A DNA stretch of 64,000 bases, taken from contig NC_089457.1 in the NCBI RefSeq assembly GCF_026210795.1, positions 930,001 through 994,000 on the forward strand, given 5' to 3'. Below, piece by piece: positions 1-64,000 of this stretch. The notes below the pieces were generated by a model, which was not told where the DNA came from, searched no databases, and was given only the letters and a program-made list of their open reading frames with translations. The position numbers and the translations under genes were made by a program. How positions within the stretch are numbered: position 1 is the first letter of the stretch; each line of letters starts with the position of its first letter. Origin of the DNA: Rhizophagus irregularis (taxonomy: Eukaryota > Glomeromycota > Glomeromycetes > Glomerales > Glomeraceae).

Positions 1-1583
1 GTTTTATTAATATAAAAAAACTTTTTTTTACTAAAATACTAGTTTTTTGTATATATAAAAACTACTTAAAAACTATACTTACAACTTTAGAAAAACTTTC
101 ATCTTATGTAAAATTACATGTATTTTTACTATTAAAATTATATATTTATTTATAGGCAGTTTCTATTTGTACACGAGGTGTTTAAACACAGGTCATATTA
201 GTAGATTAAAAACGGCATTCAAAACCTCCTTTAATGCCTTAAGTAAACTTGCAGAGCAGGTGAAAATACATATATTTATTTGTAATATAATAAGAATAAA
301 AAGTAAAAGAGTATAATGTCGGTAGCATTCAATTTTAAATTAAAAAACAAAAAATTAGTCTATTAAAAATTATATTTATATGACCTGTGTACAAACACCC
401 TGTGTAAACTTAGAAATTTTCTTATTTATACTTTTAAAAGGACTTTATATATAAGAAAAAAAAAATAATTATAAAAATGGAAAATTAGCATGATAATTTA
501 TGAAATTATTTAATTTGTATAGAAATTGTATATTAAAATTAATGGTTAATTATAAAATACATAAATTTCTTTTAATATGAAAATAATCTGTATGTTACAT
601 GCATAATGACTAATAAATAATTAAACCTTTTTTTACTAATTTTTTTTAATAATTTATAATTAAAGTTTTAATTAGTTTAATAATTATTAAATTATACTAA
701 TTAGTTTTAATATTAGAATAGTTTTAATATGAATTAAACTTTTTGTAAATTTACTGATCAGGTTTTAGTAATTTCAATTTTGATATTAGTTTATTTACTA
801 AATTGATTTATCAATTAAATAATAATAAAAAATGTTGCAAAAATATTTTTATTAAATATTTAATTAAAAAGAATGATTTGCAATATTTTTTTGATAATTT
901 AATAATAAAAAATATTAATAGTAAAATATTTTTTATAATACTATATATTATAAATCATAGTATTTCTATGTATAATACTTTTTAAAAATTTAGATATAAT
1001 ATGTAATAATACTTTAATTATTTTATAAATTTTAAATACTCTTTATTAATAGTAAAAATTTGCATAATAAAAAAAAATGGAAAATTTTAACGCTTACCCC
1101 AGGTGAAAATCACCTGATCACGTGATTTAAATTTTGTGATTTCGTTTAACTTTTTTTTATATGGCAAATCTTAAAATTTTAAAAGTAATTTAAAAAATTC
1201 TTTACATTTTTACATAATAAAATATATAAATAATTAATTGATAACGTGTAGAATTTTTTTCTCTTTCTAATGAATATTTTATTATAATTATTAAGTAAAA
1301 AATGATTAACTTTCATTAGAAGTAACTGTGTAAAAAAAAAACACTTATATTTTTTCCCTAAATCTCCCAAACCTCCCACCCACCATAGGACAGATAGTCT
1401 TTATATAGTTTTTTCTGAACCCCTTAAAAAATTAAAAAAAATGCATTGCACCGTTATACACTTTCGTGTTCGCTCTAATTAAGTAATTTGTGACGCAATT
1501 AAATTATAAATTAGTAAACGCACATATATACATTATTTTATTAATATTAAATCAACAAATACCTTGACGAACTTGTATATATC
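1..1583. other. AT-rich intergenic stretch, no gene seen
   Basis: Extremely AT-rich sequence with only short, low-complexity reading frames rich in Asn, Ile, Lys and Phe. Around 1097-1130 a short inverted motif (AGGTGAAAATCACCT) lies next to a GATCACGTGAT palindrome. The same AGGTGA/TCACCT motif recurs at 4.5-4.7 kb, so it is probably a repeat fragment. I see no exon, tRNA or conserved protein. Confidence 0.6.
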
Positions 1584-1683
1584 AATATACTACATCTTGT
1601 ATTTAATATCCATATACTACGTCTTGTATTAATATCCTTATATCTTGTATTAATATCCATATACTATGTTTTGTATTAATATT
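1584..1683. repeat. short tandem repeat, about 4 copies of a 21-27 bp unit
   Basis: Four imperfect head-to-tail copies start at 1584, 1611, 1637 and 1658. Each contains CTTGTATT followed by AATAT; the third lacks about 5 bp. The array ends just downstream (minus strand) of the zinc-knuckle end of the MULE relic and may be part of that element's 3' non-coding end. Confidence 0.75.
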
Positions 1684-1690
1684 TTCGCAT

Positions 1691-4163
1691 CTACCTTCTA
1701 CCAATTGGGCATTTTTTTTGGTAATGTCCAGATTGACCACATAAAAGACATTTTCGCTGTACTCTTGTAGTTTGATTATCATTTATTTCTGTAACTTCTC
1801 GCATTGGAATTCTTTTTTTGACAATTCTAATACACTCTTTAATCTTCTTTTAGAAGGAGCTCCCCGAATTTTAGTAACATTAGGATCAGTAATCTGATCA
1901 ATTAAATCTTTTTGTAATGAAATTATGTTAGCATTCTGTGCAGCTCTTTCTATACCATTAATTCTTCTAAATTATCATCATCACCAACTTCTATACTTCT
2001 TTTACGTTTTGATGCAATAAATTCTTTCAATAACCAAATTAATTCACAATCACTATTAGTTTCTAAAGCAATATTAACAGCTGTTTTTGCTATTGAAAAT
2101 GCTATATCAAATCGATTTCTTTGAGAAGTATTTTGCTGATGAATACTTTTATTATCATCTAATCCTTGAAATTGTCGCATGTTTTGAAGTGTAAAATTAA
2201 TTTGATAAGATGATGACGATAAAGAATTATCATTTGATTCTATTGCAGTAAGAATTGGCGAATTTTCAACGTTACCCTCTAAATTTGTTAAAATACTATC
2301 TTTATACCATCTATTTGGTATAATACTAATATGAAACTTCGCTATACCTGAATATAACATAACACGCCAAAAATGTCGACAAATTATACCTTTAGTTACA
2401 CTTTCCATACATGTACAAAGATGACTGCCATCATCTAATAATATTACTAAATTTTCACGTTTTGAAAGTCCACCTACACGACGTATTCTCCATGTTTCAA
2501 TAATATTTATAGAATCAATACCATTTAAAAAAGATTGTAATATTATTTGTGGTTCATCAACTACATCTTCTATAAAATAATTATCAACAGTATCAGATTC
2601 TAAAACCTATATATTATGTATAATAATATAATAAATAAACTTAATTAACAATAATAAAATACTATGTAATTCAATAAATAAATTTAATACTTACATTATC
2701 AAATGATAAAACTAGTTGACCTTCATAAGTAAGTGATTGAGAAATTTGAAATCTTTGCCAGGATAATACAAGAGGCGTTAAAAAATGATTAAGAATTGCA
2801 TCAATATTAGAGAAAAATTGTGAAGCTAAATGTGGTAATCCAACCGTTGTTTGTTGTGCCTTAAGGTCAACTAATTTACAATATTGAGATTCATCATCGT
2901 GTCTTTTATTGATTGCTTTTTCAACATCACAAAGAGAACTAGTACTATTTACTGCCTTTTTAATAATACCATTAAATGATTCAACGCTTTGAGTACTTTG
3001 GATACCCGCATTGAATTGAAATGGTGAATACGATTTGGCCCAACTAGAACGATTAGAATATAATACTTTAGTCATATATGAACAGCTTTCTGGAAATGTA
3101 CTCATCATAACTTTCCAATGTTGTTCAAATAACTCAACACTTAATGTATTTCTACATAAATAAAATGCCTTACTAAAAGATGGAAATGCTTCACCTAATT
3201 TATTTTTAAGATGTTTGATAATATTTTGCCAAATATGAAAAAGGCAATAAAAGTGTGGTGTTGTTGGAAAAACATGAGATGCAGCATTAATTAAACCAGG
3301 TTCTGAATCCGTCCAAAATGCTTTAGAGTTGTTTTATCAGTTGCTTCCATTAAACATTTCAAAATCCAAATATATGTTGACGCCATCTCATCTTCTACCA
3401 AAGCATTAGCTACATTTCGAAATTTTCTATAATTATCTCTCACCATAAAGACACTCAAATACATATTATATTTGTTAGTTTTACAGGTATTATCATTTAA
3501 CACCACATTATGGAATCTTTGATACAAATCCTGTTGAAATGGTGACATCCAAAAAATACCAGATAAACGTCTTTCATTACCAGAATGCCGAATAAATACC
3601 TTCCAATTTGAATCTTCAGTCATTTTTTCAAAAAGAACATTAAGTAATAAACCAGAATCAAGGTTTTCATCTTTATTATTTCCATGTAACTTGTAAATTG
3701 AATTATAGACGTCTTGTTTGTGAAAAACATGTTCTGGGTATTTTTTTTTAAGAATTTCTAATTGTACAATAGGCGCAACTTTGCAATCTGTAAAAAATGC
3801 TAAGTCTTGCATCATGTCATCATTAAACTGTCTATATCTAGCATTAAGATGAGCTATTTGGGCTGAGTTTAATTCATGATTATGGGAATCTATTAATGTT
3901 GTACATCTTATACGTTGTTCAGTTTTTGGTAATTTAAAATTACAATGCCATTCACAATTGGTTTTGTTAGAGTTACACAAACGATGTACATTTTGATTAA
4001 TTATTTTTTGACCTTCATAATTACCATTTAAGGAACAACGAAATGATTTACGATGGATAATAGAATGATCATTTATGTCTTTATCATTTCGATATATTTG
4101 ATAACCAAATCCTCTTTCCAAACAGTAATTATACATAAAACTTATCAACAGACATCCAGTCAA
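1691..4163 (-). pseudogene. MULE-type transposase (FAR1-like) relic with SWIM finger and CCHC knuckle
   Basis: A decayed Mutator-like transposase read right to left. The part at 3291-4163 has a FAR1/WRKY-GCM1-type Cys/His DNA-binding domain (Cys around CEWHC, ending DSHNH) and then the first catalytic Asp in LNDNTCKTNKYN. After a frameshift near 3325 come FWTDSEPG (second Asp) and CLFHIWQN. The part at 2671-3108 continues with a block ending SFDN, followed by a clean 88-nt intron at 2607-2694 (donor GTAAGT). Next is a SWIM zinc finger (CTC...KGIICRHFW). Further frameshifts near 1945 and 1815-1850 separate the last part, which ends in a CX2CX4HX4C knuckle (CLLCGQSGHYQKKC) and a stop at 1691-1693. 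The family's role is cut-and-paste DNA transposition. At least three frame breaks make this copy inactive. I could not identify terminal inverted repeats, and the true start is uncertain. Confidence 0.85.
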
Positions 4164-4785
4164 ATAAACATATCTCCAATATGAAGATTATATTGATAAA
4201 TAGGAAAGTTTGAATTATTATTAGAATAGTTAAAAGTATTTGTATTATCAATAACTGGGTTTATAGGTTACTCTAGTTCAATAAAAATATTATCGTTAGG
4301 AGATATAATAGTATCTTCATGTCGCAGTTTACACCACTTTCAATAAAAAAGTTTGGTGGTGGTGTAAAAACATCTTCAATATCTTTTGGAAAATTTATAA
4401 ATGATTAGTCAATTCCATTATGGTGAAAGAGGCATAAATATAAAATATCACTGTGTAAATTATCACATTAATATTAATAGGGGTAATAGTAACTTTACAA
4501 GAAAAAAATTTTTACGCATTTGTATCAATACAAATGTAATACAAAATAAGGTGAAAATCACCCTAAAAGTGTGAAATAAAAATTTTTAATTATTAAATTC
4601 CCTAGGGTGAAAAAAATTTAAAAATCACCCAGGGTTAAATTAAATTTTTAATTATTAAATTCACCTAGGGTGAAATTAATTAATTTTTATTAGTAAAATC
4701 ACCTAAGGTGAAATTTAAATTAATTCAAAAAAAATATAGAATTAAACTTTTGAAATTTGCAAGATATTTAAGATGTTATAATAGA
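4164..4785. repeat. AT-rich spacer with diverged CACCTAGGGTGA repeats
   Basis: No gene seen. From about 4549 to 4713 a palindromic motif close to TCACCTAGGGTGA recurs about five times (near 4550, 4600, 4625, 4660 and 4699). The copies are separated by AT-rich linkers of similar sequence, giving a degenerate tandem array. It may be the remains of nested small inverted-repeat elements. Confidence 0.55.
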
Positions 4786-5482
4786 ACAGAATCCCGCTTA
4801 TTTATAATAAAAGTTACTGTAAAAAATTGGCCTTTTACTAATAATTTTTACTTTACATTTTTCTTATAAAATTTTATTGGTTAATTAGATAAAAGGAAAA
4901 AAATCATAATAATATAACATAAAATTTACTTTTATAGTAGAATCTGCAAAGAATTTTAAATATGATTTTTACTTTAAAATTAAGGTGAAGATTACTAAAG
5001 AAATTAGAGAATTTTGATAAGTTGGTAAAAATGCTGAAATAATAAAACTTTATCAAAACTATATAAAAGTTTTATTAAAAAGTTGGCAAAATTCTAAAAA
5101 AAAGTAAACCCTGATAAAACTTATTGTAAATGCTGTAATTATTAAAATTTTGTCAAAACTATAATAAAATTATAGTAAAATTTTAGAAAAACTAATTGTA
5201 GAATTTTAAAAAGTTTAGGTAAACAATCTTACTGAAAAGTAAGTGAAATTTTAATAAAACTAGTTTACTTATTTATAATAAAAGTTACTATAGAAAATTG
5301 GCCTTTTACTAATAATTTTTACTTTACTTTTTTTAAATTTTATTGGCTAATTAGTTAAAAGGAAAAAATTATAATAATGTAATATTAAATTTCCTTTTAT
5401 AGTAAAATCTGCAAAGAATTTTATATATAATTTTTACCTAAAATTTAAAGGTGACTTATTTTATAAGTAAATGGGATTCTGC
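4786..5482. mobile_element. non-autonomous TIR element (MITE-like), about 700 bp
   Basis: The ends are inverted copies of each other: ACAGAATCCC on the left (from 4786) and GGGATTCTG on the right (to 5481). The similarity extends inward for about 20 bp with a few mismatches. Inside, a segment of about 190 bp at 4797-4985 is repeated directly at 5268-5455 with small differences. The middle (4990-5250) is AT-rich and contains no open frame. A target duplication could not be fixed; TATAA-like sequence flanks both ends. Similar internal text occurs near 24,410-24,600, which suggests a dispersed family. Confidence 0.6.
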
Positions 5483-7604
5483 TATAATTCATAATATATA
5501 GTAGAAATTTAATTAAAAAAACATTTTTGCTTTTGAACTTAAATTTAATAAAAAGAAATGTGTATTATAAAAAATAATAAAAAAATTTTATTTAACTAAA
5601 TTTATAATTTGTTAAAAAATTAAAACCTTCAGTAGTTTAGTTCTTAATGAATTAACAATATTTAATAATAATATAATTTACTAATTTTATTATTTAAAAG
5701 ATTAATAATAAATTAAATAAATTAAATAATCAATTATATATATTAAAAACAATTATTTTATATGTAAATTTTTTTAAAAAAAGGAATTTGTTTAAAATCA
5801 AAAAAAGTAGTTTTTTTTTTTATTTTACTAAAAGTTTTTTTTTAATATAAAAAATTGAAAAGTAGTATTATTAAATCTTATCAGTAGTAATCATTATTAC
5901 CAGTACTATTTAATTCTGGTTAAAAGATTATAATTTAGTTAAAATTTTAAAATACCAGTTTATAATTTTAATTAAAATTAAGAAATACTGATTACAAAAT
6001 TTTAATTTATTTAAATAATAAACAAAAATTTTAAAATTTTGTTATGATTAATATTAAATTTTAAATATTTTGTTAATATATAATATTTATTATTTATTAT
6101 TTAATATTTTATATAATTTAAAATATTATTTGTTTTATAAAAAAGTAATTTATAAATAAATATTATTAAAAAAATTGGTTGTAAAAAAATTAATATTAAA
6201 TATTTGTTTTTATTTTTTTTATAGAGTTTATATTTTTTGAATAATCAGAAATTTAATAATATATTTAAGATATAAAACCTTTAAATATATCTAAAACAAG
6301 TTTTATAATTTGACTTTACTAATAATATTCAAATTTGATTTTTATATTATATTATCTATAATAAAAATAATATTAAAATAATATTATTCAATATATAAAT
6401 AATATTAAGAAAATATCTATTTGTACAGTATAAACTATATGGAATATATAGATTTTATAGTAAAATTTAAAAGGTTAGTATTAGGATTAGAGTTAGTATT
6501 AGGGTTATAATTATGGCATAATACTATAATGGATTATTTAAAAAGCCAAATAATTATGGTAATAATTATTTAATAATGAATAGCAAAACCCTAATATTAA
6601 AGAAATATTAAATAAGTAAAATTATATAATTTTTAAATAATTTATTTTTTTATTTTTTTTTTATTTCATATAAAATATAAATTTAAAAGAAATGTAAATA
6701 TTTAAAAATGGTTCAGCTATCAGTTAATTATAATTAATTTTCTTTAATACTTTTTTTTAATAACATTAAGCTTTAAAATTATTTTACTTTAAAATTAATT
6801 TTACAAATATATGAGTCTTTAACAAAAGTAGTAATACTGTAATAGAAAAGTAATATATAAATTATCAAATTAGAATTCATTATAAATTACATTTCCTTTT
6901 TTTAAATATAGCAAAAAAAACCAAAATTATATTTATAGTTTTCGTTAAATTTTTTTATTTATTCTATCTATAATTAAAAAAAAATGTTGGGAAATTTTTT
7001 TTGTGTTAAGTACTAATTATATTTTGTGTTTTTTTTGTATATCTTTGTACTTACTTTCTACCAGAAAATCACTGAGATGCACCAAAATTAAGTACAAAGC
7101 ATACAATATACTATTTTCGGATTTTCGGAGTTCGGCATTAGGATCCCTAAGCCATTTGACTACAAATGTTATTATCTTAACGCCAAACTTATATGCGTGT
7201 AATACGGGAATTTTATTTGGAAAATAGATATCATTTAACAACCTGATTTTTTACAAGAAAAAAATTATTATTATTTTTTTTTTTTTGACATTCTAGACTT
7301 TCCCAAAATTGAAAGTTCCCCTCTTTTAGTGCACGAATAATTTGATAAAAGAATTTTTCGGGATGTAAAAAGCACAGTACCACATATTTGTTTTTCAAAT
7401 AAATCAGTAAAATAGGGGGGGGAGAGGTGGGGATGTTATCATGTTAAACAGCATGGTAAGACCACGAGCAAAAATACTTTTTGGAAAGATAGAACGAAAC
7501 TTCTAAAAAAAGTCTTTTCGATTTTGGATTGATAAAAAGTTGTGTAAAAAAAGATTGATTGCGCCAAATCAAAAAAAAATTTTTTTTTTTAAAAAAAAAA
7601 TCTA
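5483..7604. other. AT-rich intergenic stretch, no gene supported
   Basis: Low-complexity AT-rich DNA. A few TTAGGG/CCCTAA-like words occur at 6478-6600 but are too few and irregular to be telomeric. Two opposite-strand 74-codon frames overlap at 7003-7241. Neither resembles a family I know and neither has a partner exon. Confidence 0.5.
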
Positions 7605-7722
7605 CTGCCATTTATTAATTACAAGTATCTATCTAAATATAAAATACTGTCATTTATTAATTACAAGTATCTATCTAAATATAAAATACTGTCAATTACA
7701 AAGTATTTATCTAAATATAAAA
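7605..7722. repeat. 42-bp tandem repeat, 2.8 copies
   Basis: Two nearly identical 42-bp units start at 7605 and 7647, and a shortened third starts at 7689. Each runs from CTGYCATTTATTAATTAC to CTAAATATAAAATA. The array lies about 70 bp beyond the stop codon of the protease gene, in its presumed 3' flank. Confidence 0.85.
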
Positions 7723-7791
7723 AAAAAATAAACAACTTTAAATTACAATTAATTATACAATAATTCAATTAAATTAAATTAATTAATCATT

Positions 7792-9717
7792 TTAACCAGG
7801 AACTTTTAACAAATTATTTGGACTTGCAATATTTAAACCATTATTAATATCTAATATTAATATTTTTGTATTTGTATTTTTACTTGGAATATCTTTTATA
7901 ACATTTTTAGTGGAAATATTAATTAAATCGTTTTTAATTTGAGATGGAGATTTATTTCCACTTTTACTTATCATTAAAGCAATTGTACCAGATACATGAG
8001 GTGTGGCTTGACTTGTTCCATCTAAAATTTTCGTTGATGTATTTGATGATTTCCAAGCAGATTGAATATTTTTTCCTATAAAATTTCAATAAAAAATTTT
8101 TATATTTCATAAATAAACAAAATTTATTTATATTTTTATGAGTTATAATAATAATAATACCTGGAGCGAAAATATTTACACATTGACCAATATTAGTAAA
8201 ATCAGTCAATTTATCAGATTCATCAATTGCACCAACAGTAATAGCGTGAGGTGATGATGCTGGAGCGAAGTTACACGAATTTGAATGAAAATTATTTCCT
8301 GCTGCCACAACCACATGTATACCTGCAGCAAATAACTTTTGCATTATTAAATTTATAGTCAATGAATCATCTGATCCTGCCAACGACATACTATTAAACG
8401 AAATAAAAAAGGTTAATCTAAAGTAAAAGAAAAGAAAAGTGTCAAGAAAATATAACATACTTGATGATTGTATTTTTATTTTTATTTTTCATATGTTCAT
8501 TAAAAACATATATCAAACCAGCAATTACGCTACTTGATGTACCAATACCAAACTTATCTAATACTTTAACCGCTATAACATTTGATAATTTTGCTACTCC
8601 AAATGTTTTACCTGAAAAAAAAAAATAATTTTAAAAAATTTTCAATTTTTTTAAAAAATAATTTATAAAAATGAATTAATAAACTTACCAGCAACCTAAT
8701 TTTGAGATAAACAAACGATATTTATTAATTAATATTTTAAAATAATGTAAAAACAAATATTAAATAACTTACTATAGCTGCAACATGAGTTCCATGCCTA
8801 CATAAATACATAAAATTAATTTTGATAAATATAATAATAATTTAATTAATGATATTAATTCATATAACATACCCATTATCATCAATATTAGAACATTTAT
8901 CACAAAAAGAAGCACCAAATTTTGCACGACCTTCAAATTCTTTATGAGCGATACTTATACCACTAAAAGGAAAATAAAATTATAATTAAAATTGAAAGGT
9001 AAATAATAATTGTTTACGCTAATCCTGTATCTATTCCGGTACAGGAAGAACTGCGGATTAATTAATTAAAATACTTACGTATCAATAACATAAATGTTTA
9101 CACCTTTACCGGCCGAAGAAGGATACTTGAATTTTTTATCTAATTTATTCGTAGTTTGATCAATTCTATCCAAGTTCTTTATTATAGATGATATAAAATG
9201 TTAGACGAGTTACACGAATTACACAAGTTACAAACACACTTACCCATAAGGTAGTGCTTTGTTGTACGATATCATTACTAGATCTCTTGCTTAATTTCCT
9301 TTTCCAGGAAGTCACTTTAAAAGTTTTTTCTTTTTCAACAACATCAACATCATCCCAATCTTTTAATTCATCTTTAACAAAATTTGGATCAAAATAACCC
9401 ACATAACCTGTAATAACATTTTCAACATTAAAATCTTGAAGAACATCCTTTTCATTATCTAATTTATTCGTATCATCATGAAATGGTATCGTAGGTATCG
9501 TAGTTTTATTTAAACATTTTGACATTTTATTAAAATGATCTCTTCTTCTAGAATTAAGTGAACGAGAATTTAATGAAGGATTATCTTTCAAGATTACAAC
9601 GAATTTCTCTTGTTTTCCCCTATAATGTCTTTTTGGACATTTTAATGAGTTTACTTTATAGAAAAATGAAGTGAATAATAATAATGTAATTATAAATTTA
9701 AAAAATGAAGGAAACAT
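7792..9717 (-). CDS. secreted subtilisin-like serine protease (S8, proteinase K type), 8 exons
   Basis: Joining eight exons (9717-9244, 9176-9079, 8962-8873, 8797-8773, 8695-8689, 8611-8461, 8390-8161, 8075-7792) gives a 1,359-nt frame of 452 residues. Every junction has GT...AG and consistent phase. The product starts with a hydrophobic signal peptide ([20 protein letters not shown]) and an I9-type propeptide (KFVVILKD). The S8 catalytic set follows: Asp in YVIDTG, His in HGTHVA, oxyanion Asn in AAGNN and Ser in [11 protein letters not shown]. It is therefore expected to be an active extracellular or vacuolar endopeptidase. The start is the first ATG directly before the signal peptide. The His motif is assembled from a 25-nt exon and a 7-nt exon (GTTGCTG), which together restore the canonical [15 protein letters not shown] text. 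The frame is intact with all catalytic residues present. Substrates cannot be read from the sequence. Confidence 0.95.
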
Positions 9718-10378
9718 TGAGAATAAAGGAATGGTAAAGGGATTTAAAGGAAAGGAAAGGAATGACGGAAAGATTGGAAATTAAAAGGAAAGTGAAAATA
9801 ATGAAATTTTAATGAAGGAAAAAAGAAGGAATGTATTTTTATGTGATAGACATGATTGAAATAAATTATAAATGGCGTGGTAAAAGCGTGATAACACTGC
9901 GTGTCTATTTATTTATATTCAGCAAATCATCAATTTTAATTCGTTTAATGAATCGGGACATAATTCCGCATGGTTTGTATAATGTTACATCTGTTACATC
10001 TGTTACATCCAAATAAAAATTACAAATCCAATAAAACCAATAGGAAATGGAAAGTTATATTAAAGTTATTATTTTTGTTCGTTATTAAAGCAAGGAAACA
10101 ATTAATAAAGATTTATTATTTATTAATTAAGAATATAATTTTATTAATCTTTTTTCATTTGTTGTTCATTTGGTTCATTGTTCATTTTTTGGATTACATT
10201 TTAATAGCAAAGTTAAAAAAAAAAGAGAGAAGAAAGAAAAAGTGATAATAAGAGGAAAAAAAAAGTAATAAATGTTCAAAATCAAAAGAACTATTTTAAA
10301 AGAACTAATTTAAACTATAAAAGTAGATTATTATTAAGTTGATTTTCAAAAAAAATTTTTAATATAAAATCCAATTTA
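9718..10378. promoter_or_regulatory. spacer between VOC gene 3' end and protease 5' end
   Basis: Both neighbours are on the minus strand, so this spacer should hold the protease promoter (near 9718-10000) and the VOC terminator. Visible features are purine-rich tracts just upstream of the protease ATG and a short GTTACATCT triplication at about 9984-10010. No TATA or CCAAT box can be assigned with confidence. The 91-codon frame across 9970-10245 is low-complexity and looks spurious. Confidence 0.4.
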
Positions 10379-11135
10379 TTATTCGGTTTTTTGACGTTTG
10401 GGACTATTTCCATCATTATCACCACCACCTTCATGATCCTTTCCTTCATGTTCATTGTCTTCATTACTATCAACAACATCAGCGTTAACGGATTCAGAAT
10501 TTTCTAATTCTGGTACAGGAACATAGCAGAGTTCAAGTTTCATACCATCAGGATCTTCCCAAAAAACTATATATGAAAAATAAAACAAAAAAAAAAATGA
10601 ATAATCACGTGATAAAATACGGAAATTAAATAAAAAAAGAACTAAAATTTTTTAAAAATATAAGCTTACCGGCATAATAACCAGGAGCATATTCATATTC
10701 TTTGGGTTTATCCAAAACAGTGAATTTATTTTCTACTAAAAAATCGTGGAAATTATCAACTTCTTCACGAGATGTTGCATTTAATGCTAAATGATGGAAA
10801 CCAACAGAATATCTGATATGTTTGGAATCTTTATGTTCCGGCTTAATTGGAGCGACACCAATTTGAATTCCACAAGCTTTATTTGTCCAAGCTGTATAGT
10901 ATACTTCTTTCATGAGCGGTTTGAAACCTATTTAAAAGAAAAAAAGGAAAAAAAAAAGTATATAAGAAAGAAGATTTAGGGAAGATTTGCCAAAATTATC
11001 AAATTATCAAGATTTTAAACATGATTTACCTAATTTTGTGAGGACAGTGTCATAATATTTAATGCTTTTATCATAATCACTAACACTAAGACTTAAATGA
11101 GATAACGATCCTAAAATAGGTCCTTGATTACTCAT
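10379..11135 (-). CDS. glyoxalase/bleomycin-resistance (VOC) fold protein, 3 exons
   Basis: Exons 11135-11030, 10927-10670 and 10566-10379 join in frame to 552 nt (183 residues). Both introns begin GTAA and end AG. The protein opens with LSHLSLSVSDYDKSIKYY, the first beta-alpha-beta unit of a vicinal-oxygen-chelate domain, and its second half carries FHHLALNA and FWEDPDGMKLELCYV. His in SHL, His in HHL and Glu in LEL are at the usual metal-ligand positions. The last 45 or so residues form an acidic, low-complexity tail ending in a basic KRQKTE stretch, outside the enzyme fold. The family includes glyoxalase I, dioxygenases and resistance proteins, so the exact reaction is not decidable here. 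The size fits a single VOC module. Confidence 0.92.
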
Positions 11136-14100
11136 TTTTTTATTTTTTTTTATAGTAAAAAAAAAATTAAAATATTGAAAAGGGGAGAAAAACGTTATTA
11201 AAGAAAAAAAAATTAAAAAGAAAAAAATTAAAAAGAAAAATAAAAGGAAAGAAAAAAAAGTAAAAAGTGAAAAATGATGGGAAAAATTCGAACTAATTTA
11301 TAAAATTTTTTGTACTGTGGGAACTTTATTGTTTACCCTATTTAGTTTGTTTTGTTTATCAAAAGTATTTGAACTATTTGGATTTTTTTTTTATTTATTA
11401 TTTTTTACTTTTTACTTTATAAAATTTCAAGGGTAATCAATCAGTAGTTGTAGTTGTATGATGATATTCCATGTACATCAATGAAAACTATTTTCGTGAT
11501 ATTCATTATTACATTAATTGATTCTTTCAATATTTTACCGAAACAATCCGTTTCAATATAATTTCCGAGTTTGGGTTGAATGTAATTATTAAATATAATA
11601 ATATATATTTCTTATTATTATATATATAAATTTTAAAATAAAAAATGTAAAGTATCAACAAGGGTCCATTGTTTTGATATTAAATAGAACGATTATAAAG
11701 ATTATTAGATCAAAAAATTTATTTTTTTTATTCTAAAAAAATCATTTTAATATTACGGGGGTGATCTTCAAAAAAGATTTTGAATTAGACCTAATATGAA
11801 GGTGATGGGCGTTACGGGGTTATTTATGGGTTACCTCCATTAGGTTTAGTTAGGAATGAAGTACAAATGTACTAAATGTACTAAATTTACTAATTTAAAT
11901 TAAATAAATAATATTTACATCTAAAATTTTTTTCCTAAAATTTTCAATGGATAAAAAAAATCCGGTTTAAGAAATAATAATTCCGGTATTTTAAAATTTA
12001 AGGAACCTCTTAAGTTTGAATACGTCAAAGTTCATGTTTTTCAAATATTTGATGATCAGATCTAATTCAAGTAAATTTGTTTAATTTATTAAACAACAAA
12101 ACTAATTTCTTATTAAAGGAAAAAGTTTGTGAAAGAAAGAAATTCATTTCATATTAAAAAAAAATATTTATACATATGTTTGATGATATAATTCCCGCAT
12201 ATCTTATCAATGAGGATATATTTAGTTTACAATATTTTTTATTTTTGCCCATTCTTTGATCGTAACCTAATTATTCAATTATTTTTAAATTGACCCACTT
12301 TCGGAAATAAATTGGATCTTGTACGAGAAAAAAATTAAACGAATGAGCTTTCAAACTTCAATAAAAATTATATATAAAATTTTCCTCTCCTGTTTCATAC
12401 AATTTTTTCTTCTTAATGAAAATGGGTTACCAGTAGTATGAAATAAATATTTATGTTTAACAGTTTGACAAAATAATCGATTTCTAACCATTTTAGTATT
12501 CTATAATCCACGGAATTTTCATGGAAAACTGAAACAATGATATATTTTCTATGTATGGATTATTTGAATTTATCCGTTTTTTTTAATTATCCGATGTGTT
12601 ACCTTAATGACAAAGTTTTTTTTTTTACATTATTTATGAATGTAACAATATATTATTATTTATTATGCATTTTTATGATTCGTTAAAATGTTTGATTAAT
12701 CAATCTAAAAAAAGATTTCTTCTTTTTTAATTCCTCGTAATAATAATATTACACTCATTTCATTAATTACAGCTATGAATCCAAAATAAGGATTTCTATC
12801 TAGAAACATTGAACAAGATCCGGATCCAATTTTTACGTAATACATTAAAATATGAATTATACATTTTTATTTATATTTTTTCCGATTTTATAATATATTT
12901 ATATTACATAATATTTTATGTATGAAAGAATTCGTCCACATGTATGATAATAATATGTGTGAGATATTTATTTCTATTATAGTTTAGTATCATTGATTTA
13001 TTTGTTTTAAAAAAAAAAAATTATTTGGGAGAAAATAATAAAAAATTTTTTTTTTTTATAGTTATTCTAATTTTTTTTTATATAGTAATATATATAAAAA
13101 AAAACTTGTCAACTATTCCATAATTAGGAATCTTTATTAATTACGATAGATCCCATTGCAGATTAATATGATAATTGATTTAAAAATAAATAAATAAATT
13201 ATTATTTTATACATTCTTTAAGGTTCTCATTGTTAATGATAAAAATAACAATAATAATATGTTATAACGCAATCCTTATTCATGTGTAAGATAAACAAAT
13301 TATTATTTTCACCAATAATATTTTTTGATCGATCCTCATTCATGATTCTACTTTTAATTATATTTTTTCGGCTTTAATTTTCCCGAAAATTTTTGAATCA
13401 TCCCGGTTTTTTCGCTAACCAAATTCAGTATTTGAAAAAAAATTCTGTTTTGATAAAATTAAAACGTTTTGGATTTAATAATAATAATGTGATTTTCTCG
13501 ATTTTCTCAAAATATTAAAATTTCATTCATATTTTTGATTTTCATTCAAAGAAAAACACGTCTTACAAATGTTAAATAGCATTTAAGTGAAATGTTACAT
13601 ATAATATGCGCACCCCCTCTCACCTTCGGGTATTTTATTCTCCCCTTAATTCTGGTAACATAAGCCTTTAATTCCGGTTAGGATTATATTGTACGTACCC
13701 CCAGCTCTCGTATAACAAATACTCCCTCATATAATACTCGGTATTTCACGAGGTTTATGCAGTGTTAGCATATCTACAGTAAATTGTTCCTATCAGGAAG
13801 GAATTCGTCGCGTCTTCGACTTTATTCAAAAAAAAATTTCAAGTGGTCCAATGTGCGTAATCGATCGTTCCGATCTATTGTTAATAAACATTCATGTTTA
13901 TAGAGCAGAATGACATGTACTGTACAATGTACATACATACATACGTCTATGTATGTATATATTGTACATTTTTATAATTCAAAGGAAACTTTAATTAATC
14001 AACCCACTATTAAGGAATGAATCCCACTATTAAAGAATGTTCACTTCCGCTACCACTACTGTTAAAGTGAGACCACCACTAACCACTAATAGAAAATTTG

Positions 14101-14210
14101 AATATTTCTTTCTAAGTGATATAATAAATATGGGGTGATATCGGTCTTCGACTGATATCTCTTTTCTCCCATCCAATAACTATTTATTACTGTGCTGTTG
14201 TCATTCGTGG
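11136..14210. other. intergenic stretch with decayed repeats, no gene seen
   Basis: Roughly 3 kb without a convincing exon. The first few hundred bases should include the promoter of the VOC gene. An imperfect inverted pair (ACCTAATATGAAGGT / ACCTCCATTAGGT) lies near 11,790-11,850. Sequence at 12,252-12,410 resembles 15,539-15,700. A less AT-rich patch lies at 13,600-13,820 and a GTATGTA-type run at 13,925-13,960. A hairpin block at 14,131-14,195 is shared with a NUP85 intron. Confidence 0.5.
14131..14195. repeat. dispersed hairpin repeat, copy 1
   Basis: It contains a stem-loop (GATATCGGTC, loop TTC, GACTGATATC) followed by CTCTTTTCTCCCATCCAATAA and CTATTTA. Nearly the same text occurs at 17,543-17,602 inside a NUP85 intron, so this is a small dispersed repeat. 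Identity to a named family is unknown. Confidence 0.65.
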
Positions 14211-14228
14211 TTGCCACTATTATTTCAC

Positions 14229-14510
14229 CACTACTGCTATCCACTATTAGTCTATTACCGCCGCTACTGCTATCCACTATTACTACTGCTATCCACTATT
14301 AGTCTATTACTGCTATCCACTATTAGTCTATTACTGCTATCCACTATTAGTCTATTACTGCTATCCACTATTAGTCTATTACTGCTATCCACTATTAGTC
14401 TATTACTGCTATCCACTATTAGTCTATTACTGCTATCCACTATTAGTCTATTACTGCTATCCACTATTAGTCTATTACTGCTATCCACTATTAGTCTATT
14501 ACCTCCGCTA
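14229..14510. repeat. 24-bp minisatellite, about 9 exact units plus degenerate edges
   Basis: A 24-bp unit beginning CTGCTATCCACTATTAG is repeated head to tail about nine times between about 14,287 and 14,503, with almost no divergence. Imperfect copies lie at 14,229-14,286. Because 24 is divisible by three, all frames stay open. This produces artificial repeat proteins on both strands (LLLLSTIS on plus, NRLIVDSS on minus). I do not regard these as genes because no non-repeat domain or start context accompanies them. Confidence 0.93.
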
Positions 14511-15316
14511 CTACCACCCGCTATTGCCATCACTATTATCACCACTATCATCACTCGCTACCACAAACCGTCGCTGCTACTCGTACCATCACCACCCGCT
14601 ACTGTACTGCCACTCATTCATTATCTTATTATTACTTAAATTGATATTCTATGATACATCAAAATTGAAATATCTAATTTTGATGTTTGATTATAATTTC
14701 TACCAGTAAATTCTATAGTAAAATATTTATCTACTATAATTTAAAATTTTTTTTATCTAATCAATTTAATCAATTCATCGGAATCATAAAAAAAAAATCT
14801 TTGAAAGTCTTGATATTTTTTTTTGATTACCATTTTTTTTTCGATAATTAAAGTTGAATCAATAATAGGTTTTAATAAGAAATTCTTTTAATAAAAAGAT
14901 TATAAATTTTTTTTTCATCATCTTGAAATTGTTTTTTTTAAAAAAAACATTTCTTAAAATTTTTTAAATGGTAAAAATATATATATATATATTTTAATTC
15001 ATCTTTATAATTCAATAAAAATTCTTTGATTTTTTAAAATCTTTTATATTATTATTATTATTATGATTTCGTTTCTTGTAATTCCCTCATTTTAATATTT
15101 ATTTTCTAAACTTCATCTTTTGATAATCATTAATCCATTATAATTAATTAAAGATTTGTTTCTTCCAAAATAAAATTGTACATTTCATTCATATTAAATA
15201 ATAATTTTGAATTAATTATAATAAAATGTTTTTCAATCTTAATCTTCAAATTTTTTAAAAAATGTTGTGAAGGTGAAATAGTTTTTATATAATAATAAAA
15301 TAAATTTTTTTTTTTT
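14511..15316. other. AT-rich intergenic stretch, no gene seen
   Basis: Homopolymer-rich DNA with a short AT dinucleotide run near 14,980-14,990. Nothing coding was recognised. Confidence 0.5.
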
Positions 15317-15516
15317 TTAATCAAATTTCCACCAAAAATTACAAAGAATATATTGTTGAATATGATTAATAATTTCTAAAAGTTCCATTTCATCAGCTGT
15401 TATCATTAAATCTATTAATTTTATTAATTCAATGTCTTCATCATCTTCGATAATAATAATAATTCCTGTATAGATATAACGAAGGATAACTTCAAAATTT
15501 AATGGTGATGTGTTTG
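15317..15516 (-). pseudogene. C-terminal fragment of a BTB/POZ domain
   Basis: Reading the minus strand from about 15,516 gives SPLNFEVILRYIYTG, then an acidic stretch, then IKLIDLMITADEMELLEIIN and HIQQYIL, with a stop at 15,317-15,319. This matches the last helices of a BTB domain, where FExxLxYIYTG and the LL-A(A/T)DE helix pattern are characteristic. The N-terminal half of BTB and any Kelch, TLDc or BACK partner are missing, and an in-frame stop lies directly upstream. I interpret it as a relic of one of the many BTB genes of these fungi. BTB proteins usually dimerise or recruit Cullin-3. Confidence 0.65.
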
Positions 15517-16165
15517 TTTAATAAAATAAATTATGTTGTCTTTGATCGTAGCCCAATAATTTGATAATGCACTTTTGGAACAATTTGATCTCTCTCGAAA
15601 AATTGATGAATAAGCTTTGAAAGATTTTATATCATTAAAATCTTTCTTAACTTCAATAATTACGTTATAATCCTCTCATGTCTTATATAATTGCTTTAAT
15701 TAGTCGTTTGTGACGGTGCGCATGATGTATGTTATGATTAAAGTTTTGGAAAAAAGAAGAGAGAATTTGTACGAACTATTCTACAATTTTTAAGCGCGAC
15801 AACAAAAAGCACGTTTTAATTAACTATATATGGGACAATTAATTGCGATTTCTTAACATATCTAGTATATATGCGTTTATATCTACGATCTACGATCTAG
15901 CTTATCAGATCACCAGATCAACCTCAGAATCGAAAGTGAATTCAAATGATATGATCTGTAATTCAATAAAATCAAATGACTAATAATTAGGCAAGTCAAA
16001 TGCATTACAATACTTCATAATACACGAGTCTACATTTTAATTTAATTAATTAATTATTTTATTTATTTTATTTTAATGTTTCTCTATTTCAAATTTTATA
16101 AATTTTTATTCATATAGTACAGTAACATTCACCATTCCCATTTTCAACTCTATGTAAAAGTCCTT
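15517..16165. other. intergenic stretch with diverged repeat
   Basis: The part at 15,539-15,700 is similar, with many substitutions, to 12,252-12,410. Shared words include CTTTGATCGTA and GAGCTTTCAAA/AAGCTTTGAAA. It lies upstream of the BTB relic and may be part of a decayed BTB gene. The rest is the 3' flank of NUP85 with no visible gene. Confidence 0.4.
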
Positions 16166-19100
16166 TTAAACAGAATGATTTTTTTCTAAATTTTTCTTGT
16201 ATCTTTCACACTCAATCTTTACTGGATTCAGATCTTCCGAAATGTCAAAATAACCAGTCTCCTTATAATGCCATCTTTTCATCCTTTGTACTAATTTTAA
16301 CCATGAATCCTCTATTCTTTTATCAAGTACTTGAGAACAATAATATATAAATTCGTCAATATGTATCTTCTCGAATAATTTTATCCCTTTTCTTCGGCCT
16401 AATTAAAAAGTCGTTCTATCAATATTTATTCAATAATATAAAGATTAAATGAATGTATTTGTTACCTAATTTCATTAATGGTACTGTATGAAACAATAAT
16501 ACGCCCCAAAATTCTTTTGGTGATATTTCAGAGCGTAAACATTCAACTAGTACTTGTGCTGCTTGGACATAAAATTCATCCTTATATTTTTTTAAAAATA
16601 AAATAGTTAGCATATCTTATTTTGTTACATGGTAGATTAAAAAAAAAAAAATGAAAAGGTTACCTGGATTAAAGAATGATACAATCTATATCTTGACAGA
16701 AAGTTAACCGATTCATTGGAATTTTTATCAACAGGAATACTATCAAGTACTTCACTAAACATAATTTTACCTATTAATTAAATAATAAATTATTTAAATT
16801 TTTCCGAAAAATATATGCATATATATAAAGTTTTAATAAATTATCCTTACCAGATTCAACATACTGTGTTAGAAATATATTACAAATTGCTTTAAGACTT
16901 TCGTCTTTTCCTGCTCGCATATAATAAATAATAGTTGAAGCATATCTCTTTATCTGCATGTATTTGGTGCCCATAGTCTAATAACTTAAAAAATCAATTT
17001 AGAATTGTATAATATTAAAAAAGGACAAAAGGAAAAAAAAAGGAAATGGAAAAAGGAAAATTAATATGGTAAATTACCGTAATGATACACTTCTCGTCGA
17101 ATTTTAATCCATTATCTTCACAAATCTTTAATATTTTCTCGAATTTTCTCTCGTTATCAAAGGGAATTTTTCCAACAAACTATAGTAATAAATGTTTACT
17201 ATCAATTTAGAATCCTATTCAGAAAATTAATTCCTTAAAATAATCTTATTTTCTTACTTCTTCCATAAATACTTTTCCAAATTTCTCGCAATGCTCCAAA
17301 TATTTAAACCCAACCTGCCATAGTGTAGAGTGCGTTAATAATGGTTCCGCAAATTTAATTAAATAACCTTCACGATGCTGATGCAACAATCTAAAACATT
17401 AAATTTTCATTAAGGAAACAATAAAACTCGTTATTGTTCAGTCGATTAGGAATTAGGAATATGCGAGATTTTAATGACCAATATTGAAAACGTTATTAGT
17501 GACATTAATTCCTATTGGTCACTGCAGTATTCCTAATGACTGAACGTTATCGGATGGTCTTCGACCAATATCTCTTTTCCCCATCCAATAACTATTTAAT
17601 ATTTTCAGTTACTAATAGAAAAGGATACAAGCTCTTTCCGCCTATTGTTTCATCCAGGTCGGTTTTGCAAAGTAAGTCTGTTAAATGTGATAACAACCAC
17701 GGATCGATATGTTTACAGTAGCTTAATGCCTAAAGAAAAAAATCGAGTTTTTTTATTCTATCAATTATAACCTAATTCAAAAAGGATTATTATTTCAAAA
17801 ACTAATTACGTCATCAATACGTTGATAAAAAATTCGTTTTAGAGCCTGGCTAGTGGGATCAGGATGTACAGAGAATCTAATAAAAACCGGCCCTAACGTA
17901 GATCTGTGTACAATTAAAAGTGCGTGAGAAGAAATTTAACAACAATATATGATGAAATGAGGTTGATCACGTAATTTACCTTACATCTGAAGTTTCACAT
18001 TTAGGATATTTATGATAAACTAGGGCGACTAACCCTTCCAACCACGAAGAACTTTTAGCTAGAATGGCATCAGGATCACCGGATAATATTTTCAGAATCA
18101 TAATAAAATTCTCCTCTAAAAATTTATTCTCCAGAATTATAGATTTTTGTAATTGTCTAAATAAAAGTAATAATTTCTTTAATAAAGATAAAATGATATA
18201 AAAAAAAAGCGTAAACATTATACTTACGAGCACTGCGAAAGCCAATTTCTCCAAGCTAAACCTGTATCATATGAAGACATTTTTGGTCTAGATTTTATGC
18301 ACTTTATAACGGATTGTATAATATCATTTATTATAATTTCTCTATTAATGATTTGATCACTTGTAATTTCCACTGCCATAATTATACTTCTTAAAAAATT
18401 TATCGCTTGTGGAAACAAACCGCGAAGAATTAATCTAAATATATGGAAGATTTACACTATTAGTTATGATTAAATATTAAGAATATAATTAACATGTAAG
18501 ACTAAAATAATATGTACTTATATAATCTTGACCAGAAAGTCACAGTGTTACGAAGATTAGGACTATCTCTTAACTCATTCAATTCTTCTTCTGTTAAAGC
18601 TAGAGGAAATTAAAAAATATCTGACATCACATATCATTGAAATGTAAAAGTTATTTACGTGGACTTAACTATATATTATATAACTTACCTCCTAAGGGGT
18701 AGCATTCATTTAACCAAGTCAATAAATCTGTTGATAATCTCTGATATCTTTCAGATTTGATGAAATACATAATTCGACATAACTCCCAAATGGCCATCAT
18801 ATCTCTAAATGTACTGATTTCATTCTGGATTTGTTTATCTTTAATTGGGATCTATGTACATAAATACATACAAATAAAGTTAATTAAACAGGAATTATAA
18901 GTAAATATTAAAAAAAAAACGCGCGAACCTCTTGAAGACTCTTAATATGATTCACGATAGCGTTTACATAATTCCATGAGATATCACATAGTAATTTTTC
19001 TCGCATCCTATTAATTTATAATATCGATTATAAATCTTCCTTCAAAAAAATGTATACATAAGTATATACTTGGAAGTTCTATATAATTCAACTCACGACT

Positions 19101-19766
19101 TTTCGCGCCATTCTTTGCTAAAGGGTGCTCTGGCTGCTTCTCGGAAAATAGAAAAAGCTTCATTGTAAAACTAAGAAAAGAAACAATTGTATGTTAACAT
19201 TCAGTTAAAACAAGAAATTTCCGACTATCACATACATATATTACTCACTACTCTTCGAGAGTCTATATCATGTACTAAGGAACAATTATAAATTTGAGTA
19301 TCCAAAGTGAAACTCTCTTTTTTGACCTTGAAATTTTAACTAATTGTTAAAATCACTTTTTAGCTTACGCGTTTTAAAATAAAGATTAAATTACCTTCTC
19401 TTTCGGCTCCTTTCCAAAAACATAACACGCAAAATCTTTTGAACGAGTAGGATGAAATTTAACTCCAGTACTTTGATTTGAAGTAGACCAAAAATTTGAA
19501 TCATATTTAAAAAGTGGGTTAAGAAAGATAGTTTGTTTCCGAGTTTCTGGTTTAAGGTCATTTTCTTCAACTTGTTTTCCTTTTCCCTTGCCAAGATACG
19601 CGTCTTCCTTTAAGAAAGCTTCAGTAATAACAGAAGCCTCATAGAATTGTGTTGAAGAAGGAAATGAGCTTATACCCTCGAATTGCGAATAGTCAACTGG
19701 TGGAGGTTCAAAGGTAAAAGGTGTAAACTGTAAAATATTTGAATTATGCTCTGGAAATAATGACAT
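16166..19766 (-). CDS. NUP85: nucleoporin Nup85 (Y-complex), about 16 exons
   Basis: The joined exons read as an alpha-helical nucleoporin of the Nup85/Nup75 family, a scaffold subunit of the Nup84/Nup107 (Y) complex at the nuclear pore. Diagnostic stretches in order are FYNEAFSIFREAARAPFSKEW, WELCRIMYFIKSERY, SSWLEGLVALVYHKYP, CKHIDPWLLSHLTDLL, LTHSTLWQVGFKYLEHC and KRYASTIIYYMRAGKD. The end reads GRRKGIKLFEKIHIDEFIYYCSQVLDKR. Exon 1 is 19766-19395, exon 2 is 19326-19249 and exon 3 is 19170-19097. Later exons lie near 19014-18930, 18853-18690, 18602-18520, 18435-18232, 18160-17985, 17920-17810, 17729-17632, 17391-17270, 17180-17085, 16980-16850, 16770-16663, 16579-16466 and 16400-16166. I chose the ATG at 19766 (MSLFPEHNS) because the frame upstream is a low-complexity hydrophobic run that looks like 5' UTR. 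No frame break was found. Exact edges of the middle exons are approximate. Confidence 0.93.
17428..17602. repeat. foldback element and dispersed hairpin inside a NUP85 intron
   Basis: The unusually long intron between about 17,392 and 17,631 contains an imperfect inverted pair, GTTCAGTC...TAGGAATA near 17,437-17,461 and TATTCCTAATGACTGAAC at 17,526-17,543. A second inner pair is AATGACCAATA / TATTGGTCA. The adjoining 17,543-17,602 matches the hairpin repeat at 14,131-14,195. I take this as a small non-autonomous insertion tolerated in the intron. Confidence 0.6.
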
Positions 19767-20101
19767 TGTAATAAAACTTATAAGTAGATGAAGTGTGATA
19801 AAAAATTCCTCTCCTAATTTTTTTATAAAAAAAAAAAAGGGAAAAACATTATCGATCAACACAAAGAACAAACTACGCCTATCACGTGATAAATTATGAA
19901 GTCAGTAATGATAAATATGATAAATATGGAATAAAGCATAAAAAAAAATTTGTAACTCACTGTCGATGTTACCTCAAAAGTCAACAATGACAATGAAGTT
20001 TATTTATTTTTTATTTGTCAGTTGCATAAATTCTTTTAAGTATTTATTCTTTATAACCTATGAAATCCAGTATATTATATTGATCTGAACTAAATAAAAA
20101 C
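19767..20101. promoter_or_regulatory. NUP85 upstream region
   Basis: This 335-bp spacer separates the NUP85 start from the stop of the kinase-like gene on the same strand, so it should contain the NUP85 promoter and the kinase terminator. A perfect 12-bp palindrome TATCACGTGATA with a CACGTG E-box core lies at about 19,879-19,890, roughly 115 bp upstream of the chosen ATG. A bHLH-type regulator is possible, but the same palindrome also occurs elsewhere in the window in non-promoter positions. Confidence 0.4.
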
Positions 20102-20944
20102 TTAATATCCCAAAAGAGATAAAATAAAAGCCACACCGATTGGAACTGTTAAATTATCACTTCCCATTGGACTGATAGCTTCGAAAAAAGTGCTAACGCT
20201 TGCAGAAATTAAAGCTCCGGTAAAATAATTACTAGTTGTTAAAGTAGGGGGAGACATAATATACCAAAAGAAAAGAACAGAAATGATAGTAGCAACAAAA
20301 TTTGCTAGTGAGCCCTCAATAGTTTTTTGACCCACATCTCCCATAACTTGATATCTAAGTACTCCATATTTTCTGCCGATGATACTGGCAAATGCGTCAC
20401 CAAATGTCATCGCCATTATTCCAGCTATAAGAAAATGGTATTGTTAAGAAGAAAAAGTAAAAGAAACAGGTTCATGCAAAGGATAAACATAAATTTACCG
20501 ATCGCAAGATATTCGCGTCCATCATTAAACCATCCAAATAAGAAAGCACATGAAAATGGAAAATATACCGTACCTAGGGTGGCACCTTTCATCGGATCTA
20601 TAGAAAAAAAATCATTAGTTTGATGCAATTTTACTTATTTTCATATTTATGATTGCAATTTTAAATTTACCCATTGACTTAAACATTCTTATCCTAAGGA
20701 AAATATAATTGATGACTACAAAAGAACCAGTTAAAAATACCACATATTCCCGTTGTTCAAATAAATATAAAAGTAAAAACATGAAGGTTCCGCTTAACAC
20801 GTGAATAATTTTTCGGGAAACATGAATAGGTATATTAAAAGTTCTTTGTGTTATTTCAACAGTTAGAAGAAGAAATGAAGCATAACCATAAGATATTGCG
20901 AGAGCTTTTAGAGTTGCGAACGTTGGCGAAGGAAGAAGAGTCAT
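20102..20944 (-). CDS. phytol/dolichol kinase-like polytopic membrane protein, 3 exons
   Basis: Exons 20944-20671, 20597-20499 and 20424-20102 join to 696 nt (231 residues) with GT...AG introns and correct phase. The protein is mostly hydrophobic, with about six predicted membrane segments. It contains SRKIIHVLSG, FLFGWFNDGREYL and FGDAFASIIGRKYG...GQKTIEGSLANF. The RK-HV-SG and GD-A-IGR-G...K--EGS pattern is typical of the CTP-dependent lipid kinase group (phytol and farnesol kinases of the VTE5 type, dolichol kinase, fungal Dgk1). It probably phosphorylates an isoprenoid or diacylglycerol-type alcohol in the ER membrane. The substrate cannot be read from sequence. The length fits the compact members of the family rather than full-length dolichol kinase. 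Confidence 0.82.
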
Positions 20945-21849
20945 TGAAAATTTAAAAAATCGATAACTCCGAAAATGGAAAACTTTGTACTTTATAAATG
21001 AATAATTGGACAGAGATCTACAATCTACATTTTTAGATTTAAATCGTTAGAAAACCGTAAAAAAAACGGTATTCAGCATAAATTGATAAAAATATACCAC
21101 AATATAATTGTTATTTAAAATGAAATAATAAAATAATAATAAGTGAAATAAAAGATGTTCGAAATTATTAATGTCCGGAAAATCCGGAAAAATGAAACTC
21201 ACTTTTTATGTGGTTCAACAATAATTTTTGAATTGCTTTTACGATTAAACTTTGAAACAAAAATGTAATATATAAAAAAAAAAGATTTTATTAATAATAT
21301 TATATAGAAAAGAAAATCGAATTTAAGAAAAAAGTATTTATTCTATTTATATTCATTCAAAAAATCCTTATTAGATGGCTTATCATTTCGCTTTGTTTTC
21401 GTACCCTAATTTGGCAAAATTGGACGAATTTTACATTAACTATTTATTGATATGTTTGAAAGCTTGATAAACCTAAATTTTTTAATTTATATCTTTTAAG
21501 TAAGCTTAAAGATTGGTGTAATTTCCATTTTCATACAACAAAAGACCATTTTCGTAGCGAGAAACCGTAATTTGCATTGTTTTTCGATAATTTATTTTAT
21601 ATTTCTCATTAAAGATTTCAATTCTTTTTTTTTCCTTGAAAATTTATAGGCAAAAAAAACGTTTATATTTTATTAATTACAGTATATTATATTACGAAGT
21701 ACAAAGGATAAAATTAAATTAATTAAATCTAAATGTTAGAAACGAGAAGATTGTCAATAAAGGGTATAGTTATCTGATTATATTTTGTTATTATATTAAA
21801 TAATGTAATAATATAATATTGTTAATGAGAATATGCATGAGATAATGAA

Positions 21850-21896
<47 letters not shown>

Positions 21897-22186
21897 ATAT
21901 ATTATAACTTTCTGGGAATGAAAACTGATAAAACACTGGGTTTGGGTATTGGTCACGTTGACATTGCCCAAGGGACGGGGGATTGGACCGATAGGATTTC
22001 TTCCTTCTTCATATCATCATTATTTATTAATAAAAAGAAAAAATAGAAATTTTAAATTAAAAGAAAAAATGTAAGTTTAAAAGATAAAATTTGCTTACGA
22101 AGATTAAACATTCTTTTATTTCTAAAATATACAAAGGATGTTAACAAAATGTTCCTTAACAATTAACAAAAATACTGTAATATATT
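20945..22186. other. intergenic stretch, no gene seen
   Basis: The right-hand neighbour and the kinase-like gene are both on the minus strand, so this stretch should hold the kinase promoter near 20,945-21,200. An (AAT)n microsatellite is at about 21,849-21,893. A GC-richer patch (CACGTTGACATTGCCCAAGG) lies at about 21,955-22,000. No coding exon was recognised. Confidence 0.45.
21849..21893. repeat. (AAT)n microsatellite, about 15 units
   Basis: An uninterrupted AAT/ATA trinucleotide run, flanked by unique AT-rich sequence. Confidence 0.95.
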
Positions 22187-22404
22187 TTACCGATAATAAA
22201 TATATTTAGCTGATTGACGATGAGAAATTGAACGACTTATCATCACATATGGATTTTTATGATGTTTGTACTTATTCATACCTTCTTTAATAATATCATC
22301 ATCAACCTAAAAAAAAAGGAAATAAAATAAATAAAAATAAACCAAAATACTAGCAAATTATAATATCAACATACATGTGGGGGTTGTTTTGAATATTTTG
22401 CCAT
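22187..22404 (-). CDS. possible small two-exon gene, 49 residues, unknown function
   Basis: Exon 1 (22404-22375) encodes MAKYSKQPPH. A 68-nt intron with donor GTATGT and a T-rich acceptor tract ending TTTAG leads to exon 2 (22306-22187), which encodes VDDDIIKEGMNKYKHHKNPY and ends SAKYIYYR before a TAA. The joined frame is 150 nt with exact phase. Composition is unlike the surrounding low-complexity frames: charged, with His, Tyr, Ser and Arg well mixed. I recognise no domain, signal peptide or membrane segment. It could be a genuine micro-protein or the tail of a gene whose upstream exons I cannot see. Confidence 0.5.
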
Positions 22405-25400
22405 TTTTACAATTATTTAGAAAAAGAATAATTAGATTTATTCTGAAAAGCAGAAAAATATATAATGAAATAAGGAATAAAAAAAAGGAGGATGCATTCT
22501 ATTTATTACTAAATCTTGAAAGATAAATTCTTGTTTCACGCATATACTGTATATTTATTGTATATATTATATTATACATTATTCAAAGCTTTGATTTGTA
22601 TATTATTAATATAATATACATGCTTGAAAGGATTTAAGAGTACCTGATCGAGCATCACTTTCAATCATTCCCCATTGTGCAATTATACTAGTAAATAAAC
22701 AGTAAAACAAAGTATTTGTTCTTACTAATGATAATTTCGTAATCTTGAATTTGTATTTACATTATTAATGCAAATAAAGATTAGGAAGATAACATTAAAT
22801 ATTTTGAAAGAATTCTTCCCTTTCTTTTTCCCAAATCGCTTTTTACTTTTGAGTGCAATAAAAATCATCTAAAGACTTTGCTCTATCCCTCCTTGATATT
22901 TTATTCTATGCTTGTGTTGGTACAGTCAATACTATTCAAATATTCACCAACATATTTTCAACAAATATTTTCAAAAACATATTTTCAAAATATCTTTTTA
23001 ATAGATGTAATCCATAACCAATACCTATTCGCCAAGTATAATTTAAATATCATATCTAATATTATATTATATAATCACTATCGGATAATATCGATAATCA
23101 ATAATTATTATCCAATCAATTTAATCAATTTCAAAATTCAGATTTCGAATTTGAATAATGAATTAATTGTGATTTTTGTGATTTAATATGAATTATGATC
23201 CTAATTGATGTTTGAATATGCAAATAATTATATTCAAATATCAATAAAAATAATTAAATATTCATCAATTTAATCTATGAAAAATGATTTTTCTTGTAAA
23301 ATATTGCTATTTAATAGATTGTTAACCTTATTGTATACTCCACTTCGGGTTAAGGATTCCTGAGCATCCTTAAAATATAGTCAGATCCTTAATATAATTC
23401 TTTCCACGCGTTACATTCATTATTTAGTTGCTCATTCCATTAGCATAATTGAGCACGTAAATATTAAATTATTTCTTCTTCCTCTTCTTTGCTATCTTTA
23501 ACTTATTACAAATAATTCTTTTTAAATTTTCTTCGTTTTTTTTAAAGACAAAAAATTCTCTTTTTAAAATAAAATAATGCCTATACATATCTTTAAATCT
23601 GTGAGCCAAAAGACTATAATTATTTATAGCTATTTAATGTAAACCAATTTTATTTTGCTGGTATAAAGTATTAAATTATCAAATGATGTTTTTAAATAAA
23701 TAGATTGGTTTCGTGTTCATATTAAAAAAGGGTTTAATTAACTTACTAGAACTTTATATTGTTAAACTATTTAGTATATTTAAAATTATCTCGTTTCAAC
23801 GTCCTAAAACTTTGAAGAGTAAGAAAAAAAAAATTTTTTAATTTTTTTTTTCAAATTTGTGTAGCATTTAAGCATCTAATATTTATTTTGTGAAACATAA
23901 AAATTTCGAAGCGACAGAACGATAATCATTTCAAAGGATCTTTTTTTTTTTAAAAAAAAAAGTGAAGAAATTTTACCAGATGGCTTTATTTAAAGATTTT
24001 GAGACATTATGTGAGAGTTCTTATGTCATCTGGTTCAAACATTGTCTCATTATCTCAATTATTTCTGTCGCTATTGCAAATATAATTATGTAAACATCAA
24101 TAAATTTGGCTCAAATATTCGAACAAAGAATCAGACTTTGACTAAATTTCAATTGATCATTTTGTTTCATTTTCGCTTATGCAGTAATATGCTGAATAAG
24201 AGAATGTTTTAGAGATGGATAAAATTTTTTTAAAAAGAAATACATCATAAAAGAAAAGGTATTTATTCTCCGATTTTCAGTTTGCATATCATAATACAGT
24301 ATGCGTTGGCAGAAATTAAATCTGTTCACTTAATGACTGGTAGATAAAGAAATATTTTTTTTTTTCACCAGAGAACTCGGGTTGGAGAAACTAGGGGTCT
24401 TGGCAAGTTGGTATGAAAAGGTGAAACTTGGTGAAACTATATTAAAAAAAGTCATCAAATGTCAAAATTACCAAAACTATATTAGTAATGGAGAACTGGA
24501 AAAACTCTGCTAAATCTATATTAAATTTATATTAAAATCTTAGTGAAATTAATTCTAGAATTTTGAAGGGGTTTAAACAAGCAACTTTATTTATTTGTAT
24601 CTGGTTTAAGATTATGGTTGAAAAACAGAATTAATAAATCTTGAATTATGAATTAAGTTGCAATATTTTGGCCTAGTAGAAATTATAAGTAAGATAACTG
24701 CTGCACATTTATTAAAGGACAAATCGGCAAAAAACAGCATACAAAGTACAAATTGGAATCTACCTAACTCTAAATATTAATAAACTACCATTTTGGAACC
24801 CCACGTATAAAGTAATATAATAACTTGTTAAATAATCACATACAGTATATAATTCTTACTATAATATTAAATAAAAAGTCTATTAAATTAAATTTGTAAA
24901 ATTTACCAACTTATTATTTTAATTTATTAAGGAAATTAATTTTTTTTTTTTATTATTATTTTTATTTAGATGTGATCTTGTCTTATTATAACTACGCTTA
25001 CTTACATATATAAAACTTAAAATAAGATAAACAAAATACATATAAGAATTAAGCATTATGAAACAAGACTACTTCTCCTAAGAACAAGTTGACCTGTCAC
25101 CTAAACGGTTATATCACTATTAAAAACAATGATACAACCTAAATTTCTAGGTGACTGTCAAGATCTACCTAAAAATTTGCCCAATGCCCCCCTCGATGGA
25201 ATGCTAAATCATTCCATTTGTTCCATCTAGTCTCATCACTAAAGTCTAATACATTGACATTTGTATCATCACACTTTTTACTATTCGACTTCATTTTTTT
25301 ATCTTTACTACTAATATCAAACCTCTTTTCTTTCGCAACTACACATTATAAATAACGTGCATATATGATTCTTTCTTTATTAAAAAAGCTGTATGTACAT

Positions 25401-26407
25401 ACTATCAAATACAGAATGATGAAATTGCACGAAAAAAAATTTTCTAATTAATTCGTTAAAACTACTAAAAGAAGTCTATATATTTTTCTTTCAAATAAAA
25501 TTTGCCATATGTAAATATAATCAAATATGAAATGGTGTGAAACTAAAAAATAAATTCAATAGACAATCTGTCTATATATTTTTCTTTCTAACCAAATAGC
25601 CTTATGTAAATATTATCAGATAAGGAATGATTTAAAATCCTAAAATAATTATTCATTTTTTTCCTTTTGATAATTTGTTTCTTAATAATTAGCCATCTCA
25701 TAAAAGAAAATAGAAAAACAAAACAAGAATAACTAATTACTTATTAATACCTTCTTAATATCACAAATCCTCCTTTATCTTACGAGCTCTTATTGCACAC
25801 TGACAAATTACATAATCATAAGTGATTTTATAATCATTATTTTATGGCCATTTAAAAATAGAGTTTAAGATTTGATATAACTAGAATACTTATCAAAGCT
25901 GTAATATATTCAAAAAATTATTTATATGTATCATTTAGATAAAATATTTTAAAAATAGTAAAATTAAAAGAAAAAAAAAGCTGGAATATTATATATAGAC
26001 TATTATGATATTTTTAAAATTTATATGCAGGTGCATAGCAACACATCCTAGTATTGTTAAATTGCCATGTCATTTGCTTATTTTTCAAATAACATTTGTC
26101 ATTTCTCATACTTTTTCATAGTAAAATCAATGTCATTTAATATCATTTGATGTCATTTCAATGTCATTTCAATGTTATTTGACAACACTAACTGTCACAC
26201 CTCCATATTATATTAGATGTGTACTTTAAAAGTTAATTCAACAAGGCCAGTTTTAGGCTGAACTATGGCTAAAAGCTGGCCAATTTTTTAAAAAAATTCC
26301 AGAGTCAATTGTTACATTTTTACAAGTTCTGACTGTATATATAATTTGAAAATTTTTTGTTTAATCATAAAATTGATGATTAAAAAAAAAATTCAATGAA
26401 TAAATAT
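22405..26407. other. AT-rich intergenic stretch with decayed repeats, no gene seen
   Basis: About 4 kb without a supportable exon. Repetitive text includes 24,400-24,600, which resembles the middle of the 4.8-5.5 kb TIR element. An imperfect inverted pair (GTTGACCTGTCACCTAAA / TTCTAGGTGACTGTCAAG) lies at 25,088-25,165. Two or three diverged copies of a unit of about 100 bp lie at 25,387-25,640. Runs of TGTCATTT lie at 26,090-26,180, and a GGCCAGTTTTAGG...AAAAGCTGGCC hairpin at about 26,246-26,282. The open frame at 22,878-23,186 is low-complexity and not credible. Confidence 0.5.
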
Positions 26408-26672
26408 CACTAGTCAAAAACCAGGCAAACATGGCATAGTAGCCTTTATCTTTATTAAATTTATTCGAACTTTACAATTTACAAGAAATTAAAAAGAAAA
26501 TTAAAAAATAAAACTAACTAAAAACAAAGCTATATAGTCTCCTAAGAAAAGATAAAGTAAAAAAAATTAATCTAAAAAAGAAAAATCGCTTTACACTAAA
26601 TTTCTAGATCTTATGATATATTCAACCAAAGTAGAAGCAACTATGCTAACAAAATAACGAATAGCGCGCCCA

Positions 26673-28895
26673 CTATAAAAATCGACACTCCATCCTGCAA
26701 AAGCTGTTATTAAGTAGCACCGTTAGACGACCCATAAAACCCGAAAAGTGATTAAACCAAGGCAAACCATATTTCATCGAGTTTTTCAACCAATCGGTTC
26801 TGGAGTCACGTGAATCGTGTAGAGTCGGAGGTGGTAAGGATGAGTAAGGTATGTACGTTGACAATGGCAAATTAGATGGCTTCGGAGTAGTTTTCAACTT
26901 ATAGGTAATGTTCATCGCGTTTTCCCATCTACTTTTCTCATAAGAACGCGGATTCCAAATTCGTTTTCTGAACTTTTGAACAAAATTGTTATGAATAGCA
27001 GCGATAAGCCGATAACCTTAATCGCAGAGATTCTTGGAATAGATAAATCGACAAATAAGTCAATAAAGAGTTTAGGTAAACAACCACGGACAAGGGCGTA
27101 GGAGGACCAATTTGTAGAAGAAAAGGACCAGCATGAAAGAGAAGTGAGTTTAACAATAAATGGAGTAGGATCAATATCAGCCAAATTTCCTGCTTCCAGA
27201 ATTTTGGAAATCAAATGATTTTGATAAGATTGGAGAATTTGTTGCATAGGTAGACGTCGTCTTTTGCACATAAAAAGGTGCATCAGGTCTTCCATGCGGT
27301 CGATACAAGAACGGCAAGTTAATTCATCCATGTATAAGTCTGGTCGGGTCCGTTTAAGCTTTTCCAATGTAGGCAAATCATCCAAGAAAAGTTTGAATTT
27401 AAAGGTTAGGTGTCTTGAAGCGTGCTCAGGAGTAAAAGATGCATCATGAGAAGGCTTGAAATTCAAAGTGAACCAAGTGAGTTCCCAGTCGACAATATAA
27501 TCTGTATTAGATGATAATAAAGAGGTAAAATGAAATCGCGTTAAATTTAACAAATCGCGCATTAACTGCGTTTGATAATATTGTTTGAAAAGGTGTCGCG
27601 GATTAGATTCACAAACGACATCATTGTCATAAATTAAGACAAAATCATGGGCAGAAGCAAGGTCTATGCCAGAAATCAAAATACTGGATGACGCAGTATG
27701 AGCAGGTGTTGGCAGGAATCAGCAAAATCGTTTAAATAATTGCCAGAGTGAGCTTTGACTTTGACGGGAAAAACAGTCAAATTCTTGGAAAGGATAGTTC
27801 GTTCAATGATAGCCCAAAGTTCAAAATTGGTTGTTTTATAGTAAAGGCGGCTATTCGAATACACATAGGAAGAACAACTTCGAAGGCCGTCAATGGCAGT
27901 TTGCGAGTCAGTATAAATAGTGACTTCTGAGTCGCGAGGAGAGATGGTTAAAACTGCGTAAATAGCGGCAGCTTCAGCTCGAGAAGAAGAAGGATTATCT
28001 CGAATAAGGTGCACGAAGCATAAGTTGCAATAGAGTTAGGAAAACCTGCATCAGGAACAATTTGCATCCAGGACCAGCCCATAGAAACATCAGGAGCGCC
28101 TAGATTGATAAGAGATCCATCAGTGAAAAAGATGTAACGCAAGTCCGGAGATACGACCAACGGAAAATTTGCAAAAACAGCAGCAGCTGAGGATTCAATA
28201 GTGACAGGAGTAGCAGGAGCCTACGACGGTATCTGTAGAAGGGGAATCAAAATCAAAATCCAATCTACTATAATAAAGACGGACACCATCTTCTATATCA
28301 GCCCAATTAAGAGAATTGTCGTCAAGAAGTAAAGAACGTCTAATTCGCTCATTGGTAGTGGGCAGAATAAGCGAATGTTGTAGAGAGACCGTAAGCGTAC
28401 AAAGGGTCAAATCAGCATTCCATTTTTTGGAAGGAGGCAAAGGAGTATGAGCAGCGCAACCAGGGCAAGGAGAAAGTCTAATGAGATCACCAGGCGAAGA
28501 TTCACATTCAGGAGAAATCCAGTGAACAATAGAACAAGTACCACGACTTGCTTGGACCAAGAGTTGTTTGCCAAAGATGGGAGAACCATGATCGTCTAAC
28601 GTGATAATCCAATTTTTTGTAGTGGGAGGAGAGGATAGGCAGGAAGCCAATTCATAAAATGAAGAGTCATTCGTATGTGCAACAACAAAATGATCCAGCA
28701 GACGATTAGCGGAGTCAGGAACAGTGGTAACTTGTTGAATATCTTTGTACCAAAAAGGGATACGGCCAGGGCTACGTTGTCCAACTAAATTGTCATAGTA
28801 AGCCTTCCAGGAAATTAAATGAGATCTTTGGGGAGTAACAAGCTGAGATAGATAAAACAGTTGTCGTTTTCGCAAAATAGGGAAATAGGCTTTAA
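26673..28895 (-). pseudogene. LINE copy A ORF2, RNase H and C-terminal finger part
   Basis: Resumes at KAYFPILRKRQLFYLSQLV. The RNase H domain carries its four acidic positions: FTDGS, RAEAAAIYAV, YTDSQTAIDG and NDFADS. A C-terminal Cys/His finger follows (CRSCIDRMEDLMHLFMC), as found at the C-terminus of many LINE ORF2 proteins, and the end is FCRMECRFL at 26,673. Several frameshifts (near 28,180, 28,010, 27,690 and 26,915) break the frame. The 3' UTR (26,408-26,672) contains no poly(A). Confidence 0.88.
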
Positions 28896-28921
28896 GGGCC
28901 ATGACATTTATTACGTAATAT
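28896..28921 (+). repeat. left terminal inverted repeat of the 6.9-kb element
   Basis: 26 bp beginning GGGCCATGACATTTATTACG, identical to the reverse complement of 35,765-35,790. It is preceded by the target duplication TAA. Confidence 0.95.
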
Positions 28922-29116
28922 TTTAGGGGGTGAGGGGGTTGAAGACTGGTCTTATTAAAATCTTACGTTACATATGTATTGAAAATCACGTGACAAGTTT
29001 TTTTAGCAATTAATATTATTTATATTATTTTTTATATGTTTTTCTTCTAGTTTTCCATATTTATTTATCAATTACAAATTGTATAACTAATATATAAAGT
29101 TGTTATTGTTTTGGTG

Positions 29117-29345
29117 TTAAAATTTCGAAACTAGATCATGTATTAATACAAAAAAAAATCACAACTTTCTTATAACAATATCGAAGTCGATCATGTAATA
29201 CAAAAAAAATCAACTTTTTTATAACAATATCTAAGTCGATCATGTAATACGAAAAAAATCAACTTTTTTTTATAAATATCGAAGTCGATCATGTAATACG
29301 ACTTTTTTATAACAATATCTAAGTCGATCATGTAATACGAAAAAA
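29117..29345. repeat. subterminal tandem repeats of the 6.9-kb element, about 5 units
   Basis: A unit of roughly 40-55 bp with core AAGTCGATCATGTAATAC is repeated at about 29,184, 29,235, 29,281 and 29,320, and in weaker form (AACTAGATCATGTATTAATAC) near 29,128. The units are joined by A-rich and T-rich linkers. They lie about 200-400 bp inside the left TIR, the usual place for transposase-binding repeats. No copy is seen inside the right TIR. Confidence 0.8.
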
Positions 29346-29423
29346 AAAAGAAAATTTCATGCAAAAACAGATACCAACTTTATTTGAATACTAAAAGAAT
29401 CTACTTAATAAAATTCCATTTGG

Positions 29424-30050
29424 TCACTCTCCGTCAGACAAATAACTTCTTAATGGAATTTCAACATACGGAATAAGACGTTTTGATGGCTGTGGCTGCA
29501 AAAGAGAAAAATCATCGAACGCCCTCAATTTTTGCGTAGTCTGTTTATTAAAACGTCCTTTTGACCGTCTTCGAGCCGTAGAATGTACTGTTCTTTTGTG
29601 TTTCGTTAAAAAGGTAATAGTAGGAAAGTACTTGTTACAAATAGAGCAGCAAAGACGGGAATGCTTTTCTTTAAAGGTTGGACAATGAGCATCGTATCCT
29701 GGAATTTTTAAAAGATCACAATACTGAAGTATGTGTATAGGATTTGTGAAGTGTCCGTCTTTGGCTTCGGTAACAGGTGGTAAAAAACCATTATAGGTTT
29801 CAAGAAATTCCATAGCTGCTTCAGCTCTAGGTGATCCACAACAACTTGTATCTTTGCATCTTTTAATATCGATCGAATACGCGCACAAATTGCAGTGTCT
29901 TTCGATCCAAGACCATGGAACAAAGCACTCGGAAAAGGTAATTTCGTCTGCTTCGTCTTTATCTTTATTTTGTGCGTTTTTTTGTTTCTGTTTTTCTTGC
30001 CTTTCTAATTCTTCATATCCGCCGATCTGCGGAATGGAGAGTTGTACCAC
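29424..30050 (-). CDS. C-terminal part of the DDE transposase: Cys-rich module plus C2H2 finger
   Basis: An open frame of about 208 codons with no good ATG (it opens on GTG directly after a stop). That fits a 3' fragment of a longer gene. It reads PWSWIERHCNLCAYSIDIKRC, then DTSCCGSPRAEAAMEFL, NPIHILQYCDLLKIPGYDAHC, and a C2H2-type finger CCSICNKYFPTITFLTKHKRTVH, ending in a basic tail. The Cys-rich module and the FLPPV/DGHFTNPIH stretch are, as I recall, the usual C-terminus of the same DDE family as 33583-35382. I infer that this is that gene's end, cut off by the inner segment. A free-standing zinc-finger gene is the alternative. Confidence 0.6.
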   Translation of the reverse strand: MVQLSIPQIGGYEELERQEKQKQKNAQNKDKDEADEITFSECFVPWSWIERHCNLCAYSIDIKRCKDTSCCGSPRAEAAMEFLETYNGFLPPVTEAKDGHFTNPIHILQYCDLLKIPGYDAHCPTFKEKHSRLCCSICNKYFPTITFLTKHKRTVHSTARRRSKGRFNKQTTQKLRAFDDFSLLQPQPSKRLIPYVEIPLRSYLSDGE

Positions 30051-30244
30051 CTAGGTGGTGATTATCGACGTTAACGGCAAATTAATATTAAAATATCAGA
30101 TATTAATATATTTCGTGCGCACAGACGCGAAATATCCTATATGTTACACAAACAATAATAAAAGATTTAATTCTGCAAAATGATGTCATACTTCTTGTTA
30201 TACTAAAGATTATCCATGTTAATCTTATTTTTATCAACGAAATA

Positions 30245-32603
30245 ATGCCGTCAAATGCTGAGGACTCAAGTGATCAAGAAAATGTCGAAAACAAGATTCA
30301 AATTGAAGAAGATTCCACATACCCACTTGACAACAATATTACATATCGTGAACGCATGAATAAAATTACCAAACGTAGTTTTAATTATATTATTATTAAA
30401 GAAGGGGTTTACCCTAATGGAATTGTGTTGAATAAGAAAAATATACTGGAAACCAGTAATGAAAGTAATAAATTCCAAAAAAAAACGTACAAAATCCCAC
30501 ATGGTTATGTTGTAAAAACAACTTGGGGCCGAGCTGCTAAGAAACGAACTGTTTGTTGTGAAATTGACTATATTAATGCAATACCTCAATTTCGTATCAA
30601 ATATGGTTCTAATTTTCAACATGTCATTTCTTCAACCAAATCTGCAACTGATGCAGCAATTAAATACGAACGAGTAAGTATTTACTAATTGGATTATATA
30701 ATTTATTATATGAATCTTCATATAATTAAACTATTTACTTTAGTCGTTAAAGCCAGGAACTAAAGCAAAGATTTCAGGTCCTATATTATTTGGATTACAA
30801 TTAGATAGCGTACGAAAGGCACGTGAATCAAGGAAGAGAGGAAATTTAATTAAGCCAGCTATTAATTGTACCCCATCAACACTTGAAAAACGCGCTAAAA
30901 AGCTTGCAACAAAAATACAATCTAACATCAAAAATGATGTCAAGGGGGTTTATCACCAATCTGATCAAGTCATATTGAACAATATTGAATTTTCTGTTAA
31001 CAAAAAAGATTGTTTTCAAGTTAACTATGGACCTGAGAATGAAATTAATAAAACCCACAAACTCCGTTCTGTGGTAAAAGCAGTTGATCAAGGTCAAATA
31101 TCCAGAGAATCTTATCGAGAACTAGCAGCAGTGGAGGCTAATTTACCACGCGAAAACTCTGTTTCTAATGAACGTATTGCGATCACTGATAATATGAATC
31201 AATTAATCAAAATATCACTAGTTGATATGAATGGAAGGGACAAATTAGAAGAAGCTTTGGGATCAGATGAATCAGAATTTAGAAATCCAGAAATTACTCA
31301 AGAGGCTATTGATATAATGGGCATAGGTATTTACCGAAGTATAAAAGATATCCTCAATTATATTATCCCTTATTTAAAAGAAAAGAAGGTATTGAGATTA
31401 TCAGACACGACTATACATTTACGCATTTCTGGTGATGGGCGTAACGTGGGACGTAAAATCAAACACGTTATGTTAACTTTTATGATTTTAAATCATAAGG
31501 AGCGTCACCATCATGCAGATTATCACTATACTACGGTATTATACCCAGGGACTGAGAACTATAATACACTTGAATTTATATTAAATCCTTTTCTTAATGA
31601 ATTACGGTCATTAAAGGAAAATGGATTGGAAGCAGCTGGAATTTTGTGGAACTTTGAGTTGTATTTTAGTTCAGATTGGAAGTTTTTAGCAATATGTCTT
31701 GGATTAAATGGTCCTACATCTAATTTTTTTTGTCCTTGGTGTTCATGCTCGAAACATCAACATGGTGACTTAAGCAAAGATTGGCGTATTGAGAAAAATA
31801 TGGAGCAAATTGCAACAAGATATGAGGATGTCAATGGTCATATTCATCCTCCTCTTATAGATATGATTGCAATCAATCACATAATTTTTGATGAACTTCA
31901 TGTTTTCTTACGAATTACAGATCGATTATGGGAATTGGTACTAGCAGAAATTAAAGAGCGCGATTTGTTTAATAATCTAACACGAGAAGTAATCATGAAA
32001 GAAATGCAACAATTGAAAGTATCTTTCTGTTTTTGGGAAAACAAAGAATCTCATAATTGGGAATACACGTCTCTTATGGGAGATGATAAAGAAAAAGTTT
32101 TAAGATTCTTTAATTTAAAATTACTCTTTAGACCATCTCGAGCACAATTAATTCGAAATCTTTGGGATCAATTTTATCAAATATATTGTGCAATTCGAGA
32201 TAATACTACTGATCCAGGACAGTTGAAGATTCAAGCGATTGATTGGTTATCTTTATTTCTTACACCATCACAAGGAGATCCTAATGATCCAAGAACTTTT
32301 ATACAAGGTTTATATTTACCAAGTCATGTCACTCCTTATATTCATGCGTTAGTGTATCATGGATGGGAACTTTTGGAGAAACATAAAAGATGGGGGCTTA
32401 AAGCATTTTCCTGCTCTGCTGTGGAAAAAAAAAACCATAACCAGGTCTCAACCTTCTTTCGTAAAACTCTTAAGAATGGAGGAAACCCATTAAAACGAAA
32501 ATCTGCAATACAAGAAATTATTGAATATGAAAATCGTACACTTTATTTTACATATAACCCATTACCCGAATCTAAAAAAATCAAAAAACTTCGTATTAAG
32601 TAA
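30245..32603 (+). CDS. DDE-type transposase-like protein with RAG1/Transib-like features, 2 exons, 762 residues
   Basis: Exons 30245-30673 and 30744-32603 join in frame (donor GTAAGT, acceptor TTTAG) to 762 residues. The N-terminus is charged. Residues about 360-710 carry a plausible catalytic set: Asp374 in RISGDGRNVGRK, Asp454 in FELYFSSDWKFLA followed by a CPWC zinc pair (473-476), and Glu704 in SCSAVEKKNHNQVSTFFRKT. In RAG1/Transib the second Asp is also followed by a CxxC pair, and the last Glu sits in a comparable S-E-x-x-N...FR context. I offer this as a resemblance, not a proven relationship. Related proteins appear common in Rhizophagus. The gene is intact. The role would be DNA strand transfer for its own element. 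Confidence 0.7.
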
Positions 32604-32684
32604 AATTATATATGCTAATTTAATTTTTTTCTTTACTATTATTTTTATGATTTGATTTACAATAAAATCTATATTTACTCTTTT

Positions 32685-33365
32685 CTACTGTACATTTTGT
32701 AATTGCGCAATGTAAAAATTAAAATGTATATATCCCGCCATGTTTACAGTTCCATTAACTTTTGACATTTTTTTTTTCCATTCAATTAAAATTTCTCCAC
32801 GTAAAAATCGTGGTCGTCTAGTTCTAATTGTTTTATGTTGTTTTCTAGTTGTAGATTGTAATAGCTGTTCGAGAGGATCTATTTCTTTTGACTGATCTTG
32901 TAAATTATTAGGAACATTCCACGGAATTGGATCCAAACATACTACATATGTTTGTTGACGTTGTGAATAAATTCTTTTCCCCCACTGGTCAGAATTTAAA
33001 ATTTTACTTAAAACTTGATACGCGTCATGACCTCGAAATATACATCTATAAATTCCCCTCGCTTTGGAATAATAATGGATATTACCAGCAAAAATAGAAA
33101 AAAAAATGCTTTCAGGACATGGTATAGAAAATAATTTCTTCCCCATAGACCTAAAGTTTAAAGGTAGCTTTTTGTGTATTTCTGCAACTAAAATTTGTTT
33201 AAATTCAACAACAGTATTAACTGGTAGTTCATCAATTTCTTGGTGACGTTTATTATATTTTCGTACATTTTGTTGGTGTCGTGCTAAACCCTTTGAGTTC
33301 TTGAATTCTTTTTTGCAAGTGGAGCAGGTGGAGTTATTAGATTGAGAAAGCGTTGCTGAAGGCAT
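32685..33365 (-). CDS. small C2H2 zinc-finger protein, 226 residues, transposon-associated
   Basis: A single open frame starting MPSATLSQSNNSTCSTCKKE. A C2H2-type finger (C-x2-C ... H at KGLARHQQN, further His in KRH) occupies residues 14-41. A conserved-looking body follows: EIHKKLPLNFRSMGKKLFSI, FAGNIHYYSKARGIYRCIF and KILNSDQWGKRIYSQRQQTY. The end is basic, then hydrophobic (GYIHFNFYIAQ). I know no catalytic domain in it. It is convergent with the plus-strand transposase-like gene (stops about 80 bp apart), which suggests that both are cargo of one element. It may be a DNA-binding accessory factor for transposition. The frame is intact. Confidence 0.65.
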   Translation of the reverse strand: MPSATLSQSNNSTCSTCKKEFKNSKGLARHQQNVRKYNKRHQEIDELPVNTVVEFKQILVAEIHKKLPLNFRSMGKKLFSIPCPESIFFSIFAGNIHYYSKARGIYRCIFRGHDAYQVLSKILNSDQWGKRIYSQRQQTYVVCLDPIPWNVPNNLQDQSKEIDPLEQLLQSTTRKQHKTIRTRRPRFLRGEILIEWKKKMSKVNGTVNMAGYIHFNFYIAQLQNVQ

Positions 33366-33582
33366 ATATTGCTATAATTCACGTTGTTTTAGAACTTAAA
33401 ATAAAAAAATTAAAACAGTAAATAGTAGAATATTACATTTTATTTCCAGTAACGCGTATTTCTCACCTGAAAAAACAGATGGGTTTGTGAGAAAAGAGAT
33501 GGGTTTTGCTCTTAGTTTTGTTGATTTTAGATGGTTTCTAGTGGTCATTTGAGGTTAACGTAACAATTAGTGACATCACAAA

Positions 33583-35382
33583 TCAGGTGTTTTTGTGACA
33601 CGATCGACCATTTTTGGGGTCAAATTTTGTTGTCAAAATCCGTATATCGGCGCATATGTCATCTTTTTCTTTTTCAGTACTCTTAAACTGCAAATCTTCA
33701 AAAGGATTCTCAATTGTGTCAATGTATTGGGCATCAACACGTTTCCCAAAAATTAAATTACGACTCCAAATATCACAAAGAGCCTTTCCGGCATGTTGAA
33801 AATTTTGAGCGGCCAATTCAGGATCCGTAACATCTCCTTGTGAATTCAAATGTTTACCAAAATGATCAATTGGTAACATAATTCCAGCAAGTTTCCCAGA
33901 CAATGTTGCCATACCTCTTTCAACAGGATTATATTTGGATTGTCCCGGAGCATGGGTTCGTACACTTAAGTAATCTAAATCGAACTTTTTAAAAAGCTGA
34001 CAATATACCTTTATATTTTTTAAATGTCTAGGATTTTCGTCTGGTCCTCCATCTACTAGTAACATCCAAATAGGCCGAATTTGTCCATTGCTAGTTTTTA
34101 GCATATCATCATATTTGGAATCCAAGGTGAGGCTTTCCAGATCTTGCATATGTGTGAGTGAGGATGTACCAACGGACCATTGGGGGCGTACAAAAATTGC
34201 AAGTTGTCCTGTTCGAAGCTCATCTTTTGATTCTTCTGGTTTCATAATTAAATATACTGAAGGAATCAATTTTTGCCTGCTTCCTGTAGGAAAATCATGA
34301 TCGGCTACAGATACAGGCTCATTTATTGACTGTAAGGTGCGAAATGTTCGACTTACTGCAGGCACTCCAAGACCTATTTTCGCTTTATCATCTTGGGAAA
34401 TAATAGTGGACATATCAGCAAACATTGAAGCAAATTGTTTTGCATATTTAACGGATGCAAGACAATAATGTCCGTCAATATGTTCTTGAGTATCTGTACG
34501 TGAAACTCCAGCTACTGCAACCCATGCTGGATGATGATGAGCCTTTGCAGCAATTGAGTTAGATTGTTTAGGTAAGACATAATTGTTTAGTGTTGTTCTC
34601 GCCATATATACGTTGTAATTTTCTTCAAGATTTTTGCGTAAATGTTCAATGATCCTCACTTTAACAACTTGTTTTCTTCTTTTTGAATCAGCTGATCCAA
34701 ATTCAATTGAGTCATGAATCTGGTTGTGTAAATCTGGATATTCAAAAAGTAGTGATGGTCGTCCGGGATGATCATATCGAACTACTTCTTGATTTTCAGT
34801 AAGCATTTTAAGTTTCTTTGCTCTGCAATTCTGTGCGTATATTGCATTTCGTTTTAACTTGCTAATTTTATCCTTATTTACGCTAATTTCAGATTCGGCT
34901 TCTGCAATTTTTGAATGTATATCATTTTTAATCTGAAAGTCCGTTGTGATATTGTAAATTTGATTTAATTCAGCAAGTTTATTTTTGGCTATTTGAATTG
35001 CGTCTGCTATCTTTTTTTGAGCCGATGCATTCTTAGGAACTTCCAGAACAGGTTCAATTGGATCAATAATAGGTGGGGGAGTTGGTTCTACTCTAGGATT
35101 AGAGCAGTTTGCTCTTATTGTTGGTATAAAGTATGGATTAATTGGAGTAGTTATATATTCTTTAATTATATTATCAATTTCGGCAGTACTTTTATTTTTA
35201 ATATTCCTCCATTCTTTTGCTGCGTCTTTACAAATAATAGCACGATTTGGAGTATTATTTCCCGTCCTTAACATAATACTATATGCATAAGCATTGGTAA
35301 ATTCTTGATATTTATTATCTGGTGAATTAAAAATTAATTTTTTATTAAATTTAGGGCTGTAAAGGTAGGTTTGACGGCTCAT
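33583..35382 (-). CDS. DDE transposase, N-terminal and catalytic part (599 residues, C-terminus displaced)
   Basis: One uninterrupted frame from MSRQTYLYSPKFNKK. Residues about 118-200 form a charged coiled coil and 230-275 a basic, possibly helix-turn-helix segment. The catalytic core has Asp331/332 in SQDDKAKIGLGV, Asp444 in LLVDGGPDENPRHLKN and Glu489 in NPVERGMATLSGKLAG, an RNase H-fold D-D-E arrangement. As far as I recall this family is frequent in Rhizophagus, with relatives in marine invertebrates, and is not a classical Harbinger transposase. The frame ends RSCHKNT at a TGA that coincides with the edge of the inner segment. The missing C-terminal Cys-rich module appears at 29424-30050. 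With no upstream frame break, the lesion is recent. It probably mobilised the 6.9-kb element before being split. Confidence 0.75.
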   Translation of the reverse strand: MSRQTYLYSPKFNKKLIFNSPDNKYQEFTNAYAYSIMLRTGNNTPNRAIICKDAAKEWRNIKNKSTAEIDNIIKEYITTPINPYFIPTIRANCSNPRVEPTPPPIIDPIEPVLEVPKNASAQKKIADAIQIAKNKLAELNQIYNITTDFQIKNDIHSKIAEAESEISVNKDKISKLKRNAIYAQNCRAKKLKMLTENQEVVRYDHPGRPSLLFEYPDLHNQIHDSIEFGSADSKRRKQVVKVRIIEHLRKNLEENYNVYMARTTLNNYVLPKQSNSIAAKAHHHPAWVAVAGVSRTDTQEHIDGHYCLASVKYAKQFASMFADMSTIISQDDKAKIGLGVPAVSRTFRTLQSINEPVSVADHDFPTGSRQKLIPSVYLIMKPEESKDELRTGQLAIFVRPQWSVGTSSLTHMQDLESLTLDSKYDDMLKTSNGQIRPIWMLLVDGGPDENPRHLKNIKVYCQLFKKFDLDYLSVRTHAPGQSKYNPVERGMATLSGKLAGIMLPIDHFGKHLNSQGDVTDPELAAQNFQHAGKALCDIWSRNLIFGKRVDAQYIDTIENPFEDLQFKSTEKEKDDICADIRILTTKFDPKNGRSCHKNT

Positions 35383-35764
35383 TTTTAAAAACTTTTAGGA
35401 TTTGAGAGTTAAGACGCGTTTATAGCAGCAGTTCGCAAAACTTTTTATTAAGACACGAAATTATTAAAATTCTCTTTATAGACATATTAAACATTAATGA
35501 TTTATATTAAAACAGCAATCAAGATATGAAAATTCTTTAATTTTATATTAAAACAGCAACCTCTTCGCGTTTAAATGTATTAAAAGGGTATATATTTGTA
35601 TAAAAATAGAAGTACGGCATTAATATAAAAATAGATTACGTAAAATAATTTATCACCCCTTAATAAAAAATGTAACATAAATAGCGCAGTAAAATTTATT
35701 AATATCACGTGATAAAACCATTATCTTACGTGGGGGTGTGGGGATCGGGCTTTATAGTAAAGTG

Positions 35765-35790
35765 ATATTACGTAATAAATGTCATGGCCC
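35765..35790 (-). repeat. right terminal inverted repeat of the 6.9-kb element
   Basis: 26-bp inverted copy of 28,896-28,921 with no mismatch, followed by the target duplication TAA at 35,791-35,793. Confidence 0.95.
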
Positions 35791-38700
35791 TAAAGGCTTT
35801 AGGTGTCATGCATTCAAATAAAGGAACACTTTCATCTAACAAGGATAGGTTCGGAAGCTTCGAAAGTTGAGTATGAAGCAAACGAAAAGGAGTAGAAGTT
35901 AAGAGAGCAATAGTGCAAGCGATATAATCTTTCTTAAAAGAAAATAAAGAGACCATATAGACCAATCCTTAATTAAAAGAGGAGAAATAGGAATCAAAAA
36001 ATTATATTGAATTAAACGCAATCTATAAATAAAAAGAGATTGAATAAAAGAGGAAGAAGAATTAGCCATTAAAAATAAATTGGTAATATGACATTGCCAT
36101 TGATGAGCAAACAAATTAATTAAGCCCAAGGCTTGAGACAAAAATAAAATGGGATTGGGTAAAGAACGAGAAAAATTTGCTTTATGCTTCACAACAGATC
36201 GTATACTTCTCGTTATTAGGTGGCAGTCAGATTCAGACAAGTGAGTAACTTGCATCCGGTATTCGAGTTTCGGTATAAGAACAGCATTATGTAAATACAC
36301 AACTTGTTTGGGAGAGAGCTTTGCCGGTCGGATGGTCGCAGCAAAGGAGCAGCATTCGCGTTTAAGTTGCTTTCTGACAAAATCACGGGAACTCTTAATG
36401 TTAAACCAGACACCTAAAAAACGAAAAGAAGTTGTCATGGAAATTGGGGTAATAATAATAGAAGGAACACTATTTAAAGAGGATAAATCCAAATTAAAAG
36501 TAATAGGGGATAAAGTGGAATTCGAAGTCAAAGGCAACGAATTAGTAATTAACACATATTTGTTATGATTGGCAGAAGTGTTGTTGATCTGATAAAATTC
36601 TTCAGTAATAGATAACATAAATTCCATGCCAGCTTTTGACGAGGAAATAAGAGTAGAGTCATCCATAAAGACTAAATTATTAATCTTCAAATCAGAAGAA
36701 GAAGTCGAAGAATTAATTAAGGACGGTGTAGAAAGAACATAAGGGTCCATCATTTCATTTTTCAAAACAGTAAGTAAGGGATCAATATAAATAACCCATA
36801 AAAGAGGAGAGATAACTTCGCCTTGGTCAATACCAATGCGAACCCTATAAGCAGGCGTAGATCCATGAGCAGTGAAAACGCGATTAGTGCGTTTCGTGAA
36901 AAGTGAAAGGATAAACTTAACAGCGGAAGCTGAGAGACGGATACGTTCTAGAGCAAAACGTAACATAGTCAGATCGACCAAGTCAAAAGCCTTAGAAATA
37001 TCTTGGGAAAGAATCCAAAGCGGATTTTGTTGATATCAGCATCATGGATAATAGATTCTAGAGTAATGATAGGGTCGCGGCAAGAACCACCGAGAAGACC
37101 AGCGAAGTTACCACCTTTAAGAACATCATGTGAAGCCATAATAGTAGAAAGGCGATTATAAAAAAGTTTGACAAGGGATTTTCTAATCACTTCGAGTAAA
37201 GTAATAGGACGAGTATTTTTTAATTGACATTTCCATTCGTGAGGTTTGGGGATGGGAAAAACCATTGCTTGTCGCCATAAATCAGGGATATCAGCTTTGG
37301 AAAGGCATGCTTGAATTAAAATAAGTAGCAAAGCCGAGGTACGGGTACCAAGATGTTTAAGCATTTCATAGGTAATCATGGAAGGACCAGAGGCTTTACC
37401 GTTAGGAGTGGAAGAAACGGTGGATAACCATTCATCAAGGGTAGGGGGATTCATTAAAGAATCATAGATGGAGGAGGACACATCATCCATAGGTTGGTAG
37501 GCAGTAGACCATTTAGCCGGTAGTGTATCAAGAGACACCGGCGGAGTGGACTTTATAGGTACAAAATTTTGGAAAAGGTTAATAACCGCATCATCTATGT
37601 CCTTAGAATCAGTTAACAACTGAGGGTGAGTGGGATGGTCGATAAAGACACGGTCCAGAGTGATACGGCGATGGGTGCGAGAAAGCGCTGAATCAATAAA
37701 GGAGGAAAGGTCAGTTTCAAAATTATTATTTCTATCATCCAAATGGGCACGAATGGAGGAATCTTGAAATTCTTTTTCTTGAAGCAACTGAAATCCACGT
37801 AAGGATTTTGAAATAGTGGATAAATCATCAAGAAGTGACTTGAAGTTATCATGTCGACATGATGAAAGAGAAGAGGGCAAAATAGGAATGAAAGTAAATA
37901 CATTTTTATATAATTGTAAAATGTTTTGAAGTCTAATTAAATGAGTAGACCACTTATGTTCATGGGCAGCAGAAAAAGTGGAAGGATGTTTGCGCAATAT
38001 ACGTATCAAATGCATCAGGCGATTTAAAAACCGATAATGTTGAGTTAAAATTTCCAGATCTTTAGGGACCTTAGGAGTATAATTGTTACCAACTATATAA
38101 GAAGGTAAAGTAACATTGCCAGCTTTGAGGATTCGTGATTGAAGATATTCGCACATTTGGTTGATATGCCAGGAGGAAAAGGTTGAAGGTGAAACATCAC
38201 ATAAAGCATCAGTTTGGGCAGCGAATTCCGTCCATTGAATATCAGTTACAGAATCAAATTTGAAGACGCGACGGGTTTGACGCTTAAGTTGTCGAGTGCG
38301 AGCCAATTTGGTAGAGGTAAAAAGTAAAGACATATCATAGTATGTGATGACAGGGTTATGATCAGATGTGCAAATGTCTTGAGCATTAAAAATGCAAGCA
38401 GTAAGGGCATATCCTTTGAGGAGAGGGCAAGACCATACATAATCAACGCGAGTAATTTGGTCATTGCGATGAAAGGTACCTAAGGAGTTGGAAAGATTAA
38501 TAGAAGTATAGTCTTCATATCCATGAGAAAGGAGATGAAAAAATAATCGGTGAATATGTTTTGAAGCAATTTGAGGTTGATTAAAGTAAATAGGATAATA
38601 TTTATCTAAATGCATATTAAAATTGCCACAAACAGCATGGTAAAAACCAGCTTGTTTAGTAAGGGTAAGTTGTTGAATAAGCAAATCAATAGTGTCAGTG

Positions 38701-39206
38701 CGCAAAACACTTTCGGCAGGGGGAGGGATATAAATAACGAATATACGCAATTTAACATTGCCTTTAAAATATAAGTCAACAGAAAGCAAACGTGAAGAAT
38801 GGGATTGAAAATCTTGTACATGCGAAGCAAAAGAATTTTCTATAAAAAGAGAAATACCACCAGAGGAAAGAATTTGTTTAGAAGTATCCAAATTAGAAGA
38901 GAACACAGTATAATTAGAAATGCGCTTGGATAAAAACTTCATTTGTTTAGGGTGAAGATGAGTATCAACGATACCACCAAAAGAAATATGTTTCAAGGAA
39001 AAGAAAGTAGAAATTTCATCTAATTTAGTCTGACCATGCATTTTAAGGCCATTAACATTAAAAGAGGAAATATTAAATGAATTGGGGATAGGAGAAGTGT
39101 TACTAGAGGAAGAAAATAACGATTCATGTGAAAAAATATCCGTAACATTATCAGGGTTGGGAGGGTTGCGTACAAAGGTGTCATAAGTAAAATTATTGTC
39201 CGACAT
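35791..39206 (-). pseudogene. LINE copy A ORF2, endonuclease and reverse transcriptase part
   Basis: It begins MSDNNFTYDTFVRNPPNP. An AP-endonuclease-like domain follows with SFNVNGLK, GGIVDTHLHPKQ, CGNFNMHLDKY, ITRVDYVWS and SDHNPVI. The reverse transcriptase has PNGKASGPSMITYEML, IPKPHEWKCQLKNTRPITLL, motif B GIDQGEVISPLLWVIY and catalytic FMDDSTL (about 36,650-36,670). One base is lost near 37,027, just before motif A, breaking the frame. The frame then runs into the TIR of the inserted DNA transposon after ECMTPKAF. Compared with sister copies, the RT core has all key residues apart from the frame break. Confidence 0.9.
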
Positions 39207-39256
39207 TAAAACACAATGATAAAAACAGTCGGGGAGTTAAAATTTAAAGAAGAAAA

Positions 39257-41358
39257 TTAAACAGAAGCAGCTGAATCAGCTTGTTCCAGGGGAGCACCAC
39301 CAAGGGAGCCAATGAATTGTTTGATATGACCAGTGAGTTGATCCAATTTACTTTCAATAACGACTCTACTATTTTTGAGATCGTTAATTTCTTCTTGCGT
39401 GGAGGAAAGAGGGGTAAAAGGAGGAGCATTTGGGGAAAGGTGAGAAGGAGGGAGCGAGGTGTTAGGAACAATAGTGAATGTAGGCGAAGGTCGCGTTAAA
39501 ATACTTTTGGGGGGCAAGGAATATTTAGCGGAAGACTGAATATTAAGCGGAACATGAGTAACAGGGGCATCTTCTTGCATGAGATCCGGTTCAGGCTCAT
39601 TAGGCGAAGGAAGTGGATCGAGGCCAAGGTGTGATTCAATACGAGACATCCATTGGTCAGCAAGTTCAAGAGCGGAGATGCGTTTGTGAAAGTTGGCTAC
39701 TTCACATTGTAATTCACGCAAAAGGTTAAGAATGTTATTAGCATCATCAGGAGATAATGCAGAGTTAGGAGTTTGTCGGGGCAAGGGACGTGCTGTAGAA
39801 CGAGAGGAAGAAGAAAAGGAGACCGATCGTTCTTTGCTATTATGGCGGGCACGTTGGGAGATATTGGGAACGGGTTTGTTATGATTTTTATCATTATTGT
39901 TATCACGTCCAGAATTGGAAGCAGATCAATCTTTAGATTTGGAGCGAGATCAGGAGCGAGAACGTGCATTAGCAGTCTTAGAATTGGAGCGGCGAGATTG
40001 ATTAACATTAAAACGTTCTTTGAGTTTTACAACAGGGTCGCGAGTGCGACTTCTGCCTCTAGTTTGTTTAAGTGGGCAGAAATTTGGGGCGCAACCTAAT
40101 TTGCCACATCTGTGACAAAGTTTATTAGTATTATCTGGGGAAGACCAGAAAAGTACATGACCTTGGAAGCTAATAGTTTGTTCCATAGCAGCATCCATGG
40201 TTTCTTGGGAGTTGAAGGTGACATAAGCCCATCTTTTGGGTTTGTAAGAATTCAGAGAAAGTGGCACATTAACAGCTTTGGTGCCAAGATTACGAGTAAG
40301 AGGAGCCAAGTTGATATCCTTAACATTAGGGGGAAGCTGAGTGAGAGTGGCGACGTATTGACGGCGCGCAGCCTTTTGATCTATAGTATAGAAACATGGG
40401 GTGATTCTGAGGCAGGTGGAAAAACAGTATACAGCCCATTGATCGGTAAAACGAGCAATTGAATCGGCGTGATCATATACAATACGGGCTTGCTGGACTT
40501 TGGCATTGGGCTGGAAAAGAGGCGGCAAGAGGTGATATTACCAAATTTTTTAAAATAAGCCAACAGATTGTCCTTTTTAATGAAGAAAGGGATATCGGTA
40601 ACTTGGATAGCCCGGAGATCTTCATTGGATCAGAGTTGGCGAGGGTCATGTGCATGAAAAATTAAGTCAGGGAACTCAGGATGAGTGGAACCAACGCACA
40701 AATCGCGTGCTTCAGCGGTATGGAAGTGGATAATGAGGCGTTTGGCTTCGCCAGAGCCAGTCATACGTGCTTTTCCAGTAAACGACTCATAAGTTTCTAA
40801 AAAAAGGTTATTAACAGCCTCAATAAGGGCTTTGTTGGTAGGGAATTTCTTAAGAGATTCAGGGGCAGCATTCGGCGCAGCCGCAGCCTGAAAATCATCT
40901 CTGGTTATGGTGAGGGTCACCACTGGATCAGGAGTTTGATCATCATCTGGAGCATCGTTGGTATCTAAATTTGGTGACGCGTTAGGGGGTTGTTGCAAGT
41001 CTTTGTTTGAAGGTGCATGCATGGACGCGTCCACATTTCTAGGAGACGTAATGTGACTGGACGCAGTTGGCGCAGCAGATTTGTTCGGGGAGGAGGTCAA
41101 AGTATTTTCGCCAGAGATATTTTGTTGAGGAGAAGAGGAAGGTCCATCTACTCCAACGTCAGCCGTCTGGGCGTCGGCAACGTAGTCTTCTTCCATAGAA
41201 TTTTCGGTAATCGTACGATTACGTTTCTGCTGGATAGTGTTTTCACCATCGGAGCTTGAATTATCAGAGTTATTGTTGTTTTTTCGTTCTTGACGGGAAG
41301 CTTTCCTACTGTTAGGGTTATGACTTCCACGGCCTCTCTTGGCATAGTTACCAGACAT
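39257..41358 (-). pseudogene. LINE copy A ORF1: RRM-like, zinc-knuckle, coiled-coil protein
   Basis: Starts MSGNYAKRGRGSHN with a Ser/Asn/Pro-rich N-terminus (41358 to about 40900). An RRM-like fold follows (WAIQVTDIPFFIKKD, FKKFGNITSCRLF). After a 1-nt loss near 40,525 comes a second RRM-like segment (KRWAYVTFNSQETMDAAM) and then a zinc knuckle, CHRCGKLGCAPNFC. An Arg/Ser-rich stretch then carries an in-frame TGA near 39,950. The end is a coiled-coil module (NLLRELQCEVANFHKRIS) up to 39,257. ORF1 proteins of this type bind the element RNA. The frameshift and the TGA are both also present in copy C. Confidence 0.85.
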
Positions 41359-41492
41359 AGTAGAGGGCTTTGAGTTGGGAATATATAAAATATAAAATTT
41401 TATTAGTAGCTTGTATTATTTTTTAAAAATAATAAAAAATTATTTTCGTCGGAAATTTTTGTTTTTGAAAATTTCAGGAGAGAGTTTTTACT

Positions 41493-42495
41493 ACTAGTCA
41501 AAAACCAGGCAAACGTGGCATAGTAGCCTTTATCTTTATTAAATTTATTCGAACTTTGACAATTTACAAAAATAAAAAGAAAGATATAAAAATAAAACTA
41601 ACTAAAAACAAAGCTATATAGTCTCCTAAGAAAAAATAAAGTAAAAAATTAATCTAAAAAAAGAAAAATCGCATTACACTAAATTTCCCCCAGATCTTCC
41701 CCCTTGATATATTCCAACCAAAGTAGAAGCAACTATGCTAACAAAATAACGAATAGCGCGCCCACTATAAAAATCGACACTCCATCCTGCAAAAGCTGTT
41801 ATTAAGTAGCACCGTTAGACGACCCATAAAACCCGAAAAGTGATTAAACCAAGGCAAACCATATTTCATCGAGTTCTTCAACCAATCGGTTCCGGAGTCA
41901 CGTGAATCGTGTAGGGTCGGAGGTGGTAAAGATGAGTAAGGTATGTACGTCGACAATGGCAGATTGGATGGCTTCGGAGTAGTTTTCAACTTATAGGTAA
42001 TGTTCATCGCGTTTTCCCATTTACTTTTCTCATAAGAACGCGGATTCCAGATTCGTCTTCTGAATTTCTGGACAAAATTGTTATGAATAGCAGCGATAAC
42101 TTTAATCGCAGAAGTTCTTGGAATGGATAAATCAACAAATAAGTCGATGAAGAGTTTGGGTAAGCAACCACGGATAAGGGCGAAGGAGGACCAATTTGTA
42201 GAAGAAAAGGACCAGCATGAAAGAGAAGTAAGTTTAGCTATAAATGGAGTAGGATCAGTATCAACTAAATTACTCGCTTCCAGAAGTTTGGAAATCAAAT
42301 GACTTTGATAAGATTGGAGAATTTGCTGCATAGGCAAACGTCGTTTTTTGCACATAAAAAGGTGCATCAGGTCTTCCATGCGGTCGATACAAGAACGGCA
42401 AGTTAATTCGTCCATGTATAAGTCTGGTCAGGTCCGTTTAAGCTTTTCCAGTGTAGGCAAATCATCCAAGAAAAGTTTGAATTTAAAGGTTAGGT
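41493..42495 (-). mobile_element. LINE copy B, 5'-truncated 1-kb fragment
   Basis: On the minus strand the fragment opens inside ORF2 (CCTAACCTTTAAATTC...) directly after the tip motif of the palindromic element. It encodes the C-terminal finger CRSCIDRMEDLMHLFMCKKRR (frame 42415-41765, intact to ECRFL) and ends with the family 3' UTR at the motif next to copy A. Truncation at the 5' end is the normal outcome of incomplete reverse transcription. Confidence 0.9.
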
Positions 42496-42789
42496 ACTAG
42501 TCAAAAACCAATATATCGGGTAGCAGATATGTATCAGATATGTACCCGATATGTGTAGTATTAATGCAGAAAATCGGGTATCTGATATGTGTAAGATATG
42601 TGTAAATATATATATCGTCTACATATCATTTACATATCATATACATATTAGTACCCGATATGTATATGATATATATATTTACACATATCTTACACATATC
42701 GGGTACCCAATTTTCTGCATTAATACTACACATATCGGGTACATATCTGATACATATCTGCTACCCGATATATTGGTTTTTAACCAGTA
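42496..42789. mobile_element. palindromic foldback element (MITE) 1, about 294 bp
   Basis: Almost the whole element is one imperfect palindrome. ACTAGTCAAAAACCAATAT at the left is mirrored by ATATTGGTTTTTAACCAGTA at the right. Arms of about 140 bp contain repeated GATATGTA/TACATATC and CCCGATATGTGTAGTATTAA words. It has no coding capacity. The LINE copies on the two sides run outward from its two tips (B leftward, C rightward). Copy 2 at 56,501-56,795 shows the complete ends, CACTGG...CCAGTG. Confidence 0.88.
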
Positions 42790-42919
42790 GTAACTCTCTC
42801 CTGAATTTTTCAAAAACGAAAATTTCTGACGAAAATAATTTTTTATTATTTTTAAAAAATAATACAAGCTACTAATAAAATTTTATATTTTATATATTCC
42901 CAACTCAAAGCCCTCTACT

Positions 42920-45041
42920 ATGTCTGGTAACTATGCCAAGAGAGGCCGTGGAAGTCATAACCTTAACAGTAGGAAAGCTTCCCGTCAAGAACGAAAAAAT
43001 AATAACAACTCTGATAATTCAAGCTCCGATGGTAAAAATACTGTCCAGCAAAAACGTAATCGTACGATTACTGAAAATTCTATGGAAGAAGACTACGTTG
43101 CCGATGACCAGACGGCTGACGTTGGAGTAGATGGCCCTTCCTTTTCTTCTCAACAAAATATCTCTGGCGAAATACTTTGACCTCCTTCCCGAATAAATCT
43201 GCTGCGCCAACTGCGCCCAGTCACGTCGCATCTTCTGAAAATGTGGACGCGTTCATGCATGCGCCTTTGAACAAAGACTTGCAACAACCCTCTATCGCGT
43301 CGCCCAATTTAGATACCAATGGTGCTCCAGATGGCAATCAATCTCCAGATCCAGTGGTGACCCTCGCCATAACCAGAGATAATTTTCAGGCTGCGGCTGC
43401 GCCGAATGCTGCCCCTGAATCTCTTAAGAAATTCCCTACCAATAAAGCCCTTATTGAGGCTGTTAATAACCTTTTTTTAGAAACTTACGAGTCATTTACT
43501 GGAAAAGCGCGTATGACTGGTTCTGGTGAAGCCAAACGCCTCGTTATCCACTTCCATATCGCTGAAGCACACGATTTGTGCGTTGGTTCCACTCATTCCG
43601 AGTTCCCTGACTTAATCTTTCATGCACATGATCCTCGCCAACTCCGATCTAATGAAGATCTTCGGGCCATCCAAGTTACCGATATCCTCTTTTTCATTAA
43701 AAAGGACAACCTGATGGCTTATTTTAAAAAATTTGGTAATATCACCTCTTGCCGCCTCTTTTCCAGCCCAATGCCAAAGTCCAACAAGCCCGTATTGTAT
43801 ATGATTACGCCGATTTAATTGCTCGTTTTACTGATCAATGGGCTGTATACTGTTTCTCCACCTGCCTCAGAATTACTCCATGTTTCTATACTATTGATCA
43901 AAAGGCTGCGCGCCATCAATACGTTGCCACTCTCACTCAGCTCCCCCCTAATGTTAAGAATATCAACTTGGCTCCTCTTACTCGAAATCTTGGCGCCAAA
44001 GCTGTTAATGTGCCACTTTCTCTAAATTCTTACAAACCCAAAAGATGGGCTTACGTCACCTTCAACTCCCAAGAAACTATGGATGCTGCTATGGAACAAA
44101 CCATTAGCTTCCAAGGACATGTACTTTTCTGGTCCTCCCCAGATAATACTAATAAACTTTGTCACAGATGTGGCAAATTAGGTTGCGCCCCGAATTTCTG
44201 CCCACTTAAACAATCTAGAGGTAGAAGTCGCACTCGCGACCCTGTTGCAAAACTCAAAGAACGATTTAATGTCAACCAACCTCGCCGCTCCAATTCTAAT
44301 ACTGCCAATGCACGTTCACGCTCCTGATCTCGCTCAAAATCTAAAGATCGATCTGCTTCCAATTCTAGACGTGACAATAACATCTCCCAGGACCGTACTA
44401 ATAAGGATAAAATTCATAACACACCAAATCCCAATACTTCCCAACGTGCCCGCCATAATAGCAAAGAACGATCGGTTTCCTTCTCTTCCTCCTCTCGTTC
44501 TACAGCACGTCCCTTGCCCCGACAAACTCCTAACCCTGCATTATCACCTGATGATACTAATAACATTCTAAACCTTTTGCGTGAATTACAATGTGAAGTA
44601 GCCAACTTCCACAAACGCATCTCCGCTCTTGAACTCGCTGACCAACGGATGTCTCGTATTGAATCACACCTTGGCCTCGATCCACTTCCTTCGCCCAATG
44701 AGCCTGAACCGGATCTCATGCAAGAAGATGCCCCTGTAATTCATGTTCCACTTAATATTCAGTCTTCCGCTAAATCTTCTTCGCCCCCCAAAAGTATTTT
44801 AACGCGACTTTCGCCTACAATCACTATTGTTCCTAACACCTCGCTTCCTCCTTCTCACCTTTCCCCAAACGCTCTCCCTTTTACCCCTATCTCCTCCACG
44901 CAAGAAGAAATTAACAATCTCAAAAATAGTAGAGTCGCTATTGAAAGTAAATTGGACCAACTCACTGGTCATATCAAACAATTCATTGGCTCCCTTGGTG
45001 GTGCTCCCCTGGAACAAGCTGATTCAGCTTCTTCCAATTAA
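42920..45041 (+). pseudogene. LINE copy C ORF1
   Basis: Same layout as the copy A ORF1: MSGNYAKRGRGSHN start, RRM-like IQVTDILFFIKKDN, second RRM-like KRWAYVTFNSQE, knuckle CHRCGKLGCAPNFC (about 44,160-44,205), Arg/Ser stretch and terminal coiled coil. Lesions are a 1-nt loss near 43,170, a 1-nt loss near 43,770 (SSPMPKS instead of SRPNAKV) and a TGA at about 44,325. The last two are identical in copy A. Confidence 0.85.
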
Positions 45042-45092
45042 TTTTCTTCTCCAAATTCTACCTCCCCGACTGTTTTTTTTCATTGTGTTTTA

Positions 45093-48000
45093 ATGTCGGA
45101 CAATAATTTTAATTATGATGCCTTTGTACGGAAATCTCCCAACCCTGATGATGTTACTGAAATTTTTTCACATGAATCTTTATTTTCTTTTTCCAGTAAC
45201 ACTTCTCCTATACCCAACTCATTTAATATTTCCTCCTTTAATGTTAATGGCCTTAAAATGCATGGTCAGACTAAATTAGAAGAAATTTCTACTTTCTTCT
45301 CTTTAAAACATATTTCTTTTGGTGGTATCGTTGATACTCATCTCCACCCTAAACAAATGAAGTTTTTATCCAAGCGCATTTCTAATTATACTGTGTTCTC
45401 TTCTAATTTGGATACTTCTAAACAAATTCTTTCTTCTGGTGGTGTTTCTCTTTTTATAGAAAATTCTCTTGCTTCGCATGTACAAGATTTCCAATCTCAT
45501 TCCTCACGCTTGCTTTCTGTTGACTTATATTTTAAAGGCAATGTTAAATTGCGTATATTTGTTATTTATATCCCTCCCCCTGCTGAAAGTGTTTTGCGCA
45601 CTGACACTATTGATTTGCTTATTCAACAACTTACCCTTACTAAATAAGCTAGTTTTTACCATGCTATTTGTGGCGATTTTAATATGCATTTAGATAAATA
45701 TTATCCTATTTATTTTAATCAACCTCAAATTGCTTCAAAACATATTCACCGATTATTTTTTCATCTCCTTTCTCATGGATATGAAGACTATACTCCTATT
45801 AATCTTTCCAACTCCTTAGGTACCTTTCATCGCAATGACTAAATTACTCACGTTGATTATGTATGGTCCTGCCCTCTTCTCAAAGGATTTGCCCTTACTG
45901 CTTGCATTTTTAATGCTCAAGACATTTGCACATCTGATCATAACCCTGTCATCACATACTATGATATGTCTTTACTTTATGCCTCTACCAAATTGGCTCA
46001 CGCTCGACAACTTAAACGCCAAACCCGCCGCGTCTTTAAATTTGATTCTGTAACTGATATTCAATGGACGGAATTTGCTGACAATGCTGATGCTTTATGT
46101 GACATCCCACCTTCAACCTTTTCCTCCTGGCATATCAATTAAATGTGCGAATATCTTCAATCACGAATCCTCAAAGCTGCCAACGCTACTTTACCTTCTT
46201 CTATTGTTGGCAACAATTATACTCCTAAGGTCCCTAAAGATCTGGAAATTTTAACTCAACATTATCCATTTTTAAATCACCTAATGCATTCGATTCGTCT
46301 ATTGCGCAAATATCCTTTAACTTATTCTACTGCTCATGAACATAAGTGGTCTATACATTTGCATAGACTTCATAACATTCTTCAATTGTACAAGAAAGTT
46401 TTTACTTTCATCTTTACTTTGCCCTCTTCTCTTTCATCATGTCGACAAGACAATTTCACGTCACTTCTTGATGATTTATCCAATATTTCAAAATCCTTAC
46501 GAGGATTTCAATTGCTTCAAGAAAAAGAATTTCAAGATTCCTCCGTTCGTGCTCATTTGGATGATAGAAATAACAATTTTGAAACTGACCTTTCCTCCTT
46601 TATCGATTCAGCGCTTTTTCGCACCCGTCGCCGTATCACTCTGGACTGTGTCTTTATCGACCATCCCACTCACCCTCAGTTGTTAACTGATTCTAAGGAC
46701 ATAGATGATGCAGTTATTAACCATTTCCAAAATTTTGTGCCTATAAAATCCACTCTACCGGTGTCCTTTGATACACTACCGGCTAGATGGTCTACTGCCT
46801 ACCAGCCTATGGATGATGTGTCCTCCTCCATCTTTGATTCTTTAATGAATCCCCCTACCCTTGACGAATGGTTATCCACCGTTTCTTCCACTCCTAACGG
46901 TAAAGCCTCTGGTCCTTCCATGATTACCTATGAAATGCTTAAGCATCTTGGTACCCGCACCTCGGCTCTGCTACTTATTTTAATTCAATCATGCCTCTCC
47001 AAAGCTGATATTCCTGATTTATGGTGACAAGCAATAGTTTTTCCCATCCCCAAACCTCACGAATGGAAATGTCAATTAAAAAATATTCGTCCTATTACTT
47101 TACTCAAAGTGATTAGAAAATCCCTTGTCAAACTTTTTTATAATCGCCTTTCTACTATTCTGGCTTTACATGATGTCCTTAAAGGTGGTAACTTCGCTGG
47201 TCTTCCTGGTGGTTCTTGCCGCGACCCTATTATTACTCTAGAGTCTATTATCCATGATGCTGATATCAACAAAAACCCACTTTGGATTCTTTCCCAAGAT
47301 ATTTCTAAAGCTTTTGACTCGGTCGATCTGACTATATTACATTTTGCTCTAGAACGCATCCGTCTTCCAGCTTCTGCTGTTAAGTTTATCCTTTCACTTT
47401 TCACGAAACGCATTAATCGCGTTTTCACTGCTCATGGATCTACGCCTGCTTATAGGGTTCGCATTGGTATTGACCAATTTCTCCTCTTTTATGGGTTATT
47501 AATATTGATCCCTTACTCACTGTCTTGAAGAATGAAATGATGGACCCTTATGTTCTTTCTACACCGTCTTTAAGTGATTCTTCGAATCCTCTTCCTGATT
47601 TGAAGATTAATAATTTAGTATTTATGGATGACTCTACTCTTATCTCCTCGTCAAAAGCTGGCATGGAATTTATGTTATCCATTACTGAAGAATTTTATCA
47701 GATCAATAATACTTCTGCCAATCATAACAAATATGTGCTAATTACTAATTCGTTGCCTTTAACTTCGAATTCTACTTTATCTCCTATTACTTTTAATTTG
47801 GATTTATCCTCGTTAAATAGTGTTCCTTCCATTACCATTACCCCAATTTCCATGACAACTTCTTTTCGTTTTTTAGGTGTTTGGTTTAACATTAAAAGCT
47901 CCCGGGACTTTGTCAAAATGCAACTCAAACGTGAATGCTGTTCGTTCGCTGCAACCATCCGGCCCGCAAAGCTCTCTTCCAAACAAGTTGTGTATTTACA

Positions 48001-50709
48001 TAATGCTGTTCTCATACCGAAACTCAAATACCGGATGCAAGTTACTCACTTGTCTGAATCTGACTGCCACCTAATAACGAGAAGTATACGATCTGTTGTG
48101 AAGCATAAAGCAAATTTTTCTCGTTCTTTACCCAATCCCATTTTATTTTTGTCTCAAGCCTTGGGCTTGATTAATTTGTTTGCTCATCAATGGCAATGTC
48201 ATAGTACCAATTTATTTTTAATGGCTAATTCTTCTTCTTCTTTTATTCAATCTCTTTTTATTTATAGATTGTGTTTAATTCAATATAATTTTTTGATTCC
48301 TATTTTTCCTCTTTTAATTAAGGATTGGTCTATATGGTCTTCTTTATTTTCCTTTAAAAAAGATTATATCGCTTGCACTATTGCTCTCTTAACTTCTACT
48401 CCCTTTCACTTGCTTTATACTCAACTTTCGAAGCTTCCGAACCTATCCTTGATAGATGGACGCGTTCCTTTATTTGAATGCATGACACCTAAGGCCTTTA
48501 AAGCCTATTTCCCTATTTTGCGAAAACGACAATTGTTTTATTTATCTCAGCTTGTTACTCCCCAAGGATCTCATTTAATTTCCTGGAAGGCTTACTATGA
48601 CAATTTGGTTGGACGACGTGGCCCTGGCCATATCCTTTTTGGTACAAAGATATTCAACAAGTTACCACTGTTCCTGACTCCAATAATCGTCTGCAGGATC
48701 GTTTTATTATTACGCATACGAATGACTTGTCATCTTATGAATTGACTCCTTGTCTATCTTCTCCTCCCACTACAAAAAATTGGATTGTCACGTTGGATGA
48801 TTATGGTTCTCCCATTTTTGGCAAACAACTATTGGTCCAAGCAAGTCGTGGTACTTATTCTATTGTTCACTGGATTTCTCCTGATTGTGAATCTTCGCCT
48901 GGTGATCTCATTAGACTTTCTCCCTGCCCTGGTTGCGCTGCTCATACTCCTTTGCCTCCTTCCAAAAAACGGAATGCTGATTTAACTCTTTGTACGCCTA
49001 CGATTTCTCTACAACATTCGCTTATTCTGCCCACTACCAATGAGCGGATTAGATGTACTACTTCTGAAGTGACTTCCCCTTTTACTTGGGCTGATATAGA
49101 AGATAGTGTCCGTCTTTATTACAGTAGATTGGATTTTGACTCTGATTCCCCTTCTGCAGTTACCGTCGTAGCTCCTGCTACTCCCGTCACTATTGAATCT
49201 TCAGCTGCTGCTGTTTTTGCAAATTCCCCGTTGGTCATGTCTTCGGACTCACGTTACATTTTTTTCACTGATGGGTCTCTTATTAATTTAGGCGCTCCTG
49301 ATGTTTCTATGGGTTGGTCCTGGATGCAAATGGTTCCTGATGCAGGTTTTCCTAACTCCATTGCTACTTATGCTCATGGCCTTATTCGAGATAATCCTTC
49401 TTCTTCTCGAGCTGAAGCTGCCGCTATTTACGCAGTTTTAACCATCTCTCCTCGTGACTCAGAAGTTACTATTTATACTGACTCGCAAATTGCCATTGAT
49501 GGCCTTCAAAATTGTTCTTCCTATGTGTACTCAAATAGCCGTCTTTACTACAAAACAACAAATTTCGAGCTTTGGGCTATTATTGAACGAACCATCTTTT
49601 CTAAGAATTTAACAGTTCTTCCTGTCAAAGTCAAAGCTCACTCTGGCAACTATTTAAACGATTTTGCTGATTCCTTGGCCAACACTGCTCATACTGCGTC
49701 ATCCAGTATTTTGATCTCTGGAATGGATCTAGCCTCTGCCCATGATTTTGTCTTAACTTATGACAATGACATTGTCTGTGAATCTAATCCGCGACACCTT
49801 CTCAAACAATATTATCAAACGCAGTTAATGCGTAATTTGTTAAATTTAACGCGATTTCACTTTATTTCTTTATTATCTTCTAATATAGATTATATTGTTG
49901 ACTGGGAACTTACTTGGTTCACTTTGAATTTCAAGCCTTCTCATGATGCATCTTTTACCCCTGAGTACGCTTCAAGACACCTAACCTTTAAATTCAAACT
50001 TTTCTTGGATGATTTGCCTACATTGGAAAAGCTTAAACGAACCCGACCAGACTTATACATGGACGAATTAACTTGCCGTTCTTGTATCGACCGCATGGAA
50101 GACTTGATACACCTTTTTATGTGCAAAAATCGGCGTCTGCCTATGCAACAAATTTTACAATCTTATCAAAACCATTTGATTTCCAAAATTCTGGAAGCTG
50201 GAAAATTGGCTGACATTGATCCTACTCCATTTATTGCTAAACTCACTTCTCTTTCATGCTGGTCCTTTTCTTCTACAAATTGGTCCTCCTTTGCCCTTGT
50301 CCGTGGTTGTTTACCCAAATTTTTCATCGACTTATTTGTCGACTTATCCATTCCAAGAATTTCTGCGATTAAGGTTATCGCTGCTATTCATAATAATTTT
50401 GTTCAAAAATTCAGAAGACGAATTTGGAATCCGCGTTCTTATGAAAAATGTAGATGGGAAAACGCGATGAATATTACCTATAAGTTGAAAACTACTCCGA
50501 AGCCATCTAATTTGCCATTGTCAACATACATACCTTACTCATCTTTACCGCCTCTGACCCTACACGATTCACGTGACTCTGGAACCGATTGGTTGAAGAA
50601 CTCGATGAAATATGGTTTGCCTTGGTTTAATCACTTTTCGGGTTTTATGGGTCGTCTAACGGTGCTACTTAATAACAGCTTTTGCAGGATGGAGTGTCGA
50701 TTTTTATAG
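45093..50709 (+). pseudogene. LINE copy C ORF2 (endonuclease, RT, RNase H, C-terminal finger)
   Basis: Endonuclease (SFNVNGLK, GIVDTHLHPKQ, SDHNPVI), RT (SQDISKAFDSVD, FMDDSTL), RNase H (FTDGS, RAEAAAIYAV, YTDSQIAIDG, NDFADS) and the finger CRSCIDRMEDLIHLFMC are all recognisable in order. Lesions are TAA at 45,646, 45,841 and 46,141, TGA at 47,025, a loss of about 10 nt in RT motif B near 47,477 (GIDQ then off frame) and a frameshift near 48,640. The last 660 codons (48727-50709) are open throughout and contain the complete RNase H. Confidence 0.9.
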
Positions 50710-51129
50710 TGGGCGCGCTATTCGTTATTTTGTTAGCATAATTGCTTCTACTTTGGTTGGAATATATCAAGGGGAAAGATCTGGGGAAATTTAGTGTAAT
50801 GCGATTTTTCTTTTTTAGATTAATTTTTTACTTTATTTTTTCTTAGGAGACTATATAGCTTTGTTTTTAGTTAGTTTTATTTTTATATTTTTCTTTTTAT
50901 TTTCTGTAAATTGTAAAGTTCGAATAAATTTAATAAAGATAAAGGCTACTATGCCACGTTTGCCTGGTTTTTAACCAGTGTTGGTTTTTAACCAGTAGTA
51001 GTAACTCTCTCCTAAATTTTTCAAAAACTAAAATTCCGACGAAAAATATTTTTTATTATTTTTAAAAATAATACAAGCTACTAATAAAAATTTTATATTT
51101 TATATATTCCCAACTCAAAGCCCTCTACT

Positions 51130-53253
51130 ATGTCTGGTAACTATGCCAAGAGAGGCCGTGGAAGTCATAACCCTAACAGTAGGAAAGCTTCCCGCCGAAC
51201 GAAAAAATAATAACAACTCTGATAATTCAAGCTCCGATGGTGAAAACACTATCCAGCAGAAACGTAATCGTACGTTTACCAAAAATTCTATGGAAGAAGA
51301 CTACGTAGCCGATGACCAGACGGCTGACGTTGGAGTAGATGTACCTTCCTCTTCTTCTCAACAAAATATCTCTGGCGAAAATACTTTGACCTCCTCCCCG
51401 AAAAAATCTGCTGCGCCAACTGCGCCCAGTCACGTCGCGTCTTCTGGAAATGTGAACGCGTCCATGCATGCACCTTTGAACAAAGACTTGCAACAACCCC
51501 CTAACGCGTCTCCTAATTTGGATTCCAATGGTGTTCCAGATGGCGATCATACTCCTAATCCAGTAGTGACCCTCGCCATAACCAGAGATGATTTTCTGGC
51601 TGCGGCTGCGCCGAATGCTGCCCTTGAATCTCTTAAAAAATTCCCTACCAATAAAGCCCTTATTGAGGCTGTTAATAACCTTTTTTTAGAAACTTACGAG
51701 TCGTTTACTGGAAAAGCGCGTATAACTGGTTCTGGCAAAGCCAAACGCCTCGTTATTCACTTCCATACCGCTAAAGCACGCGATTTGTGCATTGGTTCCA
51801 CTCATCCTGAGTTCCCTGACTTGATCTTTCATGTACACGACCCTCGCCAACTCCAATCTAATGAAGATCTCTGGGCTATCCAAGTTACCGATATCCCTTT
51901 CTTCATTAAAAAAGACAGCCTCATGGCTTATTTTAAAAAATTTGGTAATATCACCTCTTGCTGCCTCTTCTCCAGGCCTAATGCCAAAGTCCAACAAGCC
52001 CGTATTGTATATGATCACGCCGATTCAATTGCTCGTTTTACCGACCAATGGGCTGTGTATTGTTTCTCCACCTGCCTCAGAATTACTCCGTGTTTTTATA
52101 CTGTGGATCAAAAGGCTGCGCGCCGACAATACGTTGCCACCCTCACTCAACTTCCCCCCAACGTTAAAGATATCAACTTGGCTCCTCTTACTCGTGACCT
52201 TGGCGCTAAAGCTGTCAATGTGCCACTATCTTTAAATTCTTACAAACCCAAAAGATGGGCTTATGTCACTTTCAATTCCCAAGAAACTATGGACGCTGCT
52301 ATGGAACAGACTGTCAGCTTCCAAGGCAAGGTGCTTTCCTGGTCCTCCCCTGATAATACTAATAAACTTTGTCACAGATGTGGCAAATTAGGTTGCGCCC
52401 CAAATTTTTGTCCACTCAAACAAACTAGAGGACGTAGTCGTACTCGCGACCCTGTGGCAAAACTTAAAGAGCGTTTTAACGTCAATCAACCTCCTCGCCG
52501 CTCCAATTCTAATGCTGCCAATGCACGTTCACGCTCCCGTTCCCGCTCCAAATCTAAAGATCGATCTGCTTCCAATTCTGGACGTGATAAAAACATTTCC
52601 CATGACCGCACTAATAATGATAAAAATCATAACAAACCAAATCCCAATCATTCCCAACGTGCCCGCCATAATAGTAAAGAAAGATCGGTCTCGTTTTCTT
52701 CCTCCTCTCGTTCTACAGCACGTCCTTTGCCCTGACAAACCCCCAACTCAGCATTATCTCCTGATGATGCTAACAATATTTTAAACCTCTTGCGCGAATT
52801 GCAATGCGAAGTTGCTAATTTTCACAAACGCATTTCCGCTCTTGAACTTGCTGACCAACGGATGACTCGTATCGAATCACACCTTGGCCTTGATCAGCTT
52901 CCTAGTCCTAATGAATCTGACTTGGATCTTATGCAAGAAGATGCCCCTGTATTCCATGTTCCACTTAACATTCAGCCTTCCGCTAAATCTCATTTACCCC
53001 CAGAAGTATTTTAACGCGACTTCTGCCTCTTACCACTATTGTTCCTAACACGTCGCTTCTTCCTTCTCACCTTTCCCCTAATGCTCCTCCTTTTACCCTT
53101 ATCTCCTCAACGCAAGAAGAAATTAACGATTTCAAAAATAGTAGAGTCGCTATTGAAAGTAAATTGGACCAACTTACCGGTCATATCAAACAATTCATTA
53201 GCTCCATTGGTGGTGCTCCCTTGGAATCAGCTAGTTCAGCTCCTTCCAATTAA
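51130..53253 (+). pseudogene. LINE copy D ORF1, nearly intact
   Basis: The ATG at 51,130 (MSGNYAKRGRGSHNPNSRKAS) is followed by a 2-nt loss near 51,196. After that the frame is open to a TGA at 52,733-52,735. It covers both RRM-like segments, including the intact FSRPNAKVQQARIVYDHADS that copies A and C have lost, and the knuckle CHRCGKLGCAPNFC. The coiled coil follows (52,790-53,014 and beyond) with another frameshift near 53,010. This is the best-preserved ORF1 of the family here. Confidence 0.87.
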
Positions 53254-53306
53254 TTTCTTTTTCTTCAAATTCTACCACCCCGACTGTTTTTTATCATTGT
53301 GTTTTA

Positions 53307-56300
53307 ATGACGGACAATAATTTTAATTATGATACCTTTGTACGGAACCCTCCCAACTCCGATGATGTTACTGAAATTTTTTCACATGAATCTTTATTTT
53401 CTTCTTCCAGTAACACTTCTCCTATCTTCAACTCATTTAATATTTCCTCCTTTAATGTTAATGGCCTTAAAATGCATGGTCAGACTAAATTAGAAGAAAT
53501 TTTTACTTTCTTTTCTTTAAAACATATTTCTTTTGGTAGTATCGTTGATACTCATCTCCACCCTAAACAAATGAAGTTTTTATCCAAGTGCATTTCTAAT
53601 TATACTGTGTTCTCTTCTGATTTGGATACTTCTAAACAAATTCTTTCTTCTGGTAGTGTTTCTCTTTTTATAGAAAATTCTCTTGCTTTACATGTACAAG
53701 ATTTTCAATCCCATTCTTCACGTTTGCTTTCTGTTGACTTATATTTTAAAGGCAATGTTAAATTGCGTATATTTGTTATTTATATCCCTCCTCCTGCTGA
53801 AAGTGTTTTGCGCACTGACACTATTGATTTGCTTATTCAACAACTTACCCTTACTAAACAAGCTGGTTTTTACCATGCTGTTTGTGGCGATTTTAATATG
53901 CATTTAGATAAATATTATCCTATTTATTTTAATCAACCTCAAATTGCTTCAAAACATATTCACCGATTATTTTTTCATCTCCTTTCTCATGGATATAAAG
54001 ACTATACTCCTATTAATCTTTCCAACTCCTTAGGTACCTTTCATCGCAATGACCATATTACTTGCGTTGATTATGTATGGTCTTACCCTCTTCTCAAAGG
54101 ATATGCCCTTACTGCCTGCATTTTTGATGCTCAAGACATTTGCACATCTGACCATAACCCTGTTATCACATACTATGATATGTCTTTACTTTTTGCCTCT
54201 ATTAAATTGGCTCGCGCTCGACAACTTAAGCGCCAAACCCGTCGCGTCTTCAAATTTGATTCTGTAACTGACATTCAATGGACGGATTTCGCTAACAAAG
54301 CTGATGCTTTATATGACGTCTCCCCTTCAACCTTTTCCTCCTGGCATATCAATCAAATGTGCGAATATCTTCAATCACGAATCCTCAAAGCTGCCAACGT
54401 TACTTTACCTTCTTCTATTGTTGGCAACAACTATACTCCCAAGGTCCCTAAAGATCTGGAAATTTTAACACAACATTATCAGTTTTTAAATCGCCTAATG
54501 CATTCGATACGTCTATTGCGCAAATATCCTTTAACTTATTCTGCTGCTCATGAACATAAGTGGTCTATACATTTGCATCGACTTCAAAACATTCTTCAAT
54601 TATATAAGAAAGTTTTTACTTTCATTCCTACTCTGCCCTTTTCTCTTTCATCATGTCGACAAGATAATTTCAAGTCACTTATTGACGATTTATCCAATAT
54701 TTCAAAATCCTTACGAGGATTTCACTTACTTCAAGAAAAAGAATTCCAAGATTCTTCCATCCGTGCTCACTTGGACGATAGGAATAATAATTTTGAAACT
54801 GACCTTTCCTCTTTCATCGATTCAGCGCTCTCTCGCACCCGTCGCCGTATCACTTTGAACCATATCTTCATCGACCATCCTACTCAACCCCAGTTGTTAA
54901 CTGATCCTAAGGATGTAGATGATGCTGTTGTTAACCATTTCCAAAACTTTGTACCTATAAAGTCCACTCCTCCTGTATCTTTCGATACATTACCTGATAG
55001 ATGGTCTTCTGCCTATCAACCTATGGATAATTTGTCCTTCTCCATCTATGATTCTTTAATGAATCCCCCCACCCTTGATGAATGGTTATCCACCGTTTCT
55101 TCCACTCCTAACGGTAAAGCCTCTGGTCCTTCCATGATTACCTATAAAATGCTCAAACATCTTGGAACCCGTACCTCGGCTCTGCTTCTTAATTTAATTC
55201 AAGCCTGCCTTTCCAAAGCTGATATTTCCGACTTATGGTGACAAGCAATGGTCTTTCCCATCCCCAAACCTCACGAATGGAAGTGTCAATTAAAAAATAC
55301 TCGTCCTATTACTTTACTTGAAGTGATTAAAAAATCTCTTGTCAAACTTTTTTATAATCGCCTTTCTACTATTATGGCTTCACATGATGTTCTTAAAGGT
55401 GGCAACTTCACTGGTCTTCCTGGTGGTTCTTGCCGCGACCCTATTATTACTTTAGAATCTATTATCCATGATGCTGATACCAACAAAAACCCACTTTGGA
55501 TTCTTTCACAAGATATCTCTAAAGCTTTCGACTCAGTCGATTTGACTATGTTACGTTTTGCTCTAGAACGTATACGTCTTCCAGCCTCCGCTGTTAAATT
55601 TATCCTTTCTCTTTTCACGAAACGCACTAATCGCGTTTTCACTGCTCATGGATCTACGCCTGCTTATAGGGTTCGCATTGGTATTGACCAAGGCGAAGTT
55701 ATTTCTCCTCTTTTATGGGTTATTTATATTGATCCTTTATTGACTGTTTTGAAGAATGAAATGAAGGACCCTTATGTTCTTTCTACACCGTCTTTAATTG
55801 ATTCTCCTAATCCTTCTCCTGATTTGAAGATTAATAACTTAGTATTTATGGATGACTCTACTCTTATTTTCTCGTTGAAAGCTGGCATGGAATTTATGTT
55901 ATCCATTATTGAAGAATTTTATCAGATCAATAACACTTCTGCCAATCATAACAAATATGTGTTAATTACTAATTCGTTGCCTTTGACTTCGAATTCCATT
56001 TTACCCCCTATTACATTTAATTTGGATTTATTCTCTTTAAATAGTGTTCCTTCCATTACTATTATCCCAATTTCCATGACAACTTCTTTTCGATTTTTAG
56101 GTGTCTGGTTTAACATTAAGAGCTCCCGGGATTTTATCAAAAAGCAACTCAAACGCGAATGTTGTTCATTCGCTGTGACCATCCGCCCCGCAAAACTCTC
56201 TTCCAAACAAGTTGTGTATTTACATAATGCTGTCCTTATACCGAAACTTGAATACCGGATGCAAGTTACTCACTTGTCTGAATCTGACTGCCACCTAATA

Positions 56301-58862
56301 ACGAGAAGTATACGATCCGTTGTAAAGCACAAAGCAAACTTTTCTCGTTCTTTGCCCAATCCCATTTTATTTTTGTCTCAAGCCTTGGGCTTGATTAATT
56401 TGTTTGCTCATCAATGACAATGTCATATTACTAATTTATTTTTAATGGCTAATTCTTCTTCTGCTTTTATTCAATCTCTTTTTATTTATAGATTGAGTTT
56501 CACTGGTCAAAAACCAATATATCGGGTAGCAGATATGTATCAGATATGTACCCGATATGTGTAGTATTAATGCAGAAAATCGGGTACCCGATATGTGTAA
56601 GATATATGTAAATATATATATCATATACATATCGGGTACCGATATGTATATGATATGTAAATGATATGTAGATGATATATATATTTACACATATCTTACA
56701 CATATCAGGTACCCGATTTTCTGCATTAATACTACACATATCGGGTACATATCTGATACATATCTGCTACCCGATATATTGGTTTTTGACCAGTGTTTAA
56801 TTCAATATAATTTTTTGATTCCTATTTCTCCTCTTTTAATTAAAGATTGGTCCATATGATCTTCTTTATTTTCTTTCAAGAAAGATTATATCGCATGCAC
56901 TTTTGCTCTTCTAACTTCTACTCCTTTTCGTTTGCTTCACACTCAATTATCGAAGCTTCCGACTTTGTCCTTGTTAGATGGACGCGTTCCTTTATTTGAA
57001 TGCATGACGCCTAAAGCTTTTAAAGCTTATTTCTCCATTCTGCAAAAATGACAACTATATTATTTATCTCAGCTTATCACTCCCCAAGGAACTCATTTAA
57101 TTTCTTGGAAGGCTTACTATGACAATTTGGTCGGCCGACGTGGCCCTGGCCATATTCCTTATTGGTACAAAGATATTCAACAAGTTACCACTGTTCCTGA
57201 CTCCAATAATCGTTTGATGGATCATTTTATTACTATGCATATGAATGACTCTTCATTTTATGAATTGGCTCCCTGTTTATCCTTTCCTCCCACTACTAAA
57301 AATTGGATTGTCACGTTGAATGATTATGGTTCTCCGATCTTTGGCAAACAACTTTTGGTCCAAGCAAGTCATGGTACTTGTTCTATTGTTCACTGGATTT
57401 CTCCTGATTGTGAATCTTCGCCTGGTGATCTCATTAGACTTTCTCCTTGCCCTGGTTGCGCTGCTCATACTCCTTTGCCTCCTTCCAAAAAACGGAATGC
57501 TGATTTAACCCTTTGTACGCCTACGGTCTCTCTACAACATTCGCTTATTTTGCCTACTACCAATGAGCGGATTAGACATACTACTTCTGAAGTGACTTCC
57601 CCTTTTACTTGGGCTGATATAGAAGATGGTGTCCGTCTTTATTATAGTAGATTGGATTTTGATTTTGATTCTCCTCTTTCTGCAGATACCGCTGTAGCTT
57701 CCGTTACTCCTGTCACTATTAAATCCTCAGCTGCTGCTGTTTTCGCAAATTCCCCGCTGGTTGTTTCCTTAGATTCACGTTATATCTTTTTCACTGATGG
57801 GTCTCTTATTAATTTAGGCACTCCTGATGTTTCCATGGGTTGGTCTTGGATGCAAATTGTTCCAGATGCAGGCTTTCCTAACTCCATTGCCACTTATGCT
57901 CACGGCCTTATTCGAGACAATCTTTCTTCTTCTCGCGCTGAAGCTGCTGCTATTTACGCAGTTTTAACTATCTCTCCTCGTGACTCAGAAGTTACTATTT
58001 ATACTGACTCGCAAACTGCCATTGATGGCCTTCGAAGTTGTTCTTCTTCTGTCTACTCGAATAGTCGTCTATACTTCAAAACTACAAATTTTGAGCTTTG
58101 GGCTATTATTGAGCGAACTATCCTCTCCAAAAATTTGACAGTCCTTCCTGTCAAAGTTAAAGCCCACTCTGGCAACTATTTAAACGATTTTGCTGATTCC
58201 TTGGCCAACATTGCTCATACCGCGTCATCCAGTATTTTGATCTCTGGAATAAAACTGGCTTCTGCCCATAATTTTGTCTTAACCTATGACAATGATATTG
58301 TCTGTGAATCTAATCCACGATACCTTCTCAAACAATATTATCAAACGCAGTTAATGCGTGATTTGTTAGACTTAATGCGATTTCACTTTATCTCTTTATT
58401 ATCATCTAATACAGATTACATTGTCGACTGGGATCTTACCTGATCCACTTTAAATTTCAAGCCTTCTCATGATGCATCCTTTACTCCTGAGTATGCTTCA
58501 AGAAACTCAACTTTTAAATTCAAACTTTTCTTGGATGATTTACCTACATTGGAAAAGCTCAAACGGACTCGACCAGACTTATACATGGACGAATTAACTT
58601 GCCGTTCTTGTATCGATCGCATGGAAGACCTGATGCACCTTTTTATGTGCAAAAATCGTCGTCTGCCTATGCAACAAATTCTTCAATCTTATCAAAATCA
58701 TTTGATTTCCAAAATTCTGGAAGCCGGGAAACTGGCTGAAATTGATCCTACTCCATTTATTACTAAACTCACTTCTCTTTCATACTGGTCCTTTTCTTCT
58801 ACAAACTGGTCCTCTTACGCCCTTGTCCGTGGCTGTTTGCCCAAACTTTTTATTGACTTATT
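53307..58862 (+). pseudogene. LINE copy D ORF2
   Basis: MTDNNFNYDTFVRNPPNSDD starts a 644-codon open stretch (endonuclease and start of RT) to a TGA at 55,239. A second open stretch, 55248-56417, holds the RT core intact (SQDISKAFDSVDL, GIDQGEVISPLLWVIY, FMDDSTL). After the palindromic insertion at 56,501-56,795 come TGA at about 56,858 and 57,049. The RNase H is at 57127-58443 (FTDGS, RAEAAAIYAV, YTDSQTAIDG, NDFADS), then TGA at 58,441. The finger CRSCIDRMEDLMHLFMC precedes the break at 58,862. Confidence 0.9.
56501..56795. mobile_element. palindromic foldback element (MITE) 2 with 3-bp target duplication
   Basis: Terminal inverted repeats CACTGGTCAAAAACCAATAT / ATATTGGTTTTTGACCAGTG at 56,501 and 56,795. 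The adjacent TTT is present on both sides (56,498-56,500 and 56,796-56,798) but only once in copy C, confirming insertion with a 3-bp duplication. CACTG ends and a 3-bp duplication fit a non-autonomous CACTA (En/Spm, CMC) element. It is 295 bp, almost wholly palindromic, with no open frame of interest. Confidence 0.9.
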
Positions 58863-59110
58863 AGGACCCCGGATATCTAATATAAAGGTCATAATGGACT
58901 TTTGGCCAAAAAGACCCCTTTTTGCTGAAACTCAAAAAATCGTTTTTTGTAAATATCTCAGCATCCAGTAATTCAATTTTAATGAACTATTTTTTATTTT
59001 GTAGCCCTCATTTAGCTCTACAATTTAAAAAAAAGTTCATCAAAATTGGACCACTGGATGCCGAGATATTTACAAAAAACGATTTTTTGAGCCCCTGAAA
59101 AATGGGCCAA
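58863..59110. repeat. foldback sequence between LINE copies D and E
   Basis: The arms 58,931-59,003 and 59,019-59,091 are inverted copies: CTCAAAAAATCGTTTTTTGT and AAATATCTC-GCATCCAG on the left, and the reverse complement on the right with about 10% mismatches. The left side begins GGACCCCGGATATC at about 58,864 and has no obvious mirror, so the true ends are unclear. It probably inserted into, or recombined with, the 3' part of copy D. Confidence 0.75.
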
Positions 59111-59229
59111 TCTGCCGAAAGTGTGACTTGATCCCGATCTGCCAACTCTTTCTTGTAGATCCTTGGTCAAAAATTTCGCAGAGAAATTTTTATTCTTCAT
59201 ATTAACACATCTCTTATTTTACTATTAAA

Positions 59230-61428
59230 ATGCCTCCCAAAGGTAACAAAAAAGCTGGCAATAACCCTAACGGGGGACCTGCCAAGCGATAAGACAAACG
59301 AAACAAAAATAAAGACTCTGGCTCTAATGTTTTGAACTCTGATAATGAACAAACAAACAATAAAAACAATCCTTCCAAACGTACCCGTACGCTCCCAGAT
59401 AATCCTATGGGAGAAGACTACGTCGCCGACTCAGCGGCTGATGCTGGAGGTAGCAATACTACTCCTCCTCAACAAAATAATGCTGACAATTTTTCATCTC
59501 CTCCTCCTAAAGATACTACTGCGCCTTCTGCGCCTGGTTCTGTCACGTCTGGTACTGACGCGTCCATGCATGCTTCAAAAGACAATGAAACTTCCCCCTT
59601 AAACGCGTCTCCTAATAAGGATATTATGGATACCAATGATACTTCTCCTCTTCCCCCTGACACGCCCACTATTTCTATTCTTAGGCATGATTATCAGGCT
59701 GCTGCGGCACCTAATACTTCCCCTGAATTTGTTAAGAAATATCCTACCAATCGGGCTATGATTGACGCTGTCAACAATCTCCTTTTGGAAACTTATCACT
59801 CTTATACTGGCCGTGCTCGCATGTCTGGTTCTGGTGACCTCAAACGATTGGTTATTCATTTTAATTCAACCACTGAACGTGACGCCTGCCTTTCCCTCCA
59901 ACATAATGATCTTGCTGATCTAAAATTTTTTCTACATGACCCTCAGCAACTCCGAACTGATGAAGATCTCTGGGCTATTCAAGTTACTGACATCCCATTT
60001 TTCATCAAAAAAGATGATATCATTGCTCTTTTCAAAAAGTATGGTAACATACAATCCTGTCGCCTCCATACACGTGCCAATGCTAAGGTCCAACAGGCTC
60101 GTATCGTTTATGATGATGCTTTCTCCATTCAACATTTCATGGATAAACAGTGGGCGATCTATTGTTATTCCACTTGTTTACGCATTACGCTGTGCTCCCT
60201 CTCCCTAGATCAAAAGAAATCATGACGTGAATTCGTCGCTGTATTATCTCAGCTCCCTCTTAACACTAAAGATGTGCATTTAGCACCCTTGGTGCGAGCA
60301 GTTGGCGCTATAGCTGTTAATATCCCCCGTCTCTTAATTCTTATAAACCTAAACGATGGGCTTATATCACCTTCAAATCACAACAAATGATGGACACTGC
60401 AATGGAACAATCAGTCGCTTTGCAAGGCCATAGGCTCCAATGGGAACTTCCTGAGAATACAAACAAGTTTTGCCATAGATGCGGTAAACTTGGTTGCGCT
60501 CCTACTGCTTGCCCATTGAACAACTCTCGAGGTCGCTCGCGCACCCGTAACCCTGTTGCACACTTAAAAGAACGTTTTAATATTGGACAATCAAACAACC
60601 ATAACTCTTCTGCTCATCGCAGTAGACGTCATTTCCGTTCTCAATCCAAAGATCGTTCTAATTCTCGACAACGTAATCATTTAGCCAGTAATACTGGACG
60701 AAACAATAATTATAACAATAATACTTCTTCACCCAATTCTCTTCATTCCAATAATTCTACCCAATCTGCACAATGATCCCGATCTAATGAGCGTAAAGGC
60801 AAAGACCGTTCTGTTTCTTTCTTCACTTCCCAACGTAATAGTACCTCTACTCCCAACTCATCTGGTCATTTCTTCCCAACGTAATAGTACCTCTACTCCC
60901 AACTCATCTGGTCATAAACCTCCCTTGGTGGATCCTAATTGTTCCCAAATTCAAGAGATCTTTTCAGTGCTTAAAAGCCTTCAAGAAGATATGGCTAGTG
61001 TACGTGCTAGAATTCATGCTCTTGAATTAGCTGATCAGAGGATGTCTCGGCTGGTACTCTGTGTTTTTGGACATATGCAAGACGATGTTCTCCCACCTGA
61101 TCCCAATAATTCTTCACATATGCTTATTGACGATTACCAACGCACCCCCTTATCTAACACAATCTAACCCGCTCACCTCGACCAAGCCTCTTTCCGACCT
61201 GGTTCTCCCTCCCCCAATGGTCCCTGTTCCCTGTTCCAATATTTCCTCCTCCCCCATCCCTGAAACTGCCGATGAAGCTACCATTAATAAAGAACGTGCT
61301 GAAATTTATTCCTTTCAATGATCTTTAGATAACAAATTTGATCACTTATCCGGCTCTATTGAAAGATTTATTAGCTCCATTTCTGGTGGCTCTTCCTTGG
61401 ACTTAGTCAATAAGACTTCGTCTGATTA
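59230..61428 (+). pseudogene. LINE copy E ORF1
   Basis: ATG at 59,230 (MPPKGNKKAGNNPNGGPAKR) with a TAA at 59,290. The long stretch 59332-60225 contains DYVADSAADAG, the RRM-like LWAIQVTDIPFFIKKDDIIA and ANAKVQQARIVYDD. TGA at 60,223 and a frameshift near 60,330 precede the knuckle CHRCGKLGCAPTAC (about 60,470-60,515). A TGA at 60,775 and a 46-bp tandem duplication (60,827-60,914) break the frame again before the coiled coil (VRARIHALELADQRMS). Confidence 0.83.
60827..60914 (+). repeat. 46-bp direct tandem duplication in LINE E ORF1
   Basis: The segment beginning TTCCCAACGTAATAGTACCT at 60,827 is repeated exactly from 60,873. Because 46 is not divisible by three, it shifts the frame. Identity of the copies suggests a recent replication slip. 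Confidence 0.9.
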
Positions 61429-61476
61429 ATTTGTTATCCTCCTCTTTCACCCCGCAGTTTCTATCATAGTGTAATA

Positions 61477-64000
61477 ATGATGAACAATAACATAGATTAT
61501 GATACCTTTGTGCGAAATCCCCCAACCCCGTTGATTTTAGTGATATTTTTAATAATCCTTTATCTGATACATTATTTTCTTCTTCTTCCTCTACTTCACC
61601 CATCCCCAATTCTTTTAACATTTCTTCCTTTAATGTTAATGGTTTTAAAACTCCTGGTCAAGGTTCGTTTAAAATGGACCACATTTCTTCTTTTTTTTCT
61701 CACAACCATATTTCTTTTGGTGGTATTGTTGATACTCATTTATCACCTAAACAAATGAAATTTTTATCTAAGCAAGTTTGTGATTATACTTCTTTCCATT
61801 CTGATTTGGATTCTACTAAACACGGCCGTTCTTCTGGTGGTGTTTCTTTGTTTATACACAATTCTTTAGCTACCCATGTCCAATTTTATCAATCCCATTC
61901 TTTCTGTAGACTTATTTTTTAAAGGCAATATTAAATTGCGTATATTTGTAGTCTATATTCCTCCTACAAATGATCTTGTTCTTCGATACGAAGTCATTGA
62001 TCAATTAATTTCTCTTATTTTTCAAACTTCTTCACAAAATTTTCACCATGCTATTTGCGGTGATTTCAACATGAATTTGGAGAAATTTTACCCTATATTT
62101 TTGCATCAACCTCAGGTTGCCGCTAAAAGAATTCATAAATTATTTCATTATTTGCTTTCTCATAATTATGAGGATTGTACTCCTCTTAATTTATCTAGTA
62201 CCTTGGGTACTTATCACCACTTGGACACTATTACCCGTATTGACTTTGTTTGGTCTTGCTCGCTTCTTCGCCATTATATGTTAACATCAACTATTTTTAA
62301 TGCCTATGATTTACACATTTCTGATCATAACCCTATTATCACCTATTTTGACGCCTCTTTACTGTCAGATGCTATTAAATCTGCTCGTGCTTGTCAACTT
62401 GGTCGCAATACTCGACGCATTTTTAAATATGATTCTATTTCTATGTAACAGTGGACTGCCTTTGCTGATGACTTGGATAAGTTATGTCCAATTGATCCAC
62501 TTGTCTTTGATGCTTGGCCTCTTAATCAGAAATGTGAATATCTTCATTCTAGAATTATTAAAGCTGCAAAATCCCAGCTGCTCTCAGTTACTGTGGGCAA
62601 TACCTATGCTCCGAAGAAGCCTAAGGATCTAGAAACTTTATGCCAATCTTATCGATTTTTGTCTAAAGTGACGAAGACTATCCGTTCCCTTCACAAAAAC
62701 CCTGTTTTATATTCTGTTAGTTTTGAGTCCAAATGGTCTTCATATTATATACGTCTTAATCAACTTCTTTTTAGTTATAAACAAAATTTTGTTCCTTCTA
62801 TTGTTCTTCCTTCTTTTCTTCGTGATGAACGAATTGATGATTTTGCTAATTTACTTCAAATGTTAGAGAATATGACTTTGCTTTTGCGAAGCCTACTTTT
62901 GCTTAAAGAAAAAGAATTCCAAGTCTCCTCTATTCAGGCAAAAATTGATGCTTGGAATGATAACTTCACTAATGATATCTCTACTTTTATTGAATCTGCC
63001 TTGTCACGAACCAGACGACGAATCGTTCTTGATCGTGTCATTATTGATCATCCAACACGCCCTACTTTACTAACTTCTCCAGATGCTATTGATCAAGAAG
63101 TTATTGAACACTTTCAAAATTTTGTTCCAATTACCTCCACTCCTCCATCTTCCATACAGGATTTACCTGAACGATGGTCTAATGCTTATGCGCCGCTTGC
63201 TGATGTTTCCCCTGCTATTTTTGATTCACTTATGGACTCCCCTATCCTTGAAGAATGGTCTTCAACGATTTCCTCCATGCCTAATGATAAAGCCCCAGGA
63301 CCTTCTATGATCTCATATGAGATGTTGAAACATTTAGGACCTTCTGCTTCTGCTCTTCTTTTTAACCTAATTTGTGCCTGTTTATCAGATGCAAATATCC
63401 CTGATTTATGGAGATAAGCTACTGTCTTTCCTATTCCCAAACCGCATGAATGAAAATGCCAACTTAAAAATACTCGTCCTATTACTTTATTAGAAGTGAT
63501 TCGCAAGGCTTTGGTTAAGCTCTTTTACAATCACTTTGCTCCTTTGCTCGCTTTCCACCATGTTCTTCAAGGAGGAAACTTCGCAGATTTACCTGGAGAT
63601 TCCTGCCGTGATCCTATTATTACACTGGAATCTATTATCCATGATTCAGTAGTCACTAAACAATTCTTATGGATTCTCTCTCAAGACATTTCAAAGGCGT
63701 TTGATTCTGTTGATCTATCCATGTTGCGTTTTGCTTTACAACGCTTACGTCTACCAGAAAATACTATTCAATTCTTATTTTCTTTATTTATGTCACATTT
63801 TAATCGTGTCATTACTGCACATGGCCCTACTTTGCCATATAGAGTTAGAATTGGTATCAACCAAGGTGAAGTTATCTCTCCACTATTATGGGTTATTTAT
63901 TTAGACCCTTTGCTCACTGCCCTCAAAAATGAAAAGAAAGACCCTTATTGTTTGGTTTCTCCAATGGCTTCCGATATTGTTTCATCAAACTCTTGTTCTC
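61477..64000 (+). pseudogene. LINE copy E ORF2, partial
   Basis: Begins MMNNNIDYDTFVRNPPTP. Endonuclease motifs follow in shifting frames: SFNVNGF, FGGIVDTHLSPKQMKFL, CGDFNMNLEKFYP, ITRIDFVWS and SDHNPII. The RT part has PNDKAPGPSMISYEML, SQDISKAFDSVDLSML, GINQGEVISPLLWVIYLDPL and runs out at 64,000 before FMDD. Lesions are frameshifts near 61,540, 61,650 and 61,905, TAA at 62,446 and 63,416, and TGA near 63,452. Confidence 0.85.

Follow-up and report, generated by a model that had tools for sequence, protein, structure and literature searches.

Tx1L, a LINE of the Tx1 group in Xenopus laevis, inserts into the DNA transposon Tx1D; elements of the Tx1 group are not known to carry an RNase H domain. 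The targets of the R1 clade include rDNA, and the fungus Magnaporthe oryzae has telomere-targeted LINEs which we take to be the MoTeR elements. Transposons are named among LINE targets, and Tx1- and R1-clade target-specific LINEs are stated to encode an APE-type endonuclease, in the available portion of PMC4640811. The accessible text of PMC8869645 likewise gives 'other TEs' among LINE targets, cites endonuclease work on Tx1L and carries a reference title on target-specific telomere LINEs in M. oryzae. The target changes when SART1 and TRAS1 exchange endonuclease domains (PMC7265360, in excerpt), and SINE/LINE pairs with common 3' tails have been described (PMC3747384, in excerpt).

The genome of the mycorrhizal symbiont Rhizophagus irregularis is about half repeats, and LINE/L1-Tx1 is listed together with other LINE families for this fungus (PMC11075540, as available). 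The main text of that source, so far as accessible, contains neither 'target site' nor 'nested', and its single use of 'MITE' is in defining a class; the LINE described here may be one of its families. Transposon-targeting LINEs are a known kind. Searches of the accessible open-licence literature turned up no description of a LINE that targets MITEs, of site-specific LINEs in arbuscular mycorrhizal fungi or of the R. irregularis system.

The window analysed is a stretch of 64,000 nucleotides of R. irregularis contig NC_089457.1. We read the system, with a probability of about 0.94, as a site-specific LINE aimed at (T)RGTTTTTRACYAGT, the 14-15-bp tip of a palindromic CACTA-like MITE, the target being renewed by duplication at each insertion so that head-to-tail arrays arise.

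Organisation of the locus

The features are as follows (window numbering).
26405 to 26422, minus strand: outer left end, with the motif at 26409-26422, the terminal base at 26408 and the MITE's TAT at 26405-26407
26423 to 28900, minus strand: LINE copy A, 3' part, beyond an inserted DNA transposon
35791 to 41492, minus strand: LINE copy A, 5' part
41493 to 41506, minus strand: 14-bp target-site duplication, GACTAGT variant, separating B from A
41507 to 42495, minus strand: LINE copy B, 5'-truncated, starting at the equivalent of position 7191 of copy C
42496 to 42788, no strand: MITE-1 copy 1, a CACTA-like palindrome interrupted by LINEs at both tips just before the terminal C/G; tip variants GACTAGT (left) and AACCAGT (right)
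42789 to 50965, plus strand: LINE copy C at full length, with reading frames interrupted here and there; it ends ...TTTGCCT and has an RNase H match
50966 to 50996, plus strand: double motif GGTTTTTAACCAGT-GTT-GGTTTTTAACCAGT at the C/D junction
50997 to 56500, plus strand: LINE copy D, first part, with ORF1 (RRM match), an endonuclease match below the curated cut-off and the RT region
56501 to 56795, no strand: MITE-1 copy 2, intact, inside D, with the 3-bp duplication TTT and an unoccupied target
56796 to 58862, plus strand: LINE copy D, second part; D picks up again outside the window at 67423-68063
58863 to 59129, plus strand: MITE-2, left part, inserted in D, with AGGACCCC... ends and the 8-bp duplication GACTTATT
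59116 to 59129: LINE-Z target CGAAAGTGTGACTT within MITE-2
59130 to 64000, plus strand: LINE-Z, a sister family, inside MITE-2 with a 14-bp duplication, running on to 67378 outside the window

Eight exact occurrences of the motif GGTTTTTRACYAGT are present in the window, against 0.004 expected from base composition. These are 26409-26422, 41493-41506 and 42496-42509 on the minus strand, 42775-42788, 50966-50979 and 50983-50996 on the plus strand, and both tips of MITE-1 copy 2 (56502-56515, minus; 56781-56794, plus). The first-pass annotation had placed the 5' ends of A, B, C and D directly behind the motif, with GACTAGT flanking the left-hand copies and AACCAGT the right-hand ones, and the window sequence confirms both points; in copies A, C and D the short additional sequence AGT or AGTAGT separates motif and LINE body. 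The motif it had reported at 3' ends, and the palindromic element, are also present, with amended details: the 3' motifs start at 26409, 41493 and 50966, the C/D junction holds two motifs with GTT between them, and the palindrome ends at 42788. The palindrome is without its terminal C and G because the LINEs sit inside both tips. The left outer end of the array reads TAT, C, ACTAGTCAAAAACC, while beyond the 3' end of copy D, at 68063 outside the window, come AGTTTTTAACCAGT, then G, then TAT. The TAT on both outer ends is the 3-bp duplication of the MITE, which therefore still brackets about 42 kb. The outer motif of D has A as its first base, against G at the tip.

Domain matches in the LINE comprise RVT_1, RNase_H, RRM_1 and Exo_endo_phos_2. 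RVT_1 and Exo_endo_phos_2 lie on one ORF in LINE-Y, a further sister family, and were found separately in copy A (RVT_1) and copy D (Exo_endo_phos_2); the endonuclease score falls just under the Pfam curated cut-off in D and LINE-Y and above it in LINE-Z. RNase_H lies 3' of the reverse transcriptase (E = 1.4e-11 in C, 1.6e-10 in LINE-Y). Comparison of copy C with the window revealed no terminal repeat besides the motif. Reverse transcriptase and endonuclease on one ORF, together with the absence of LTRs, mark a non-LTR retrotransposon, as which copies A to D are classed. Among solved structures, the first half of the reverse transcriptase matches L1 ORF2p best and the second half R2, and clade placement by such matches is ambiguous.

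MITE-1 is palindromic and about 295 bp long. CACTA (CMC/EnSpm) MITEs are defined by the ends CACT(A/G)...(T/C)AGTG and a 3-bp target duplication; all 16 clean copies read have complete ends and a 3-bp duplication, by which MITE-1 may be termed CACTA-like. That a CACTA-like element with a preference for LINE ends inserts into LINEs, rather than the converse, could be argued from the MITE-1 copy inside D with its own TTT duplication (56501-56795). Set against these 16 of 16 complete copies, and with the last base and 3-bp duplication of the MITE lying beyond the LINE at the tested junctions, this reading is scarcely credible; it is excluded at those junctions because the MITE end is split there.

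Junctions across the genome and the target-site duplication

The LINE is about 8.2 kb long. A LINE-only query gave 70 candidate 5' ends, and all of the best 40, which were scored (38 fetched flanks and two in the window, older or more diverged copies falling outside this sample), adjoin RGTTTTTRACYAGT or a close variant. Their context is a MITE tip in 24 cases; in 13 the motif in question follows the 3' end of another copy of this LINE, in three that of a companion element, X, and no other context occurs. At 63 of 68 exact-match 3' ends the motif comes next, sometimes as a close variant; the other five (L068, L077, L078, L080 and L091) are either internal rearrangements or off-target insertions. 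Most insertions examined thus lie at one sequence, and the junction check proposed by the first-pass annotation was borne out at both ends. Three regions fetched at guessed array ends (L172, L176 and L177) contained no LINE end.

The set of motif-bearing 3' ends was brought to 67 by adding four of 12 fetched one-mismatch ends to the 63 exact matches. Beyond the motif lies a LINE 5' end in 15 cases, a 5'-truncated LINE in ten and X in five, the remainder showing G plus other sequence (34) or something else (3). Since 30 of 67 ends carry a further element, the target renews itself, and the claim of a fresh target after each insertion, with head-to-tail arrays, holds in the genome-wide samples. 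Truncated copies start anywhere from position 1053 to 8132 of copy C. A fixed 3' end, variable 5' truncation and a target-site duplication, the hallmarks of a LINE, are all found.

If the arrays grew chiefly because LINE-motif units were segmentally duplicated or recombined unequally, the spacing of about 8.2 kb that recurs in tandem pairs would be accounted for. We consider this highly improbable, however: the neighbours C and D are just 91-92% identical, and A and B 92-94% identical to C; motif-bearing 3' ends are followed by X (5/67) and by truncated copies with differing starts (10/67); 5' junctions vary from copy to copy, and both MITE arms are in use.

Viewed from the MITE, exact-pattern tips are followed by G in 108 cases and by another base in 55. 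Twenty of these 55, chosen rather than drawn at random, were read: 14 hold the LINE, three hold X and three (L152-L154) neither.

The variant of the motif at the 5' end equals that at the 3' end in 22 of 26 copies, against a mean of 6.4 and a maximum of 16 in 100,000 shuffles, and the first motif base (G or A) is the same on both sides in all 26. The four differing copies are L001, L021, L028 and L031; in L028 and L031 the inner motif has C as its seventh base and the outer one T (inner GGTTTTC, outer GGTTTTT). Across inserted LINEs the 3-bp duplication of MITE-1 survives in 14 of 15 cases, against a shuffled mean of 1.3 and a shuffled maximum of 8, the sole mismatch being L031 (ATA/AGA). A first automatic comparison had matched 4 of 10 pairs. 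Among the misses, the far tip is occupied by a truncated X in L007 and L038 and by another LINE in L016 and L034, where the outer ends match when used; in L036 it reads outward, by eye, into an X-like start, and L031 is the true mismatch retained in the 14/15 figure. Excluded before the 15 were C28:215040 (degraded tip) and C12:5078908 (chain not read through), both TAT/TAT by eye, and six MITEs where the array was not followed to its ends (C11:3498991, C6:2598544, C1:258717, C25:245584, C10:2327946 and C5:1869864). Because the variants agree and the MITE duplication is kept at these frequencies, the motif is, on sequence comparison, most probably a target-site duplication and not LINE sequence, and the earlier suggestion of insertion aimed at the MITE tip with such a duplication is supported genome-wide.

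The first-pass annotation had also entertained the motif as the LINE's own end, pairing with the target during priming; on such a reading the motif would be carried in the RNA and no target-site duplication would be made. The motif behind most 3' ends read (63/68) would fit, as would L028 and L031, where the outer copy looks as if it were partly RNA-derived. As a main explanation it is rejected, and we give it very little credence, since TTTGCC(T) closes the LINE body, the motif variant tracks the target site and the outer motif precedes the MITE's last base, G, and its 3-bp duplication. Two sister families, LINE-Z and LINE-Y, moreover have the identical TTTGCC end with different targets behind it.

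Mechanism, sister families and a companion element

The best reading is a site-specific LINE lineage with target-primed reverse transcription and target switching. The endonuclease would cut one strand just inside the motif, and the freed 3' end would prime reverse transcription of the RNA, starting at its fixed end, TTTGCC(T). A second cut, in the opposite strand and 14 nt outward of the first, would fall between CAGT and the last base of the MITE, G. The copies read are full-length or 5'-truncated insertions directly outward of a complete motif, nearly always with a second complete motif behind, and the outer array end consists of the MITE's last base followed by the old MITE 3-bp duplication. 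As a duplicated motif is target enough by itself, the next copy may land in either motif, and head-to-tail arrays can form on a single arm of a MITE or on both. Targets within arrays have no MITE sequence in front, which suggests that the 14-15-bp site is recognised rather than the palindrome. A likely benefit is that insertion into dispensable multicopy DNA would do little harm and would never exhaust the target.

LINE-Z inserts at a 14-bp site inside MITE-2, a second palindromic MITE with an 8-bp duplication in all four empty copies fetched and in the copy in D. An 8-bp target duplication is typical of hAT elements; by this character alone MITE-2 may be called hAT-like, and it is not filed as hAT. 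For LINE-Z a LINE-only ranking was compared with a target-containing one and counts were redone by script; three of 40 3' ends lack the target. A pattern search with the 3' end of the window's own LINE-Z matched that copy only, because it differs there from its relatives. Less firmly, LINE-Y is located at a 52-bp minisatellite unit.

Element X, of about 1.27 kb, is present at the targets of all three LINE families. Its 3' end resembles the LINE end (GCTATGTTTGCCT and variants) and sites are common to both; X is probably a non-autonomous companion element.

Among parsed LINE 5' junctions, 12 of 37 carry a second piece of target, and eight of these 12 are unlike the local tip. A wider scenario, which we regard as speculative and rather doubtful, is that one LINE lineage was re-aimed at least twice (MITE-1 tip, MITE-2 subterminal site, minisatellite), keeping its TTTGCC end and a rider, X, that goes where its mobilising LINE goes. 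The MITE would serve also as promoter, with transcripts starting inside the target-bearing flank and new copies therefore bringing pieces of their source's target.

Relation to described systems

In this system one mobile element lives for the most part at the expense of others, its target renewed by each insertion. The arrays account for some large repeat blocks, and annotators should be aware of composites made up of LINE, MITE and companion. The presence in one genome of three related LINEs, each with a short target of its own, constitutes a natural experiment on change of specificity in an APE-type endonuclease, which bears on site-specific gene insertion.

Like the insect R1 clade (R1, TRAS, SART), the R. 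irregularis LINEs combine an APE-type endonuclease with strict site specificity, whereas that clade targets rDNA or telomeric repeats and the LINEs described here target MITEs and a minisatellite. The M. oryzae LINEs are likewise fungal and target-specific, but their target is telomeric. X resembles the SINE of a SINE/LINE pair in ending much as the LINE does and in using its sites, and differs in its length and in its presence at the targets of three LINE families. A parallel in logic is, on our best reading, the frog Tx1L, likewise a target-specific LINE with an APE-type endonuclease and a DNA transposon as target, in a host of another kingdom. The R. irregularis LINE is further characterised by a target at the very tip of a palindromic MITE, a duplication that renews this target, the resulting arrays and the presence of RNase H, and its sister families, aimed elsewhere, share a putatively non-autonomous companion; Tx1L may have some of these features too.

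Junctions of the LINE copies with the MITE tip motif

The exact 14-base motif that forms the tip of the palindromic element MITE-1 occurs eight times in the window, against 0.004 expected from base composition. As claimed in the first-pass annotation, LINE copies A, B, C and D begin straight after the motif, save for short AGT additions, the motif also follows LINE 3' ends, and the left-hand copies are flanked by the GACTAGT variant and the right-hand copies by AACCAGT, matching the respective tips of the palindrome. Copy A is split by a DNA transposon (28901-35790) with inverted ends GGGCCATGACATTTATTACGTAATA, at whose junctions a short piece of the LINE is duplicated. This transposon gives a weak DDE_Tnp_ISAZ013 match (33583-35394, E 2e-5, under the curated cut-off) and contains an ORF of 619 aa (30744-32603) without a Pfam match at E 0.001. 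A fragment of a MULE-type transposase, with domain matches to ZSWIM, MULE and FAR1, lies at 3291-4187.

Genome-wide searches covered an assembly of 146,748,485 bases in 32 contigs, in which the window lies at C29:930001-994000. The 5' ends were surveyed with LINE sequence alone, the first 150 bases of the full-length copy C, and the best 40 of 70 candidates were scored. Flanks were fetched for the 38 copies outside the window, C and A being the other two, and were assigned by fuzzy text matching, with upstream sequences also inspected by reading. Among these 38, 23 began at a MITE tip, 12 at a 3' end of their own family plus motif and three at the 3' end of X, a non-autonomous companion element, plus motif. 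Inclusion of C and A yielded 24, 13 and 3 respectively, and none of the best 40 of 70 candidates lay away from the motif. Altered tips preceded L003, L020 and L029, and L036 was a LINE without its first bases. A further altered tip, with GGTTTTCG, was read at L003.

The 22-base LINE end GGCTACTATGCCACGTTTGCCT has 198 genomic occurrences at up to two mismatches; the 100 matches listed comprised 71 exact and 29 with one mismatch. Eighty 3' loci were fetched. Of these, 68 account for all 69 exact matches beyond the window, and 12 are the first of the listed matches with one mismatch. The motif or a close variant stood after 63 of the 68 exact-match ends (absent at five). The 12 one-mismatch ends were followed by the motif in four cases, by TGAYAAGGACTGATGA of the sister family LINE-Y in seven and by a degenerate motif in one (L111). 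Beyond the 67 motif-bearing 3' ends lay a LINE 5' end (15), a 5'-truncated LINE (10), X (5), G and other sequence (34) or other sequence (3). The proposed head-to-tail arrays on a self-renewing target are thus borne out, with 30 of the 67 ends carrying a further element; one chain on C25 strings together four copies, of which two are full-length, one is truncated and the last has its 5' end complete. At L083 two 3' ends, each flanked by the motif, are separated by 65 bases (C12:5094607 and 5094672) and mark a LINE insertion so truncated that about 50 bases remain.

Duplicated target and element terminus

MITE-1 is a long palindrome, mostly of 295 bp (235-319 among copies read), with ends CACTRGTY...RACYAGTG. 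Of 19 fetched copies in which the end pattern was complete on both sides, three had an element straight after the terminal G (L122, L129, L131) and all 16 others were flanked by a 3-bp duplication; such ends and a 3-bp duplication define CACTA-type MITEs, and MITE-1 fits that assignment. Exact-pattern tips were followed by the terminal G in 108 cases, some with an element behind the G, and by another base in 55. Twenty of these 55, selected rather than drawn at random, carried a LINE in 14 (12 clearly 5'-truncated), X in three (L150, L151, L157) and neither in three (L152-L154). In two occupied MITEs (L007, L038) the opposite tip holds a truncated X. Palindrome arms measure 133 bp in MITE-1 (L126) and 89 bp in MITE-2 (L190), a second palindromic MITE that is likewise a LINE target.

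The motif after each LINE might be a target-site duplication, as had been proposed, or the LINE's own end. Both ends were read in 26 copies, 23 from the genome and three in the window; two of the genomic pairs (L007, L037), about 15 kb apart, were taken as interrupted copies. Inner and outer motifs were identical in 22 of the 26 (shuffled mean 6.4, maximum 16 in 100,000). The outer motif was then followed by the MITE's G and a 3-bp duplication, which agreed with the one at the opposite end of that MITE in 14 of 15 cases (shuffled mean 1.3, maximum 8); the two TAT copies flanking the window MITE are about 42 kb apart. Both results speak against the motif being the LINE's own end and indicate that the 14-15 bp after the LINE are duplicated target DNA. 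The length is uncertain by one base, since a T precedes the motif in MITE and LINE alike. Staggers of APE LINEs are described as tending to 10-20 bp (PMC6895275). At L031/L082 (C12:2497780) and L028/L085 (C17:593604) motif position 7 is C in the inner and T in the outer copy, perhaps through CpG decay of the latter.

Array targets are preceded by LINE (TTTGCCT) rather than MITE sequence and are still used (30/67), which suggests that recognition needs little past the 14-15 bp. These insertions also argue against a hairpin or cruciform being needed for targeting.

Among the 38 5' junctions, 37 could be parsed, the exception (L004) resembling L001. Nothing or AGT repeats, some with one extra base, separated motif and LINE body in 23, a second piece of target sequence in 12 and GAGT in two. 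The second piece was unlike the local tip in eight of the 12, one of which (L003) has an altered tip, and at L016 it takes in MITE sequence upstream of the tip. The AGT repeats would fit joining through short homology to CAGT, and the foreign pieces would fit transcription at the source locus from a start that precedes the LINE. For L1, 5' junctions suggest template jumping onto upstream target sequence (PMC6895275). The doubled motif that separates C from D may be a junction of such a type.

Sister families and the companion element

A second family, LINE-Z, is represented in the window:

59130 (start): LINE-Z, in MITE-2, itself inserted in copy D with an 8-bp duplication

MITE-2 is 297 bp long with ends AGGACCCCGGATATC; the 8-bp duplication was present in four of four empty copies fetched, and the best 40 of 802 candidates were 98-100% identical. 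The LINE-Z target lies 30 bp from the right end of MITE-2, reading CGAAAGTGTGACTT in three of the four empty copies and CAAAAGTGTGACTT in L190. The best 40 LINE-Z 3' ends, ranked on LINE sequence alone, were compared with a target-containing ranking: 35 appeared in both, all aligned through the 14-bp site and 26 running on into MITE-2, while the site was changed in two (L178, L179) and absent in three (L180-L182). Beyond the target lay LINE-Z 5' ends (L178, L183) and X-like elements (L184-L187, L197).

LINE-Y (L174) shares about 73% DNA identity with copy C across most of its length and repeats at 8.2 kb. TTGAYAAGGACTGATGA has 132 genomic occurrences, LINE-Y ends among them, and at the one locus tested (L193) falls within a tandem repeat with a 52-bp unit. 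This repeat seems to belong to a larger repeated element, because family-Y 3' ends at four separate loci (L107, L108, L109, L115) have downstream sequence in common. The target specificity of LINE-Y is less firm, since the 5' junctions read for this family all lie within the array. At the protein level, D and Y are 68% identical over 668 residues, endonuclease included, Z is 59-62% identical to both over 182 residues of the endonuclease, and reverse transcriptase stretches range from 57 to 87%.

Element X, about 1.27 kb long (L173, C1:36205 downward), was found at the targets of all three LINE families. Identity to the L173 copy was 92-97% at MITE-1 sites, 96% at the LINE-Y target (L113) and 87-92% for X-like stretches at the LINE-Z target, with 80% over 79 bases at L179, also a LINE-Z target. 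The X end GCTATGTTTGCCT, with variants, is similar to the LINE end. Its position suggests that X may be mobilised by all three LINEs.

Comparison with known systems

Tx1L of Xenopus laevis, which inserts into the DNA transposon Tx1D, is a case of a LINE targeting another transposon. The observation made in the window is confirmed here and extended genome-wide. LINEs targeting other transposons have already been published (PMC4640811, PMC8869645). Open-licence papers searched by title and abstract start gave no report of the present system. The passages found of a paper on R. irregularis transposable elements list LINE/L1-Tx1 and further families and do not mention targets (PMC11075540). Notable features of the system are the self-renewing target, the several targets within one lineage and the common rider X.
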